From Citrus sinensis (Eukaryota; Streptophyta; Magnoliopsida; Sapindales; Rutaceae), in assembly GCF_022201045.2 (NCBI RefSeq), contig NC_068558.1, forward strand, positions 49,703,501 through 49,767,500: a stretch of 64,000 nt of DNA, read 5' to 3'. Positions 1-64,000 of this stretch are shown piece by piece. The position numbers and the translations under genes were made by a program. Numbering within the stretch: position 1 is the stretch's first letter; each line of letters begins with the position of its first letter. The notes below the pieces were generated by a model that made no database searches, was not told the origin of the DNA, and saw only the letters and a list, made by a program, of their open reading frames with translations.

Positions 1-678
1 TCTTGAGTAACTACGATGGCCAACCGTTGAACATGGATTGGACTCCACTTTAGCTTAGTTGCTTTCCATGGCAGCCTTATCTTATGCATATGCGGGGCAT
101 GAGCGCAGCGCCAATTGGCAACTGCTGCCTAGTGCCTACAGTAAATAATTTCTCACCCCAGACCCCGTTACTATTGAGTTTGGCCCTGATTCGAGTGGCA
201 GGGACCATCTCCACATTTAAGTGGGTGGGGAGTGGGATCTCTTTTTTTTTTTACTTTTTATTTAACATGTTCTAACACACTTACATACACACACATTTAC
301 TAGTAATAATTATTATATATTTTTATTATAGAGGCAGAGGATCACAAATGAAACGCATCATTTTGAGTTTAAGCGGATATTATTGACCAAAACGAGAGTA
401 CTTAGTAATTAGTGGCAAAATTAAAATAAATCCTGCAATATCACACTGAATGCTGAACTGAACAAATTTAAAACGATTAAAAAAAGTCGAGGCAGGAATT
501 TACAGACGTGCTTGGTTTTCTTTTCAGACACTGATGGGGAGATTGGAGACCGAAGAATGCTGTGACGCCCAAAAATTTTGGCTAATAAATAAAGAGCATA
601 GAGGGCAAAATATATGTATATCACACTTGTGGATGGACAAGAGGGAGAGAGCAAAACTGATAACTAACAGTAAGACCG
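1..678. other. intergenic DNA, no gene seen
   Basis: This stretch lies downstream of the CRF gene. It contains a T-run near 241-252 and AT-rich DNA. I see no coding signal or structured repeat. Confidence 0.5.
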
Positions 679-1566
679 TCAATGCGAATCGGGCAAAGGA
701 GGAGGATCTTGAAAGTAATTATCGACGTCCCACTCCGAAATGCATGAATCGAAATCCCCGCCTAAATCGACAGAAACGTCACCCAAATTTTCTTTCAAAA
801 GCGGCACACACATCTTATCATCGAAAAAGATTGGAGCCGGAGTTGCAGAATCCAACAGCTCCGAATCATAAATCTGGAAACTATCCTGAGACGGACAACA
901 GCGATCACTCTCAAGATTAAACAACTCTGTTTTTGCGAGCTCAATTTCCTCGTTGGAGTGGAACCTGAGAACGGACGTCGGGGAAGGTATTGCGGACGTT
1001 GGAGTCTGAGACTGAGACTCTTTTTCGGAATCATAGCCGCTCGTTACAAAATCAAATGTTTGATCGGTTTGGGGTGGCCTCAAGAAATTGGTTTGAGCGT
1101 GAGGGCCTTTAAGACGAATAGCAGCTTGATCATAAACAAGAGCAGCTTCTTCTGCCGTTTCAAAAGTCCCCAGCCACACCCTGGTTCGTTGAAACGGGTC
1201 TCTAATCTCGGCAGCCCATTTGCCCCACGGCCGCATTCTCACGCCTCGATATTTGTTGTCGTATGATCTACCGCCCACTCTTTTTTTCAACGGAATGCTT
1301 CTGTCTTTCATTCTCTGTTTCACACTCTCTGAACAACTGATTTCGTTTGATTTTGAACACTCTACAATTCTGATTTCGTTTATCTGCTTCTTCACTCTCG
1401 CTCCCCTCTCTTCATCTTCATCGCTTGATGACTCTGTCGCATCACCGTCCGTCACCGAAACACGTATAACTTTTGTTCCTGAACAAGATGGTTTTACAAC
1501 CGTTGTCGTCGTGCTTCGCTGCTCTCTGTATTTGGCTCCAGATGATGAAGAAACTAACTGATTCAT
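679..1566 (-). CDS. CRF5: AP2/ERF transcription factor, cytokinin response factor (CRF5/CRF6 type)
   Basis: This is an intronless gene of 295 residues for a nuclear DNA-binding regulator. In the family, such proteins act downstream of cytokinin two-component signalling and in stress and development. A CRF domain lies at about residues 32-53 ([20 protein letters not shown]). A single AP2/ERF domain follows at about 104-163, with [23 protein letters not shown] and the family element AALVYDQAA. After it comes the SPTSVL motif typical of CRFs, a possible MAP-kinase site, and then an acidic C-terminus. The frame stays open 41 codons upstream to another ATG at 1689. I chose 1566 because a TATA box at 1707-1714 would put the transcription start near 1680, inside that extension, and because the extension is only a hydrophobic low-complexity run. 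CRF5 or CRF6 is the best match by domain layout and neighbourhood, but the exact paralogue is uncertain. Confidence 0.93.
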
Positions 1567-1706
1567 TTTTAAGGCGAAGAGAGTTGGGAAAGAAAGAAAG
1601 AAAGAAATAAATAGATAAAGAAGAGAGCGTGGAGAGAGAGGGAGAGAGAGCAAAGAGAGTTTCAGTTGCAACTTGCAAGGAGGAGTCAAAAGACCAGGAA
1701 TCAGTG

Positions 1707-1714
1707 TTTTTATA
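1707..1714 (-). promoter_or_regulatory. TATA box of the CRF gene
   Basis: On the minus strand the sequence reads TATAAAAA, about 140 bp upstream of the chosen start codon. A start of transcription about 30 bp downstream would leave a leader of roughly 110 nt. Confidence 0.55.
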
Positions 1715-4200
1715 GAGAATCATAGTAAATACGTAGCATGGACCCTTTTTTTAATTTTTAATTTTAAAAACAAAGTTTTTTTTTTTTTTTTTTGATTGAT
1801 TGGAAGAAGAAGTTACGAGTTTAAAATTTAATTAGTGATTTAAATTGTTTTTAAATCAAACACATAAAGGATAACAATAAATAAAATAATAAATCGTATA
1901 AAAAGACCGATAGTTACAGCCGGAGATTCCGGTGCCCACCGGAGATCCCAAACGACTCGCCGCATCAGAGATTATCGCTCTTGATTCTTGACACGTGGCT
2001 ACACATCCCAACAAAAACTGGGTTAGCCCTCCGATATCAACTCGCCAGTCAAGGAAATGATACTTGGTTACTCCCACCGGCCAATGCAAATCATGCCTCA
2101 CAGCTTGAATCGCATTGGATACTTCTTGTGGGTCCCGCGCTTAAATAGTTCCCTGTTCGCCTGTGATTAAAGCTAGGCGCGACAGCCGGGGAGACATGCA
2201 TTTCCCTCGATTATACAATATAGGCCACGTCATGGGAGAGAGAGTGCAGTAACCACTTCTGCTGCCAACGTTGGCGATTGTCATTCGGTCACCAACGTGT
2301 CAGTCCAGCCTTTGACTGTCAGAAAATCTGACTCAAAATAGTTTAAATAAAAATATTATTGTAGTGATAATATAAATTTAATCTGTTAATTATACTTGCT
2401 TAGACACCCAGCATTAACCTCTTCATTTTCATTTTCATTTTTCTTTTTGTTTAAGTTTGGAACCAGTCTGACTCACCTTCTTATATTTTTTTAACCAATT
2501 AAAAAATTTCTATAATGATTGTTTCTCCAAGTCAAATTGCTGAATATTCTATAGTTTATAGATCAACTCGGGTTGACTAAGAAAAAATAAATTCTTGATT
2601 GATGATACTTGCACTGCAAACAAAAGGTGAAGTATGATCAGACGTAAGCAACTCCACTGTTTGTTTTGCATTAATTTTTCTTTTGGGTCATTTTCCTTTG
2701 TAAATTTGAAATCAATTGAATTATATATAGGCTTAGTTTTAATAAAATAGCAAAAAAAAGGAAAAAAGAAAAGTTTCAGGGACAATCGTATTCTTCATAA
2801 ATGTCTTACCGAGAATTCATTGTCATTTACTCATTTTAAAAAAAGAAAGCCATATTTGTAGTTGAAATGTACACAGGAATTGAATGGAGCCCAGAAAGTC
2901 CATGGCACGCGCTGTACACCGGCTTGGGGACCAAGCAAGCGCAAGACATTGGTTGAAATAAATGGTTGGTAGGCAACTGAAAAAACATTCTCATTTTGTT
3001 CATTTACTTCACGTGACCTTTGCCCAGTTTGCCCTTTTCATTTTTCTACGCGGAATGGAGGAGAGATTTTAAAGTACTACTATTTTATTACATTAAATAA
3101 GGGTACGGGTTAATAGTTAATACTCTATATTGTTATTGAGTAATATGTTATTTAATACAGTTGTATTATATTATATTATAATAATATTTTACAATATTTG
3201 ATGTTATTCCTTATTATTATAGTAATTTTATAGTAATATTAAATAAATATTATTTAAATTAATTATTAATATTATATTATATAACAATATAATATTATTA
3301 AATAAAATAATATTATCATATAATTTATTTATATAACATTATAATAAAATATATTTGTCTCAATTGATATTTATTGTAAGTTAATTTTATGTTAATAAGT
3401 AAAGCGACGAAAAACAAACATAAGATAACAAATGTACTCGGCTCGGAGATCAACCCATTCGCAATCACGGTTGCCTCTTGCGGATCGAATCATCCATGTC
3501 ATATACAAAGAAACTCCTTAAATATTTGTTGTAGCATCATCAAAACGCAACATTTCATGCCGTATATGGCTGTACCGGAAATCGGAGGGGATACTCCAAC
3601 TTTGACTATTCTAAACAGTGAACTTGTATTTGTAGCTTCTACACGTTTCGAAAAAAAGGACGATCCACTTGTCAAATCTCTCATCTTTTCTTACCCTTAC
3701 CTCATTATATGTAAGGTAACAAGAACTGTTTATGTTCCCCCCCCACCAAAAAAAAAAAAAAAAAACCAAAAAAAACAAAACTCCTCCTGTGGTCACTTCG
3801 TGCAATGTGACTACAAGAGTTATAGCTAATTGCCAATATATGCTAGTAGCCCTAAATCCTTGTCGGCTCGTAGCTGTAAACACGGATAAAATTGCAATCT
3901 CATAAGCAGCTTAAAGCTAGAGCAAACAGTAATTTAAACAGAACTGTTTGAGATACATGGTAAACAAATGCGTGCACCCAAGAACATTAAGTCATAAACC
4001 ACTGATCTTACAAGATCAATGTCAACACAAGCAAGCTACAATACAACATCAATCTTGTTTTGATGGAAGACAGTGCATGAACACCATCTTCAATTATCAT
4101 TTCCAAAAGGCAAAAACAAAGACGGAAGACGAGCATATCACACTTCATTTTATACATAAATATTATGTGATGAAAGACTATGTCCTAGATGATTTCATAC
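1715..4200. other. CRF upstream region and spacer
   Basis: This is AT-rich upstream DNA with G-box-like ACGTG elements near 1991 and 2227. The stretch 3110-3380 is almost pure A/T. Part of it resembles the AT-rich left halves of the MITEs at 49.5-51.0 kb, so it may be an eroded relative. The 146-codon open frame at 3389-3829 looks non-coding. Confidence 0.4.
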
Positions 4201-7377
<3,177 letters not shown>

Positions 7378-7558
7378 GAACAAACTACGTTTTCTCGAAG
7401 ATCGTCTTTGACCGACGGGACGGAAACGAAGTTCTAGAGAGACGGAGAAAGATATATGATGAACAATTGGAAATTGGAGGAAGCTGTACGAAATATCAAA
7501 ATAGAAATAGATTATATAATAAATATTAATAACACTAAAATATATGTATAAACATATC

Positions 7559-7592
<34 letters not shown>

Positions 7593-9479
7593 TATGTATG
7601 TAGAAACTATACTGAACCCAGAAGTTACGATTACGAGTCCTGGTCTCGACGCGTATGCAAATTTGGGCCCCATCAAATAGTTTTCTAGATGAATGGCTGT
7701 GGTTCGACTTCGATACGGAAACGGATCCGGTGCTCAGGTGAGCTCGGATCAATAGTCAGTAATTACTTGGATCTTAGCATAAGTTCAGCTGAGCGCCGGA
7801 TTCTGGTCCTTGAATACTAGCAACTTTGATTTCTGATTGGTTCTCAGTATCCGTTGACATGACCCCCCAATTCAAAGTTCTAACGGGTCGGGTTTCATTG
7901 AAATAAATTTTTTTAAAAAAACCTGAAATACATGAAACCCGACCCGTTGGAACTTCTAGTTGGAGGGTCATGTCACTTGTTAATTTTTTTTTGTTTTAAT
8001 AATTTTTCATTGCGAATTCTACCACAGTTCCATTCATAATGACTTTTGGCTGAAGCTAATTAACGGCGGAGCTTTGATTTCGTTCAATGGACGTTAGAGT
8101 AAACAAATTACAAACTTGAGAAGGACAGTAAAATCCGTAAATTAAAGGGGTCAAAGTATAAAGTTTTAAAACTTTAATTTTAATTAAAACCCTTATCTCT
8201 TTCTGAAATTTGTTTTCAATCTGAAGGGCGGGCCTGTCCAGCCTTGCTGATGTCATGTGGGCTATGTTATAAACTTGTTTTAAGGTGCTAGTCGACATAT
8301 ATTTTTGGTCTGAAATGATTGTGAAAGTGACAATTCGTCAAATAATATATAATTCAGCAATGAAATTTTCTCCTTGACACAAGAATATATGAAGAACAAG
8401 ATTCACAGGGATTATCATCAAGTTTGACATTCGCAACATTCCAATCTAATTAGTAAAAATGTATATGGATAGTGTGGCAACATTCCAATCTAAATAGTAA
8501 TTATAATTAATCTAAATAGTAATAGTAATTATTATTATTCCCGCTAAAAGTTTGAAAGCCAACAAACTAGAATGGTAAATCTTGACAAGCGAGCCCTATT
8601 GAATGCATTACTCAGCTTTTTAATAGAATAATAAAAATTGCACCAAAGTAGATATGATTTCCCTTTCCCTTTTCTGCTAGTCTTAGTTAACGAAGCAAAC
8701 ACTCCACTCTTAGCACAACGTGACAGCTTATTTTCCAAAGATAAAAATGGATGCAGCACCTTATATTAATTTACATTTAATTTAGATTTGTTCTTTCTAC
8801 TTTTGTTGGTTTCTTTTGTTGAAAGAAATGGAGGCAGCCTGTTAGTTCGTTTGATCAGGAATCCGAAAACCACCACTCCTACTGTCCTACAGAGAGAGAA
8901 CACACCCCCCCCAACAGCCACCACTGTGACATATGAAAAAAGATTGTTTAATCAATCGAATAATTTCTTTCTTTTTTTTTTGGGGGGAAAAAATATCAAA
9001 CCCAATCAACCACAATAAATTAAACAAACAGCTAATTTACACATACCCATTTCGTCAACTACAAGACATATGTACCCCATGACATCAAAGAGAATCCATA
9101 GCTTTCGGACTCGGACACATTCGTTAGACGACTCTCGTCTCATATACCACCGACCCTGACACCCATACTCCACCGACCACTCTTTCTTTTGCTTGTTTTT
9201 TTTTTTCCATATATAATAACAATATGATTATTATTATTATAAATACAAAAAATACTTTTTTTTTTCTGAAAAAACTGCCTTATCCTACATATATAATACC
9301 GATCTTCTATCATCATGCGAACTCCGTTTATATGAATCCCTTATCAATGAATGCTGATCCTGCAATGAAGATCGTAATAGTGAGAATTTGCATCAAATTA
9401 AACAAGAGAGAAATTGATTAAGTCATAATTAATTAATTAATTAAATGAGATGATTAATTAATTTTTTTTTTTTTAGTAA
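7378..9479. other. spacer between E2 and LEA-2 genes
   Basis: The spacer holds a TA microsatellite at about 7558-7582, a foldback repeat at 7855-7975 (separate entry) and T-runs near 8966-8982 and 9198-9208. It also has a small direct repeat of CAACATTCCAATCTAA near 8434 and 8478. I see no gene in it. Confidence 0.5.
7855..7975. repeat. foldback inverted repeat (possible tiny MITE)
   Basis: Arms at 7855-7898 and 7932-7975 are 44 bp each with 5 mismatches, separated by a 33-bp AT-rich loop. Each arm contains ACGGGTCGGGTTTCAT in inverted orientation. It lies about 480 bp upstream of the E2 start codon. I could not define a target-site duplication. Confidence 0.75.
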
Positions 9480-10223
9480 TTACCATTTGAGGAAATGGAT
9501 GGTGCATTTAGGCATTTTATCGAGAGCCTTCAAGCTCTGACCGCCACAAGTCACCTTGACGGCCAACGGCCTTGTCTTCCGGCCTTGGACGATAACGGCC
9601 ACAGTGGTTTTAACAACCACGTTCACCACCAAATCCTTGCTCTTGTGATGGCTCATAAGCCTTGGCCCCATCCCATCTTCAACGAGCTCATCAGTCTTCG
9701 TTTCAATCTTCAGACTCCTCGCGTTCTTTGTGCCCTGAGTGAACCCCGGCACGCTCCCCGTCCCCAAGTCAATCTCCTTATCTTTCCCCGCAGTCACCTC
9801 CACGTCGGTGTGCCCGTAATAATACCTCAACTTCCCGTTGGGGTTCCGTGCTTCCACTCTCGTTAACGTCGCGGCGTGCAGGTATGTTCCGTCGGACTTC
9901 ACGGAGACGTTAAAGTGCCGGAATGAGAATGACTGGAGATGGAAAACCGGGAGCTTTGGGTCGAACCACAGGTAGAATAACGCACCAGCGATTACTATGA
10001 GGATGATGAGCAATACTATGAAGAAACAAAAGCAGCAGCAGCAAACACGACAGCAACTCTTTCGTCTCCTCTTTGCGGGAAACGATGGTGGGATGGGTGG
10101 TTTACGAGGCGGGCCTATCGGTCTGGGCCTGGCCTGCGGACCGTTTGGGTCTCTATAACCCGGCGGTTTCTGGAGTATCGGCTTCGCTTGCTGTCCGGCT
10201 ATTCTTGGAGTTGGAGTCGACAT
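9480..10223 (-). CDS. LEA-2 / NDR1-HIN1-like (NHL) membrane protein
   Basis: This is an intronless gene of 247 residues from the ATG at 10223; an in-frame ATG three codons upstream, at 10232, is equally open. The N-terminus is proline-rich and faces the cytosol, ending in a basic stretch (KRRRKSCCRVCCC) just before one transmembrane segment of about 22 residues (FFIVLLIILIVIAGALFYLWF). The outside part has the LEA-2 fold signals: a conserved FDPKLPVF-like entry, a VEARNPNGKLRYYYG segment (N-P-N near a GKLRYYY strand) and a C-terminal MPKCTIHFLKW. Relatives such as NDR1 and HIN1/NHL proteins sit in the plasma membrane and act in defence or stress signalling, but the role of this one is not known. 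A close match by position is Arabidopsis At2g46300, from memory. A GA repeat at 10572-10590 lies in its upstream region. Confidence 0.9.
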   Translation of the reverse strand: MSTPTPRIAGQQAKPILQKPPGYRDPNGPQARPRPIGPPRKPPIPPSFPAKRRRKSCCRVCCCCFCFFIVLLIILIVIAGALFYLWFDPKLPVFHLQSFSFRHFNVSVKSDGTYLHAATLTRVEARNPNGKLRYYYGHTDVEVTAGKDKEIDLGTGSVPGFTQGTKNARSLKIETKTDELVEDGMGPRLMSHHKSKDLVVNVVVKTTVAVIVQGRKTRPLAVKVTCGGQSLKALDKMPKCTIHFLKW

Positions 10224-12909
10224 GGAAATCAATCGGCCCCCTGTTTTTCTTTTGGGGTTGGGGGGGGATTAATACGATCGAAAATATAATCTAGCTAATT
10301 AATGATGAAATGATCGATAAAATTCAAAATAATCGAACACGTAATAAATGAATAAACACATCGATCAATCAAGGTGAAGCGAAATCTTGATTAGCGGGTG
10401 AAAACCAAAATTCTGGGAAATGAAATAGAGAATTTAAATGAGGAAATCAGAGATCTCGATCGTGAATTATGTATCTGATTAATGATAATAAAAAAAAAGA
10501 GACGAAACTGATTAAAGAGATCTGAGATTGTTCATCAAATCGGATCGTGATGACAAAGTCATTATGACTGTGAGAGAGAGAGAGAGAGAGCGCGCTAAAT
10601 TTAACACACAAGGATGAGTGAGAAACCTATAAGATGGCACGACTGAGGATTAAGAAGGTAGGGGTTGTCTCCTCGCTTCACTCGGAAGCTAGAGTACGGG
10701 TGGCACAAATTCATCTTGCGCGAGATTCACGCGCGGCGTTTTAGACGCTGACATGGCGGGAAGGTTTGTAATTGCACTCTTTTTTTTTTTTTTTTTTTTT
10801 TTTTGGTTGGTAGTGTGTTTGTTTTCAGTTTTGCACTTTGTTTACTGTTGGTTTGGTAAATTCAGAAAATTGCGTGATTTTGTTCAAACGGGCAGGCAAA
10901 AGTGGTTTGAGTTTCCGCGTCTATTTCCTTTACAACATGTGTGAATAAGCGGTGTGATGTCAATTTATGTTTATTAAATAGTAATTAGGTCTGTAAATAT
11001 AACTCGACAACAAATGTTATTTTCTAGTCCTGCACATTAAACGAATAATTCTAATTACATGATGTAATAAAACTTATTTTATTATGTCTTTTTCCCCCCC
11101 CCCCCCCCCCCAAAAAAAAAAAAAAAAAATACCGACTGTTGCATTTTGATCCACGTGGGATTGAAAGCGCGCTGCCATTTATCGGTAATCCTATCCATTG
11201 AATTGGCTTTTTACAATTTACATCGACGAGCAATTACCAGTTTAATTAGTTACCACTCACAGTTTATGACATCGGTGGTGAATACTGAATAGAGAGTAGC
11301 CCCTAACCTAGTAACCTACCCATGAGTGACGCAGAAAGGACCAATATTTGTTTGGTATTTATGACTCGATCGTGTGATTCGGTGAACTGAATACTACGTG
11401 AACCAATCACGAAAAATGACACATCACTTAATCTTATAAAATGTAGAATAGGTTATATCTATGTAACGAGATTTTATTTCAAGAATAACAAAATTGAATT
11501 TAAGACGTTTTGGCCGACCATGCCATTTTCTTGGTCGGGGATTGATCATTATTGTTATTAGGATCTATCATAGGCATGCATAGCAGGCACCGCAACACAT
11601 TTATTTGCAAAGATATTATCATATAATAATAATAATAATAATAATGTAAAATTATATATGCTTACCTATGGTCGAAAGCATATACTTTCAAATGTTAATT
11701 CGCAAATTTGAAATCTCCTATGCATCTAGTGTAAAAAAAAAAAAATGTTAAACATTGTAATAATTTTGCGGTCGGCATTTCTTCTCTTTATCTATAAATT
11801 AAGTAGAGGATTCGAGTATTTTCAGGAGTGTGAAATTTAAATTTAAGAGAAAACAATAGTTGCAAATAGAGTGCATCAGTGATATTCCAAAGAAGTTACA
11901 ATTTTTTTCAAAAAAATAAAGAAGAAATATCTAGTTCATAGAATTTTACTATGAATATTTAATAAAGGACTGTTAATTGAAGATGGAATCACATTATAAC
12001 GGTCTAAAAGTTCCACGTCAGCGGAATTTATTTGTGGCGGGTAGTGAAGTTTAAAAGCAGTCAAGACAAATGTAAAAATCTTGCATATCAAAACGAATTT
12101 GCTAGCTTCAGAAAGCAGAATGTTACTTCATTTAAGATTTATTTTTTCCCTTTTTTTTAATTTATTTTATTTTTTTTTGAGTTGGATTAAATTTTGAGCA
12201 ATAGAAATTGCTCAGATTTATAAACTCTAGCAGCGAGAAAGAAAACAAATGTTCATACTTGCATGTTGAGCAGAGATGAGTGATCATCCTATGAAAAATT
12301 GTTTGCTCCTCCATCAAGATACTGAAATCGAACTAGCTCAAGCTCCTTCAATACGCCATCATCTCCCACCACACATAAGCCAAAATCATGGTCTGCCACC
12401 AGTCATCACGACAGTGCACAATGACATGAAGAATTTATATGAACAAACCGTTTAAAATAGTCTGAAAACAAATCGATCTACATACTCAGTTGAAGCGTTC
12501 AGACTTTTGACCTTACAGCCTCAGGAAAACCAACTGATGTAGAACAGCGAAGCAATCATGATTTGAAAGACGAGTGATGACAATTCATCAGGTGGATTAT
12601 CGGTGAAGAATAATGTTAAGCTTCAAAACAACGGGCACGGCAGTGGCACTGAATCAAAATCTGATAAAAGGATCCTGGGAATGATGGTCACGGTTTCTGA
12701 ATCTTGGCATTTCTATAGAACGCTACTTCTTTGGTTCAATATCATGCATTCAAAGGCCTGCGCTGAGAAATATTAAACTTCGTGCCTCGTTTCAGTTCAA
12801 TGCTACTAATACAAAATCAAAGCAACATTGAACTACTAACTATTCCTACTACACCAATCATGGCCATTTACAAATTGATATTTTGTTGCACAGCTTGAAG
12901 ATCTCCTGC
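10224..12909. other. LEA-2 upstream region and 3' side of the epimerase gene
   Basis: Notable items are a GA microsatellite at 10572-10590 and a T-run at 10781-10804. A C-run joins directly to an A-run at about 11093-11130, and an ATA repeat lies at 11625-11645. About 12250-12909 is probably the 3' untranslated part of the epimerase gene. I see no other gene. Confidence 0.45.
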
Positions 12910-15514
12910 CTAGAGTTCAAACTGTTCACTGCAGAAACTCGAAGGCACAACCAAAAGCTGCAATCGCCCCGTCCACTCCTCGCCTGGTTTCAACGTGATA
13001 GGCTTCTCGACTGCTGCTGCGTCAACACATAGCATCTGTTTGTATTCTTCATCACCAAAATCTACCATTGACTTTGATCTCTTCTCCCATGGATTCCACA
13101 CCACTGTAGATTTTCAAAAGAAATATAAAAAAACATCAAATATCAAAGGCTCAGAGAACAACACCCACGGAGCAAATTGTTATGTCCGTTGATATGTTAA
13201 CAGGAATTCTCTTGCAACTCGGTAATCAGATTTCTTGATAATAAAGCATCACAAGCACAGTTATAACTGCAGTCTCACTCGAGATTATTTTAATTAACAA
13301 GATGCATATATACAAATTGATGCACTTGTTTCTTGTTAACAGTAGGTGACGTGCATACTTAAACAAATGGTAACTCACCAACATCTGACAGGCCTTCCTT
13401 TCTTAAAACAAATGTTCTCTTCCTTTCATGATCAAGCACTGCAATTACATTAGGAGAACGAAGATAAACTCGATCCATCTGGCAAAAAAAAAAAAAAATA
13501 AACAAATAAACAAGCCTGAGATCCCAGAAGCAACATAACCCTCATATTCCAAACTCAATTTTCTCAGCATCAATGGACTCTACTCCACATTGAAAAAGAA
13601 TAAGAGGCACAACCAAGTAAAACCTGAAACTAGTTGGAATTTAGAATCTCGGCCAATCCAAGTGAGGCCTTGTTCCCTGATTGTTTAAGTCCAAATCCTT
13701 TTAACAGCTGTACTGAAAAACTCAAGATTTTACCTCAGATTCAATGGTTACTGCATCTCCTTGTTCTGTAAATCTTTCTCTTTGACGAAGATTGTCAAGG
13801 TAGTCAAGTGTCTCCAAGCCTTCTATCCTCACTTCACTGTGAACACATTTGCAAACATTTTTACTTACAAAAGGTCATACTCATTATTAGATCGTTAAGA
13901 AATATCAAAAGGTAAATCCTGTTTTAAGTTGTGCAAATGATATTGCATACCTAATGTCAGAAACCAACAAGTATGTGTGATATGCAAAGGAGAAATTGAA
14001 CGGTTTGCCATTAATGTTCCTAACTCTTGATATTAATGTCAGACCTCCATCTGCTGCAAGCATCACCCTAAGACGATACTCGAAACTGAGAAAAGAAAAG
14101 GTCCATTAGCATAGCGTAACCAAAGATAGATATTGACAGCTCTGAATTTAACTTGCCATTTTACAAAGGTAAAAACTGATAGTTCTGAATTTTGCAGTGG
14201 CACACAAAAATCAATAATCAATAATTAAACCTCAGTTACATCACATAATGTAATTATATACAATCTAGATTTCAACCTATGACAGAACTGATAAACTAAT
14301 TTTAAGCGCTCTAAGTGCAACTTTGTAATGTTGGTTGTGAATTTATTTAAAAGCTTTGGCAAAGTCTGCAACATCCAAGTCCATACCTATAAGGCCAGCA
14401 CTTCGGGTCCTCTTCAGATGGTTTAAGCAGTAGATCAACGCAAGTTTTTCCATCAGAATCATTTGGGGGCATAGGTGGAGGATTATCATCAATTATCCAC
14501 AATTTGTTCCTTGCAAATCCATGCAGTTCTGGTGACCCGCAATTTCCAAACTTCACAAGCATTAAAATAGTATGAGCGGGCAGAAAATGTTCAGGACTGG
14601 GTGATATCAATGCATTACACCAAAAACTGGTTTAAAGTACCTGCGGGAAACAAGTAGAGATCCCTCCACGAATTGCTTTTGGCGGCTTAAATATTGCCTG
14701 TTTTTGATGATAAAAGAAAAAAACACAAGTGAATTTCTCTAATGCCTCTAGCTTGTAGATTTATGCTATCTTCATCAAATTTTGAGTCTAGAGCCAGATT
14801 CCAACTGAGAGGCGACTACTAAATGAATAGGCTGCTTAAAGTCTTACAGCAATAATATGATTTTAATCAAGTTCTCGCGGTATACACATTATTCCACTAG
14901 CAGTCGGATGCAGCATCATATCATGCTACACATGCAATTACTCTTGGGACATCAGTTAATCAAACAAAACAACTAATATCTACAAACTCCCAAAATTCTT
15001 CAGTAAACTATGCAATTTACCTCAAAATATAGCCAGATTGAAGCTGATGAAACCAAATTTATTTTTCAGATAAAATTCCACATCTTAAGAATAATCATTC
15101 ATACGACGAAGGACAAAAAAAAAATTAGCACCATTTCCTTTGAATAACAGGACCTTAGAAATGTAATCACTACTGACTCTAGACAGGGTAACCATCATTG
15201 AAAGAAAAAGAATGACAAAACATCACCTTACTACTAGTGAATAAAAGTTCTTCTCCTTTCTCATTCCTCCATGAAGTTATTTGTCCTCCGTACAAGCTAA
15301 CCTATACACACGTTCAAAATAAAATAAGAACAATGATATTGATGATAATGATGAGTGATGACAACATACACAACCAGTTATCTGGAACAAGTTCCCTATT
15401 CACCTTAGCAGAGGGTCCATGTGGGCTCCGAAGAACAACCTGATCAATACCATTCCAGTCTTTTGCAATCTCAATTGCAGCCCTGTAATCCCACACTGCT
15501 GCCGAATGTCCCAT
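12910..15514 (-). CDS. glucose-6-phosphate 1-epimerase-like (aldose-1-epimerase family)
   Basis: Eight exons give 312 residues, the usual length: 15404-15514, 15227-15301, 14641-14697, 14387-14550, 13951-14085, 13734-13836, 13379-13478 and 12910-13103. The family interconverts alpha and beta hexose-6-phosphate anomers. Visible active-site signals are the first histidine in PELHGFAR (His91), the second in FAYHTYL (His172) and a glutamate in the LKPGEEW motif near residue 290. Other hallmarks are VSLYGGQITSW, RGGISTCFPQFG and VVWNPWEK. No signal or transit peptide is apparent, so the protein is probably cytosolic. From memory, Arabidopsis At3g61610 is of this type and neighbours the BTB gene POB1, which fits this window. 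The exact substrate is inferred from family annotation only. Confidence 0.93.
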
Positions 15515-17771
15515 ATGTTGCGATACAGAAAATTATTATAAAAAACAAAAACTGTTCACCTATCTTGAGTTGCCGACAGCAGTAATGACTAATGAACATA
15601 AAAAGAGTGACACTTCCAGAATCCAAATCCAAAAAATCACCTTTCTCGTGGACTAGAAACAATAGCTTTTTGCAAGTTCTTACTAGATTCTATTTATAAG
15701 TTGCTCGGAGTCAGTCAGATCTAGAGAACCCCCCCAGAAAGGCTAACGCCATTGAAACATCTGGCAACTGAGTAACCCAACACCTATTTAAATTAGTCAA
15801 TCTTGTCCTATTTTATATAATAAGACAAGTGAAATCAAACTTCGAGGAGTTATAAATTCGAACATTAATGATCTCCCACTACTGCACTCTGCAGATAGGA
15901 CTAGCCCCTCCCAGACCGTACGTACATTTAAATTTCAAAACGATGACGAAAAACGACAAACTAACTAAGACCCTTTAGATTTGGAAATGTAAATCTAACG
16001 TCTAACGACTTCATCATATTTAATATTGAAGCAATGTCAGGGCCTATGAGCCTATGACTGTAAGTAAGTAACAAAAAAAACAGAGCACATGCATGGCTGT
16101 TGCCTCTTGGCTAATGATAATGAAAGAAAAAGTGTTTAGAAGCAATACTTTTCTCACAAGTGTTGGATTTGCTCTATTTCTTAAACATTTGTAACTAAAA
16201 TAAGATTGGGTAGGAAACAAGATTGTGAAAGCATGTGAAGAAAAATAATAATAAATTGAAAATTGAGAATTCGGTTGCATAGATCTAGGACGTGGGAAAT
16301 CCGAGAAAGTACATGTTAAAAGCTGTACAAACGGTCAACAATTCAAATAAGAATGAGAATTATTTTTCTCACGTTATGACACTGACTTTACAATGAATCA
16401 GAGCCCTCCATTTGACAAAATCGCCTTAACCAACAAAAGCGGACCTTTTATTATTATCTTTTTTTCATTTTTAAAATTTTATATGATACAACAAGGTGGA
16501 CCTTTTTTTTCTTTAGGATGTGACAGTAAGCCATGGATGATAGATTGAACTATTTTGACAATTACACCCAGAAATTTCTAAGTATCGTTATTTGGAATTT
16601 GAAAATTGCATTTGATTTGACGGTGCGAATTTTGGTAAATTTGAGACGAATGTTCATTAGATGAGATCCTATGGGGACCATGAACTGGCAACGATAGGAG
16701 GGAGTGTGTAGATTTGGTCCTCTTTTCTGCTACTGCATAAGGGCTTAGTAGATTTTAGTGTTTCAATTACGTGGGCAGCCTTGGGCCACAGCCATGGTGT
16801 CTTCGTTTGCACCGCAGGCACCGATCGACGATCCTCCTTTCTATCCTCTTCATATATTTGCGCACACGTGTAATTGTATTGTGTGATTAAACATTGTAGA
16901 ACCAAAATTTATTAAAAAAACAAAAAAAAAACAAAAAAAAAACAAAACAAAACAAAACGACTGAACTCAGTTCACGATGCTGGATTGCCAGAATTCCACT
17001 ACTCTATATTTGAAAACGTGGACAAAACTACGTTACAGACTCTGTATGTAACAGCTCAATGGAAATTAATCTTGTATCAGCTAAGTTCCAACAACTTTTC
17101 CTCTCTCCTGCAACGCGTGGCTGCTCCTCATTTGCTGCGTTACATACAGAAACGTATAAGGCCAGATAATTTGTCGTCTTTAACTCTTTAATCTGCATAA
17201 AACGAAACCGGTCAAGTCTTTGACCGGCACGGGGTTGAAATTCGAATTACCCCGGGCATAGTCGTAGATGGATCATGTGGGCCCATCAAACGAGGACGCT
17301 TTGAATCCTACGCTACGCTGCCTGGCCCGACTCAGAAGGCCACTTGTTATATTTTAATAACAAGAAAGAACTACAAAGAAAGAAAAAAGAATCCAGGAAA
17401 GCACGCACGCACGCAGTATCATTTGGGGCTTTGGCATTGACATAGAACAGTGAGTCTCTCTGTGTTCAATACTAGTTAATAAAATTGCACACCTAATAAA
17501 TACGACATAACATAGATTCCAAAGTCCTTTCCCCCCTAAACTGAACAATCACTACTCTCCTCCTTAAATGTACACCCATCTCCCATCCTAGCACTCTGAT
17601 TTTTACTAAAATACATCAGGTTTGCCATGAGTTAAAAAGACAACCAACCACATTACACACGACATAGAACAACACTAATTCAGCTATTTAATTCATTCTT
17701 TCTGGCTGTTAGCTCTAGTTTCCGAGGCAGACAAGCAAAACGGCTTCTACAGAAAGAGTTAAAAGAGTTAA
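15515..17771. other. spacer between epimerase and GBF genes
   Basis: This is upstream DNA of the epimerase gene followed by the 3' flank of the GBF gene. It has an A-rich CAAAA-type simple repeat at about 16912-16957. Short open frames here, such as the one near 16669-16905, show no family resemblance. Confidence 0.45.
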
Positions 17772-20700
17772 TCAGCCTGCAGCCACGGCATCTGTCCTTG
17801 GACTTGCATCCAAAAGCTGATGTAGCTTGGCACCAGAGTTTGAGTTTTTCTCAAACAGGTGACCTCCTTCCTCCATGTTTCTATCAACAGTACCGGAGTT
17901 GTTAACTCTAGATAATAGGTTTTCTGTGCTAACAGGTGTAACCCTCTTGTCCTCGTTCAAAACAATCTCTTGCTTGTTTCCCAGTTGTGCACTCTTCAGT
18001 TTTTCCTGTATGTTAAACCAATTAATAGATTACAACAAAAACATTCGCATACAAAAACACATGACCTGTTGGCTTCATTGGAAAACAAACTAACAGTCCA
18101 GAAAATAATAACATTTATATGGCATACCAGTAATGCTGCGTTTTCTTGCCTCAGTTTCTCAGAATTCTCTGATAATTGATTTATTTCAGACTTGAGGGAA
18201 GCATTCTCATCAATCAAGGAATCAACTTTACGAGAAAGTTCTTCAGCCTCAGCCTGGAAGGAAGTTTTAAATAGGGAGAAGCAAGAAAATTAGCTCCTAT
18301 ATTGATGAGAGCTATACAGTGATTCCAACAATTGAAACAAAGTTTTTAAGTAAGAGTACTCTCACATCTCTTTTTACTTTACCTGCTTCCTCAACCTAGA
18401 CCTTCTAGCAGATTCTCGATTAGATTGTTTCCTCCTTTCCCGTTTCAGCTCCCGTTCATTCTGAGAAAAGGGTACAAAACAATCAAAAATTACTTTCAAC
18501 CGAAAACTTCTAAAGACACTGCATTTACCACCAAAATTCTAAACATAAACTTCTTGGAATACATCAAATCAAAACTTAGAAACAAGCCGCTCCATATCAT
18601 GTTAAAGCAGAGTGGTAAGAAAGATTAAAAATAAAATATAATAAAATAGCATTGGCAAAAAAATACCTGAATCCAGGTTTCAGGAGGTAAAACTGCACAA
18701 GGCTGTGGAACACTGGTTGGACTTGCCTTAACGTTCATGCCAGGTGCATTCCTGAGCTCCAATTTTGTAGGCATGCCAGGAGAAAGCACAGGACCAACGG
18801 GTTTTCCTGAAACAGAAGTGGGAGCAACAGCTGTAGCTAACACCTTATCAGGAGTAGCATTCACACCAACAGGCACAGGAGTTGACTGGATATCAGTTTT
18901 CCCATCTCCTCCTGGCATAGAAGTTAAACAAACCTTATAATATTGCAAACGAGACTAATCAATAGTGTCCCATGGCCCAATTATTTATTTTCATTTCCTT
19001 GCTTTTCCGTTATCCCCCATAGGTGGCATCATATTCACATTGCAAGCTAATTGATAAAATCGGAGCACAGCATGCTATACAGGGCATACAAATTATTCTA
19101 TAGAGCATTCTACAAATCATGAACATAATAATAAATGATTTCTGAATATTATTGGAACAAATCATCACTACTACATTTGCCAATAAGATTCACAAACCCA
19201 CAGGGCACACAGATAAAGTGCTCAATTAAGCCACAAAACAAGTATTTACTCAAGCAAACAAGTTATACTCAATTAGTCTATTCTCGAATCACAGGAAAAA
19301 TTAGAATACCATCATCTCTCATCTACAATGACTAACCACAGAGTGCTCAGTTAAGCCACATAAACTATGCTATCAGAAATGCTGTAAAACAGTGAATAGA
19401 AAATCCATGCCACTAAAATTAACAATCACAGGTATCTACTGTTCATCTATGCCACTTAAATTAACAATCACGGGTCAAAATCTACTGTTCATCTTCATGA
19501 AAACTTGGAGAAGAAACAGAATCATACCAGCAATTGGCGTTCCCTCTCGGCTTCTTTTCTTTCTAGATTGACCTGCCTGATAATAGGACAGACAGCGAAG
19601 ATAGACAAAATTTATAAAATATACCAAAATTATAGCATAAAATGCATAAGAACGTATTCATGTTTCGAAAAGGAAAAATAAGTCCTCACCCTAACTGTAT
19701 TCCCATCACTTCCATCAGTAGAACCGTCGGCCTCACTGTTCAAATTGTCATTCAATTAGCATTAATAGAAAAGATAAACTAGGAACCACGATATGAAAAT
19801 GAATATAAACAACCTCTGTGACGGCCTTTGTTCTGCTCCACCCTCAGCACTCTCAGCACTAGCATTGCCTATTGACATTGCCAGGCCATCTAACCCTTTC
19901 AGCTTCTTTGCTAAACCTCGATCTGCATTTCCTGACGACTTAGTAGGTGCCTCTGTGTTCAATGGGGTTACAGCCTGCATTATCGCATTATAATTACATC
20001 CAAAATCAACTTGTGGGAGCTTAAACTAAAACTGCAATCACAAATGAATTCTATCTCTTCCCAACAACGCATTTCTTACTCATAATTATTTCACCAAAAA
20101 TACAACAAAACATAGCTTTAATGGCTCCACTTACAGCAGGCGAGGTTGGAACACCATGATTGTGTGCATGTGATCCCTAGAATTTTGGGGAAAATCAAAA
20201 GGAAAATAGACACATCAGAAACTTTCTGTCAAACAGGGGGCAACAGCTAAAAGGATTTCCAAACACCACACAAACTCAAATTTTGCACACTACAGATAAA
20301 TAATTATTTCGTAATATAAAAAGTGAAACTCCTCAGGTACCTAATGACAGAATAGACTATTCAAAAGATAACGGGGACATCAACTTACCAAAGGAACAGC
20401 AGGATGTGCATAAACACCTCCAGTAGAATAGATGGCTGCATAAGGCGCTCCATATGGTGGCATCATAGGCTGGAAGAAATAAACAGATGCTAAATTATCC
20501 CAATCATGTATTAACTTAATTCACTCCTCAGAATAAGGAAATGATATATACTGTTCCCAACTTAAATAATAAGGTAAAGCAATCCTCGTGAGCTTTGAGC
20601 AATACCTGGGCTGGGCCCCACATGTAGGGTTGAGGAGCATGACCAGATGCAATGGGTGAGTTGTAATATGGCGGAATAGCAACTCGGGGGCCATAATAAG

Positions 20701-21060
20701 CCTAAAGATGTAAAGAAAGAACATAATTCCCCATTAGCAACTTCACTATAAACAGTGCATTAAAACGAAACTGGGAAACAAAGTGTACAGATAAAGTAAA
20801 TAACCTGCATAGCTGCCCAATCAGTATACATATGAATATTGCCTTGATCCTGCCAATTAAACAATTTCACAAATACTCAGATGCAAACTTCAGCAGTTAA
20901 ACGCCACAAGATATGGGGGAAATTGTTTCTTCCAAGCAAATACTCCATCTTTGCTATTGAATTCTATAAAGGAATAATGTATAATTTCTCAGCTCACCGA
21001 AGGTGGAGGTGAAGATGGTTTTTCAGACTTGAAGGACTTTCCATCTTCATTGTTCCCCAT
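17772..21060 (-). CDS. GBF3: G-box-binding bZIP transcription factor (GBF3 type, group G)
   Basis: Twelve exons give 421 residues: 20998-21060, 20805-20849, 20606-20701, 20389-20469, 20135-20176, 19814-19974, 19690-19735, 19528-19576, 18667-18911, 18383-18460, 18128-18253 and 17772-18005. All junctions are GT-AG and in frame. The N-terminus carries the GBF proline-rich activation region (DWAAMQAYYGPRV, then PYMWGP and PMMPPYGAPYAAIY). The basic region at 277-302 contains NRESARRSRLRKQ. A perfect six-heptad leucine zipper follows with Leu308, 315, 322, 329, 336 and 343. The C-terminus is LHQLLDASPRTDAVAAG, as in GBF3. Such factors bind CACGTG elements as homo- or heterodimers in light- and ABA-responsive promoters. 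GBF2 is the main alternative assignment. Intron 8 holds a small tandem duplication at 19407-19494. Confidence 0.96.
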
Positions 21061-22330
21061 GGCCAACCACCAAACTGGAAACCCTCAGTTGATTTTTGAT
21101 GATGCAAGAAGTTCCAAAGAGCAAGCAGCCTAAAAAGACAAGAGAACAGTAATGATACAATTAAACAAAACATAGTTTCGAATACAATCATTCATATACA
21201 TAAAATTTCCATAAATTCTCAATACATATGAAATATGAAGAAATCATCCCTTTCTTAACTAGAAAATACAGAGAATAGAAATGCACCACCTTCGGAGTAA
21301 ATAAATTCATCAATACTTTGAAGGCTATCGCAATTAAATTCATCAGCTCCAAAATTCACTTTAAAGTTTAAAAAACTCAACATATCATAAAGAAATAAAA
21401 TAATAAGAAGAAGAAGAAGAATCAAGAAAGCCCTCAGAAAAAGTCTGAAAGGCCAGAGGGTACAACTGTCTTTACGGTACCCAACGATTGAAAAAGAAAG
21501 TGATCTATGCAAACAAGAAAGGGATTATCAAAGACAACACGTCCATCTCACAAGGATGGTATGAGATACAAATACGAAAATACCCTTGAAACTGCGATGG
21601 AAAACTCCTGCAGTTTTTTCTTTCATGATAACTCGTAACGCTCGGGATTTCGTCCGTCAATTCACGGAAACATAAGCAAACAGTGAGTCACTTTCTTTTT
21701 TTTAATTTTTTACAAATATCTCTCCCTCTCGAGGTAATAAAATTTCAGATGTAAAGAAGCCGTAAACGAGAAATTGTAAGAATCTACAAGTGAAGGAAGA
21801 ACTGAGGGAACCAGATGAGTTTAATCAAAAATACTTTTTGTTCGTACAGTCTGTTCATGTGTTCCCCCCCCCCCCCCACCAAAATAAAAATCATACAAAG
21901 TTTAGTTATTTAAACAGGAGTTATGTTGTTCAAGTGCACGATAATCCGACATTCGTAAAATTCCAATATTGCATCAGTTTCCTGCATGCGCTCACCAACC
22001 AAACGACAACTAATCACCGTAGTTTAACGACCACAACAATTTCATGCACCTCTCTCACCATGTAAGAGAAACAAAGTTATCTTCTAACGCAACAGTGAAA
22101 ATAAAAATTAATAAAATTTAAAAAGTTCATTATTACCTGAAATTATCGAACACCAAGTCTCCTTCCTGCCTAAAGTCCAGGAATTTGAATGCTTAAACCG
22201 TTAAATTTTGAAACGCCGTCGGTTTTATGAAAATTTCTATAAGGAAATTGTGAGGCTCGGCATTCTCTCGTTAAGGTTCGCTAAACAGGAGCTGAAGAGT
22301 TGTGTTTTTTTACAGAGAACAGAAGAGAGG
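21061..22330 (-). other. probable GBF3 leader with a 1-kb 5' UTR intron
   Basis: On the minus strand a good acceptor (CTTTTTAG before 21130) and a good donor (TTTCAG/GTAATA at 22137/22136) frame an intron of about 1.0 kb in the leader. The distal leader would start near a CT-rich stretch that reads as a GA repeat at about 22328-22352 on the plus strand. This is inferred from splice-site shape only. A 15-base C-run lies at about 21863-21877 inside the proposed intron. Confidence 0.4.
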
Positions 22331-22352
22331 AGAGAGAGAGAGAGAGAAAGAA

Positions 22353-23979
22353 GAGGTGGGGAAGAAGAAGGAGGAGCGCCAGGGCACCATCCACGTCACC
22401 ATACGCGTGTCGTATACAAATACACCGTTTATACGTGGGCAAAGTTGGTTGTTGAGTTGGCCCATCGATAATCGCGCTGGCCATTTTTATTTATTCCAAC
22501 GTCACTTCTACCGTAGACGTGGCCGTTTCTAACTCGATCTACGCGTCCCTTGCCCTGGGTCCAACCTATTCCACCCTCATGTGGCTTACGTGTTCTGTTT
22601 TCGTTTTGATTTTTTTTTTTGTAATTAAATAATTCAGATTTTTTCAATTGGATTAGACAATTAACTAGAATGAATAGGTCCTTTGGAATCCACGACTGGC
22701 TAGCGGCCGCTGGCCTGGCCAGTCATTGACGAGCAATATGGGGTTCCTTAGCCACGCTTTTAACTCCTTACGATTTTATTTGATATTTTCTTAATTTTCA
22801 ATCTGCTTCTTCAGATTTTAATGCAACTTAATTTAATTAATTAATTAGATTTTTCTACTCTTTTAACTTAATTTGACCTTTTGCAAATAACTTGGCATTG
22901 CCAAACAGCTTTTACCTTCTCGGCATAAATGATAAAGGGTTGCAACAGTGACAATGACGATGAGAATAATAATAAAATCAAATGCTATCATAATGTTATG
23001 ATATTAATTTTCGACTTAACACCATAACATCACAAGAGCGTCAATAAAAAATTCTTAATAATAAAAATTTTAAAAAATTCTTCGTATAAGATATTTTTCT
23101 CTTTCTTAATATTAAAAAGTAATTTTTTCTCTTTAAATAATACTATATTAATTTTAATATCATTATTATTGGACGAGGGGAAGTACTATAAGTAGGTTAA
23201 TAAAAAAAAATGGAGGATTGTTAAATTTGATGAGAGGATAATTTGATTAATATAATATGAATTTATTTCTATTTAAATAATCTTTTTGGAGAAAACTTAT
23301 TGTTTTACTCCTCTGTTTACCACATAATTATTGAATAAAATCCTCTTTAATTCCTATAATTTGATATTAATATTTATTAAGTAGTTATATTTTAAAACAT
23401 ACCTCAAAATACCCATGTTACTAAATTAGTTAAAAATCTTGTCATTGCTTTTTGTTTCTCTTATTCTCTATGCTTACTTTTACATCAGTACCGTTCGCAA
23501 TAATTTGTTTTGACATTAACAAAAGAAAAAGTTTAGTGTTTACGAATCAATATCCACCATCCGATGAAACCAATGGCCACAGTTACTTTCATTCTTCATT
23601 ACCAATGCGCTCATTTCTCACTCACCACAACACCCCCTTTTGGAGAAATTTTAGACTACTTCAAATATATTATAACTAATTAATGTATGCATGATATATA
23701 TAATTAAATTTAATATAATCATTATTTGTATGATAATAGTTTAAAATAAATACACTCAAGTCATAATATCATTACTTATTATATAAATGACATGGTACCG
23801 CAAATGTATTTTAAAATTTCAAATTCAACTTTCCTTGGCTACACTTTCTATATAATTGAACTTTCTTTTCTTTTTGTTTTCATCATGGTTTGCACGAATG
23901 AAGTTGATCGTGATATGTAGTCTTCTCAGCACAACCTGATTAATACTTTTGTCAATTTTATGGAAATGGATTCATCAAA
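22353..23979. other. AT-rich intergenic DNA
   Basis: This is the start of the long gap between the divergent GBF3 and GDSL genes. I see only AT-rich sequence and no gene. Confidence 0.45.
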
Positions 23980-23995
23980 TTGTGCCCTCGTTGTT

Positions 23996-24352
23996 TTTTT
24001 TTTTTTTTTAAACTGATTAAGCATCAGGTTACTGTATTACACAGAGAGATATATACAACTGCTATGACAGCAGGTCATTACACTGATATTTACAATCAGA
24101 TATATATACATGAGACTTATATTATTACATTTTTTATTCTATGAAGTACATGCTCATCTAAATACCACTCACAGAGGAGAGATGTCTCTACTCCACTCGC
24201 ATTTCGCAAGGAAGAAATACGTTATAAGAAATTTCCACACAATTATATTTAATTGAGGGAGGTTGAGTCTGTGGGGACTCAAACCATTACCCTCATAGTC
24301 ATACTTAACTTTGAGGGCAATGGTCCACGACTGGGCTACAAGCTCAAGTGAC
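23996..24352 (-). mobile_element. tRNA-derived SINE with a 16-bp target-site duplication
   Basis: The element is on the minus strand. Its head has tRNA-like pol III promoter boxes: an A box like TAGCCCAGTCGTGG and a B box like GGTTTGAGTCCCC. Its tail is the T-run at 23996-24010, which reads as an A-run on the element strand. It is flanked by a perfect 16-bp duplication, TTGTGCCCTCGTTGTT, at 23980-23995 and 24353-24368. The body shares its order of motifs with the SINEs at 40.7 and 53.1 kb. The intact duplication suggests a fairly young insertion. Confidence 0.9.
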
Positions 24353-24997
24353 TTGTGCCCTCGTTGTTAATCTTGACAAGTTAATGCTTTTGTCATTTGT
24401 GCTTACTCCATGGCAGTCCCACACTTGAACAGAAGCAAGCGAGAGGCTGCAACTGCAAAGCCATTAAATTATCCAGTGAAATCGATACGATGTTTTGCTT
24501 TTTTGTTCAATAGTACAATAAAATAATATTATTCATCAGGGTGGATATTGATTGATAATTTTTCCTTCTGATTAATGTCAAAAAATAATAATATAAAGGT
24601 TATTATTGTAAAAGTAAATAAAAAAAATGAATACGACGATAAGAGTGTTATTAATTTAACAACAATAATATTTTGAGATATTTTTTTAAATATTTGAACT
24701 ATACAAATATTTACTCCATATGAAAGTAAATAAGAATTTAAAAAATAAAATTGAATGAATATTTTAGTAATGTTATAAGATTTTATAGTTAGTTTTATCA
24801 TCATTATACGAGATCATTCTGTTAAAATATCAAGTACTCTTTCATTTTTGCCACAGACACTCTCCCCAAGAGAAATAAAACTTTTATGTATAATACATAA
24901 ATAACAAAAACTAAGAACATTTTTGTTATTTGATTCGCATGTAATTTAATCAAAACGATAATGTTTTTACTAAAGAACGACTCTCTCTATCTCTGTA

Positions 24998-24999
<2 letters not shown>

Positions 25000-25033
<34 letters not shown>
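25000..25033. repeat. (AT)n microsatellite
   Basis: An uninterrupted AT dinucleotide run of about 17 units, followed by ACGGTACC. Confidence 0.95.
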
Positions 25034-25034
<1 letters not shown>

Positions 25035-25669
25035 GGTACCGACATCATCAACGTGATGTTAATCTAAATATAATATACTATATGCAAGAGAGTAGGACCT
25101 AAAGAAAATTATGAAAATGTGTATATTTCTGACATGTAGGCACTATAACCCTACAACAATGCATTAAAACCTTCGTACATATTATGTACAGGAATAGCCT
25201 TTTTATGATAATAAAATAATCTTGGTCCCAATTTAACCTAGTTATAAATAAAAATAAATTGTACATTGTAATAAGTTATAATTCTTTTAAATCTTGTCCT
25301 AAGGAAATTACCTTCACATAGTTACAATTATATGTATATTACCATAAATTAATCATTCTTAAGCAGAGGTGCTCACATCAGTGTCAACGCTTTTATAATG
25401 TTGTAAACCATTGAAAAATCATTTCACACTTGTAAAAGCATTTGACATCGGTATAAAGTCTCAAATTCGCATGAAAATTTGTGGAGACCCTATAAAGAAT
25501 ATTTTGTAATTCTTCAAATTATGTTTTTCTTTTATCAATATCTATATGTTGGATTTGACATGCTTCTTTAAATGATTATTATTGTCGTACATTTTTTTAT
25601 ATCACTTGTGTTATGGATAATTAAGCCAAAATAATAATTTTTATAATTATACCTTATTTACAACCTGAC

Positions 25670-25703
25670 GATGATGATGATGATGATCATCATCATCATC
25701 ATT
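25670..25703. repeat. (GAT)n/(ATC)n palindrome
   Basis: A GAT trinucleotide run switches to its own complement, ATC, at a central GATC (25685-25688). This makes a 34-bp inverted repeat with one mismatch and no loop. It would be a cruciform or hairpin-prone microsatellite. Confidence 0.85.
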
Positions 25704-28700
25704 GTCATCGTCATCATTAGTGGCAGTTGGCGATGACCTGCTGCTGGTTCGATGAGTAGCGAGCGAATATCGCCTAATGATTAGTGACGCAATGTTAACA
25801 AGTGCTTATATGCAATAAGATCAAATGACGTTGTTATTGGTTTGAATTTGATGAATGTGGAATTTGGAATTTCGGTTTGATTTTTCATTCTTTTTTTTTT
25901 TGTTATGAAATCAAGGAAAAATGGAAATTAAGAAATTTAGTTGGAGTCAAAAAGTCAGTTTTCAGAATGAAAATTTGATTCCTAATGCCTTATGAGAATC
26001 AAGTTCTTATTCGCTCATCCTAAAATTGTGTAGACCAACATATTTTATTTTCATTTTTCCTTGTAATTTAACAAGTAAACACTTTCTATCATTCTGATTT
26101 CGAATTCTAATTTCTCAATTTCATAAGTAAATGCACCTAAGAAGTAACGAAACATAAAAAACTAATTGAAGAAAATAATTATAATCTACTTTATTCATAT
26201 AAAAGGACTTGCTCTTTTGGACAAGATGGATGCATGAAAGAGATATTAAAAAAATTATAAATAAAAAAATATTTTTCTTCATATAGTTTCCCAATATTAT
26301 TATTATTATTTTACGTTCACTTGTCTTCTTCGTTTCCCACAAAATTTATTTGTTCTCAAGTAAGTAAAAGAAAATACATTATATCTCTATAATTAATATT
26401 GCATGAAATAAGTCTGAAACGTAATTAAAAGTTAAATTAATCTATTTGATTTTGTATCTAAATTTTAGCTTTGCACGAGCAATATCTAGTACTGTAAATA
26501 TTTATTTTATCTCAAAAGGTAGGAAAAAATTGTTACTTTAGCTACTTAACAAGTTATATCATTCATTCAATTATATAACAAACATCTTATTAAAATTATT
26601 AAATTATTCTTATTAAAATTATTAAATTAATACGAAACTAAAACCCGGAAAGGTTTTGATTATTATTGAATGTAGAGTTCGGACTAACGAAAATTAATGA
26701 AATTCGGTTCCAGCACAATGATAGTAGTGGACGGCTGGATATTCAGGCAACGCCGAAGCTGGCTCCGACAGCCGACGCGGAGAGCGCGCCCCATATCAGA
26801 CGCATTTCGTTTTGACTTGAAGATCAAGCAAATCTCCAATCCTGGCCGTCCATTCACGATGCCTCACTTTTCCACATCAACTCAAGGAGGCCCAAGTGTA
26901 CGCACAGAATTAACCACCCTAAATTCCTAACTAATAAATAGAAAAACTAAAACTAAAACTACGAGGCAATATTAACATAAAATTTTGTGGGACCCATAAC
27001 TGACGCGAACAATATCTACGGATATAAATGTCTCAATCCTACGATCTCTAAGGAGCCATGACACTCCCAAAAGAAGAGGGTGTTTTGATTACCGTGGTCC
27101 CCACGCATGTCGGTCATACGTGTTGCATGGAGACTGACGTGTCTCGCACAGACGGATTCAGAACTAGGCGGGTCCTGCAGGCAAGGTGGGTTGCATTGCC
27201 AGCTCATATTTTCACGTTCCCTTGAGACTTTCTAGAGATCTACAGGACCCACTTGTCGCTGCCATTTCTCCACGTGGGAGAGATCCACGTGCCGCCCTAT
27301 CATTGAAGGAACTGCATGCCCTTCATCGTCTTAACAGGAAAGGTAAAATAAAATCTAAATTGAGTAGGCAGCACTGCATAAAATTTAATATAAATTAATT
27401 TTAGTAATTATTCGATATGTAAATATCAAGAGTAGTTTTATATAATACAAATTATAATCTGAACAAATCTCATGTAATTTAAAAAAAAATAAATTAAATA
27501 AAAAGTAATGTTAAAAAATTTATATAAGTAGTAAAATTGTTAGTTCATACTCCAATCTCATATTTAAAAAAAAAAAATCATACTTTAATCTTGTACGATG
27601 TACACTTATACATTCACCATGAATTCGATTCAATATGTATGAAATAATTTTTCTTGATTTGAATCATTAGTTATAAACATTTATCGTAATGTCAGAATAT
27701 TGTAATATTACTTGCCTTTTATTTTCAAATTGGAGGTTTAAGTTATTTACTCTTACAAAGCAACTAATTTGTAATATTACTCCAACTGCCATTGTTTTTT
27801 CAATACCAGAAACAACTAGTTTGAAAATTCTACTATCAATAAATTATGTTGTACTTACAAAAATTTCATATTTAAAAGGAGGACCTGTCTATGGTACAGA
27901 TTCTGTAACAAACATCTCCCGACATCCCACCATCCGATCTTCTATTGTTAAGTTTCTCACTCCACATCCAACGGCTGATGCTGCAGTCCGTAGCTTACAG
28001 ATGCTGTAAGCTAGTCAAGTCCTTAAAAGGGTACAATGGCATGCATGTTCAAATCCATTGGCAATAAAAGCGCGCACGTGACAGGGCCTAGTGGGGTGTC
28101 ACCCAAGCGTCAGAAAGACACGTCAGGGGAAAATCAGGGCCGTTGATTATCTGGCAATACTAACGGTGATGCGTGTTTCTCGGTGGACTGAAAAAGAGAC
28201 ATGTGATTGGACGCTGGAAGGATCTGACGTGGTGACCATCTTCTTTTTTCCGTCCATTTTTTTAATTTATCAGACCAGGCATCCTTCCCGACAAGGTGAC
28301 GTGTGTGGCAGGCACATGGTTTACTACGCAATTTAGATGGGTCCCATGTGACGTGGACGCGAAGAAAACGTTCAGATCGGATCCCATTTTGGTCAAAATA
28401 AAAAACTGAATCCTTTTTTTCACAATATATCCTCAGTGGAATTCTATATTAACAAAAGTGACCCTACCTGCCGCAATTTTGGAAGTCGGTAGCCTTTGAT
28501 CCCGGGCCTTGTTCACACTGAAGGACGAAGGGATTCAGTGGGGTTGAAGAGGGAATTACAATTTCAACCCGGATAGAATTGAAATAAATTTTGGTGTCTC
28601 ATGTTTGTTTTAAATTCATTAACCATTAATTTTTAGTTTCATAAAAAGAAAGAAATGGAAAAAAAAAACACTTTTAAATCGTAAAAATCTTCGTACGGGG

Positions 28701-29883
28701 TAAAACTCACACTTGGCAAATCACTGCTCAGTTTAACAATGCCAGTCTGGTTCACACTCTGTAGACTCCAATTCACAGATTCAAATCACTTTACTTGCCC
28801 ACATTCTTGGGCCATTGGAAGGACTGGCATGGACAAGCCATTTTGATGAAAGCGATGGGTTTGTACTTTGTGCTTCGGGTGAAAAAGGAAAAAAATTTGA
28901 GAGTCAAGAAGCTGTTGGGCTCTCACTTGTAGAAAAACAGTGATGGGCTTTGCTCTCTTTTCGAGTCCATTTCCGCTCAAAGTTCCTGCGCTTGGATCAA
29001 ATTGCTTGCATGATTTATTGATTGGAAAGGGTGATCCAAGCTATCTTTCATCTCTGTCACTCTGCTTTGTAGTGGGCCTGGTGGCTGTGAACTTGGCAGG
29101 GCTGGTGCGACTTTCGTTAAATTTAACTGTTGATGGATATTGATATTTGAGTATTGAGACAGTGCAATCACAAAACAAAATTGTTTGCCACTACTTCAAA
29201 TGGGTCATCAGTTCTCTTGTACTCTTTCTCTTTAAAACAAATTAAACTCTTTTAAGTGTTTATTTCCATCAATATATGGTGAAGGCCAGTTCTTAAAGCA
29301 TTAAGTATCACGTCCCTCTCATAAAATTTTCACCAGCACCTCATCCGGTTGTTGTAATAATGTCACTGGATGCAGCTTAAATTTAGTGACTTTGTTGTGT
29401 TGAACTCATAAACTCTTCTCCATTATCTTATGAAATCTACTATATAAAATTATTTTTCATTTGAAGTATTAAAAAAAAAAGATTCCTAGTGAGAAGGGCT
29501 CGAGTCTCAGGTTCTCCTAAATATTATATTTGAGCCTAATTTAATACTGTATTTTCCATTCTTGTGATGGTGTGTTAGTGACTATTTTAACCTTTAATAA
29601 CATGATGAAGTGTCATGTCCATTCCATATTGATTGCAAACGACAATCTGCACGATAGCCATTTAACATAGGTGTACAGTGTATACTCCATTTAATTTTCT
29701 GTTTTGCTGATTATATATCCTGTTCTGTGTGGGAAATAGGAAAGCAAGTTTAGCTGCATTATGTGGTGCCCACGTCTCAGTCTCATTTCAGCCGGATGGG
29801 GATAATGGGACATTGACATAATTCAACAGCAAAGCATCACCGAGATAACCTCTTTCAGGAACCATTCATCTCAACTTCAATAA
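25704..29883. other. gap between GBF3 and GDSL genes
   Basis: Most of the gap is AT-rich, but about 26.7-27.35 kb and 27.9-28.4 kb are clearly richer in G and C and contain many ACGT cores (separate entry). Short palindromes lie at 27894-27906 and 27991-28013. A 68-codon frame at 28940-29143 has no recognisable family. I see no convincing gene. Confidence 0.4.
27271..28359. promoter_or_regulatory. cluster of G-box / ACGT elements
   Basis: Perfect CACGTG palindromes lie at 27271-27276, 27286-27291 (15 bp apart) and 28075-28080. Further ACGTG or ACGTC cores occur near 27118, 27136, 28119, 28228, 28298 and 28350. These are the sites that bZIP factors of the GBF and ABRE-binding groups recognise. 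The cluster sits in an island less AT-rich than its surroundings, about 1.5-2.6 kb upstream of the GDSL gene. Function is inferred. Confidence 0.45.
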
Positions 29884-31880
29884 ATGACAAGCCCCCAGTT
29901 TCAGAAAATCTTTGTCAGTTTCGGCAAATTTATAACGTTAGGGGTGGTGATGATGGCAATGTTGTGTGGTATCAGTGATTCAAAATGTGAATTTGAGGCC
30001 ATATTCAACTTTGGAGACTCGAATTCAGACACTGGTGGGTTTTGGGCAGCGTTTCCGGCACAGTCCGGTCCCTTTGGCATGACCTACTTCAAGAGACCCG
30101 CTGGTCGCGCTTCTGATGGAAGGCTCATTGTTGATTTCTTAGGTAACAGTTAATTTGTAACTTCTCATCAGACGCTTAACTTTATGATCGATGCTCACCT
30201 TCCTACACTTATGTTCAATTTTAGTCTTTCGATCGTTATCAGCAAAAATAATTTCTTCGCAGCACCTGTCTTGCCTTACCAAAACAACGAAAGTGAATTT
30301 TCTTATGGCTCTCTTTAGAACATTGCAAGAGAAACAAAGTCTTCTATTATTGAACACAGAAATGGGTTTCAGTAATTTGAAGAAAAGGTTCCATCGCCAT
30401 AAGAAAATTCACATGGGCAATTCTGCCTCACTGGGGTGCGGGGTAGGCATAGACTCCAATTATGCTTAGGTGAATCCAAAATACACGACAGGCGGTTCCA
30501 TGAAAGTTTTGGCACTACATTGATTATTTAATCATCCAGGCTGGACCACCTGCATTATACTCGAGGCCGAAGAGTGCCACCACAATAATCTCTTTAACTT
30601 TCAGTGGTTGATGAACCTCTACGAAGTTAATTTTTTATTTATTGGCAGCTCAAGCTCTAGGATTGCCGTTTCTGAGCCCGTATTTGCAATCAATTGGATC
30701 AGATTACAGGCATGGAGCCAACTATGCTACTTTGGCCTCTACTGTGCTTTTGCCCAACACTTCCCTGTTTGTTACCGGGATCAGTCCCTTTTCCCTAGCT
30801 ATTCAACTCAACCAAATGAAGGAATTCAAGGCTAGAGTTGATGAATTTCACTCCTCCTGTACAAGTGGTAAGTAGACACTAAATCAAGCTCTTATTTTAG
30901 ATGACAAATTAATACGCTCCTGCAAACTTGATGACTAGAAATAAAAACTCTCTTTCATAGGTTCAACCAAGCTTCCTTCACCGGATATTTTCGGAAAATC
31001 TCTCTATACATTTTACATTGGTCAGAATGATTTTACTTCCAATTTAGCAGCAATTGGCATAGGTGGAGTCAAGCAGTTTCTTCCTCAGGTGGTTTCACAA
31101 ATCGCTGGCACAGTCGAGGTGATGGCACTAATTGGGCCGGCCACGCCATGTCATGGGGCGGAATTCTAAAATCCACCCCCAATTAATTAAATAATTCCGT
31201 GTTTCCTTTCAACGTTAAATTGGTGACATTTGCTTCATCAAATTTACGCAGGAGCTGTATGCTTTAGGTGGGCGCACATTTTTGGTGTTGAATCTTGCCC
31301 CGATTGGCTGTTACCCTGCATTTTTGGTTCAGCTTCCTCATTCAAGTTCGGACTTGGACGCGTACGGTTGCATGATCTCTTACAACAATGCCGTCTTGGA
31401 TTACAATAACATGTTGAAGGAAGCTCTAGCACAAACCAGAAGAAATCTTCCCAATGCTTCCCTCATTTGCGTTGACACTCACTCAGTGTTACTAGAACTG
31501 TTCCAAAATCCCACATCACATGGTACGGTGTTTTGCTAATCATTTGTCTGCGTTTTTCTGATTGACCTTGGGCTATATTTAAAAAAAAAAAAAAAAAAAA
31601 ATTGTGGGCAGGGCTTAAGTATGGTACCCAGGCTTGTTGTGGGCATGGTGATGGTGCCTATAATTTTGATGCTAAAGTTTTCTGCGGAAATACGAAGGTT
31701 ATTAATGGAAGCGCTGTAACAGCCACAGCTTGCAGCGACCCACAAGATTATGTTAGCTGGGATGGAATACATGCTACAGAAGCTGCAAATAAGCTTACTA
31801 CATGGGCCATCCTTAATGGCTCTTATTTTGATCCTCCGTTTCCACTTCACCAGCTCTGTGACCTCAACCCCATTGGCTGA
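29884..31880 (+). CDS. GDSL esterase/lipase (At4g01130 type)
   Basis: Five exons give 391 residues: 29884-30142, 30649-30867, 30961-31118, 31252-31522 and 31612-31880. A hydrophobic N-terminus suggests secretion. Then come the SGNH/GDSL blocks: block I FNFGDSNSDTGG with nucleophile Ser46, block III GQND with Asn182 and block V WDGIH with Asp353 and His356. The internal landmarks PAGRASDGRLIVDFLG and VLNLAPIGCYP are typical of plant apoplastic GDSL hydrolases. The natural substrate is unknown, since plant members act on lipids, cutin precursors, acetylated sugars or glycosides. The gene runs convergently to the DUF1191 gene with about 400 bp between the stops. From memory, the same two genes are neighbours in Arabidopsis (At4g01130 and At4g01140). 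Initiation at an internal Met (residue 23 or 24) is possible but would shorten the signal region. Confidence 0.94.
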
Positions 31881-32287
31881 ACTAATCATTTTGAATTAGT
31901 ATTTAATCTTACAGTTAATAAAAAATCAAGTGCTTTAAATTAGTAAAAAAGCAAGTGCTTTATTTGTTGTAAAACTTTCTTTCTAATAGCAATTCGGTAT
32001 TGGTTCAGTTGAATTAAACGAGTGCATCAGAAGTCTCTGTATTTTTAATAGCAGTTCGGTTTTTGGTTCAGCATAAGAGCCAAGCACCAAAATTTTTCAA
32101 GCAAGATTAGTAGCGCTTTTTAATCACATAAATCCATCAATTCTTTCAATCATAATACGAGAAAAAACAATGAGAACCGAAAACTTGCAATAACTTTTCA
32201 GAGATGGGCCTAATTCCAAAAAACAATGATTATCTTGGCTTGTGAAAAAAAAGGGGCAAAAATGTACAAAAAGAAGTAACATCAATT

Positions 32288-33196
32288 TCAGGGAACATAC
32301 TCATGCTCAAGAGCTGGCTGAGTTCGTATCATTGATGCCGAAGGCATTCTACTTCTTCCAATCCATGTTGTATCTAAAGGCTCTGCCTTTTCAGATTCAC
32401 TCTCCATTTTTCTGATCATCTTCCTCCTCACTAGCTTATAAGTAGCCACCCCAACCAAAATCAGCAAAGCTAACCCACCAAATCCAGCCACAAAACCTAT
32501 CACCCACGACTTCCATGACCTCTCGTCCTTGGTCTTAGGCGACGGTGGCAGCGGCCGTGGAGGCTGAGGTTGAAATGGAATAACTACTGAAAAATGTCCT
32601 GGACCTTTTGCCACACATTCATTGGGCGTGGTCATGTTGCTAAATTCGACTGACATACCGGCTCCGAATTTGACACATTTTAGCGTCACGTTTTTATCTT
32701 TTAACCCAATGTCAGGAAACAGAATCGAAACAGGATCTCCCGAGACAATGAGTGTCAGCTCCTCATTGCTTAATGTGCTTGGATTCGAAGCATCAAAAGC
32801 ACTGAAGCCAACAACGGGAGCAACCAAAGAATGATTGGGGACTTGATAGTAATGAGAAGACCAATTTCCTAAATTTTCATTGAGTAAAGCAATTCTCTTC
32901 ACAAAAGGCAGTGCAATAACTCTTGGTGGGATACGAAGAGAACTGAAATTCACTCCTGTTGCCCAAAATTCCCTGCTTCGTATTCTAATAACAGAAACTT
33001 GCATGCCGGAAGAGTTTGAAGGCAGAGAAAGATTGTAAAAATGACCCGTATGATGCTTTGATAGGGTTTCATTTGCGTAACTATGAAATAGTTCTTGTAA
33101 ATATACAGGATCAGAGCTCTTTGTGTCACCGGCCATTGACAATAACAATAAAGAAAAGAATACAGGGATGATTAGCCAACTTTCGTAGAACCCCAT
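32288..33196 (-). CDS. DUF1191 single-pass membrane protein (At4g01140 type)
   Basis: This intronless gene codes for 302 residues from the ATG at 33196. The frame is open 20 codons further to an ATG at 33256, but the downstream start gives a clean signal peptide (MGFYESWLIIPVFFSLLLL). The extracellular DUF1191 region has many N-glycosylation sequons (for example NLS, NSS, NFS and NMT). A proline-rich linker (PQPPRPLPPSP) follows, then one transmembrane helix of about 24 residues (SWVIGFVAGFGGLALLILVG) and a cytosolic tail starting RRKM and ending HEYVP. The biochemical role of DUF1191 proteins is not established. The layout is that of a small receptor-like or scaffold cell-surface protein without a kinase. 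The gene is convergent with the GDSL gene and divergent from CURT1A. Confidence 0.92.
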   Translation of the reverse strand: MGFYESWLIIPVFFSLLLLSMAGDTKSSDPVYLQELFHSYANETLSKHHTGHFYNLSLPSNSSGMQVSVIRIRSREFWATGVNFSSLRIPPRVIALPFVKRIALLNENLGNWSSHYYQVPNHSLVAPVVGFSAFDASNPSTLSNEELTLIVSGDPVSILFPDIGLKDKNVTLKCVKFGAGMSVEFSNMTTPNECVAKGPGHFSVVIPFQPQPPRPLPPSPKTKDERSWKSWVIGFVAGFGGLALLILVGVATYKLVRRKMIRKMESESEKAEPLDTTWIGRSRMPSASMIRTQPALEHEYVP

Positions 33197-34511
33197 CAAG
33201 GCCTGCTTGTGTTTTTCATTTTCATGTTGAATGATTTTCAACAAGAAACCAATCACAAAGAAGATTCATCCTTTTATCATTCGAAGAGAAAGTAAATAAA
33301 GAAATATATACATGTACTATTGTTGACCAAAAACAGATGCTTTCTCCTTGTTGTATAAAACAGGAAAAGGGAGCAAACCCAGGATCTCAAAAATCGACAA
33401 GATGCCTTCTTAATACAAACTTTTTGAGCAAATGGGTGGAATATTGCATGTAAGGTAAACCAAATTCGCAAGACCAAAAGGGAATCTGCTTTGAAAATAA
33501 TAAGGAGATCTCAAGTCTGAATTCTTCAAAATGTTTTTAATTCGTCGCGATCTTCTTGGCATTGCCTAAGAATTAGAAGGTGAGTGGCTGAGTTGGAGAG
33601 GATAATGGAGATTCCAGCAAGATTAATGAATAAAGGTCTGCATGCTTTTAATATACAATATAATGATGAGTAACCAAAGCCAACGTAAGATTTTGTTATC
33701 ATTATTATTATTATTATTATTAAGAAGGACAAAAGTAACTAAACCATTTTGAGGGGCCTTCCATTAATTTTATTAGTTGTTAGGTATTTTTGTTATTAAT
33801 TTTTTTGATTCTTAGTCACTAGTCAGTTGGGTCAGTTGATTATTGGTTGTGATCGTTGAGACAGAGGGTGCCATCAAAGGCGTACATTTGACACAAGCGT
33901 TACAGCTCTAAAAGTGGATTCCACCCCCCACCTTCCTTTTTTGACATTGATTTGGGCAAACTCTGATTAGTCATAGTTCTCTAACCAGATAAAACTATAT
34001 AATCTTATCATTGACTTAACATTATAATTATTTATGATAATTAGTGACCAATTGTAAAATACCCTAAGATGTCGACTCTTTTTTTTTTCTTTTTTTTCTG
34101 GTGATAGTCGATTCTCTTCATTAATTTCAATATCTTCTGTAAGTTTCCATGAGAAAAAGCAATAGAGTTCAATTGTTTACGTCACAGGGCTGGCAAATGG
34201 CAAGTATTATTATTATTATTATTCGTGTAGTTGCCGTTAATATTGGCTTCCATACAGGTTTCGTGAATGGCCGGCTCTTAACAGCGAGACACGTGTAAAG
34301 TGATGCGATTGTGGATGGAAATTCTGCAAGAGATATTGAACAAGACAAATGGTTAAGAATAATAGAATATTGGACCTCCTAGTCTGGTTGCTTGACCGGC
34401 CCACGATGTTATTTCACAGCTGTGGCGCACCCACAACCCAGACCACCTCAATTCCCCGCAACTTGCAACCTAATACGACTGTCCCTTCAATTATCCTATT
34501 ACAATTTTAAC
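33197..34511. other. DUF1191 upstream DNA
   Basis: AT-rich DNA with ATT repeats at about 33700-33722 and 34205-34223. An ACACGTG element lies near 34290. No gene is seen. Confidence 0.45.
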
Positions 34512-35196
34512 GAGGTTATGATTATTTGTATTCCATAAATTATTTTAAATATTTTATTATTCTATATAATTATATTTTAAATTAAAAAATTAAATTTTAC
34601 TTTCTACACTCTTAAAAATATCAACAAACACCTTACTTAAATTATTTAAATTAACTTACTCAACACCAATCAAATTATCTAGCACACCCAAAATAAACTA
34701 AGAACAATTGTATACTGGAATCAAATTAATTAACATAACAATTGAAAAAAAAAAAAGAAAGCCATTTGGCTCCCCCAAAAAAAAAGGTAGAAGCAAAAAA
34801 ATAAATAGACGAAGGAAGAGAAGAAGATTAAGAAAAAGAAGGAAAAAAAAAAAGACAAAGAAGCGGAAAGAGAAGACTACAAAAAAAATATTTATCTTTT
34901 GTTTGGAAAATCAAAAAGAAAATATATGCTCAAAATATATTAAAAGTATTGATTTGCTCATTGTTTTACTAAAATTGTCTAAGAGATTGGAAATAAAATT
35001 TTTAGAGTCTATAGTAAGAGAATTATCTATTGAATAGTGAATGTGTTATATGAGCGTTCAAAGTAATTATATTATGTTAGTTTATGGGAGAGAGTCCTCA
35101 TTACTAATTCATATGATGGGTATTTTTGTAATAAAATATTTAAAAAAATAAGAGTATTCAAAGTAATTTATAAAGTACAAATGCCAAAATGACCTC
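34512..35196. mobile_element. non-autonomous DNA transposon (about 685 bp) with terminal inverted repeats
   Basis: The ends form an imperfect inverted repeat of about 40 bp. The left end starts GAGGTTATGATTATTTGTA. The right end, read on the minus strand, starts GAGGTCATTTTGGCATTTG, and both continue into ATAAATTA. The inside is AT-rich and codes for nothing recognisable; a lysine/arginine-rich frame at 34708-35037 is just A-rich sequence. The GAGGTTATTT-like terminus resembles that of the element at 56.6-57.3 kb. The target-site duplication and the outermost bases are uncertain. Confidence 0.55.
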
Positions 35197-35258
35197 ACCC
35201 TTTTAATAATTTATTATTTTACAAATTAACAACATAAATAAACACAAAAAAGAATAAT

Positions 35259-36510
35259 TTGAAATATTATTAATGAAAGGTTTAAAAGGTATATAATAAG
35301 CTAAAATAACAGGCCTGTTTAAACTAATAGCTATTAAATTATAGTCCTTCTCAAATTAAATAAATAATCTTAAATCCTAATTAAACTATAATTGCAAAAA
35401 TAACTCAAAAAAAAACTTACTAAAATATGATAAATCCTAATAAAAAACTAACGACTAATTTGACTCAAATATTGTTATTTCTAATATATTTAACCTATAC
35501 ACTTCCTACATCAGTCTCTTCCTCTCTTTTTTTTTTAAAAAAAAATTCTTCATCAAGTTTTGATACAAATAAAATATATATGGAGGATGAAACTTATACT
35601 GAAGGAGAAAGTAATGTTGCAATGCAAACATATACAACTTTGCATAAACTTTTCTTGAAATTTGAAAGAATCTGCACTTCAATTTCTTCTTACTTTTTGT
35701 TCTGATTCTTCTAAAAGATGCAAATTTGCAAAATTAATCGATTAAAAGACCTCTTTTAACATTTCTCACGCTTTGCTCAACGTGCTCCCGATTGAATTTT
35801 TCCTTTTAAGCTAAATCTTATTCAAGTACAGCTTTATTGTCTTCAAAATAAATAGATAGAACCATATCAATTATCTTGGAGAGATTCTCTTCAAGAATAA
35901 TTCTTGAATCTTCATCTTCAATCATATCATCCTTGATAACAATTGATGTCTCTTCAACTTAAGTTTCTTAAACATCTTCAATTGTATTAGGCCCAACACT
36001 CAAATCAATATTAAAAGTTGTATCTTTTGTGTAATTTTGGGTATTATTTTCTGATACTTATAGGTTTGTTGTTGGCTAAAATTGAAGCGGTAGTAGTCAT
36101 TTTGAATATTCTCTCATCAGAGTTTTCAATGTCTTAATTAAACATTGCATCGATTGCAATGCCTTCATTCGATCTTTTAGTGCCTTTGCTGATTGTTCAA
36201 GATTTTTTATCATACAAACTTCGAAACTTTCTCTAAAAGGTGAATAATTTGAAAGGAAGTAGTTTGAAATATTTTTAATAAAAGTTCTGAAAGGTGTATA
36301 ATAAACTAACATAGCAAGCCTATTTATAATAAGTAACTATTATATTTTAGTCCTTCTCAAATTAGACAATAATCTTAAATTCTAACTAAATTAAAATAAT
36401 AAATACAACTTAAATAAGTTTATTAAAGTAAAATAAATCTTAATAAAATACTAAAGACTAATTAACCTGAAATACTATAATTACTAATATATTTTACCCA
36501 TATACTTCCG
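35259..36510. mobile_element. eroded LTR-like direct-repeat pair (possible short non-autonomous LTR element)
   Basis: Two direct repeats of about 250 bp, at about 35259-35507 and 36263-36510, are clearly homologous but diverged. They share TTGAAATATT at the start, TAGTCCTTCTCAAATTA in the middle and ATACTTCC at the end. The 750 bp between them has no intact coding region. The layout fits a small, old, non-functional LTR-type fossil or a simple segmental duplication. No family can be named. Confidence 0.35.
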
Positions 36511-36684
36511 AAATTAACATTGATTCAAATTTATATTTAAAAAGGAATTAAAAAAGTCAAATACGTCGTAGCAGACAAGTCGGTTATTTTAATTTAAAAT
36601 GGACGACATATATCTCTAGCAATATGCTTGCTTTTGGATACGTCTTAGAGATCCCTCAAACGTGGATTTCAGATAGAGAATCAA

Positions 36685-36713
36685 CCAATCAGAATCTCAA
36701 CTCTATCCACGTG
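36685..36713 (+). promoter_or_regulatory. CCAAT box and G-box upstream of CURT1A
   Basis: A CCAAT element at 36685-36689 and a perfect CACGTG at 36708-36713 (in TCCACGTGTCA) lie 120-150 bp upstream of the CURT1A start codon. G-boxes are common in light-regulated photosynthesis promoters and are targets of GBF-type bZIP factors. Confidence 0.5.
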
Positions 36714-36834
36714 TCAGCAAATGAATCTGTGTCCGAAATAGAGCAAAGAAAATCTCATCACCGCACCGGATAAACCAAACCAAGCATTACAAATCGAAAA
36801 GAAAACGAAAGAACACCACAAATCAAAAGTATCA

Positions 36835-38443
36835 ATGGCAGCGACGGCGTACGCGGCGGTGTTAACTCCACGTGTCCCCTCAACCACCACCGTCAAAGTC
36901 AAATCTTCTCACTGCTTTGCTCTTCCCTGCCTCCCTCCTCGTTCGTCAACGTCACCATTCTCTTCTTCCATTAAACAAGTTTCAGGTATTGGTTGCTATC
37001 CTACTCGCACTTGTTACTCTGAATTTTGTATTGTACCTTTCTTGTATCTACGGGCTTGCAATTTGTACGCTGTCGTGCATATTCTGATTTTATGGTGAAA
37101 AAAATTAACCAGAGACAACAGTTTAGAACTTTAGAAGGGAAAAATACACACACGCGCGCACAGAGACAGATATATATTATGATTTTGGTAGGGTTGGTTC
37201 AGTTTGACTGACATAAGCACGTAGATTAGTTGCTATACAGAAAATGGATTGGTTTTAGTGTTCATACAAATGACCTCACTATCAAGTGGAAGCGCAGTGG
37301 ACGGGATGGTTATTGCTTGTGACTAGTAGTCCCTGATATCTATTATTTTTCTGCTCAATGCAAACCATGTTAGTCTATATTTTGCTTGACACATTCCGCA
37401 TTAAACTATGATTTTGAGCTTCTCTAATTGCCGGTTTCCCCTTTGCATGCTCTTGTTTTTCTATATGTTTCCCATTTCATAATTGAGCTAATTTATCTTT
37501 CATTAATTTGTTTGTAAATATTTTTGTTTAGTGTTTCTAAACAATATGCTTATTGATACTTTTCCTTTCAATTAGAGTCGAGAAGGTTTCCTTTGCTTCA
37601 GGTTAGAGCCTCTTCCTCAGAAGAGACATCCACAGTTGATGCAGATGAACTTTTTTCAGACTTGAAGGAAAAGGTAAGAATCAAGATTCAAGAGGGTACC
37701 AATGAGAATAGATTGATGTGGAGATGCTTTTCTAGCTTCTTGTAATTTGATTTCATGATCAGTTAGATTTGGTGATTGATGTTGGTTACGTTTATTAGTG
37801 GGATGCCGTTGAAAACAAGTCCACGGTACTTCTCTATGGAGGTGGGGCAATAGTGGCTGTTTGGTTATCCTCAACTATTGTTGGTGCCATCAATTCAGTG
37901 CCTTTGGTATGCAATTTCCAGATTAGCTTACCCCTTTCTTTCTTCGTCATGTTTAGGAGATGAACCTTTCAAGTTCTTGACAGTAAATTAGCATATGCCT
38001 TACTTCATATTAATGAACCAGTCTGAAATGTCTTTCTTATGTTGTCAGCTTCCCAAACTCTTGGAGTTGATTGGACTTGGTTATACTGGATGGTTTGTCT
38101 ACAGATACCTTCTCTTCAAGGTAAGATTAAGAGACTGCAAAAGCTCACATGCATTTAGTTAGTTCTTGTTTCCTTTATTGCTAAGCTATTAATTCATGAC
38201 GTTTTGATTACGGAGTAGATTAGATTACTTTCTGGAACCTAACGTTTTGATTGCGGAGTAGATTGCTTTCTGGAACCTAACAGATTAATTGAATTTGAGA
38301 AATTTATGTCATCTGTTTCATTAGAGATTCTGCATCTAAGATGGTTAATATTTTAACAAATTGATTTGTTTTCCCAGTCAAGCAGAAAAGAACTAGCCAC
38401 GGATATTGAAGCACTGAAGAAGAAGATTGCTGGAACTGAATAG
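36835..38443 (+). CDS. CURT1A: CURVATURE THYLAKOID 1A, chloroplast
   Basis: Five exons give 164 residues: 36835-36985, 37576-37673, 37799-37906, 38049-38120 and 38378-38443. The first 60 or so residues form a serine-rich chloroplast transit peptide, with a likely cleavage near the VRASS motif. The mature part has an acidic amphipathic N-terminal stretch (DADELFSDLKEKWDAVENKS). Two membrane segments follow (LLYGGGAIVAVWLSSTIVGA and LPKLLELIGLGYTGWFVYRY), then a C-terminal amphipathic helix (RKELATDIEALKKKIAG). This is the CURT1/CAAD arrangement. Known family members oligomerise at grana margins and bend the thylakoid membrane. From memory, the Arabidopsis gene is At4g01150, next to the DUF1191 gene, as here. 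Intron 4 carries an approximately 40-bp tandem duplication at 38200-38280. Confidence 0.96.
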
Positions 38444-39703
38444 ATTGTACATTCTGGAGGCAATTCATGTTTGTCCCTGATAGTCATTTATTTTGGTCCT
38501 CTATCATTGCATATGAGGCACTTGTATCCTGTAGAGTAGGCTGCGTACGGATTCGTTTTATCCCTGTATTTTCCAGTATATCCCTGGAATAAGAGATTTG
38601 ACAAAGTTATGTGTATGTCCAGGCATGATTGCTTCTGTGGTTTAGATCCAGAAGCAGATTCACTTTTTCCAGCAAAATACATGCTTCATAAAATCTGTAT
38701 CAAACTATTCACAAGTAACACAAACGTGCTTGTGATTGTCTCGTCGATGTGCAACTTTTGAGTAGCCTGAGTACTAGTGAAGGCAATCAACTACCCAGCT
38801 TCGGCAGAAGGATGGGGAGAGGCATTTAACTTGGGCAGAAAAAAGTCCGCTTGGTTTTTTTGAAACAGAAAACTTCATGCCCCAATCCCCATCCCTTGCT
38901 CGAAAGGGGCGAGCCAGCATTGATATCAGAATAAGAGTAGGTTGCAGGAATCACGTCATAGTGATACAATCCTTTTCGATAAATCAAAAAAGAGAATAGA
39001 GACAGCATATGCCAGATCAAGGGTTATGAGTAAGCAGTCCATATCTGTCCACCCTGATCACCAGGACATATTCCTCATCCTGAGATCAGTTATTAGCTTA
39101 ATCTATAAGCAGTTTGATTCTACAACCTTCATCACCGTACAAGTTAAACAACTATGGGTGTTATGCATGCATTCGAAACCCGCTCTCTACTGTGCTAGGC
39201 ATGCTTTATGTTACATAATAATTGAACACAGAACATATAACTCATCTTTATCTACATGCTCAGTGCAATTATTTTTCCTAAGGTCTGCTGCAGCACTTAA
39301 GACGCATCCCAACTAGAACATGATACTAGCCAGGAACTTGCCAATAATAGTTAACTAATTAAATACAACATGCACCAAGAGAAGCCTTGAAGAAATCAAA
39401 TTAACAACCAAATAAATTACGTACTCCAACACGTTCTTTAAACAGTAACCTCATAGAAAACAACCATTACACAGTAACCTCAAAGAAAACAACCTTCCAT
39501 CATCATGGTGCCTACTACAATTATCTGATCATCGGTTACACAATTATGAGATCGTCAATATAAAGCTTTTTTTTCCTTTTCTTTTTCCAAAATATAAGTA
39601 ACCCGCTGATATTACATAAAACTAAGCATATCGATTTCATCATAAAATTAACAACAAAGAAAGCATGCATGGCATGCAGCAGAAAAATATAAAAAGAGAA
39701 AGA
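38444..39703. other. convergent spacer CURT1A / eIF1A
   Basis: This stretch holds the 3' flanks of two convergent genes. No further gene, RNA or repeat is evident. Confidence 0.45.
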
Positions 39704-40141
39704 TTAGATCCTATCAATATCCTCATCCTCAAACTCAATATAATTATCGGGACCAGCTTCATCGTCGTCATCAATACCGGCAGCAATCCCTTCGTTCAAC
39801 CTAGTAGTCTCAGGCAATTCACCGTAAGCCTTGAGCAAGCGGGCCTCATCAGGCATGTATTTCAAAATAACATCGGCTTTATCGTCTTGATAATCTCTCA
39901 AACCGACAAGAATAATATCACCCGCACCAATCCAAACCTTTTTGTGCATCTTACCACGGATGTGGCAGAGACGCTTGGCGCCGTCGATGCACATGGCCTC
40001 GCATCGACCGTTCCCCAGCATCCGAAGCACCTGCGCGTATTCTTGACCGTCTTCCTTGAATATCAGCTCGCGTTTCTCGTCGTCCGCCTCGTTCTTTCCT
40101 CGCTTCCGATTCTTTCCTCCCTTTCCCTTGTTCTTCGGCAT
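39704..40141 (-). CDS. EIF1A: translation initiation factor eIF1A
   Basis: This intronless gene codes for 145 residues, the usual plant length. The N-terminal tail is basic ([20 protein letters not shown]). The OB-fold core follows ([20 protein letters not shown], then [20 protein letters not shown]), and the tail is acidic, ending [10 protein letters not shown]. eIF1A binds the A-site side of the 40S ribosomal subunit and works with eIF1 in scanning and start-codon choice. The lack of introns, although common in some plant eIF1A genes, could also mean an old retrocopy; the frame is fully intact. The leader is CT-rich, as in many translation-factor genes, and ACGTG elements lie further upstream near 40385 and 40404. 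Confidence 0.97.
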
Positions 40142-40675
40142 CTTTTTCCTTTACTTTTGTTTTTCGGTCTCTCTTCTCTCTTCTCTCGCTATGTATATTT
40201 TTGCGTTGGCTATACCTCAATATTTTAAATATGAAGCTTGGGCTTGGGAGTTTGCCTTTCAAACTTGTCGTACAAGCAACCACTCGCGTGCTTGCATTTT
40301 TCTCTTTTGTTCTTCTTGAACCGATATCAGCGTGAAGAGTTCTTTACAAGGCTAGGCTACAGATGGATGGATGAATAAAGTGCACGTGGAACGGTAAAGT
40401 ATACGTGGCTCCGATTAATTTTATGCTTACTGTTGTAATTCACTTTTTTTAAAATTTACTATTATTATTATCTTTTTTTATGTTTACTTTTTGCTAATGG
40501 CATCTGTTAGTTTATCGCTACCGTTCATTGTGAATGGGTCCTACAAGGGAGCATAGAATCGAACATCAGTGGACTGTGTTGATCGATTATACTTGCTATA
40601 GTTACAGACAAGGAGTCAGGACCGAGGTCCTATATCATTTTTCTATAAAATGTAAAACGGGCCGGATGCCCCGAC
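40142..40675. other. eIF1A upstream region
   Basis: CT-rich leader followed by AT-rich promoter DNA. Two ACGTG elements are present near 40385 and 40404. Nothing else is seen. Confidence 0.4.
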
Positions 40676-40690
40676 TGCCCCAATCTGTTT

Positions 40691-41002
40691 TTTTTTTTTT
40701 TTTTTGATTACATGAGACTATTGCTCAGATTACAACTCATATACATGAGATTATTACTGATATTTACAAATCAGACTATTACTGGGACCAACTGACATCA
40801 ATGCTAATGGAGCTCTGCCCAGATTTTAACCCTCACAAATATTCGAGGGATGTCTACTCCTTACTCATGGGTAAGGGAGAAGACTACCTTCACTCAAATT
40901 AATTGAGGAAGAAAATACCCCCACAATGCTTTTGTGGGGGTTCGAACTGCTGCCCTCCAAGTTGGAGGGCAGCAGCCCTGGCCACTCGGGCTACTGCCCG
41001 AG
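40691..41002 (-). mobile_element. tRNA-derived SINE with a 15-bp target-site duplication
   Basis: On the minus strand the head has an A box (TAGCCCGAGTGGCC) and a B box (AGTTCGAACCCCC). The 3' end is the long T-run at 40688-40705, the A-tail of the element. It is flanked by a perfect 15-bp duplication, TGCCCCAATCTGTTT, at 40676-40690 and 41003-41017. The body contains CCTCAATTAATTTGAGTGAA and GAGTAGACATCCCTCGAATA, which tie it to the SINE at 53.1 kb. A B-box-flanking palindrome (GCTGCCCTCCAACTTGGAGG) sits in the tRNA-like anticodon-arm region. Confidence 0.92.
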
Positions 41003-41360
41003 TGCCCCAATCTGTTTCAATATAACCATCTGCCCCTTTTTTTCCTTGAATTGCACAAAAGGAAAGAGACAAACACCGGATATTATGCGATTAGCATATA
41101 TTCAAAGTATACAATTCAAATAGGCTTTTTTATGTTATATAATTACGTAACATATATGATTATGCAGCAGTCGTTGGATTTTCATTAAATAATCGTGGAA
41201 ATAATATAATTTTATTATCTTATATTTTTATAACCGTTGGCTACTATATAATCATGTATGTTATATGATTATGTAACATAACAATCTCCTTCAAATAAAT
41301 AAGTTCAAGAAGACGGAATTTCTTCAAAATAATTTTTTTTATATTTTTATTTCGGTTGGC

Positions 41361-41722
41361 TTTTAACACCTATCTAAAATCTTTATAACACCACTTTTTT
41401 AATATTATTTTTAAAATATCCTTAATTTAATTGATAAAATATAAATTCATATATTACAATTAACTATTGTCCCACAAAATTTTACTCAAAAAATTATTTT
41501 TTAAAATTACACATAAAAAAATTTCATATTTAAAAAGTTTTAATTAAAATTTAAGATATAAATATAAATAATGAGATGGGGTGGATGTAAAAAATTTAAT
41601 TAAAAATAATTTATTTAAATGTTTAATTAAATTTTTATTTAAGATAAAAAAAATTAATATGTGTTACGTTATTTAAATTATTTAAAAATAAATTTTATAA
41701 AGAATTTTGATGGGTGTCAAAA
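41361..41722. mobile_element. MITE-like element of about 360 bp
   Basis: The left end reads TTTTAACACCTATCTAAAAT. The right end, read on the minus strand, reads TTTTGACACCCATCAAAATT, and both continue into CTTTATAA, giving about 27 bp of terminal inverted repeat. The interior is AT-rich and non-coding. I could not assign a target-site duplication. Confidence 0.55.
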
Positions 41723-42696
41723 GATTACACTTTTATTTTTGCTTGTGTGCTGTACATGTGCGTTGCTAATTGATGGTCCCATCATAAAGTAGGACAAGTC
41801 AAGCACCGGAATCATGCCAAACTTTTGGTAGATTTGCACATTAATAAATCCTACAAGACCATTTTAAATTTAGACCCTAAGCATGCACGGTCGGTGGATA
41901 ACCAACCATCAGGATTTTTTTTTCTAATTTTTTAATTTTATTTATTTATGCAAGAAGTGCCTTACTCACCTTCTACCCAAACTTCAACCTTTCTCTCCAA
42001 GACCCCAATTTACCCACAACCTAGAAAGTCTAAGTTCAGATCCAAGGTACTGAACAAATTTCTTCTGCCAAAATTGACACCCTACACCACCAATTGGTCT
42101 ATAGACTTCAAAATCATGTCTTAGATCTCCCCACTCCAGAACATCATTCTAATACCCTTATGGTATTAGCCAAATCTTACCAGGTCCCAACCATAATCCA
42201 AATCTCAAAACAAATTCCCCGTCAAAGCTCGGACAAGACCTGAGTCCAAAAAGCCCGCTCCGGTATTTAAAAATATGGGAAGAGACATCCAGAACGCATG
42301 AGACCAAAATACAGTCTTCTAACGGTCAAATATTGTCATCGAGGCAGAGGTACCTACTAAGCAGTAAGCACACAAATGCAAGTTTGACAAAATAGAGTTC
42401 TAAAAGAGCTGCATTCTTCAGCTGAAACCTGTCAGAATACAAACTCATCGTTCCAGGAACCAACCACATTTTACATATTCTCCCTCAGTTTCCATTTCCC
42501 AAACACAACTCATCCCAGTAATAATAACATGACACAAAGCAAATTCTAATTGTATATGAACCTCTGAACACAAGTATCTATAGCGCTGAATGCCTACTTA
42601 TTACATTCAACATGAGAGAAACAAAAGAGGTTAGTGCTACCAAAAGTTTTAAATCAATTGGAAGCCTCAACAAGAAAGACTCTAATGATGCAAGAG
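41723..42696. other. 3' flank of the BTB gene
   Basis: About 41.95-42.65 kb is less AT-rich and may be partly 3' untranslated sequence or an eroded repeat. No coding signal is seen. Confidence 0.35.
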
Positions 42697-45600
42697 TCAG
42701 TGCCTGATAGTAAGCTCAGCCCTGAGGTGGAGGATACCGTTGATGAAGTAAAGACTATCATCCGCCATGAAGGATGTCCATGGTATGGCAAATAAGTTTC
42801 GGTATCCAACTGCCTTGCCTCCAGTGAATGTGTAGTTGCCTTTGTATTTGCTAACAAACTCCTCAGTAGGCTTTGACCTGGCTGCAAACTCGTAATCCAC
42901 AGCAAAACTCACTGACCCCTTTTCCTGCATCCCCAAGAACAACCCAAAACAATGGAAAGAGCTCTGCTGGTCCATGTTGCAGTGTGCAGAGAGGAAGAAC
43001 CCTTGCCCACCCAAGTGAAATGCTTGAGAGTAGACGCGTCCAGATGGGAACAAATTTTCACACTCCTCCCGCTTCAAGTCCAGGTAAACCACACATTGTT
43101 GCCGAGGACGCTCAAATTCTACTACTTTGACGGGCCGATACTTGTATGCACGTTCAACAAAGCGTCGATTCAAGGTGACCGACTCCTCTGCCGCCAAGGT
43201 TCGTTGTCGATGTGGGGCTTCAGCCTTAAAGAACAGAGCTTCAAGCACTAACTTGGACGCAACATCATGATCAAAGTCATTACAGGTTAAAACCTTCTTT
43301 AGCTTCCGGCAGGTCATGTGAGGAAAGCGAATGAAGCGTGCAAGACGTGAGCCCAAAACCTCACGTCGCTCCTCCACTCTCGGGTACTGGGCTCTGGCCC
43401 ACTTTAACACAAAATCATATACAGCATCTTCAGAAGCAATTTGAAGATCATCACTAGACAATATTGCCTCAACTCCAGCAAGGGGCAAGGCCATTACCTC
43501 ATCTTGGAACCTGGTAAAAATGAAAACCTCATGCATAAGCTTCCCAAATATTAGAAGCGTTAAAGTCTCACAAGCATTTAAACCTTCTAAATAAGGAATC
43601 CAGTAGAACAGTCAAGAATACAATCCCAATCAAGCAAGAACCTACTTGGTCATGTCCTTATATCGAGATGCAAGGTACTGTCTCGCAGCATCGGTCAATG
43701 GCTGGACTGCTTCACCCATCAGGACACTGGAGGGAAGCTCCAGATAAAGCAATGCAGACTCTGGAGTCATGGGCATATTCCTCAATAGACGGCTGCAGTA
43801 TCGCATGCATGAAGCAACCTCAAACTTGTCCGCAGCCATAAGCACATCAAGCAATGCAGGAGCTGCAGTAGTCGATAAAGTATTGCTGTACATAAAATTC
43901 AGAAGTTCCATGAGGGCAGCTTCCTCTGCTCAAGAAAAGAAAGAACTTATTAACAGTAGCACTGGTAAATTTAATTATCCAATAATAAGCAAAGGACCTC
44001 AAGCAAGAAATCTTACAAAGATAAAGAATAATTATTTATCAAATAACAGCCAATAAAAATTGACCATACCAGATGCATTGATACGCAGCGCTACATGTCG
44101 TTGTTCTGACTCCTTCATCCCATTTGAGAATAGCTACAACAGATAAACAAAAAAGATTCAGAATCATGTGATAGAAAACATCTATTAGTGATTGCACCAA
44201 AATTTTAAAAACACCACAGAGCAAAATCATAACCCTACTTTGTAGAAAAATGGACTTTTTGCCGCTAAGATTGGAGAGCTTATGTGTAATGTTTTAACTC
44301 TCACAACTGTAGAACAATCCATGCTCCAGCTTGACTCATTTCCATTTGCAGCTTCATCACCTGCAAGAGTCACAACATTCAGAGTAGAACGACCATGGAC
44401 AAATCCAAAACAGATAGCCAAAGAGTTATAGAAAGAAACATATTCATTTACTCTAAAGATTACACGAGTTCTTCATCAAACAACCCATTAAACAAAAATA
44501 ATCTACCAAGTGTTGTATTGGACATATAATGCCTTATCGAATCCAGAAACCTCATGGGCACATTATGACATTGTTCAGTCTTAAACTAAAGACTAACACA
44601 TGCACAAACCACCACCCCCCCCCCCCCTGGGGCGCGGGAGAAAAAATAATATTACTATATCTTATCTTCCCAATAAGTACACAATCTATTAAAAAAAAAG
44701 AAAGGTCATACAGGACACTTACTCATTACTAATTTGACAGAACGAAAAGATCTGTATACTTTAAAGAAACACCAAAAGGAAAATGAAAATTCATAGAAAA
44801 CCTTTTCACTACCTGAGGGTGACCCTTCAATCATTGCCTCCACTTCCTCATCTTGGTTTTCACAGCCCACACAATCATCCATATCGGGCTGGTTTAAAAT
44901 CTGCTCCTCAGGGCAAGCAGAGAGATCCAAACCTGAAAATTAGTTGTAAATGCCAATCAACATCAAACCATATCATATGCCAGGGAAGCAAGGAAAGGCC
45001 CCCATGCTTATGAATAGGCTCAAACATTCACTAATAAAAAAGTAATACAATCTTTATTCTTACACATTTTCCAAGCCCTAAAAAGACTCGTAGGCAGATT
45101 AAATCTTTTTCCCACAACAGAAAATAGGCTAATATAACATATGAGAACTCATTTTTTGCAGCCAATCATCCACAAAGTATTTGCTACATTAACTCAGCTT
45201 TATATGATGAACAGCACAAATCCCCCGCCCCAACAATATTTTAGAACAAAAGAAAATCAAATCAAAGCTTCAACTAGAATTCTTCATTCAAAATGACATT
45301 GATTGGACACTGTGGGTTATATGCTTCCATGAATTATACCAGCTTTTACGAGACCAAACAACAAAACTCAAAATTTAGACTGCATTACGTCCTCCTCATT
45401 TTTCAGGCACAACAAAATCAAATTTTGATAAACAAATTACAGCTCAAATCTCAAATCTCAATATTCACTTTCCTCAGGTTTCTCACAGCTGCAAAACAAA
45501 GATGCAAACTTTCAATTGGCCAAAACCACCCTCCTTTCTATCTTTATCCACAAATATCTAGCCAAACAAACAGTAACCATACAGGAAAATTGGAAAAAAA

Positions 45601-45878
45601 TTCCAAGAAATTAAAAAAAAAAACTGACCGTTGTCCTTCTTGATATCTTCTCTTCGCCTCTTACGGTCCCTAGCCCAATCGGCGATACTAGTGCACCCCT
45701 CTCCGTCGGACCTGCTCTCCGGAGGGTCACCCATGATCTCGATCCGAAGAAGCCGGTCTGAGAAATTACTATCATTAAAAGCGAACCCAAAATCTCCATC
45801 GGAGGAAGAAGCACTACGCGAGATATCCGAATCCATTTCTGTTCTCGGGTCAAATAGATCCGTGTTCACGTCTCTCAT
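42697..45878 (-). CDS. LRB1: BTB-BACK protein of the POB1 / LIGHT-RESPONSE BTB (LRB) group
   Basis: Six exons give 550 residues: 45629-45878, 44813-44932, 44239-44360, 44070-44133, 43646-43928 and 42697-43510. The N-terminus (NTDLFDP, then [19 protein letters not shown]) and a basic nuclear-type stretch (DRKRRRED) match POB1. The BTB domain starts around [25 protein letters not shown] domain ([20 protein letters not shown]) follows, then the conserved C-terminal region with [13 protein letters not shown]-like and [20 protein letters not shown] segments. In Arabidopsis, LRB proteins are substrate adaptors of CUL3 ubiquitin ligases that help degrade phytochrome B with PIF3. Which of the POB1 paralogues is orthologous cannot be decided here. 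In Arabidopsis the LRB1 gene neighbours GBF3 (from memory). Confidence 0.95.
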
Positions 45879-48062
45879 TATGAAAACCCCCCACTCTCTC
45901 TCTCCCTTGACTCAATCTCTTTCTCAAAGAAAGAGAGGATCGGAAAAAAAAAATGCACAAATGTTACGAACTTGAAACCCTAAAATAGTGAGCTGGCGGC
46001 GTTATCTATAATTGCAAAGAGCAAATGGCTAGAAAGAAAGCATAGAATGATTAATGAAAAATGAAATGAATGAATGAAAAACCGAAGCCCACGTCCCCCC
46101 CACCGTCGCCTGCCCTGGTTCATATATATAGAATATGTTATGTTGTGCGTGCTGGTTTCGTTTTGTTTGGTAAATTTGGTTCCTTCATTTGTTTTGTTTT
46201 GTTTTGTTTTGGTCCACATGCGTGATCGTGTGTGTTGGAGTATGGCCAACCGTATATTGTTTGACAAGTTTTTATTTTTATTTTTTATGTTTTAATCCTT
46301 TAAGGCGGCCTTTGAATTTTTGTTGTATTTCTTTCTCGTTCTTTTCCTTTTATTTTGTTAGTGCCGACGTGGATAACGGAGTGGAGAGATTCAACTGATT
46401 TTTTTTTTTAGTCCTAATGATAAGATCAATTAATTTTATTATGAAAGAAGTTATAATTTAAAAGAGATATTATTAAAAATTTATTATTTGAAATTATTCT
46501 TAATACAAATAATATAGAGATAAAGGATTCATGACATTAATAATTAATGTCAAATTCAATGTATAAAAATTAATAAAATAGATGGATATAGTTTTAAAAA
46601 AATTAGTACCTATGTTTATATAGCATTTGAAATATGCAAGTTATCTTCAAAATCTAAAAGTTTATATTTTTTTTAATGTTTTTCTCTGAATGTAAATTTT
46701 GTATATATTATCTAATGATTTAATAACTAATTCTAAAGAATAAACTATTATCTCAAATAGTTTTAGAAAATTCTTTTACTGTATTCAAAACATTTAATGT
46801 AACAAAACATATATATTTTTTACTATACATATCATTTTTATTATGTGAAGGCATATTTCCCAATAGGAGGTATAGAAAAATAATAACTTATTGTTATATT
46901 AAGTTTATTCTCATTTATTATTTTTAAACGAACATGTTATATTCTGTGAAAAAAAAAACACCATCACATTATATTCAATCCAAATTTTTAACTGTATGCA
47001 GCTGCATGGTTCAAAATTTTACACAATTTTAATTTTTTTCTTTTCGTCATTTTTTTTAGAACTTGTGAGTTGTTACTTGTTACAATCATTTACCTTTATC
47101 AACATGGTGATAAATTTGTAAATGAAATATTATTTTTCTTGTAATTTTGAATACTTTAACTAGGATTTATAAAGTACAATATTAATTCAAAATATATGTT
47201 GATAAAGCTCACAAATAGTAATTAAAATTCTAATATTTGGATCTCAACTACATGATTCACTTAATTATTAGATAATAAATTTCATAATTAGTAAAATTAA
47301 TATTTTATCATCGAAGATTTGAATATTACATCAATTAGGATATAAATTAGGATCTCTAACATTATTCATCTCCCAACTATTTAATTTCTATGAAGGCCAA
47401 AGCATTAGTATTTTAATGCATAATTTTTTTTTTGAAAACTATATATCCCAAATTTTTATCTTAAAAAAATTATCCTAATTGATGTGATATTTACTAATTA
47501 GTTGATGAGATATTATAATTAGTTTATTTAGATTTTTAAAAAAATTACTAACCGCCGCTTAATTAATTAATTGGTAGTGCATTGACCACTAATTGGAGGG
47601 AAAACGAAGGAGAGCCCAAAAATACAAAATGATGGACGGCTACAATTAACAATTAATGGAATACTTAGTCTAATGAAAGGAACCTGATTATGATTAATAA
47701 TTAAATTTTATTTTCACGGGTTAGGCGACAGGCGACCAAATCATAAAAATTAAAGTGACTCCGCGCCTTAAGAAATTAATAAATTCGACTCTGCCTCCTA
47801 TTAATGATCAATTCACCAAACATACATGCACTATCTGAGTTGCAATAATGGCATTCTTGATAACTGTTATTTGGTTGAGATAATAAATCTCTTTTTTTAA
47901 AATAAAAGATTAGAAGTTTAAATCTGCTCAAATTTTAAGAAAAGAAACTAGATTTGTCACATTGTCAATGAACTAAATTAAAAAAAAAATCACTAAACAT
48001 AGATTAATAATTTTCGCAGGTCCTTATCTTGGGACTAAATATTGCCTGATGCTTGTACAAAA
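45879..48062. other. BTB upstream region and AT-rich gap
   Basis: This is the BTB promoter followed by very AT-rich DNA. A GTTTT repeat lies near 46186-46210. No gene is seen. Confidence 0.4.
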
Positions 48063-49181
48063 GGGTAATTTTTAAAAACCTCTCATGAGATTTAAGCCTG
48101 TTGCAAGTAAATGGTGAAAATCATTTTATTTGTAAAAAACCTCCTACCATCAGTTAAAAATTCCATTGACTAACTGTTAACTTTGAAAAGATAATATTAC
48201 CCCCAATAATAATTTATAGATCGACACAACTAAAGTACAAGGGCTGAAACTTATGATGCGTAAACCACTGACTTTATTTTTTTGATATTTTTACCCTCAC
48301 AATTCTAAATATTTACAATTTTATAAGTAATTAAAACAATTATTTTCACCATGATCAAGTTATTGATAATTCCTTAAAATCTTAAAAAAATTAAAATTAC
48401 AAATCTTAAAATTTATAAAAAAATATGCTACTGTTTTTCTATTAAATTTTCTGTTGTTTCTCGGTAAATTCGTTGTTATTTTGTGTATGACGCTTGCCCG
48501 AAAACGGTCACGATATATTTTGAATGGGTAATGATGGGGATTGATAGTAAAAGTTTGTATTTCTTAAATTTTTTTACATTTGACAACTCACTAATTCATG
48601 TGTAGGTCTATTTAAAATTTGTTCTTGTTTATGGAGCTTGTTGGAAAATTGTCATAATGCATTTTGAATGGGTAATGATGGGGATGGGCAGTAAAAGTTG
48701 TTTGTGTTATTTGAGCTTCCCGAATCCATTAAGAGTAGAGGGGAAGAAGAAATGCAAATTGTTTGTGTGTGTGCCGCTTGTGAGCCTTAAATTAGCGTGC
48801 AAGCCAATTGTCCTATAGCAAAACAATTATATATTTTTTTTAAGTTTGTAATTTTTTTAAAAGATTTTAAGGAAATATCAATAACTTGATCATGGTGAAA
48901 ATAATTATTTTAATTACTTATGAAATTATAAATATTTGGAATTGTAAAGGGTAAAAATATCAAAAAAATAAAGTCAGTGGTTTACGCATCGTAAGTTTCA
49001 GCCCTTGTACTTTAGTTGTGTCGGTCTATAAACTATTATTAAGGTAATATTATCTTTTTAAAATTAATAATTAATCAATGAAAATTTTAACTGATGGTAG
49101 GAGGTCTTTTACAAATAAAATAATTTTTACCATTTACTTGCAACAATCTAAAACTTCAAGGGAGATTTTAAAAAATTATCC
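48063..49181. mobile_element. Mutator-like non-autonomous element, 1.12 kb, with very long TIRs
   Basis: The arms at about 48063-48424 and 48832-49181 are inverted copies of roughly 350 bp. Both begin GG(G/A)TAATTTTT and share long blocks such as CTTATGATGCGTAAACCACT (left) and its complement on the right. A perfect 10-bp duplication, TTGTACAAAA, flanks the element (48053-48062 and 49182-49191). The length of the arms and of the duplication are typical of TIR-type MULEs. The central 400 bp carry an imperfect direct repeat spaced 144 bp apart (TTTTGAATGGGTAATGATGG near 48518 and 48662) and no transposase. It needs a partner for movement. Confidence 0.88.
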
Positions 49182-49537
49182 TTGTACAAAAATTTGAATA
49201 ACGACTAGGGGCAAAAGAAAAATACAAAATTTTCAAAGTGAAGAAGGCAAAATTCAAATACGATTTGGAGAGATCCTTCTGTCAAGGTCATGTCACACCA
49301 TCGTTAATAGACCGTGATATTATCAGTACTTGGTAAAATAATTAATTAATTTCTGCCAAAAATTGTTCGACAAGCAGGCAACCTCAGAGTGTAATGCAAC
49401 AAGCCAAAAATTGGTAGTCTCGTCTTAGTAACTTCTTCCTTCGCTTTCCCGGCCAATTCCTCTTATTTATCTTCTTTTTTTATCGCAACGTACACTGTAA
49501 GCTGCAAGAGCAAGACACACGCAACCACAGGAATTCA

Positions 49538-50200
49538 GGGTGCGTTTGACGTATTATGTTATATTATGTTATATTATATTATTTTAATATTGATATATTA
49601 TATTATATTGTATTATATTAGTACTGTATTATAATAATATTATACAATATTTAGTGCTATACTGTATTGTATTATTTTTTTAATTAATTTAAATTAAATA
49701 TTATATTATATTAATGTTTTTATATTATATTAATATATTTAAATTGCATTAATATTTTATGTTATTATTTATATTATTATTAATTTTAAATTAATATTAT
49801 TCAAATTTATTCATATTTAAATATTTTTATTAGCTATAATAAATTATAAATTTATTAATAAATTATAATGTAAAAATAAAAAAAATATACTATTATTGAA
49901 TGATAAATTATTTATTTATTAATTTATATTAATAATTATAATGTAAAAACAAATAAAATAAAATATTATTAAATTAAAAACTATATTTATTTATTATTTT
50001 AGTATTATAATAATAATAATAAAGCAAAAAGCAAAAGTTAAAAGCAAAAGAAAAAAAAAAAAAAAACAAAGCTAATGCGTCAACTGACGCATTAGCCTCC
50101 CACCCCAATCCCTTGTCATGTTTTCCCAAACATAAATTTAGTATTAACTTAATGTAAATAGTAATTTAATACTATTTTAATACTACAACCAAATACACCC
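49538..50200. mobile_element. MITE copy A (GGGTGCGTTTG family)
   Basis: The left end reads GGGTGCGTTTGACGTATTAT. The right end, read on the minus strand, reads GGGTGTATTTGGTTGTAGTA. A TCA triplet flanks each side, fitting a 3-bp duplication as made by PIF/Harbinger-type elements, although the family call is tentative. The inside is AT-rich. Near the right end an A-run is followed by a 26-bp palindrome (50071-50096) and a C-rich stretch. It is closely related to copy B, which starts 19 bp later in the same orientation. Confidence 0.8.
50071..50096. repeat. perfect palindrome in MITE A
   Basis: Arms GCTAATGCGTCA and TGACGCATTAGC are separated by AC. The counterpart in copy B lies at 50864-50889. 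Confidence 0.95.
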
Positions 50201-50219
50201 TCACTTCACTATAAGTTAT

Positions 50220-51004
50220 GGGTGCGTTTGACACACTATATTATATTACATTGTATTACATTATTTTTATGTTGGTGTATTGTATTATATTGTATTACAT
50301 TAGCACTGTATTATAACAATATTGTACTATGTTTGGTGCTATATTGTACTGTATTAATTTTTAATTATACTATGTTTGGTGTTGCACTATACTGTATTAA
50401 TTTTTTGTGATTAATTTATATTATATATTTATAAAATAATATTTATTAGTACTTAAAAAATCTAAATATAAAAGTCTTATATTTTAGAAATTTAATTATA
50501 AAATGAATTGTGCTAATATTTTATATTATTATTTATGTTATTATTAATTTTAGATTAATATTATTGAAATTCATTCGTATTTAAATATTTATTATTTATT
50601 ATATTATATTATTTAAAAATATTAAATATTAAATATTAATATTACAATAATTAAATAGTGTAATATTAAATTATATTTTATATACTTTTAAGTATTTATT
50701 ATTAATCATATTAAATTATAAATTTATTAATAAATTATGATATAAAAATAAAAAAATAAAAAAATAATATTATATTATAAATTAAAAATTATATATTTAT
50801 CAATTTTTATTATTATTAAGTAAAACTAAAAGTTAAAGTTATTTAAAAAAAAAAAAAAAACAAGCTAATGCGGGAGTTCCCGCATTAGCACGCCTCCCGA
50901 TGCCCAATCCCAATGAGGCTCAATTGCTCCCAAACATGTTATTGGTTTAAATTAATGCTGGGTCCACAATTAATCTTATGCAATACCACACACCAAACAC
51001 ACCC
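50220..51004. mobile_element. MITE copy B (GGGTGCGTTTG family)
   Basis: The left end reads GGGTGCGTTTGACACACTAT. The right end, read on the minus strand, reads GGGTGTGTTTGGTGTGTGGT, and a TAT triplet lies on each side. The order of parts is the same as in copy A: AT-rich body, A-run, 26-bp palindrome (50864-50889), then CGCCTCCCGATGCCCAATCC. The 63-codon frame at 50222-50410 lies wholly inside this non-coding element and is not a gene. Confidence 0.8.
50864..50889. repeat. perfect palindrome in MITE B
   Basis: Arms GCTAATGCGGGA and TCCCGCATTAGC are separated by GT. It has the same length and position as the palindrome in MITE A, with two paired differences in the stem. Confidence 0.95.
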
Positions 51005-51254
51005 TATAAGAACACGGACTTGATTTCTTACTTTAATTTGACCGTGCACATCTGACATCACAGAATGTGGAAGGTGTAAAAAAACGGATAGTTAGCCTCA
51101 ATTTTAATTAATTAATGAAAGCAACGACATATATTACGCATAAAATGTAGAGAAACAATTATTCAACAGAAAGCGAAAAGAAAAAAAAAAGAAAAAAAGA
51201 GGAACACTGTAGAGATAGAGAAAACGGTGAACAAGTGTATGTTACACAACACAC

Positions 51255-51448
51255 ATACAGGAGGTGCTCCCTTCAATCCAAACAAGGACAGAAGAAGGCA
51301 AACACGTCCCCGAGGTCATGCAAACCCTTACGATGCGCATATATATATATCTAAAGTGTACGTCACAGAGGTATCCACGAACCAGCTGACGGGTTAATTA
51401 CCCTCACTGCTTCCTCATTTTGGAGTAAAGGTAGCTAGCTCCATTTCA
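51255..51448 (-). ncRNA. MIR159: MIR159-family precursor, locus A
   Basis: On the minus strand the 3' arm at 51262-51282 starts UUUGGAUUGAAGGGAGC. This is identical to canonical miR159 over its first 17 bases, but it ends ACCU where the usual form ends UCUA. The 5' arm at 51417-51442 (GGAGCTAGCTACCTTTACTC) pairs with it with a few mismatches. The upper stem contains GGGTTTGCATGACCT, which locus B shares at exactly the same distance: 34 nt from the mature 5' end. A long upper stem beyond the miRNA duplex is typical of MIR159/319 precursors. miR159 represses GAMYB-type MYB mRNAs. A TATA box lies upstream at 51572-51579. Confidence 0.82.
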
Positions 51449-51571
51449 GTAACACCCAAAACCTAGTGGACTAGCAGGCGCTGCACTCTGAAACCTAAAC
51501 CCACAAAGACAAGAGGAGAAAGTTCTGTTGATGTCTCTGAAGGGACTTTTGTATATAGCTAGTAACTAGGG

Positions 51572-51579
51572 CTTTTATA
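51572..51579 (-). promoter_or_regulatory. TATA box of MIR159 locus A
   Basis: It reads TATAAAAG on the minus strand, about 125 bp upstream of the hairpin. Confidence 0.5.
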
Positions 51580-53057
51580 TCGAGAACCGAGAACGGTGAT
51601 TGAGATGAGCCCTAGCTAGCTAGCAGAAGCCAGTGGACAGACGACGAGAATCGGATAGGATTTTGACATTAATGGGGGAAATCTGTGAGGATAGATTTTC
51701 TCTTGAAACGAGACAGCTGTGTAGTGTGTAAAGTGTTGTCTAACCTAATATAAATCTCTGAGTCTGACAATAGTCGAAACACATATCATTTCTAATGGAG
51801 GCGGAGGCCACGCCACAGCCCCACGCCCATTAATCTTTCTTCTTTCCGTTTATCCTCTTTTCAAATTTCACAATCTGGGTTGTAACTAGGCCAAGTGTAT
51901 CCTACATTGTATCTAACATTACACTTGTAATTGCACCCTAAAATCAAACACGCGCTTGAATTTGTTGACTGCAATATTTCTGTTGATATACATTACATTA
52001 TATTGAACGTTATGTAACATAGCATGATCTATTTAAGTAATAACTCATAACTGGCTTTTTTAGCAACTTACTGCAAATTCATTTGGGTTATTGGAGTGAT
52101 CTAGTTATTATGACACTCGACGTGTGAGATTGTAATGCTATAATCTTTAAATGCGAGCCCGAGGATTTCAATGGTAGAAAATATAGTAATAATAATAATT
52201 TTGAGGGGGATCATAACCAAATAACAATAAAATGGGAGGAAATATAATATCCTCTAAAATTCACATGCAAATGCAATTGCATTAAATTAGAGAAAATTTT
52301 TGGTGTTCCTAAAACATTACTCCTTAACCATTCACTATTTACTATGTATATATGCAAATTATTAAGATTAATAAGTATATACATGACGAACAATAAAGTA
52401 TCTACTATTTGATAAGTAGTGCTCTAAGAGCATCAAAGACTTTTCCTTCATTAAATACCCTAATCTTCGTTGATTTTCTTTTACTTGGCTCCATATTTGA
52501 TGGTCCATCTAAGGCTTCAACGTAATTCTGAGCAACCAAGTTAGCTGTGAAATTATATTTATACTAATTTACTAATACTTATTACTACAAAATAATTATT
52601 AAAGGGAAATTAATTTTATTTAACTAATTAAATCAATTAATAATATGACATGTTATCAGTATGATAGTCATATAGAGTTTTATTATGAAGTCAGAATTTG
52701 TTGAAACTATCAACAGCATATCATACATGTTCCGTAAATTTTACGAGATGCCATCTAAATTGATGGGGAATTTATAAATGTCACCGTTCCATAAACGTTT
52801 ATGGCATGTCATTATGACACTTGACATTAGCAAATCTGTTCAGCGCATTTGACGCCCCTTTTTATTACCTTTCCTGCCTTCTTGCAAAGCACACTCTGCA
52901 GCTGTCGTCGATAGTACACGACTCATCATCAAATTAACACATGCTGAACTTTATAATTCATCCAATCCAACCATTTATATTATTTTAATTTAATTAAATA
53001 TCCATCTCTTTTGATCGAATGCGTTATTAGTTGAGCATGAGATTGCTGTGTGTAAAT
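51580..53057. other. AT-rich intergenic DNA
   Basis: No gene is seen. This is upstream DNA of MIR159 locus A and then AT-rich spacer. Confidence 0.4.
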
Positions 53058-53070
53058 TCCACATGTAGCT

Positions 53071-53386
53071 ACCAATGGGCCTTTGGTCCAGTGGGAGAGC
53101 CCTTGCACTTAGAATAATGAGTGCAAGGGTTCGAGCCTCCATGAAAGTATTTATGGGGTTTATTTACAATCCTTCCTCAATTATCAAATAATTGAGTGGA
53201 GTCAGTCTATTCCTCATAAAAGGTGAGTAGAGTAGACAGCCCTCGAATATTTGAGAGGATTTGAAGAATTTAGGCAGCGCTTCAGAGGAGTACATGCCAC
53301 GATGAAGGTCCCAATTGTAGAATCTGTTTATAAATATTAATTATAATACCTACAGTCCTGTATAACAGTATTAAAAAAAAAAAAAA
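53071..53386 (+). mobile_element. tRNA-derived SINE with a 13-bp target-site duplication
   Basis: The head is plainly tRNA-like, with A box TGGTCCAGTGG and B box GGTTCGAGCCT separated by a stem whose arms CTTGCACT and AGTGCAAG pair. The body has CCTCAATTATCAAATAATTG and GAGTAGACAGCCCTCGAATA, shared with the SINE at 40.7 kb. The A-tail is at about 53373-53386. A perfect 13-bp duplication, TCCACATGTAGCT, flanks it at 53058-53070 and 53387-53399. Confidence 0.92.
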
Positions 53387-53399
53387 TCCACATGTAGCT

Positions 53400-54304
53400 G
53401 AAAAGACAAGGAGAGCAAGGCATAGAATCCCAACAAATTAAGAAGAATTTTTTGACAGTACGTAGCATCAGTGTTGGCAAAAGCCATTTTTGGGCAAATT
53501 CTTTGTTTAGGGATGATATTGCTGAAGCCCGAATCGTGCTTATTATTTTATACATCATTCTACACCTATCATAGAAGGTAAAGAATGATGCCTTTCCGGT
53601 TATATAAATATTTATGTATCCTTTAACTCAGTATCCATATATAATTCTATTTCAGACCTTTAGATGTAATAAACAACTCAGACAGGTTACTTGCTTTACG
53701 TTTTGAAGCATATATATAATTGGATTAAGGATTTTCCTTCCACAATTTGCAGAACAAGATACAGTAATAACTAAAATATTGCTAATTCTAATAAGATCCC
53801 TTGAGAAGTGTACGTAATAATTTTTTTATTTTATTTTAAGTTTCCTTGCTCTTATTTTCAAATTAAACGTAATATTCTTGGATTTAAGCTATTGACGTTT
53901 TGTTACCACAAACTATAATAGACTAACTAATTAAATTATGCTTTGAAATTACTAGGGCAGTAAACTAGCTATTTGTATATTAATTATATAAACGAAATAT
54001 GTTGAAGGAAGATAGGCGAAAATTTCCTATTGTTTCTTCTATCATTATATGGAATGACGAAAATTTCCATTATGCTTATGAAACAAAGAGAGAGAGAGAG
54101 AGATTGATCTCACGTTAGTGGAAGGATAATTTAATATTTATAATGCTTATTGAGGGGGACGGTATGGGAAATTTTAGTTTTGTTAATTAATGTATCTTGT
54201 TCTTGTATTATATGAATGAAACTATATTGAGGAGTCCACAGGGCGGAGAGGATGTGAATGTTAAAAATTACAATAATATTATCGGCTCATCTTATTGCTT
54301 TGCT
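53400..54304. other. AT-rich intergenic DNA
   Basis: A short GA repeat lies near 54089-54103. No gene is seen. Confidence 0.4.
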
Positions 54305-54312
54305 TCATTTCA

Positions 54313-55059
54313 GGGAAAATTTACACCAATAGTCATAAAAATTTTGGCTTTTTCCATCTTAACCCCCCAGACAAATTTCTATCAACATTAGCCATAAAAG
54401 AACCTTTGAGACTAAAATACCCCTCTCTCTCATCTCTCCCCCAACACTCTATTTCACCCATCTCTCCCAAACCGAACAAACTCCCATCATCAGCGGTAAC
54501 ATCAGCCCTCGTCGGTGGCGGCTTCATCCCTCATCGGCGTCCGATCTACCATCTACAGTCTTCAATAAAGCCTAGGTTAGTTATTTTATTTATTTTCATT
54601 AATACATAGTGGTATGAGTTATTTTCTGAACTTGGTCGAGAGTTTTAGTGAACTGCAAGTCGTGGGTGAATCTGGCGACATGTTGCCTGTCGCACCAATC
54701 GTTGGGCGACAGGCAGCCTGTCACCAGATTCACGCACGACTGGCAGTTCACTAAAATTCTCGAGCAAGTTCAGAAAATAACTCGTACCACTGTGTGATGC
54801 CGATTAGTATTGGATCCGGATAGATTATGATCATATTTCACTTTTATCGTTGTCTTTTGTCGTCGCTGTTGGTTGATGATTCAAGAGTGAAAAACTGCCT
54901 TTAGTTTGACGAAAGAGGAGAAAGAAAGTTGCTTTTGGTTTATAAAGAAGGACAATTTGGGGAGAAAAGCGTGTGTTTGGCTAATGTTGATAGAAAAAAA
55001 ATTGAGAGGATTAATTGTAAAAATAACAAAAATTTTATGATTATTTTTGTAAATTTCCC
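54313..55059. mobile_element. Mutator-like non-autonomous element, 747 bp, with an internal snapback
   Basis: The terminal inverted repeats are about 85 bp. The left end starts GGGAAAATTTACACCAATAG, and the right end, read on the minus strand, starts GGGAAATTTACAAAAATAAT. Both contain TCTATCAACATTAGCCA. The flanks share TCATTTCA (54305-54312 and 55060-55067), extendable to 9 bp if the first G is shared. A MULE is favoured over hAT by the GGG terminus and the long arms. The left interior (about 54420-54560) is C-rich and unlike the surroundings, so it may be a captured host fragment. A long snapback follows at 54604-54797. There is no transposase. Confidence 0.8.
54604..54797. repeat. long hairpin inside the MULE
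   Basis: Two arms of about 92-95 bp face each other with roughly 10-15 mismatches and almost no loop. The left arm has GAACTGCAAGTCGTGGGTGA and GCGACATGTTGCCTGTCGC; the right arm has GCGACAGGCAGCCTGTC and CGACTGGCAGTTCACTAAAA. Transcribed RNA would fold into a near-continuous stem. Confidence 0.88.
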
Positions 55060-55704
55060 TCATTTCAGACGCTCATGTTACTTAAAAGACATGAAATGTG
55101 TTTACTCATAAATTTCATATATATGATAACGGTGCAAAATTCTTGATGATTTATCACAGCTTTGCTACAGTTGTGATTTGGGAGAGTACTGATTTTGTTG
55201 GCAATTATCGCACTTAAATCTTCCATCTCGCGCGATCGTCTCATTTTAATTAAAAAAATATATTTGCCATAATATCGCCCAACCTGAAACAAAGTTCCGC
55301 TGGCCACCAAGTGCTATTAAATAAATAAATATACAATATTTCATCAATTAACAAATACACAACCATCTAAAAATTTAAAAAAAAAAAAAAAAACTTACTC
55401 ACTTTATTACGTTTATAAAAATAAACAATATATCTGAAGTAATTATTTAAATAACAATCAATCCCTTTTGATCCAATGCATTATTAGTTGAAAATGAGAC
55501 TGTCTTAATCTTGAATTATGAGATCATTCACGCGATATCATATGCATCTAAAAGTCGCATGATTGTGTGAATCAAAGCGAGATTAAGGCAAATCTGGAGG
55601 TAATTAAAAGTATAATTTATTTAATTATGAGGTCAAGCACAATGCTAATTAAAGGCCGACAAAGTCAACAGCTTGGGAACAACGATTTATAATGAAAATT
55701 GTCC

Positions 55705-56103
55705 TCATACTTTACAAAAACAATCATTAGGCGGGCCAGACTGATAAGGCGGAGAATGTTTCCTGCATACGACGCCGTACCGGGGGATATACTCTCCCTT
55801 GGACTTGCAAAGCTCCGTGCAGTCGGAGTCGTTGTTACAATGCCCAGCGTATAGCAAAGTGCCGCCCGGAGGCACTTCTGCGACTCCATACCCCGCCGCT
55901 GAAATTGCATAATTATATGATATATGCTAAAATTAATTAATTAATTCATCAATTAAATTTAGTTGCACGAGACGACTGATTAACGATGCATTCTTAATTG
56001 ATTTGTAGGCTTTAATTTAAATGTACGAACCTGAAGTGAGCAGAACGGCGATAAGCGTGACAAAGAAGACAAAGAGAGCAGAACGAGTGTTGTCAAAAGC
56101 CAT
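55705..56103 (-). CDS. secreted cysteine-rich peptide, defensin-like
   Basis: Two exons, 56031-56103 and 55705-55898, give 88 residues with an in-frame GT-AG junction. The intron follows the signal peptide, as in most plant defensin-like genes. The signal peptide is MAFDNTRSALFVFFVTLIAV followed by LLTS. The mature part has six cysteines in the order C-x5-C-x3-C-x13-C-x14-C-x-C (HCNNDSDCTELCKSKGEY, then GVVC, then DCFCKV). The C-x3-C and C-x-C pairs resemble the cysteine-stabilised alpha-beta fold. It may act in defence or in cell-to-cell signalling, but no specific family was recognised. It lies between two MIR159 loci, in a region otherwise free of protein genes. The second exon looks like an unrelated 81-codon frame when read in another phase, which would hide it from simple gene finding. 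Confidence 0.82.
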
Positions 56104-56557
56104 TCTCACCAACGCTAGATTTAGTTTGCTTGCGGAAGATGCTGCGCTGAATCAAAGCTTATTATTTATACAACATTTTTGCATATATTATAGAAATTAA
56201 AAAAAAAAAAAAAACAACAACAATATTAATGCATTTCTAATTTTACATCTTTTACAAGGATTTGGCATCCATATATGAATCCATCTTTAAATGGAATTAA
56301 GTATCTCATACAGCTTGGCGTAGGGGTTTTTATGTTCTGAAGGGTATGCTGGGATTGATTCTCTTAAAATAAATTAAATGATTTTCACTCACTTAAGTCA
56401 TATACATATTTAGAAAATGAAGTAATACTTATATATTATGCTCCTACGTTTTTTTTTTTTTAAGTATTGAGAGATATTTCAAATTTTATGTCAAATGGTA
56501 TGTCATTTATTAAGTAGTTAGTAATTCTTTACAGAATCTAAGTGAAATGAAATTTTA

Positions 56558-57317
56558 GGATGAGGTTATTTATATTCTATATTTTACATTGAACACTATT
56601 TTACTTTGTACACTATTTCAATAAATTTTAAAAATTAATTTTTACTCTGCACACTTTTTCAAGTATAAAAAATTATCAAAACAATCCTCTATTTATATCT
56701 TACCATTATCTCATCCAATTTTATTCTTTATTAAAAGAAAAGAGTTCCATTCTATAAAATTCTATTATTGTTATTTGTTAAAAAGATATCAAATCTCTCT
56801 TTATCAAATTATCATTCTTCCTCTCTTCAAATAAAATATTTTTTCTTTAAAAGAATAAATTTCTCTTACCTTTATTAGAGAGTTATGGACTTGAGAGTCC
56901 AATTTGAATTTGTAATTGACAATCTTCAAGCAACGGCAACATGTGCAGCTAATTTCATTTTCATTTTCCTTTTTTTTAGGGGTTTATTTTTTCAAAATAA
57001 TTTTACTTATTTTTGTGCATAAACAAAAATTATTTTTCAATTTCTTTAGTATACAGCTTGTTGGATTTTATTCAACCTTTAATATTTTCTTTTACAATGA
57101 TGAATTTGATTTGATATTGAAGAAAGTTAAATTAATTATAATTGGATTATTGAATTGGGAGGGTGTATTAAATGGTGTCAAGAGAAATAATATTTTATTA
57201 ACTTAAATTAAATTATCCTTATTAGTAAATCACATTAAGGGTACTTCTAAAAGAACATTTTTTTATTAAAATTGAAATGTTCAAAGTAAAATATAGAGTG
57301 CAAATAACCCCACCCAT
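56558..57317. mobile_element. non-autonomous DNA transposon, about 760 bp
   Basis: The inverted ends match over about 38 bp. The left end starts GGATGAGGTTATTTATATTC. The right end, read on the minus strand, starts GGGTGGGGTTATTTGCACTC, and both continue into TATATTTTAC. The inside is AT-rich and non-coding; a 96-codon frame at 56916-57206 is low complexity. The terminus is similar to that of the 34.5-35.2 kb element, so both may belong to one family. The target-site duplication is unclear. Confidence 0.65.
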
Positions 57318-58560
57318 TACTTTAATAGAAATGACAAAAATTTGATTCATAAGGTTGTTAAACAACACTGAGGATTTCAAAAGAAAAATCAACCAAAGTA
57401 GTTACAGTCATTAGGATTGCATTTATTGTAATTATTAACCACATATCACAATATCAAAACAATTTATAGTAAATAATCCTCGTCAATAATATTGAATAAT
57501 GAATAAAATAGTTAATAACTGTACTGATCAATAATCATAATAATGTTAATTGTGTTATCAGTTAGTAGCGATTAGTGATATGTATTGCTGCTTAGATTAT
57601 GCCTTTCTTTTTTCTTTAACTATGTTCAATCAATATGTTTGTTATGAAATTTTTACAATAATTTTTGTCGCGTTATTAATAAATATATCATTTTCTTACT
57701 TAATAAGAGAATATTCTTCCCACGTAATCAATATCATAACGATAATAAAAAAAGGGGTAATGGTTAATTTTCCTGATATAAAGATAGTTTTTAATATAAT
57801 CTCACACTCACAGACACTTTTAAAGAAGGGGGGAGAGAGAGAGGATATATGTAGTAAATAATGCTCATCAATCAGTAAAATCCTATATGTTACTAGTTAT
57901 TTTTTTGAAGTATCTAAATACAAACTTTTATACCTTGATTTCTTTGTTAATAAAAAGTCGATTTGCAATATTGATACATATATATGTAGAGAAGGGTTGG
58001 GGGGGGGGGGGGGAATATGAAATCAAAATCTACCTCTAAAGGTAAGGAGTAACATTTTTAAGACTTACGTATAATTTATGGCTTGAGATTCAACACTTTA
58101 ATTGAAAAAAAAGAAGAAGAAAGGATAACATGTACTCCTCTAGAAATTAATACAGTGGAAAAATAATTCTAAACCCACTGAATAAAATGTCGCACGCATT
58201 TTCATCTAATTCTCGGAAAATTAAAGAGTTAGATCCTAGATTATGCAACCATTTTCAACTCTAGGATGTAAGATAATAAAGAAAAATAATTGATTAATTA
58301 ATAAATTTCATTGTAAAACAAGAAAGACATACAAATTGAAATCTCTTGTCATCACACAAGCTTAATTCTATAGTATCAACTCCTCTAATAATAATATGAG
58401 TAGCCCATTGGTTTCGTGCTCAAGCATAAAGCCGTGCATGTTACTACAAATAAAACCATATAGCATAGAATTAATTATTTAATTAGTTTTCAGATTTTTT
58501 CTGAAATATCTTACCACGAGTGCATAGATAGTAAAATAAATTGTGTAGTTAGATGGCAAT
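57318..58560. other. AT-rich intergenic DNA
   Basis: A G-run of about 17 bases lies near 57996-58013. No gene is seen. Confidence 0.4.
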
Positions 58561-58564
58561 TAAA

Positions 58565-58780
58565 AAGAATAAAGCTTACTTCACCACAAAAATGAAAAGA
58601 CAAAAGGGTGACCTAACCTCGTCTCCAAGCTCATGCAAACCCTATCCTCAAATATATGTCTGTTTGAGCAGTCAATTCATGGGCATGCATTAACAAGAAG
58701 CTAGCCTTGGTCTTCCTTTCACTTCTTTTCTTATTTGCGATATATATATATTATGATAGTCTAAGAGGCTTTAGATGCAT
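58565..58780 (-). ncRNA. degenerate MIR159-family relative, locus C
   Basis: On the minus strand the block AGGGTTTGCATGAGCTTGG and the following GAGACGAGGTTAGGT match the upper-stem segment of locus B (AGGGTTTGCATGAACTGGGA, then GACGAGGCTACC). The place of the mature arm, 58570-58590, reads UUUGUGGUGAAGUAAGC. This agrees with miR159 at 15 of 21 positions. The candidate 5' arm near 58758-58775 (AAAGCCTCTTAGACTATC) pairs only weakly. It is most likely a decayed or diverged copy, and expression is doubtful. Confidence 0.38.
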
Positions 58781-59380
58781 TTCAGTCCACTGAATTCTGA
58801 TATCTAGATTGGAAAAAAAAAAAAAAAATCTGCTGGGATTTTCTTCTCTGAATTGGCGATTTGCATGTCGATGTTATTGCTGAATGACATCTACTTTTCA
58901 CAGTTGGTTTGATTCCTCAATTTTTTTTCTTTTAAAAAACTTATACGTAATCAACTTTCAAAAGGCATCAATCCAATATTTGAATAATTAACCAAATAAA
59001 TAAAGTAATAAGCGAAAGTACAGAGAAATTTTTTATTATTTTATTTGTCACGTAAATAAATAAATAAATATTTAAAAAATTAATTAAAAGAATTTCTTTT
59101 CAGTGATACTCTTACTACCAAAATAGAGTAGTGAAGCCAACGACCGAAAACATGCCACATCGTCAAGTACATGAAGAGTTTATTAACATGTAAATTAACT
59201 TAAAAATGAATTAAAAAAAAAAAAGAAAAAAGAAAAAAAGCTAGCGTTCTTGATCTGGTGGGTGCATATCAGTAACTTGATTGTTGAGCCAATAAGAGCC
59301 CTTCAGTACCTGGAAGAAAGATAACGCAGAACAATATAAATATTTCAGGGGAAAGGCCAGTTAGAATAATGAGATGTCCA
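58781..59380. other. spacer between MIR159-like loci C and B
   Basis: AT-rich DNA with A-runs at about 58814-58828 and 59212-59238. No gene is seen. Confidence 0.4.
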
Positions 59381-59560
59381 TGAATGGAGCTCCCTTCACT
59401 CCAATACCAAAAAGATCAAGGTAGCCTCGTCTCCCAGTTCATGCAAACCCTTAGACTGCGCCACAGTATTGAGTCTGCGCAACCACGGGTGTTCATGGAC
59501 TAGCAGCCGTGGCCTACCATCACCTCCTTTCAGACTTGGAGTTCAGAGAGCTCCATTAAA
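59381..59560 (-). ncRNA. MIR159: MIR159-family precursor, locus B
   Basis: On the minus strand the 3' arm at 59385-59405 starts AUUGGAGUGAAGGGAGC and ends UCCA. It is a miR159 variant that differs from the canonical form at positions 1, 7 and 20. The opposite arm at 59536-59555 reads TGGAGCTCTCTGAACTCCAA and pairs with few mismatches. The base of the stem is a perfect 10-bp helix, AATGGAGCTC with GAGCTCCATT. The upper stem carries AGGGTTTGCATGAACTGGGA, shared with loci A and C. A TATAAAAG box lies about 135 bp upstream at 59693-59700. As I recall, poplar has a similar variant in its miR159 family. The alternative, miR319, would need CUGAAGGG with a different 5' end. Confidence 0.88.
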
Positions 59561-59692
59561 ACCCTAATTGCAGTTTCTAAACTACTAAACAAACTTCATT
59601 GCACCAACATAATATTGTAATGCTAAAACTTCAAAGCTATGCATGAAGTAAAAGAATAAAATTAGTTGCTGGACTTGGGAACCAAGATGGTC

Positions 59693-59700
59693 CTTTTATA
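59693..59700 (-). promoter_or_regulatory. TATA box of MIR159 locus B
   Basis: It reads TATAAAAG on the minus strand, about 135 bp before the hairpin. This is the same motif, at nearly the same spacing, as at locus A. Confidence 0.55.
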
Positions 59701-61136
59701 GCTAGCCTCATAAGGTGGGTGGGGGCTCTTGATGTAATTTGGAGCGTTGGATTTGAAACAAGAAACATGCATGTTTATGCAAAATCTGAGAATTAGATTT
59801 TCTTGTCTACAAATTAATGAAACGTTGCACTCCACATGGAAACTAGTGGTCATGGGTATCTTTCCCCTTTAACTTTACATTTATGAGTATTATTGGACGG
59901 CGTGACATATATCTTGGACTTCTAATTTTGTTCTTATCTCAATGATCTTAAGTTAAAGGTTAATTGAGAGTTTCAGAATCCGAATCCCAGTTGGTGATTC
60001 TTTCTACTAATGTTGGTTGGGATTATCTCAACCCTTTGATTTGTTTACTTTTCTAAACATGATGAGTGGGATTGGTGTCACATAAGTATTCTCACTATTA
60101 CTTAGAAAATAATAACAGTCCTGAGGGAAGGTTTCTTTCCACCGATTAGGATGCTTAAAGATTTTGAAAATTGTTTCCCTTCCTTTAATGTGGACCAAGA
60201 CTTAAAGCCCATCCTATATTTTAAAGGTTCTTTGACCTAATAAAGAGAACCCATCTGTAAATTTTCTCCCATTTTTTGCAGCAATAATGTAACGAAAATG
60301 TGACATTATTGTAGCAAATATGTGGGTGGCGCTCTTTATCAGTTTCGTCACATAAAAGATTAAAATGTCCGGTCAGTCCTGATATTGATTATGTTTAAGG
60401 GTTCACTAATGCAAAATTCCTGGTTAAACACTTTCTTTGAATCTTATTAGCTAATGGTGGATTGTCGGTCATTCGTCATGTACAAGTGTTTTCTTTAATA
60501 GTGCCAACTTTTTTTATTTTTAATGCATATGGAAGGAATCACTACTAATAGTCATTGTCAGCAACTATGTTCAGATGCTTGCTTTTCTTTTGATTAATCA
60601 AATTGTGCTAGAGCAAGTACACTATGACGCATTACATTATTGGTTCCAACAGTCGAAAGCGACTTCACATCAAACTAGATTTTGGCTTGTTGATGCTCGG
60701 ATTTGATCACACAAAAGGAGGTTCCTATGTTACAGCATCTGTAACACACACCCAAAGCAAATAGCACACGTGTCCGGACTTACAGAGAAAAAGCAATGCA
60801 AATGCAAGGTTGGGGGGTTGGCTGAAGCAGCATCTGTAACTTAGCCACCTCCCACACCAAAAGATACCAAGATTCAATATCTCTCAAGAGTCTGCACAAC
60901 CCTGGACATGTCTTTGTTTCCCTGGAACAATTACTTCAGTTACGAAGTTTCTTATCTTTAGGTGGTTCGAAGTAATTCCATTAATCAATGATAAGTGGAA
61001 ATCAGAGAGTCAGATAAAACTACATTTATGATCCAAAAGAAAAACACCATGGTGGGATTTAAATTTAGCTTGATCCGTGCAATTCTCATGTACATATGTA
61101 ACACCGAATCCCGAAAGTACAAGCAAATCTTTGCCA
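59701..61136. other. spacer before the coiled-coil gene
   Basis: This is MIR159 locus B upstream DNA and the 3' flank of the coiled-coil gene. A short palindrome, TGTTACAG-CAT-CTGTAACA, lies at 60728-60746, and half of it recurs at 60828-60840. No gene is seen. Confidence 0.4.
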
Positions 61137-63430
61137 TTAGAAGGAACTTTTAGAGGGTTTTGAACAAGAGTGCTGAGCTTCTAACCTTGCTTCCAGTAAT
61201 TTCTCCTTCAGGGTATTCACCTTCAAGCCTCTAGGTACTTTCAAAGAAGATTCGGATTTTTCAAAATCTGGGGACGTCAATTTTGACATCCACTTCTGCA
61301 CTGGACTTCCATGACTAGTGAATAAGGACTGAACATGAGAATCTTCCTTTAAATCAGTCTCAGGATGAACCTTATCGCCTTCTGATGATAAGGAATGATT
61401 TCTGATTAAGTCATCAACCACGTGATTTAATTTCAATCCACCAGCTCCATTGTGTTTGCTTTCTTCGGTAGCCCCAGTCTCTCCTTCTAGCTCACCCCGT
61501 TCCCAATCTGGAAACTGGGACTCGGTTCTAGTCACGTGTTCATGGAACCATCCTGGTAAACTGGACAAGTTATGACCCTTATTCCTTTTCCTTGACCTAA
61601 CCTTTTTCTTTCCTGAATTTGAATTTACCAATTCTTCAAGATGCCCTTTTCTTGCACTATCCCCATGCTGTTTAGAGCTGCCTCTGCTTTGTTTCCTGCT
61701 TGCACTCTTGTTTAGTTCTAAAACTTGTAAATCGACATCAGTAGAATATTCTTCATTAACAGTGTCTCGAGGAGCACTTACAGCCTCATTCAAGGGAAAT
61801 GACTCTGTAGAATGACGAGAGGAATGACTTTTCTTTTGCTCATTTGTGGACAAGCTACCACCTGTCCTTGATTTAGAGAAGTGCTTAGCTTGAAGGAAAT
61901 TCTCTATATCAAGACGTAGCTTGTCCAGAATTGTATTTTTATCTGAGAGACTATTTTGTGTTTCTGCAATCTTCATTTGCATCCGCTCATCAAGCCAAGA
62001 TTCCGAAATATGGAGGATTAACCTGTCAGCATTTTTCATATGAGCATGATCCATCTCTGGCTTGTGTCTTAGTAATCGCACCTCTTCTTCATAATCCCTA
62101 ATTCCCTTGGCGAACTCATCGCACAAGTTCTCCAGTAGAATCCTTGCTTTCCTTTCTCTTTCAAGTTCTTTCAGAATATTGGAGAAAGATGATTTCATAT
62201 CAGAGAGATCTCGAGCTAGCTTCCGATGCAGACTTTCTGAGCATTTCCGTAGCTTCCTCTCATCTTCAAGCTCATCTTTCCATGACTGAACGGCAGCTTT
62301 GATTCTATTTCGCTCCTTGTCTTTCCTGATAATTTTTTCCTCCGCAACTTGCTTCATCAAATCATTCACTTCTTGCCTTTCTGTTTGCTTCTCTTGCAGC
62401 AACTCCTTTATTTTGGTCTGAGAATGATCTAGTTCCATTTTTAAAGCTTTCACCAAGGCTATATCAGATACATGCTGTTCTTCAAGACTCCAGATTCGAT
62501 TAAGCACCGTCAGTAACTCCGTGGATGTTTTAAGGTTATACCTAGGCTTACCAAGCTTACCCCGAGAATCCAAAGAACTGGTGGGAGTAACTGCTGGGTT
62601 GTAAGCAGCCACCTGTACAGAGGAGGCGTCTAAATCCATTAAACTTATATAAAGAAGGTAAGCCAGCTTTTTGAATTGGACTGTCAAAAAGGCATAATAA
62701 ACTGACAGATAGAATTGTGAAGTTCAAATCCATTACAAGATCAATGTTAATACAGGCAGTCACTGAAACTTTATCAGGAACTACGGGACAAAATCTTTGC
62801 CTCTCTTATCATAACTAAAGCAACATTGAAACGTGATATTTCAAAACATATTGATTTCAAATTTCCGACATTCATGGATATAACAAATCAATTAATCATA
62901 GAAATTAAGGAAGATCTTGTTTGGCTCCTTAGTAGAACAGATGAAGATTATAATTTACAAATTTCAGTGGGAAAAAAAAATGGTGTCATGTGTTACATGC
63001 TTATGTTGATGCCAATTTGAAAAAGATGAGTAAGAAGATATATCCAAATGGATTCCTAAGCGCCATGCTCCCTCACATAACAATTTCCTTTGCCCTCTGC
63101 ATAATCTCTTTCCCATTTGATTCCAGTCCAGAAAAAAGAAGAAAACCTTGCAATGGAAGAGTCTTTGCCTATAACAGGCACATTGCTTGGATACACTCAA
63201 TACGTACTACTTATATTTCCATATATTTATGACTTTTAACCAAACCACAGAGAATCTAGTCTAGAGAAAAATTTAAGTAAATACAGAAGAATAGAGATAT
63301 TCACCTCCATTGAGTTATCATAACTGGCAGGAGATACAGGCTGCAGAGCATGACCATTCCTTTCGACTGATTCATGGTGTTTCATCAATGATGCACTGAG
63401 GTGCCTCCTTGAGCCACTAGCACTCTCTGG
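61137..63430 (-). CDS. coiled-coil 'myosin heavy chain-related' protein, 3' part (At2g46250 type)
   Basis: Two exons are visible: 63305-63430 (42 codons) and 61137-62612 (491 codons plus stop), joined in phase 0 by GT-AG. The gene continues to the right, so the N-terminus is missing. The core begins STELLTVLNRIWSLEEQHVS and goes on into a long charged coiled coil (KQVAEEKIIRKDKERNRIKA and HRKLARDLSDMKSSFSNILK). It then has the family signature LCDEFAKGIRDYEEEVRLLR and ISESWLDERMQMKIAE. The C-terminal third is hydrophilic, serine- and lysine-rich, with a basic patch (KKKVRSRKRNKGH). The family is plant-specific in this form. It has no motor domain, so the common name is misleading, and a role in cytoskeleton or scaffold work is only a guess. 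The open frame reaches upstream of 62612 into intron sequence, including an ATG at 62687 that I do not regard as the start. Confidence 0.9.
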
Positions 63431-64000
63431 CTGGAAGAATTGCAGGTCATGATTAGTTAACAGTATCAAACTACTGAAATAGATACTGGTAATTCCTCTC
63501 CAAGTTCACATTTTATGTCTTATTTACTTGTCTTTTCGCTTCTCTAAACACCACAGCTAGAAGGGAAAAAAGGGGAAAAAAAAATCGAACTTCTGAATTA
63601 CTTAGATTCAGTTTTCTTCTTTTTCACCATATGGCCAAATAAGCCTCCATCATATCACTCCATTATCCTTGTTTTGACAAACAAAAACCATTGAATTGGC
63701 AAATTCAAACAATTGATTATTAAACTGACATTAGTCTTTGAGTAATGAAGGAAGGAACACAAACCACCAAAATGAACTCGATGCATTACTAAAAAGATCC
63801 AGAGAAAAGAGGCCAGTAAGATAACGGGAAGACTCTAGAGCCACTTACATAATTGTAAATCATAGGAAAGCAAGTAAAACTTTCCGTTCAAAAAAACCGA
63901 AAGTATATAATAATCTCTCGTCAACAAATAACTGTTAACCATTAATACTTATTAGTACCCAAAACTTAAAAAAAAAAAAAAAAAAGAAACCCAGCAAGCA
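63431..64000 (-). other. intron of the coiled-coil gene running off the window
   Basis: Sequence upstream of the 63430 acceptor shows no further recognisable exon. An A-run lies at about 63969-63985. The first exons of the gene should lie beyond the right edge. Confidence 0.5.

Follow-up and report, generated by a model that had tools for sequence, protein, structure and literature searches.

MIR159 ranks with the oldest microRNA families of plants, and DCL1 is established to process MIR159/319-type hairpins in the loop-to-base direction. Genes of type 1 carry two conserved duplexes in a single long stem, with >60 nt from miR to miR*, and 231 MIR159/319 genes with this bi-duplex layout are known from 71 species (PMC3118147). 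Arabidopsis MIR159c (At2g46255), which lies between genes on chromosome 2, is a near-silent oddity of the family.

The window analyzed here, a 64-kb stretch of Citrus sinensis DNA, contains three loci (A, B, and C) on the minus strand that are related to the MIR159 family model of Rfam (RF00638). We consider it likely that they form an old MIR159 gene cluster at the probable ancestral MIR159c position, in which A and B were separated by an old divergence and not by a recent duplication. The sequence-only reading of this DNA had described two well-formed hairpins and a decayed relative, all of the MIR159 family. All three are present in their proposed places and on the minus strand, and their relationship to the family model is supported by RF00638 scores of 115.1 (B), 70.6 (A), and 27.4 (C) bits; "well-formed" is generous for A, which folds weakly.

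Locus B (59373..59565, minus strand) is a MIR159-type precursor hairpin of the long bi-duplex form and the only one of the three to pass the curated covariance-model threshold of RF00638 (115.1 bits against a gathering score of 74, E 1.9e-24 for the whole window). Folding, the check put forward together with the original reading, clearly favors this locus: the predicted structure has −91.4 kcal/mol (z −6.9), which none of 200 shuffles equals. Its predicted 21-nt mature miR159 on the 3′ arm (59385..59405, minus strand), located by pattern match, reads ATTGGAGTGAAGGGAGCTCCA, is identical to gma-miR159b-3p and f-3p, and has 3 of 21 bases unpaired in the predicted fold. The predicted miR159* on the 5′ arm (59533..59553, minus strand) pairs with the mature arm and shares 18 of 21 bases with gma-miR159b-5p. 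Toward the loop, the conserved block (ACR3; 59430..59450, minus strand), a family feature that opens with GGGTTTGCATGA, pairs in the predicted fold with its partner strand (ACR5; 59487..59506, minus strand). Upstream, TATAAAAG (59693..59700, minus strand) is a possible TATA box by consensus match only. Judged from its sequence, locus B is very probably an active MIR159 gene.

Locus A (51250..51447, minus strand) aligns to model positions 1–196 of RF00638 and falls slightly below the threshold (70.6 against 74 bits, E 1.2e-13); because this score is borderline, we name it a MIR159-type hairpin and a probable gene. The predicted mature miR159 on its 3′ arm (51262..51282, minus strand; 21 nt), assigned by pattern match and fold, begins TTTGGATTGAAGGG, carries an A at position 18, and has 4 of 21 bases unpaired in the predicted fold. 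This 21-mer had no match in the literature searched. The loop-side block (ACR3; 51307..51327, minus strand) is recognized by the fold and by its occurrence of GGGTTTGCATGA, its partner strand (ACR5; 51369..51389, minus strand) by the predicted fold, and a possible TATA box, TATAAAAG, lies at 51572..51579 (minus strand; consensus match only). In locus C (58561..58754, minus strand), the loop-side block is retained and the miR159 arm degraded; its score of 27.4 bits misses the threshold of 74 (E 0.014 for 4227 families and 16 kb). The fold of A exceeds shuffled sequences only modestly, with z −1.35 over 221 nt (22/200 shuffles as good) and z −1.79 over 186 nt (11/200); that of C has z −2.07 (5/200).

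With up to three mismatches allowed, the miR159a pattern has two matches, one at A and one at B, and none in 100 shuffles. GGGTTTGCATGA occurs three times in the 64 kb, always on the minus strand and once each in A, B, and C; from its start to the mature 5′ end it is 45 nt in both A and B, and the matching arm of C lies 52 nt away. The previously reported distance of 34 nt in A and B holds, because it was counted from the last base of the block. The upstream box said to be common to A and B was also recovered: TATAAAAG precedes the two hairpins by ∼125 nt in A and ∼128 nt in B; this 8-mer occurs seven times in the window on both strands counted together, and not at all between C and B. Judged by folds and block, A and B are both type 1 MIR159/319 hairpins, with a weak fold in A. 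No further MIR159 match was found in positions 1–48000 up to E 0.1, and the only other RF00638 matches in 48000–64000 are plus-strand hits at A and B, which we discarded as mirror images of palindromic hairpins. As expected of a plant gene, the bi-duplex DNA pattern was found neither in prokaryote genome contigs nor in viral contigs. Rfam matches to MIR403, MIR439, and mir-4529 at 54.6 kb were rejected as genes of those families; they score below threshold within an inverted-repeat element, and those to MIR403 and mir-4529 appear on both strands. Nor do we take covariation to prove that the three stems are under selection: with the consensus structure, 19 of 66 pairs are changed on both sides, but that structure was derived from the same alignment. 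With each locus's own fold, changed pairs keep their pairing no more than by chance (in six comparisons, between 321 and 1653 of 2000 shuffles attain the observed value).

Between the mature arms of A and B there are four differences in 21 bases. The B form shows three differences from miR159a, two and three from two grape miR319 forms, and none from gma-miR159b, and the A form shows three differences from miR159a and two and four from the miR319 forms; from the miR159c sequence, as we assume it, A differs by one. Position 7 is U in A, G in B, and C in the grape miR319 forms. The RF00638 consensus itself carries c at this position, so the model does not decide between miR159 and miR319. A separate MIR319 family gave no match in the Rfam search of 48000–64000. 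As far as sequence goes, the mature form alone does not tell miR159 from miR319. Shifted by one base, the B form equals an orchid miR159, and a related mature form is found in grape MIR159A and B. Against a GAMYB target site whose sequence we presume, the pairing penalty is 1 for B, 3.5 for miR159a, 4 for both miR159c and miR319, 5 for A, and 9 for C; B pairs with a single G:U, and A has one further mismatch. In soybean, the RNA identical to that of B has Cat_1 degradome targets that carry the annotations MYB33 (b) and MYB65 (f), and a carrot study that names the same 21-mer a miR159 gives it predicted TCP targets (expectation 5).

The loci are flanked on the 3′ side by exons of a BTB-BACK protein (42697..43929, minus strand; Pfam BACK and BTB in two frames), which we take to be LRB/POB1-like, and on the 5′ side by a long open reading frame of 528 amino acids (61137..62723, minus strand; no Pfam match), presumably an At2g46250-like coiled coil. 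The domain order reads AP2, LEA_2-like (below cut-off), aldose epimerase, MFMR-bZIP, BTB-BACK, the MIR loci, and the long frame without a Pfam match. Domain matches, together with the presumed gene order around Arabidopsis MIR159c, support the earlier proposal that the order here fits that region; domain content agrees with the At2g46255 interval, and the neighbors are putative orthologs of the Arabidopsis genes. A literature search did not find the presumed At2g numbers of the flanking genes together with MIR159c. The cluster probably sits at the ancestral MIR159c position.

The hairpins of A, B, and C are similar to each other (0/500 shuffles reach the score in 3/3 comparisons), whereas their flanks, about 550–750 nt each, are not: in 6/6 comparisons they align no better than shuffles, with 43 to 157 of 200 shuffles matching or beating them. 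Similarity beyond the hairpin, as expected of recent tandem duplicates, is thus not seen in these flanks, and for this reason we set recent tandem duplication aside. A single ancestral MIR159c locus copied locally in the lineage of this plant into A, B, and C would account for three loci on one strand within 8.3 kb of a single interval, for a C block nearest to that of B (90% identity over 30 nt; with the A block, 83% over 29 nt), and for 16 of 62 loop-side bases at which A and B jointly deviate from the Rfam consensus (9/35 in ACR3, 7/27 in ACR5). We nevertheless regard it as quite unlikely, given the unlike flanks, the 4/21 differences between the mature arms, and the presence of the B form in other families. 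Beyond the loop-side blocks, the resemblance between A and B is no greater than that of either to the consensus (miR 17/21 versus 17 and 19; whole hairpin 100/189 versus 99 and 106). Both the shared block and the spacing belong to the MIR159/319 family at large and are uninformative on recency. The first suggestion, that the locus grew through tandem copies within this lineage, is therefore not supported. The B 21-mer also exists in soybean and, with a shift of one base, in an orchid, which suggests that the A and B forms predate the Citrus sinensis lineage, barring repeated origins of the form; convergence can make a 21-mer identical in different species. For the old divergence of A and B, we propose an old local duplication or older separate genes; a common old origin by local duplication is possible in view of the loop-side deviations that the two share.

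We propose that A is an active or weakly active MIR159 gene. There is a somewhat less than even chance that A, like Arabidopsis MIR159c, is a fading gene, weakly transcribed, poorly processed, and without effect. The subthreshold RF00638 score, the weak fold, and the extra mismatch at position 18 to the presumed GAMYB site are in line with such decay, as is the very weak expression of Arabidopsis MIR159c with its hallmarks of obsolescence; yet A has an intact loop-side block sequence at the same spacing as B and an equally placed TATAAAAG, and it keeps an ACR, whereas Arabidopsis MIR159c is of type 4 without identifiable ACR sequence. A fading A is compatible with an old cluster. Locus C we propose to be a putative MIR159 relic. 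That its hairpin is no dead copy but is retained solely for a loop-side small RNA seems highly improbable: relative to B, the block is better preserved than the miR159 arm (19/21 against 14/21 identical) and the loop-side duplex can still pair in the predicted fold, but this contrast does not reach significance (Fisher p 0.13), changed pairs remain paired no more than by chance, and TATAAAAG is absent between C and B. Selective retention of the block was therefore dropped.

If A and B are active, each would have its own TATA promoter, from which RNA polymerase II would transcribe it. DCL1 would dice the long hairpin from loop to base, releasing the loop-side duplex before the miR159 duplex, and the 21-nt 3′-arm RNA may guide cutting of GAMYB-type MYB mRNAs. 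More tentatively, and on balance rather doubtfully, the MIR159c position could have held a two-form cluster (A form TTTGGATTGAAGGG..., B form ATTGGAGTGAAGGGAGCTCCA) since early angiosperms, with Arabidopsis MIR159c as its last degenerate remnant, which would explain the obsolete look of that gene. To the presumed GAMYB site, the dominant miR159a is a poorer fit than the B form. If an old two-form cluster existed, the decay of MIR159c would be one loss within a once larger locus, and the B form would become a candidate for a division of labor on GAMYB targets; otherwise, this is one more MIR159 cluster of a family that is itself ordinary.

Compared with known systems, B is closest to soybean gma-MIR159b and gma-MIR159f, sharing all 21 bases of the mature 3′-arm RNA and 18 of 21 in the star strand; our literature search returned no account of their neighboring genes by soybean gene names. 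A and B have the long bi-duplex hairpin in common with the MIR319 family, and the soybean RNA identical to that of B bears the name miR159, not miR319. Several MIR159 genes at one place, as here, have been described for soybean, maize, and sorghum. Arabidopsis MIR159c (At2g46255) resembles the present loci in its gene neighborhood, which is partly presumed. However, it is a single, very weakly expressed MIR159 gene of type 4, whereas the Citrus sinensis interval holds two hairpins with a loop-side block and a relic.

The window contains a real cluster of three MIR159-type hairpins, and RF00638 matches on the minus strand bear out the sequence-only reading of two hairpins (loci A and B) and a weaker one (locus C) on one strand. 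Locus B (59373-59565) scores 115.1 bits against a threshold of 74 (E 1.9e-24), is the only curated-threshold Rfam match in the whole window, and is confidently a MIR159-type gene. A permissive-threshold Rfam search of 48000-64000 yielded locus A (51250-51447; 70.6 bits, threshold 74, E 1.2e-13), probably also a MIR159-type gene, and locus C (58561-58754; 27.4 bits, E 0.014 for 4227 families), a relic of such a hairpin. Rfam searching of 1-48000 found no MIR159 up to E 0.1. At 7855-7975 (minus), MIR2619 (44.2 bits, threshold 113) and mir-981 (30.3 bits, threshold 51) both match below threshold.

Locus B folds well above its shuffles (z −6.9, 0/200 as good) and locus C is intermediate between A and B (z −2.07, 5/200), whereas locus A, previously described as well-formed like B, is unconvincing (z −1.35, 22/200; tighter stretch z −1.79, 11/200). 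Among 731 overlapping 200-nt windows across 46300-61100, only inverted-repeat windows at 54.6 kb surpass locus B in folding energy, and the best windows of A and C rank 16th and 41st. In a consensus structure built jointly for the three loci, 19 of 66 pairs are altered on both sides, above 500/500 shuffles and compared with at most 7 when the structure was slid. Because structure and count came from one alignment, the count was redone with each locus's own predicted fold; altered pairs then remained paired no oftener than chance in 6/6 comparisons of A, B, and C, and compensatory evolution in these stems is therefore not claimed.

A MITE-like, Mutator-like element (54314-55059) has 40-nt terminal inverted repeats (80% complementary) and a 9-bp target duplication recognized by eye (TCATTTCAG). 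Its core (54604-54795), a near-perfect hairpin with 90-nt arms (90% complementary) separated by 12 nt, is the strongest fold in 46300-61100 (−138.5 kcal/mol) and might give rise to small RNAs. In a large foldback element (48061-49183), inverted arms of 141, 93 (97% complementary), and 114 nt are nested within one another, and visual inspection suggests a 9-bp target duplication. Upstream of locus B, 200 nt at 60741-60940 (minus) form 34 long-range pairs (−57.3 kcal/mol); the permissive search of 48000-64000 returned no Rfam family for this stretch at E ≤ 1.

The mature arms leave 3/21 bases unpaired in B (59385-59405) and 4/21 in A. Both hairpins contain a loop-side duplex whose 3′ strand opens, 45 nt ahead of the 5′ end of the mature RNA, with GGGTTTGCATGA, in agreement with the shared block at equal spacing noted earlier; this 12-mer has three copies in the window, one in each of A, B, and C. 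Locus C retains the loop-side duplex, and its miR arm is identical to B at 14/21 positions; in a 206-nt fold only the first six bases of this arm pair with the 5′ arm, and somewhat more in a 241-nt fold. The shared upstream box is likewise present, TATAAAAG lying about 125 nt upstream of A and about 128 nt upstream of B; both are no more than consensus matches, and the 8-mer has 7 copies in the window, both strands together. The common block alone does not tie A to B, because it is a family feature (Li et al., PMC3118147): the RF00638 consensus carries the loop-side element too, at nearly equal spacing, and nested structures are reported in 82/88 MIR159 genes of 36 species (PMC9361848).

The hairpins themselves are alike. 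In local alignment against dinucleotide shuffles, all three pairs score above 500/500 shuffles, and BLASTN matches inside the hairpins, among the matches listed, comprise 76 bp at 72% (A–B), 30 bp at 90% (B–C), and 29 bp at 83% (A–C). Some other listed matches have E-values below that of the A–C hairpin match; four of these, inspected on the A side, have A+T contents of 83 to 98%, and the rest were given no weight. No similarity above shuffles was found between the flanks (∼550–750 nt), with 43 to 157 of 200 shuffles equaling or beating the score in 6/6 comparisons. A recent duplication larger than the hairpin is expected to leave likeness in the flanks, so this result counts against it, and tandem growth in this lineage, as proposed by the sequence-only reading, is not supported.

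Of 189 columns in the Rfam alignment, 100 are identical between A and B, compared with 99 between A and the consensus and 106 between B and the consensus. Within ACR3, the loop-side conserved block, they agree at 28/35 positions versus 21 (A) and 23 (B) with the consensus and have 9 non-consensus bases in common; within its partner strand ACR5, the values are 16/27 versus 12 and 12, with 7 in common. Agreement is 17/21 versus 17 and 19 in the miR, 13/22 versus 13 and 15 in the miR* arm, and 11/23 versus 10 and 13 in one of two spacers. This regional pattern is compatible with an ancient shared origin of the two loci, and shows nothing further. Of the two histories, an old cluster is likelier than recent tandem growth, albeit unproven.

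Pfam assigned families to 13 of 20 open frames from the window: AP2 (679-1719), LEA_2 (9480-10268, below cut-off), aldose epimerase (12.9-14.6 kb, 3/4 fragments, two above cut-off), MFMR with two bZIP pieces (18.0-20.7 kb), GDSL lipase, DUF1191, eIF-1A, and BACK with BTB (42.7-43.9 kb). The frame at 61.1-62.7 kb is one of the 7/20 without a Pfam match. The MIR159-type loci sit within ∼15 kb, where seven open frames of at least 90 amino acids have no Pfam match. The gene order fits what we take to be that of At2g46310-At2g46250 and its duplicate around At3g61600. The earlier placement at the MIR159c position, between a BTB gene (At2g46260) and At2g46250, agrees with the Pfam order; literature naming Arabidopsis neighbor gene numbers together with MIR159c was not found. 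MIR159c (At2g46255) is described as intergenic, on chromosome 2, and very weakly expressed (PMC2988730). A MIR159c context is plausible, and taken as one whole, an old MIR159 cluster at the probable MIR159c position is the explanation that we favor as probable.

The mature RNA of B is identical to soybean gma-miR159b-3p and f-3p (PMC3141666) and, after a one-base shift, to the Dendrobium orchid RNA Dof-miR159f (PMC9320484). It differs by one base from gma-miR159c (1069 reads in bean libraries; PMC3359237) and by three from CUUGGAGUGAAGGGAGCUCUC of grape MIR159A and MIR159B, each listed with an accompanying figure of 0 (PMC2831844). Given these identical or near forms in soybean, orchid, grape, and bean, the B form is old or recurrent. 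A carrot study names its sequence miR159 and predicts TCP targets for it at expectation 5 (PMC12980029). The 21-mer of A was not found in the literature searched by sequence. It is one base from the sequence that we take to be ath-miR159c. The latter sequence is published, e.g. from Brassica napus, where it is listed as a novel RNA without a name (PMC5983666).

Out of 21 positions, 3 separate B from miR159a, 3 separate it from one grape miR319 form, and 2 from a second such form in its own register; for A, the differences number 3 with miR159a and 2 and 4 with the miR319 forms. At the position distinguishing miR159 from miR319, the RF00638 consensus reads c, and the family therefore seems to span MIR159 and MIR319. 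By itself, the mature sequence does not settle the assignment of A and B; B is named miR159 after the published name of the identical RNA, and A because it is close to miR159c.

On the presumed sequence of the Arabidopsis GAMYB site, B pairs with a single G:U and without mismatches (penalty 1), better than miR159a (3.5); miR159c and miR319 score 4, A 5, and C 9. In the soybean degradome, Cat_1 targets of miR159b-3p and f-3p carry the annotations MYB33 and MYB65 (PMC6599275), and for miR159 GAMYB-like targets and loop-to-base processing are described (PMC6724108). The MIR159-type loci of the window would presumably be transcribed, processed, and engaged in targeting.

MIR159 clusters are already known in other plants. 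Soybean MIR159 genes include tandem and head-to-head duplicates (PMC3481472), cucumber has four on one chromosome (PMC12058866), and in maize six form one cluster on chromosome 8, with two in sorghum at the matching place (PMC2773440).
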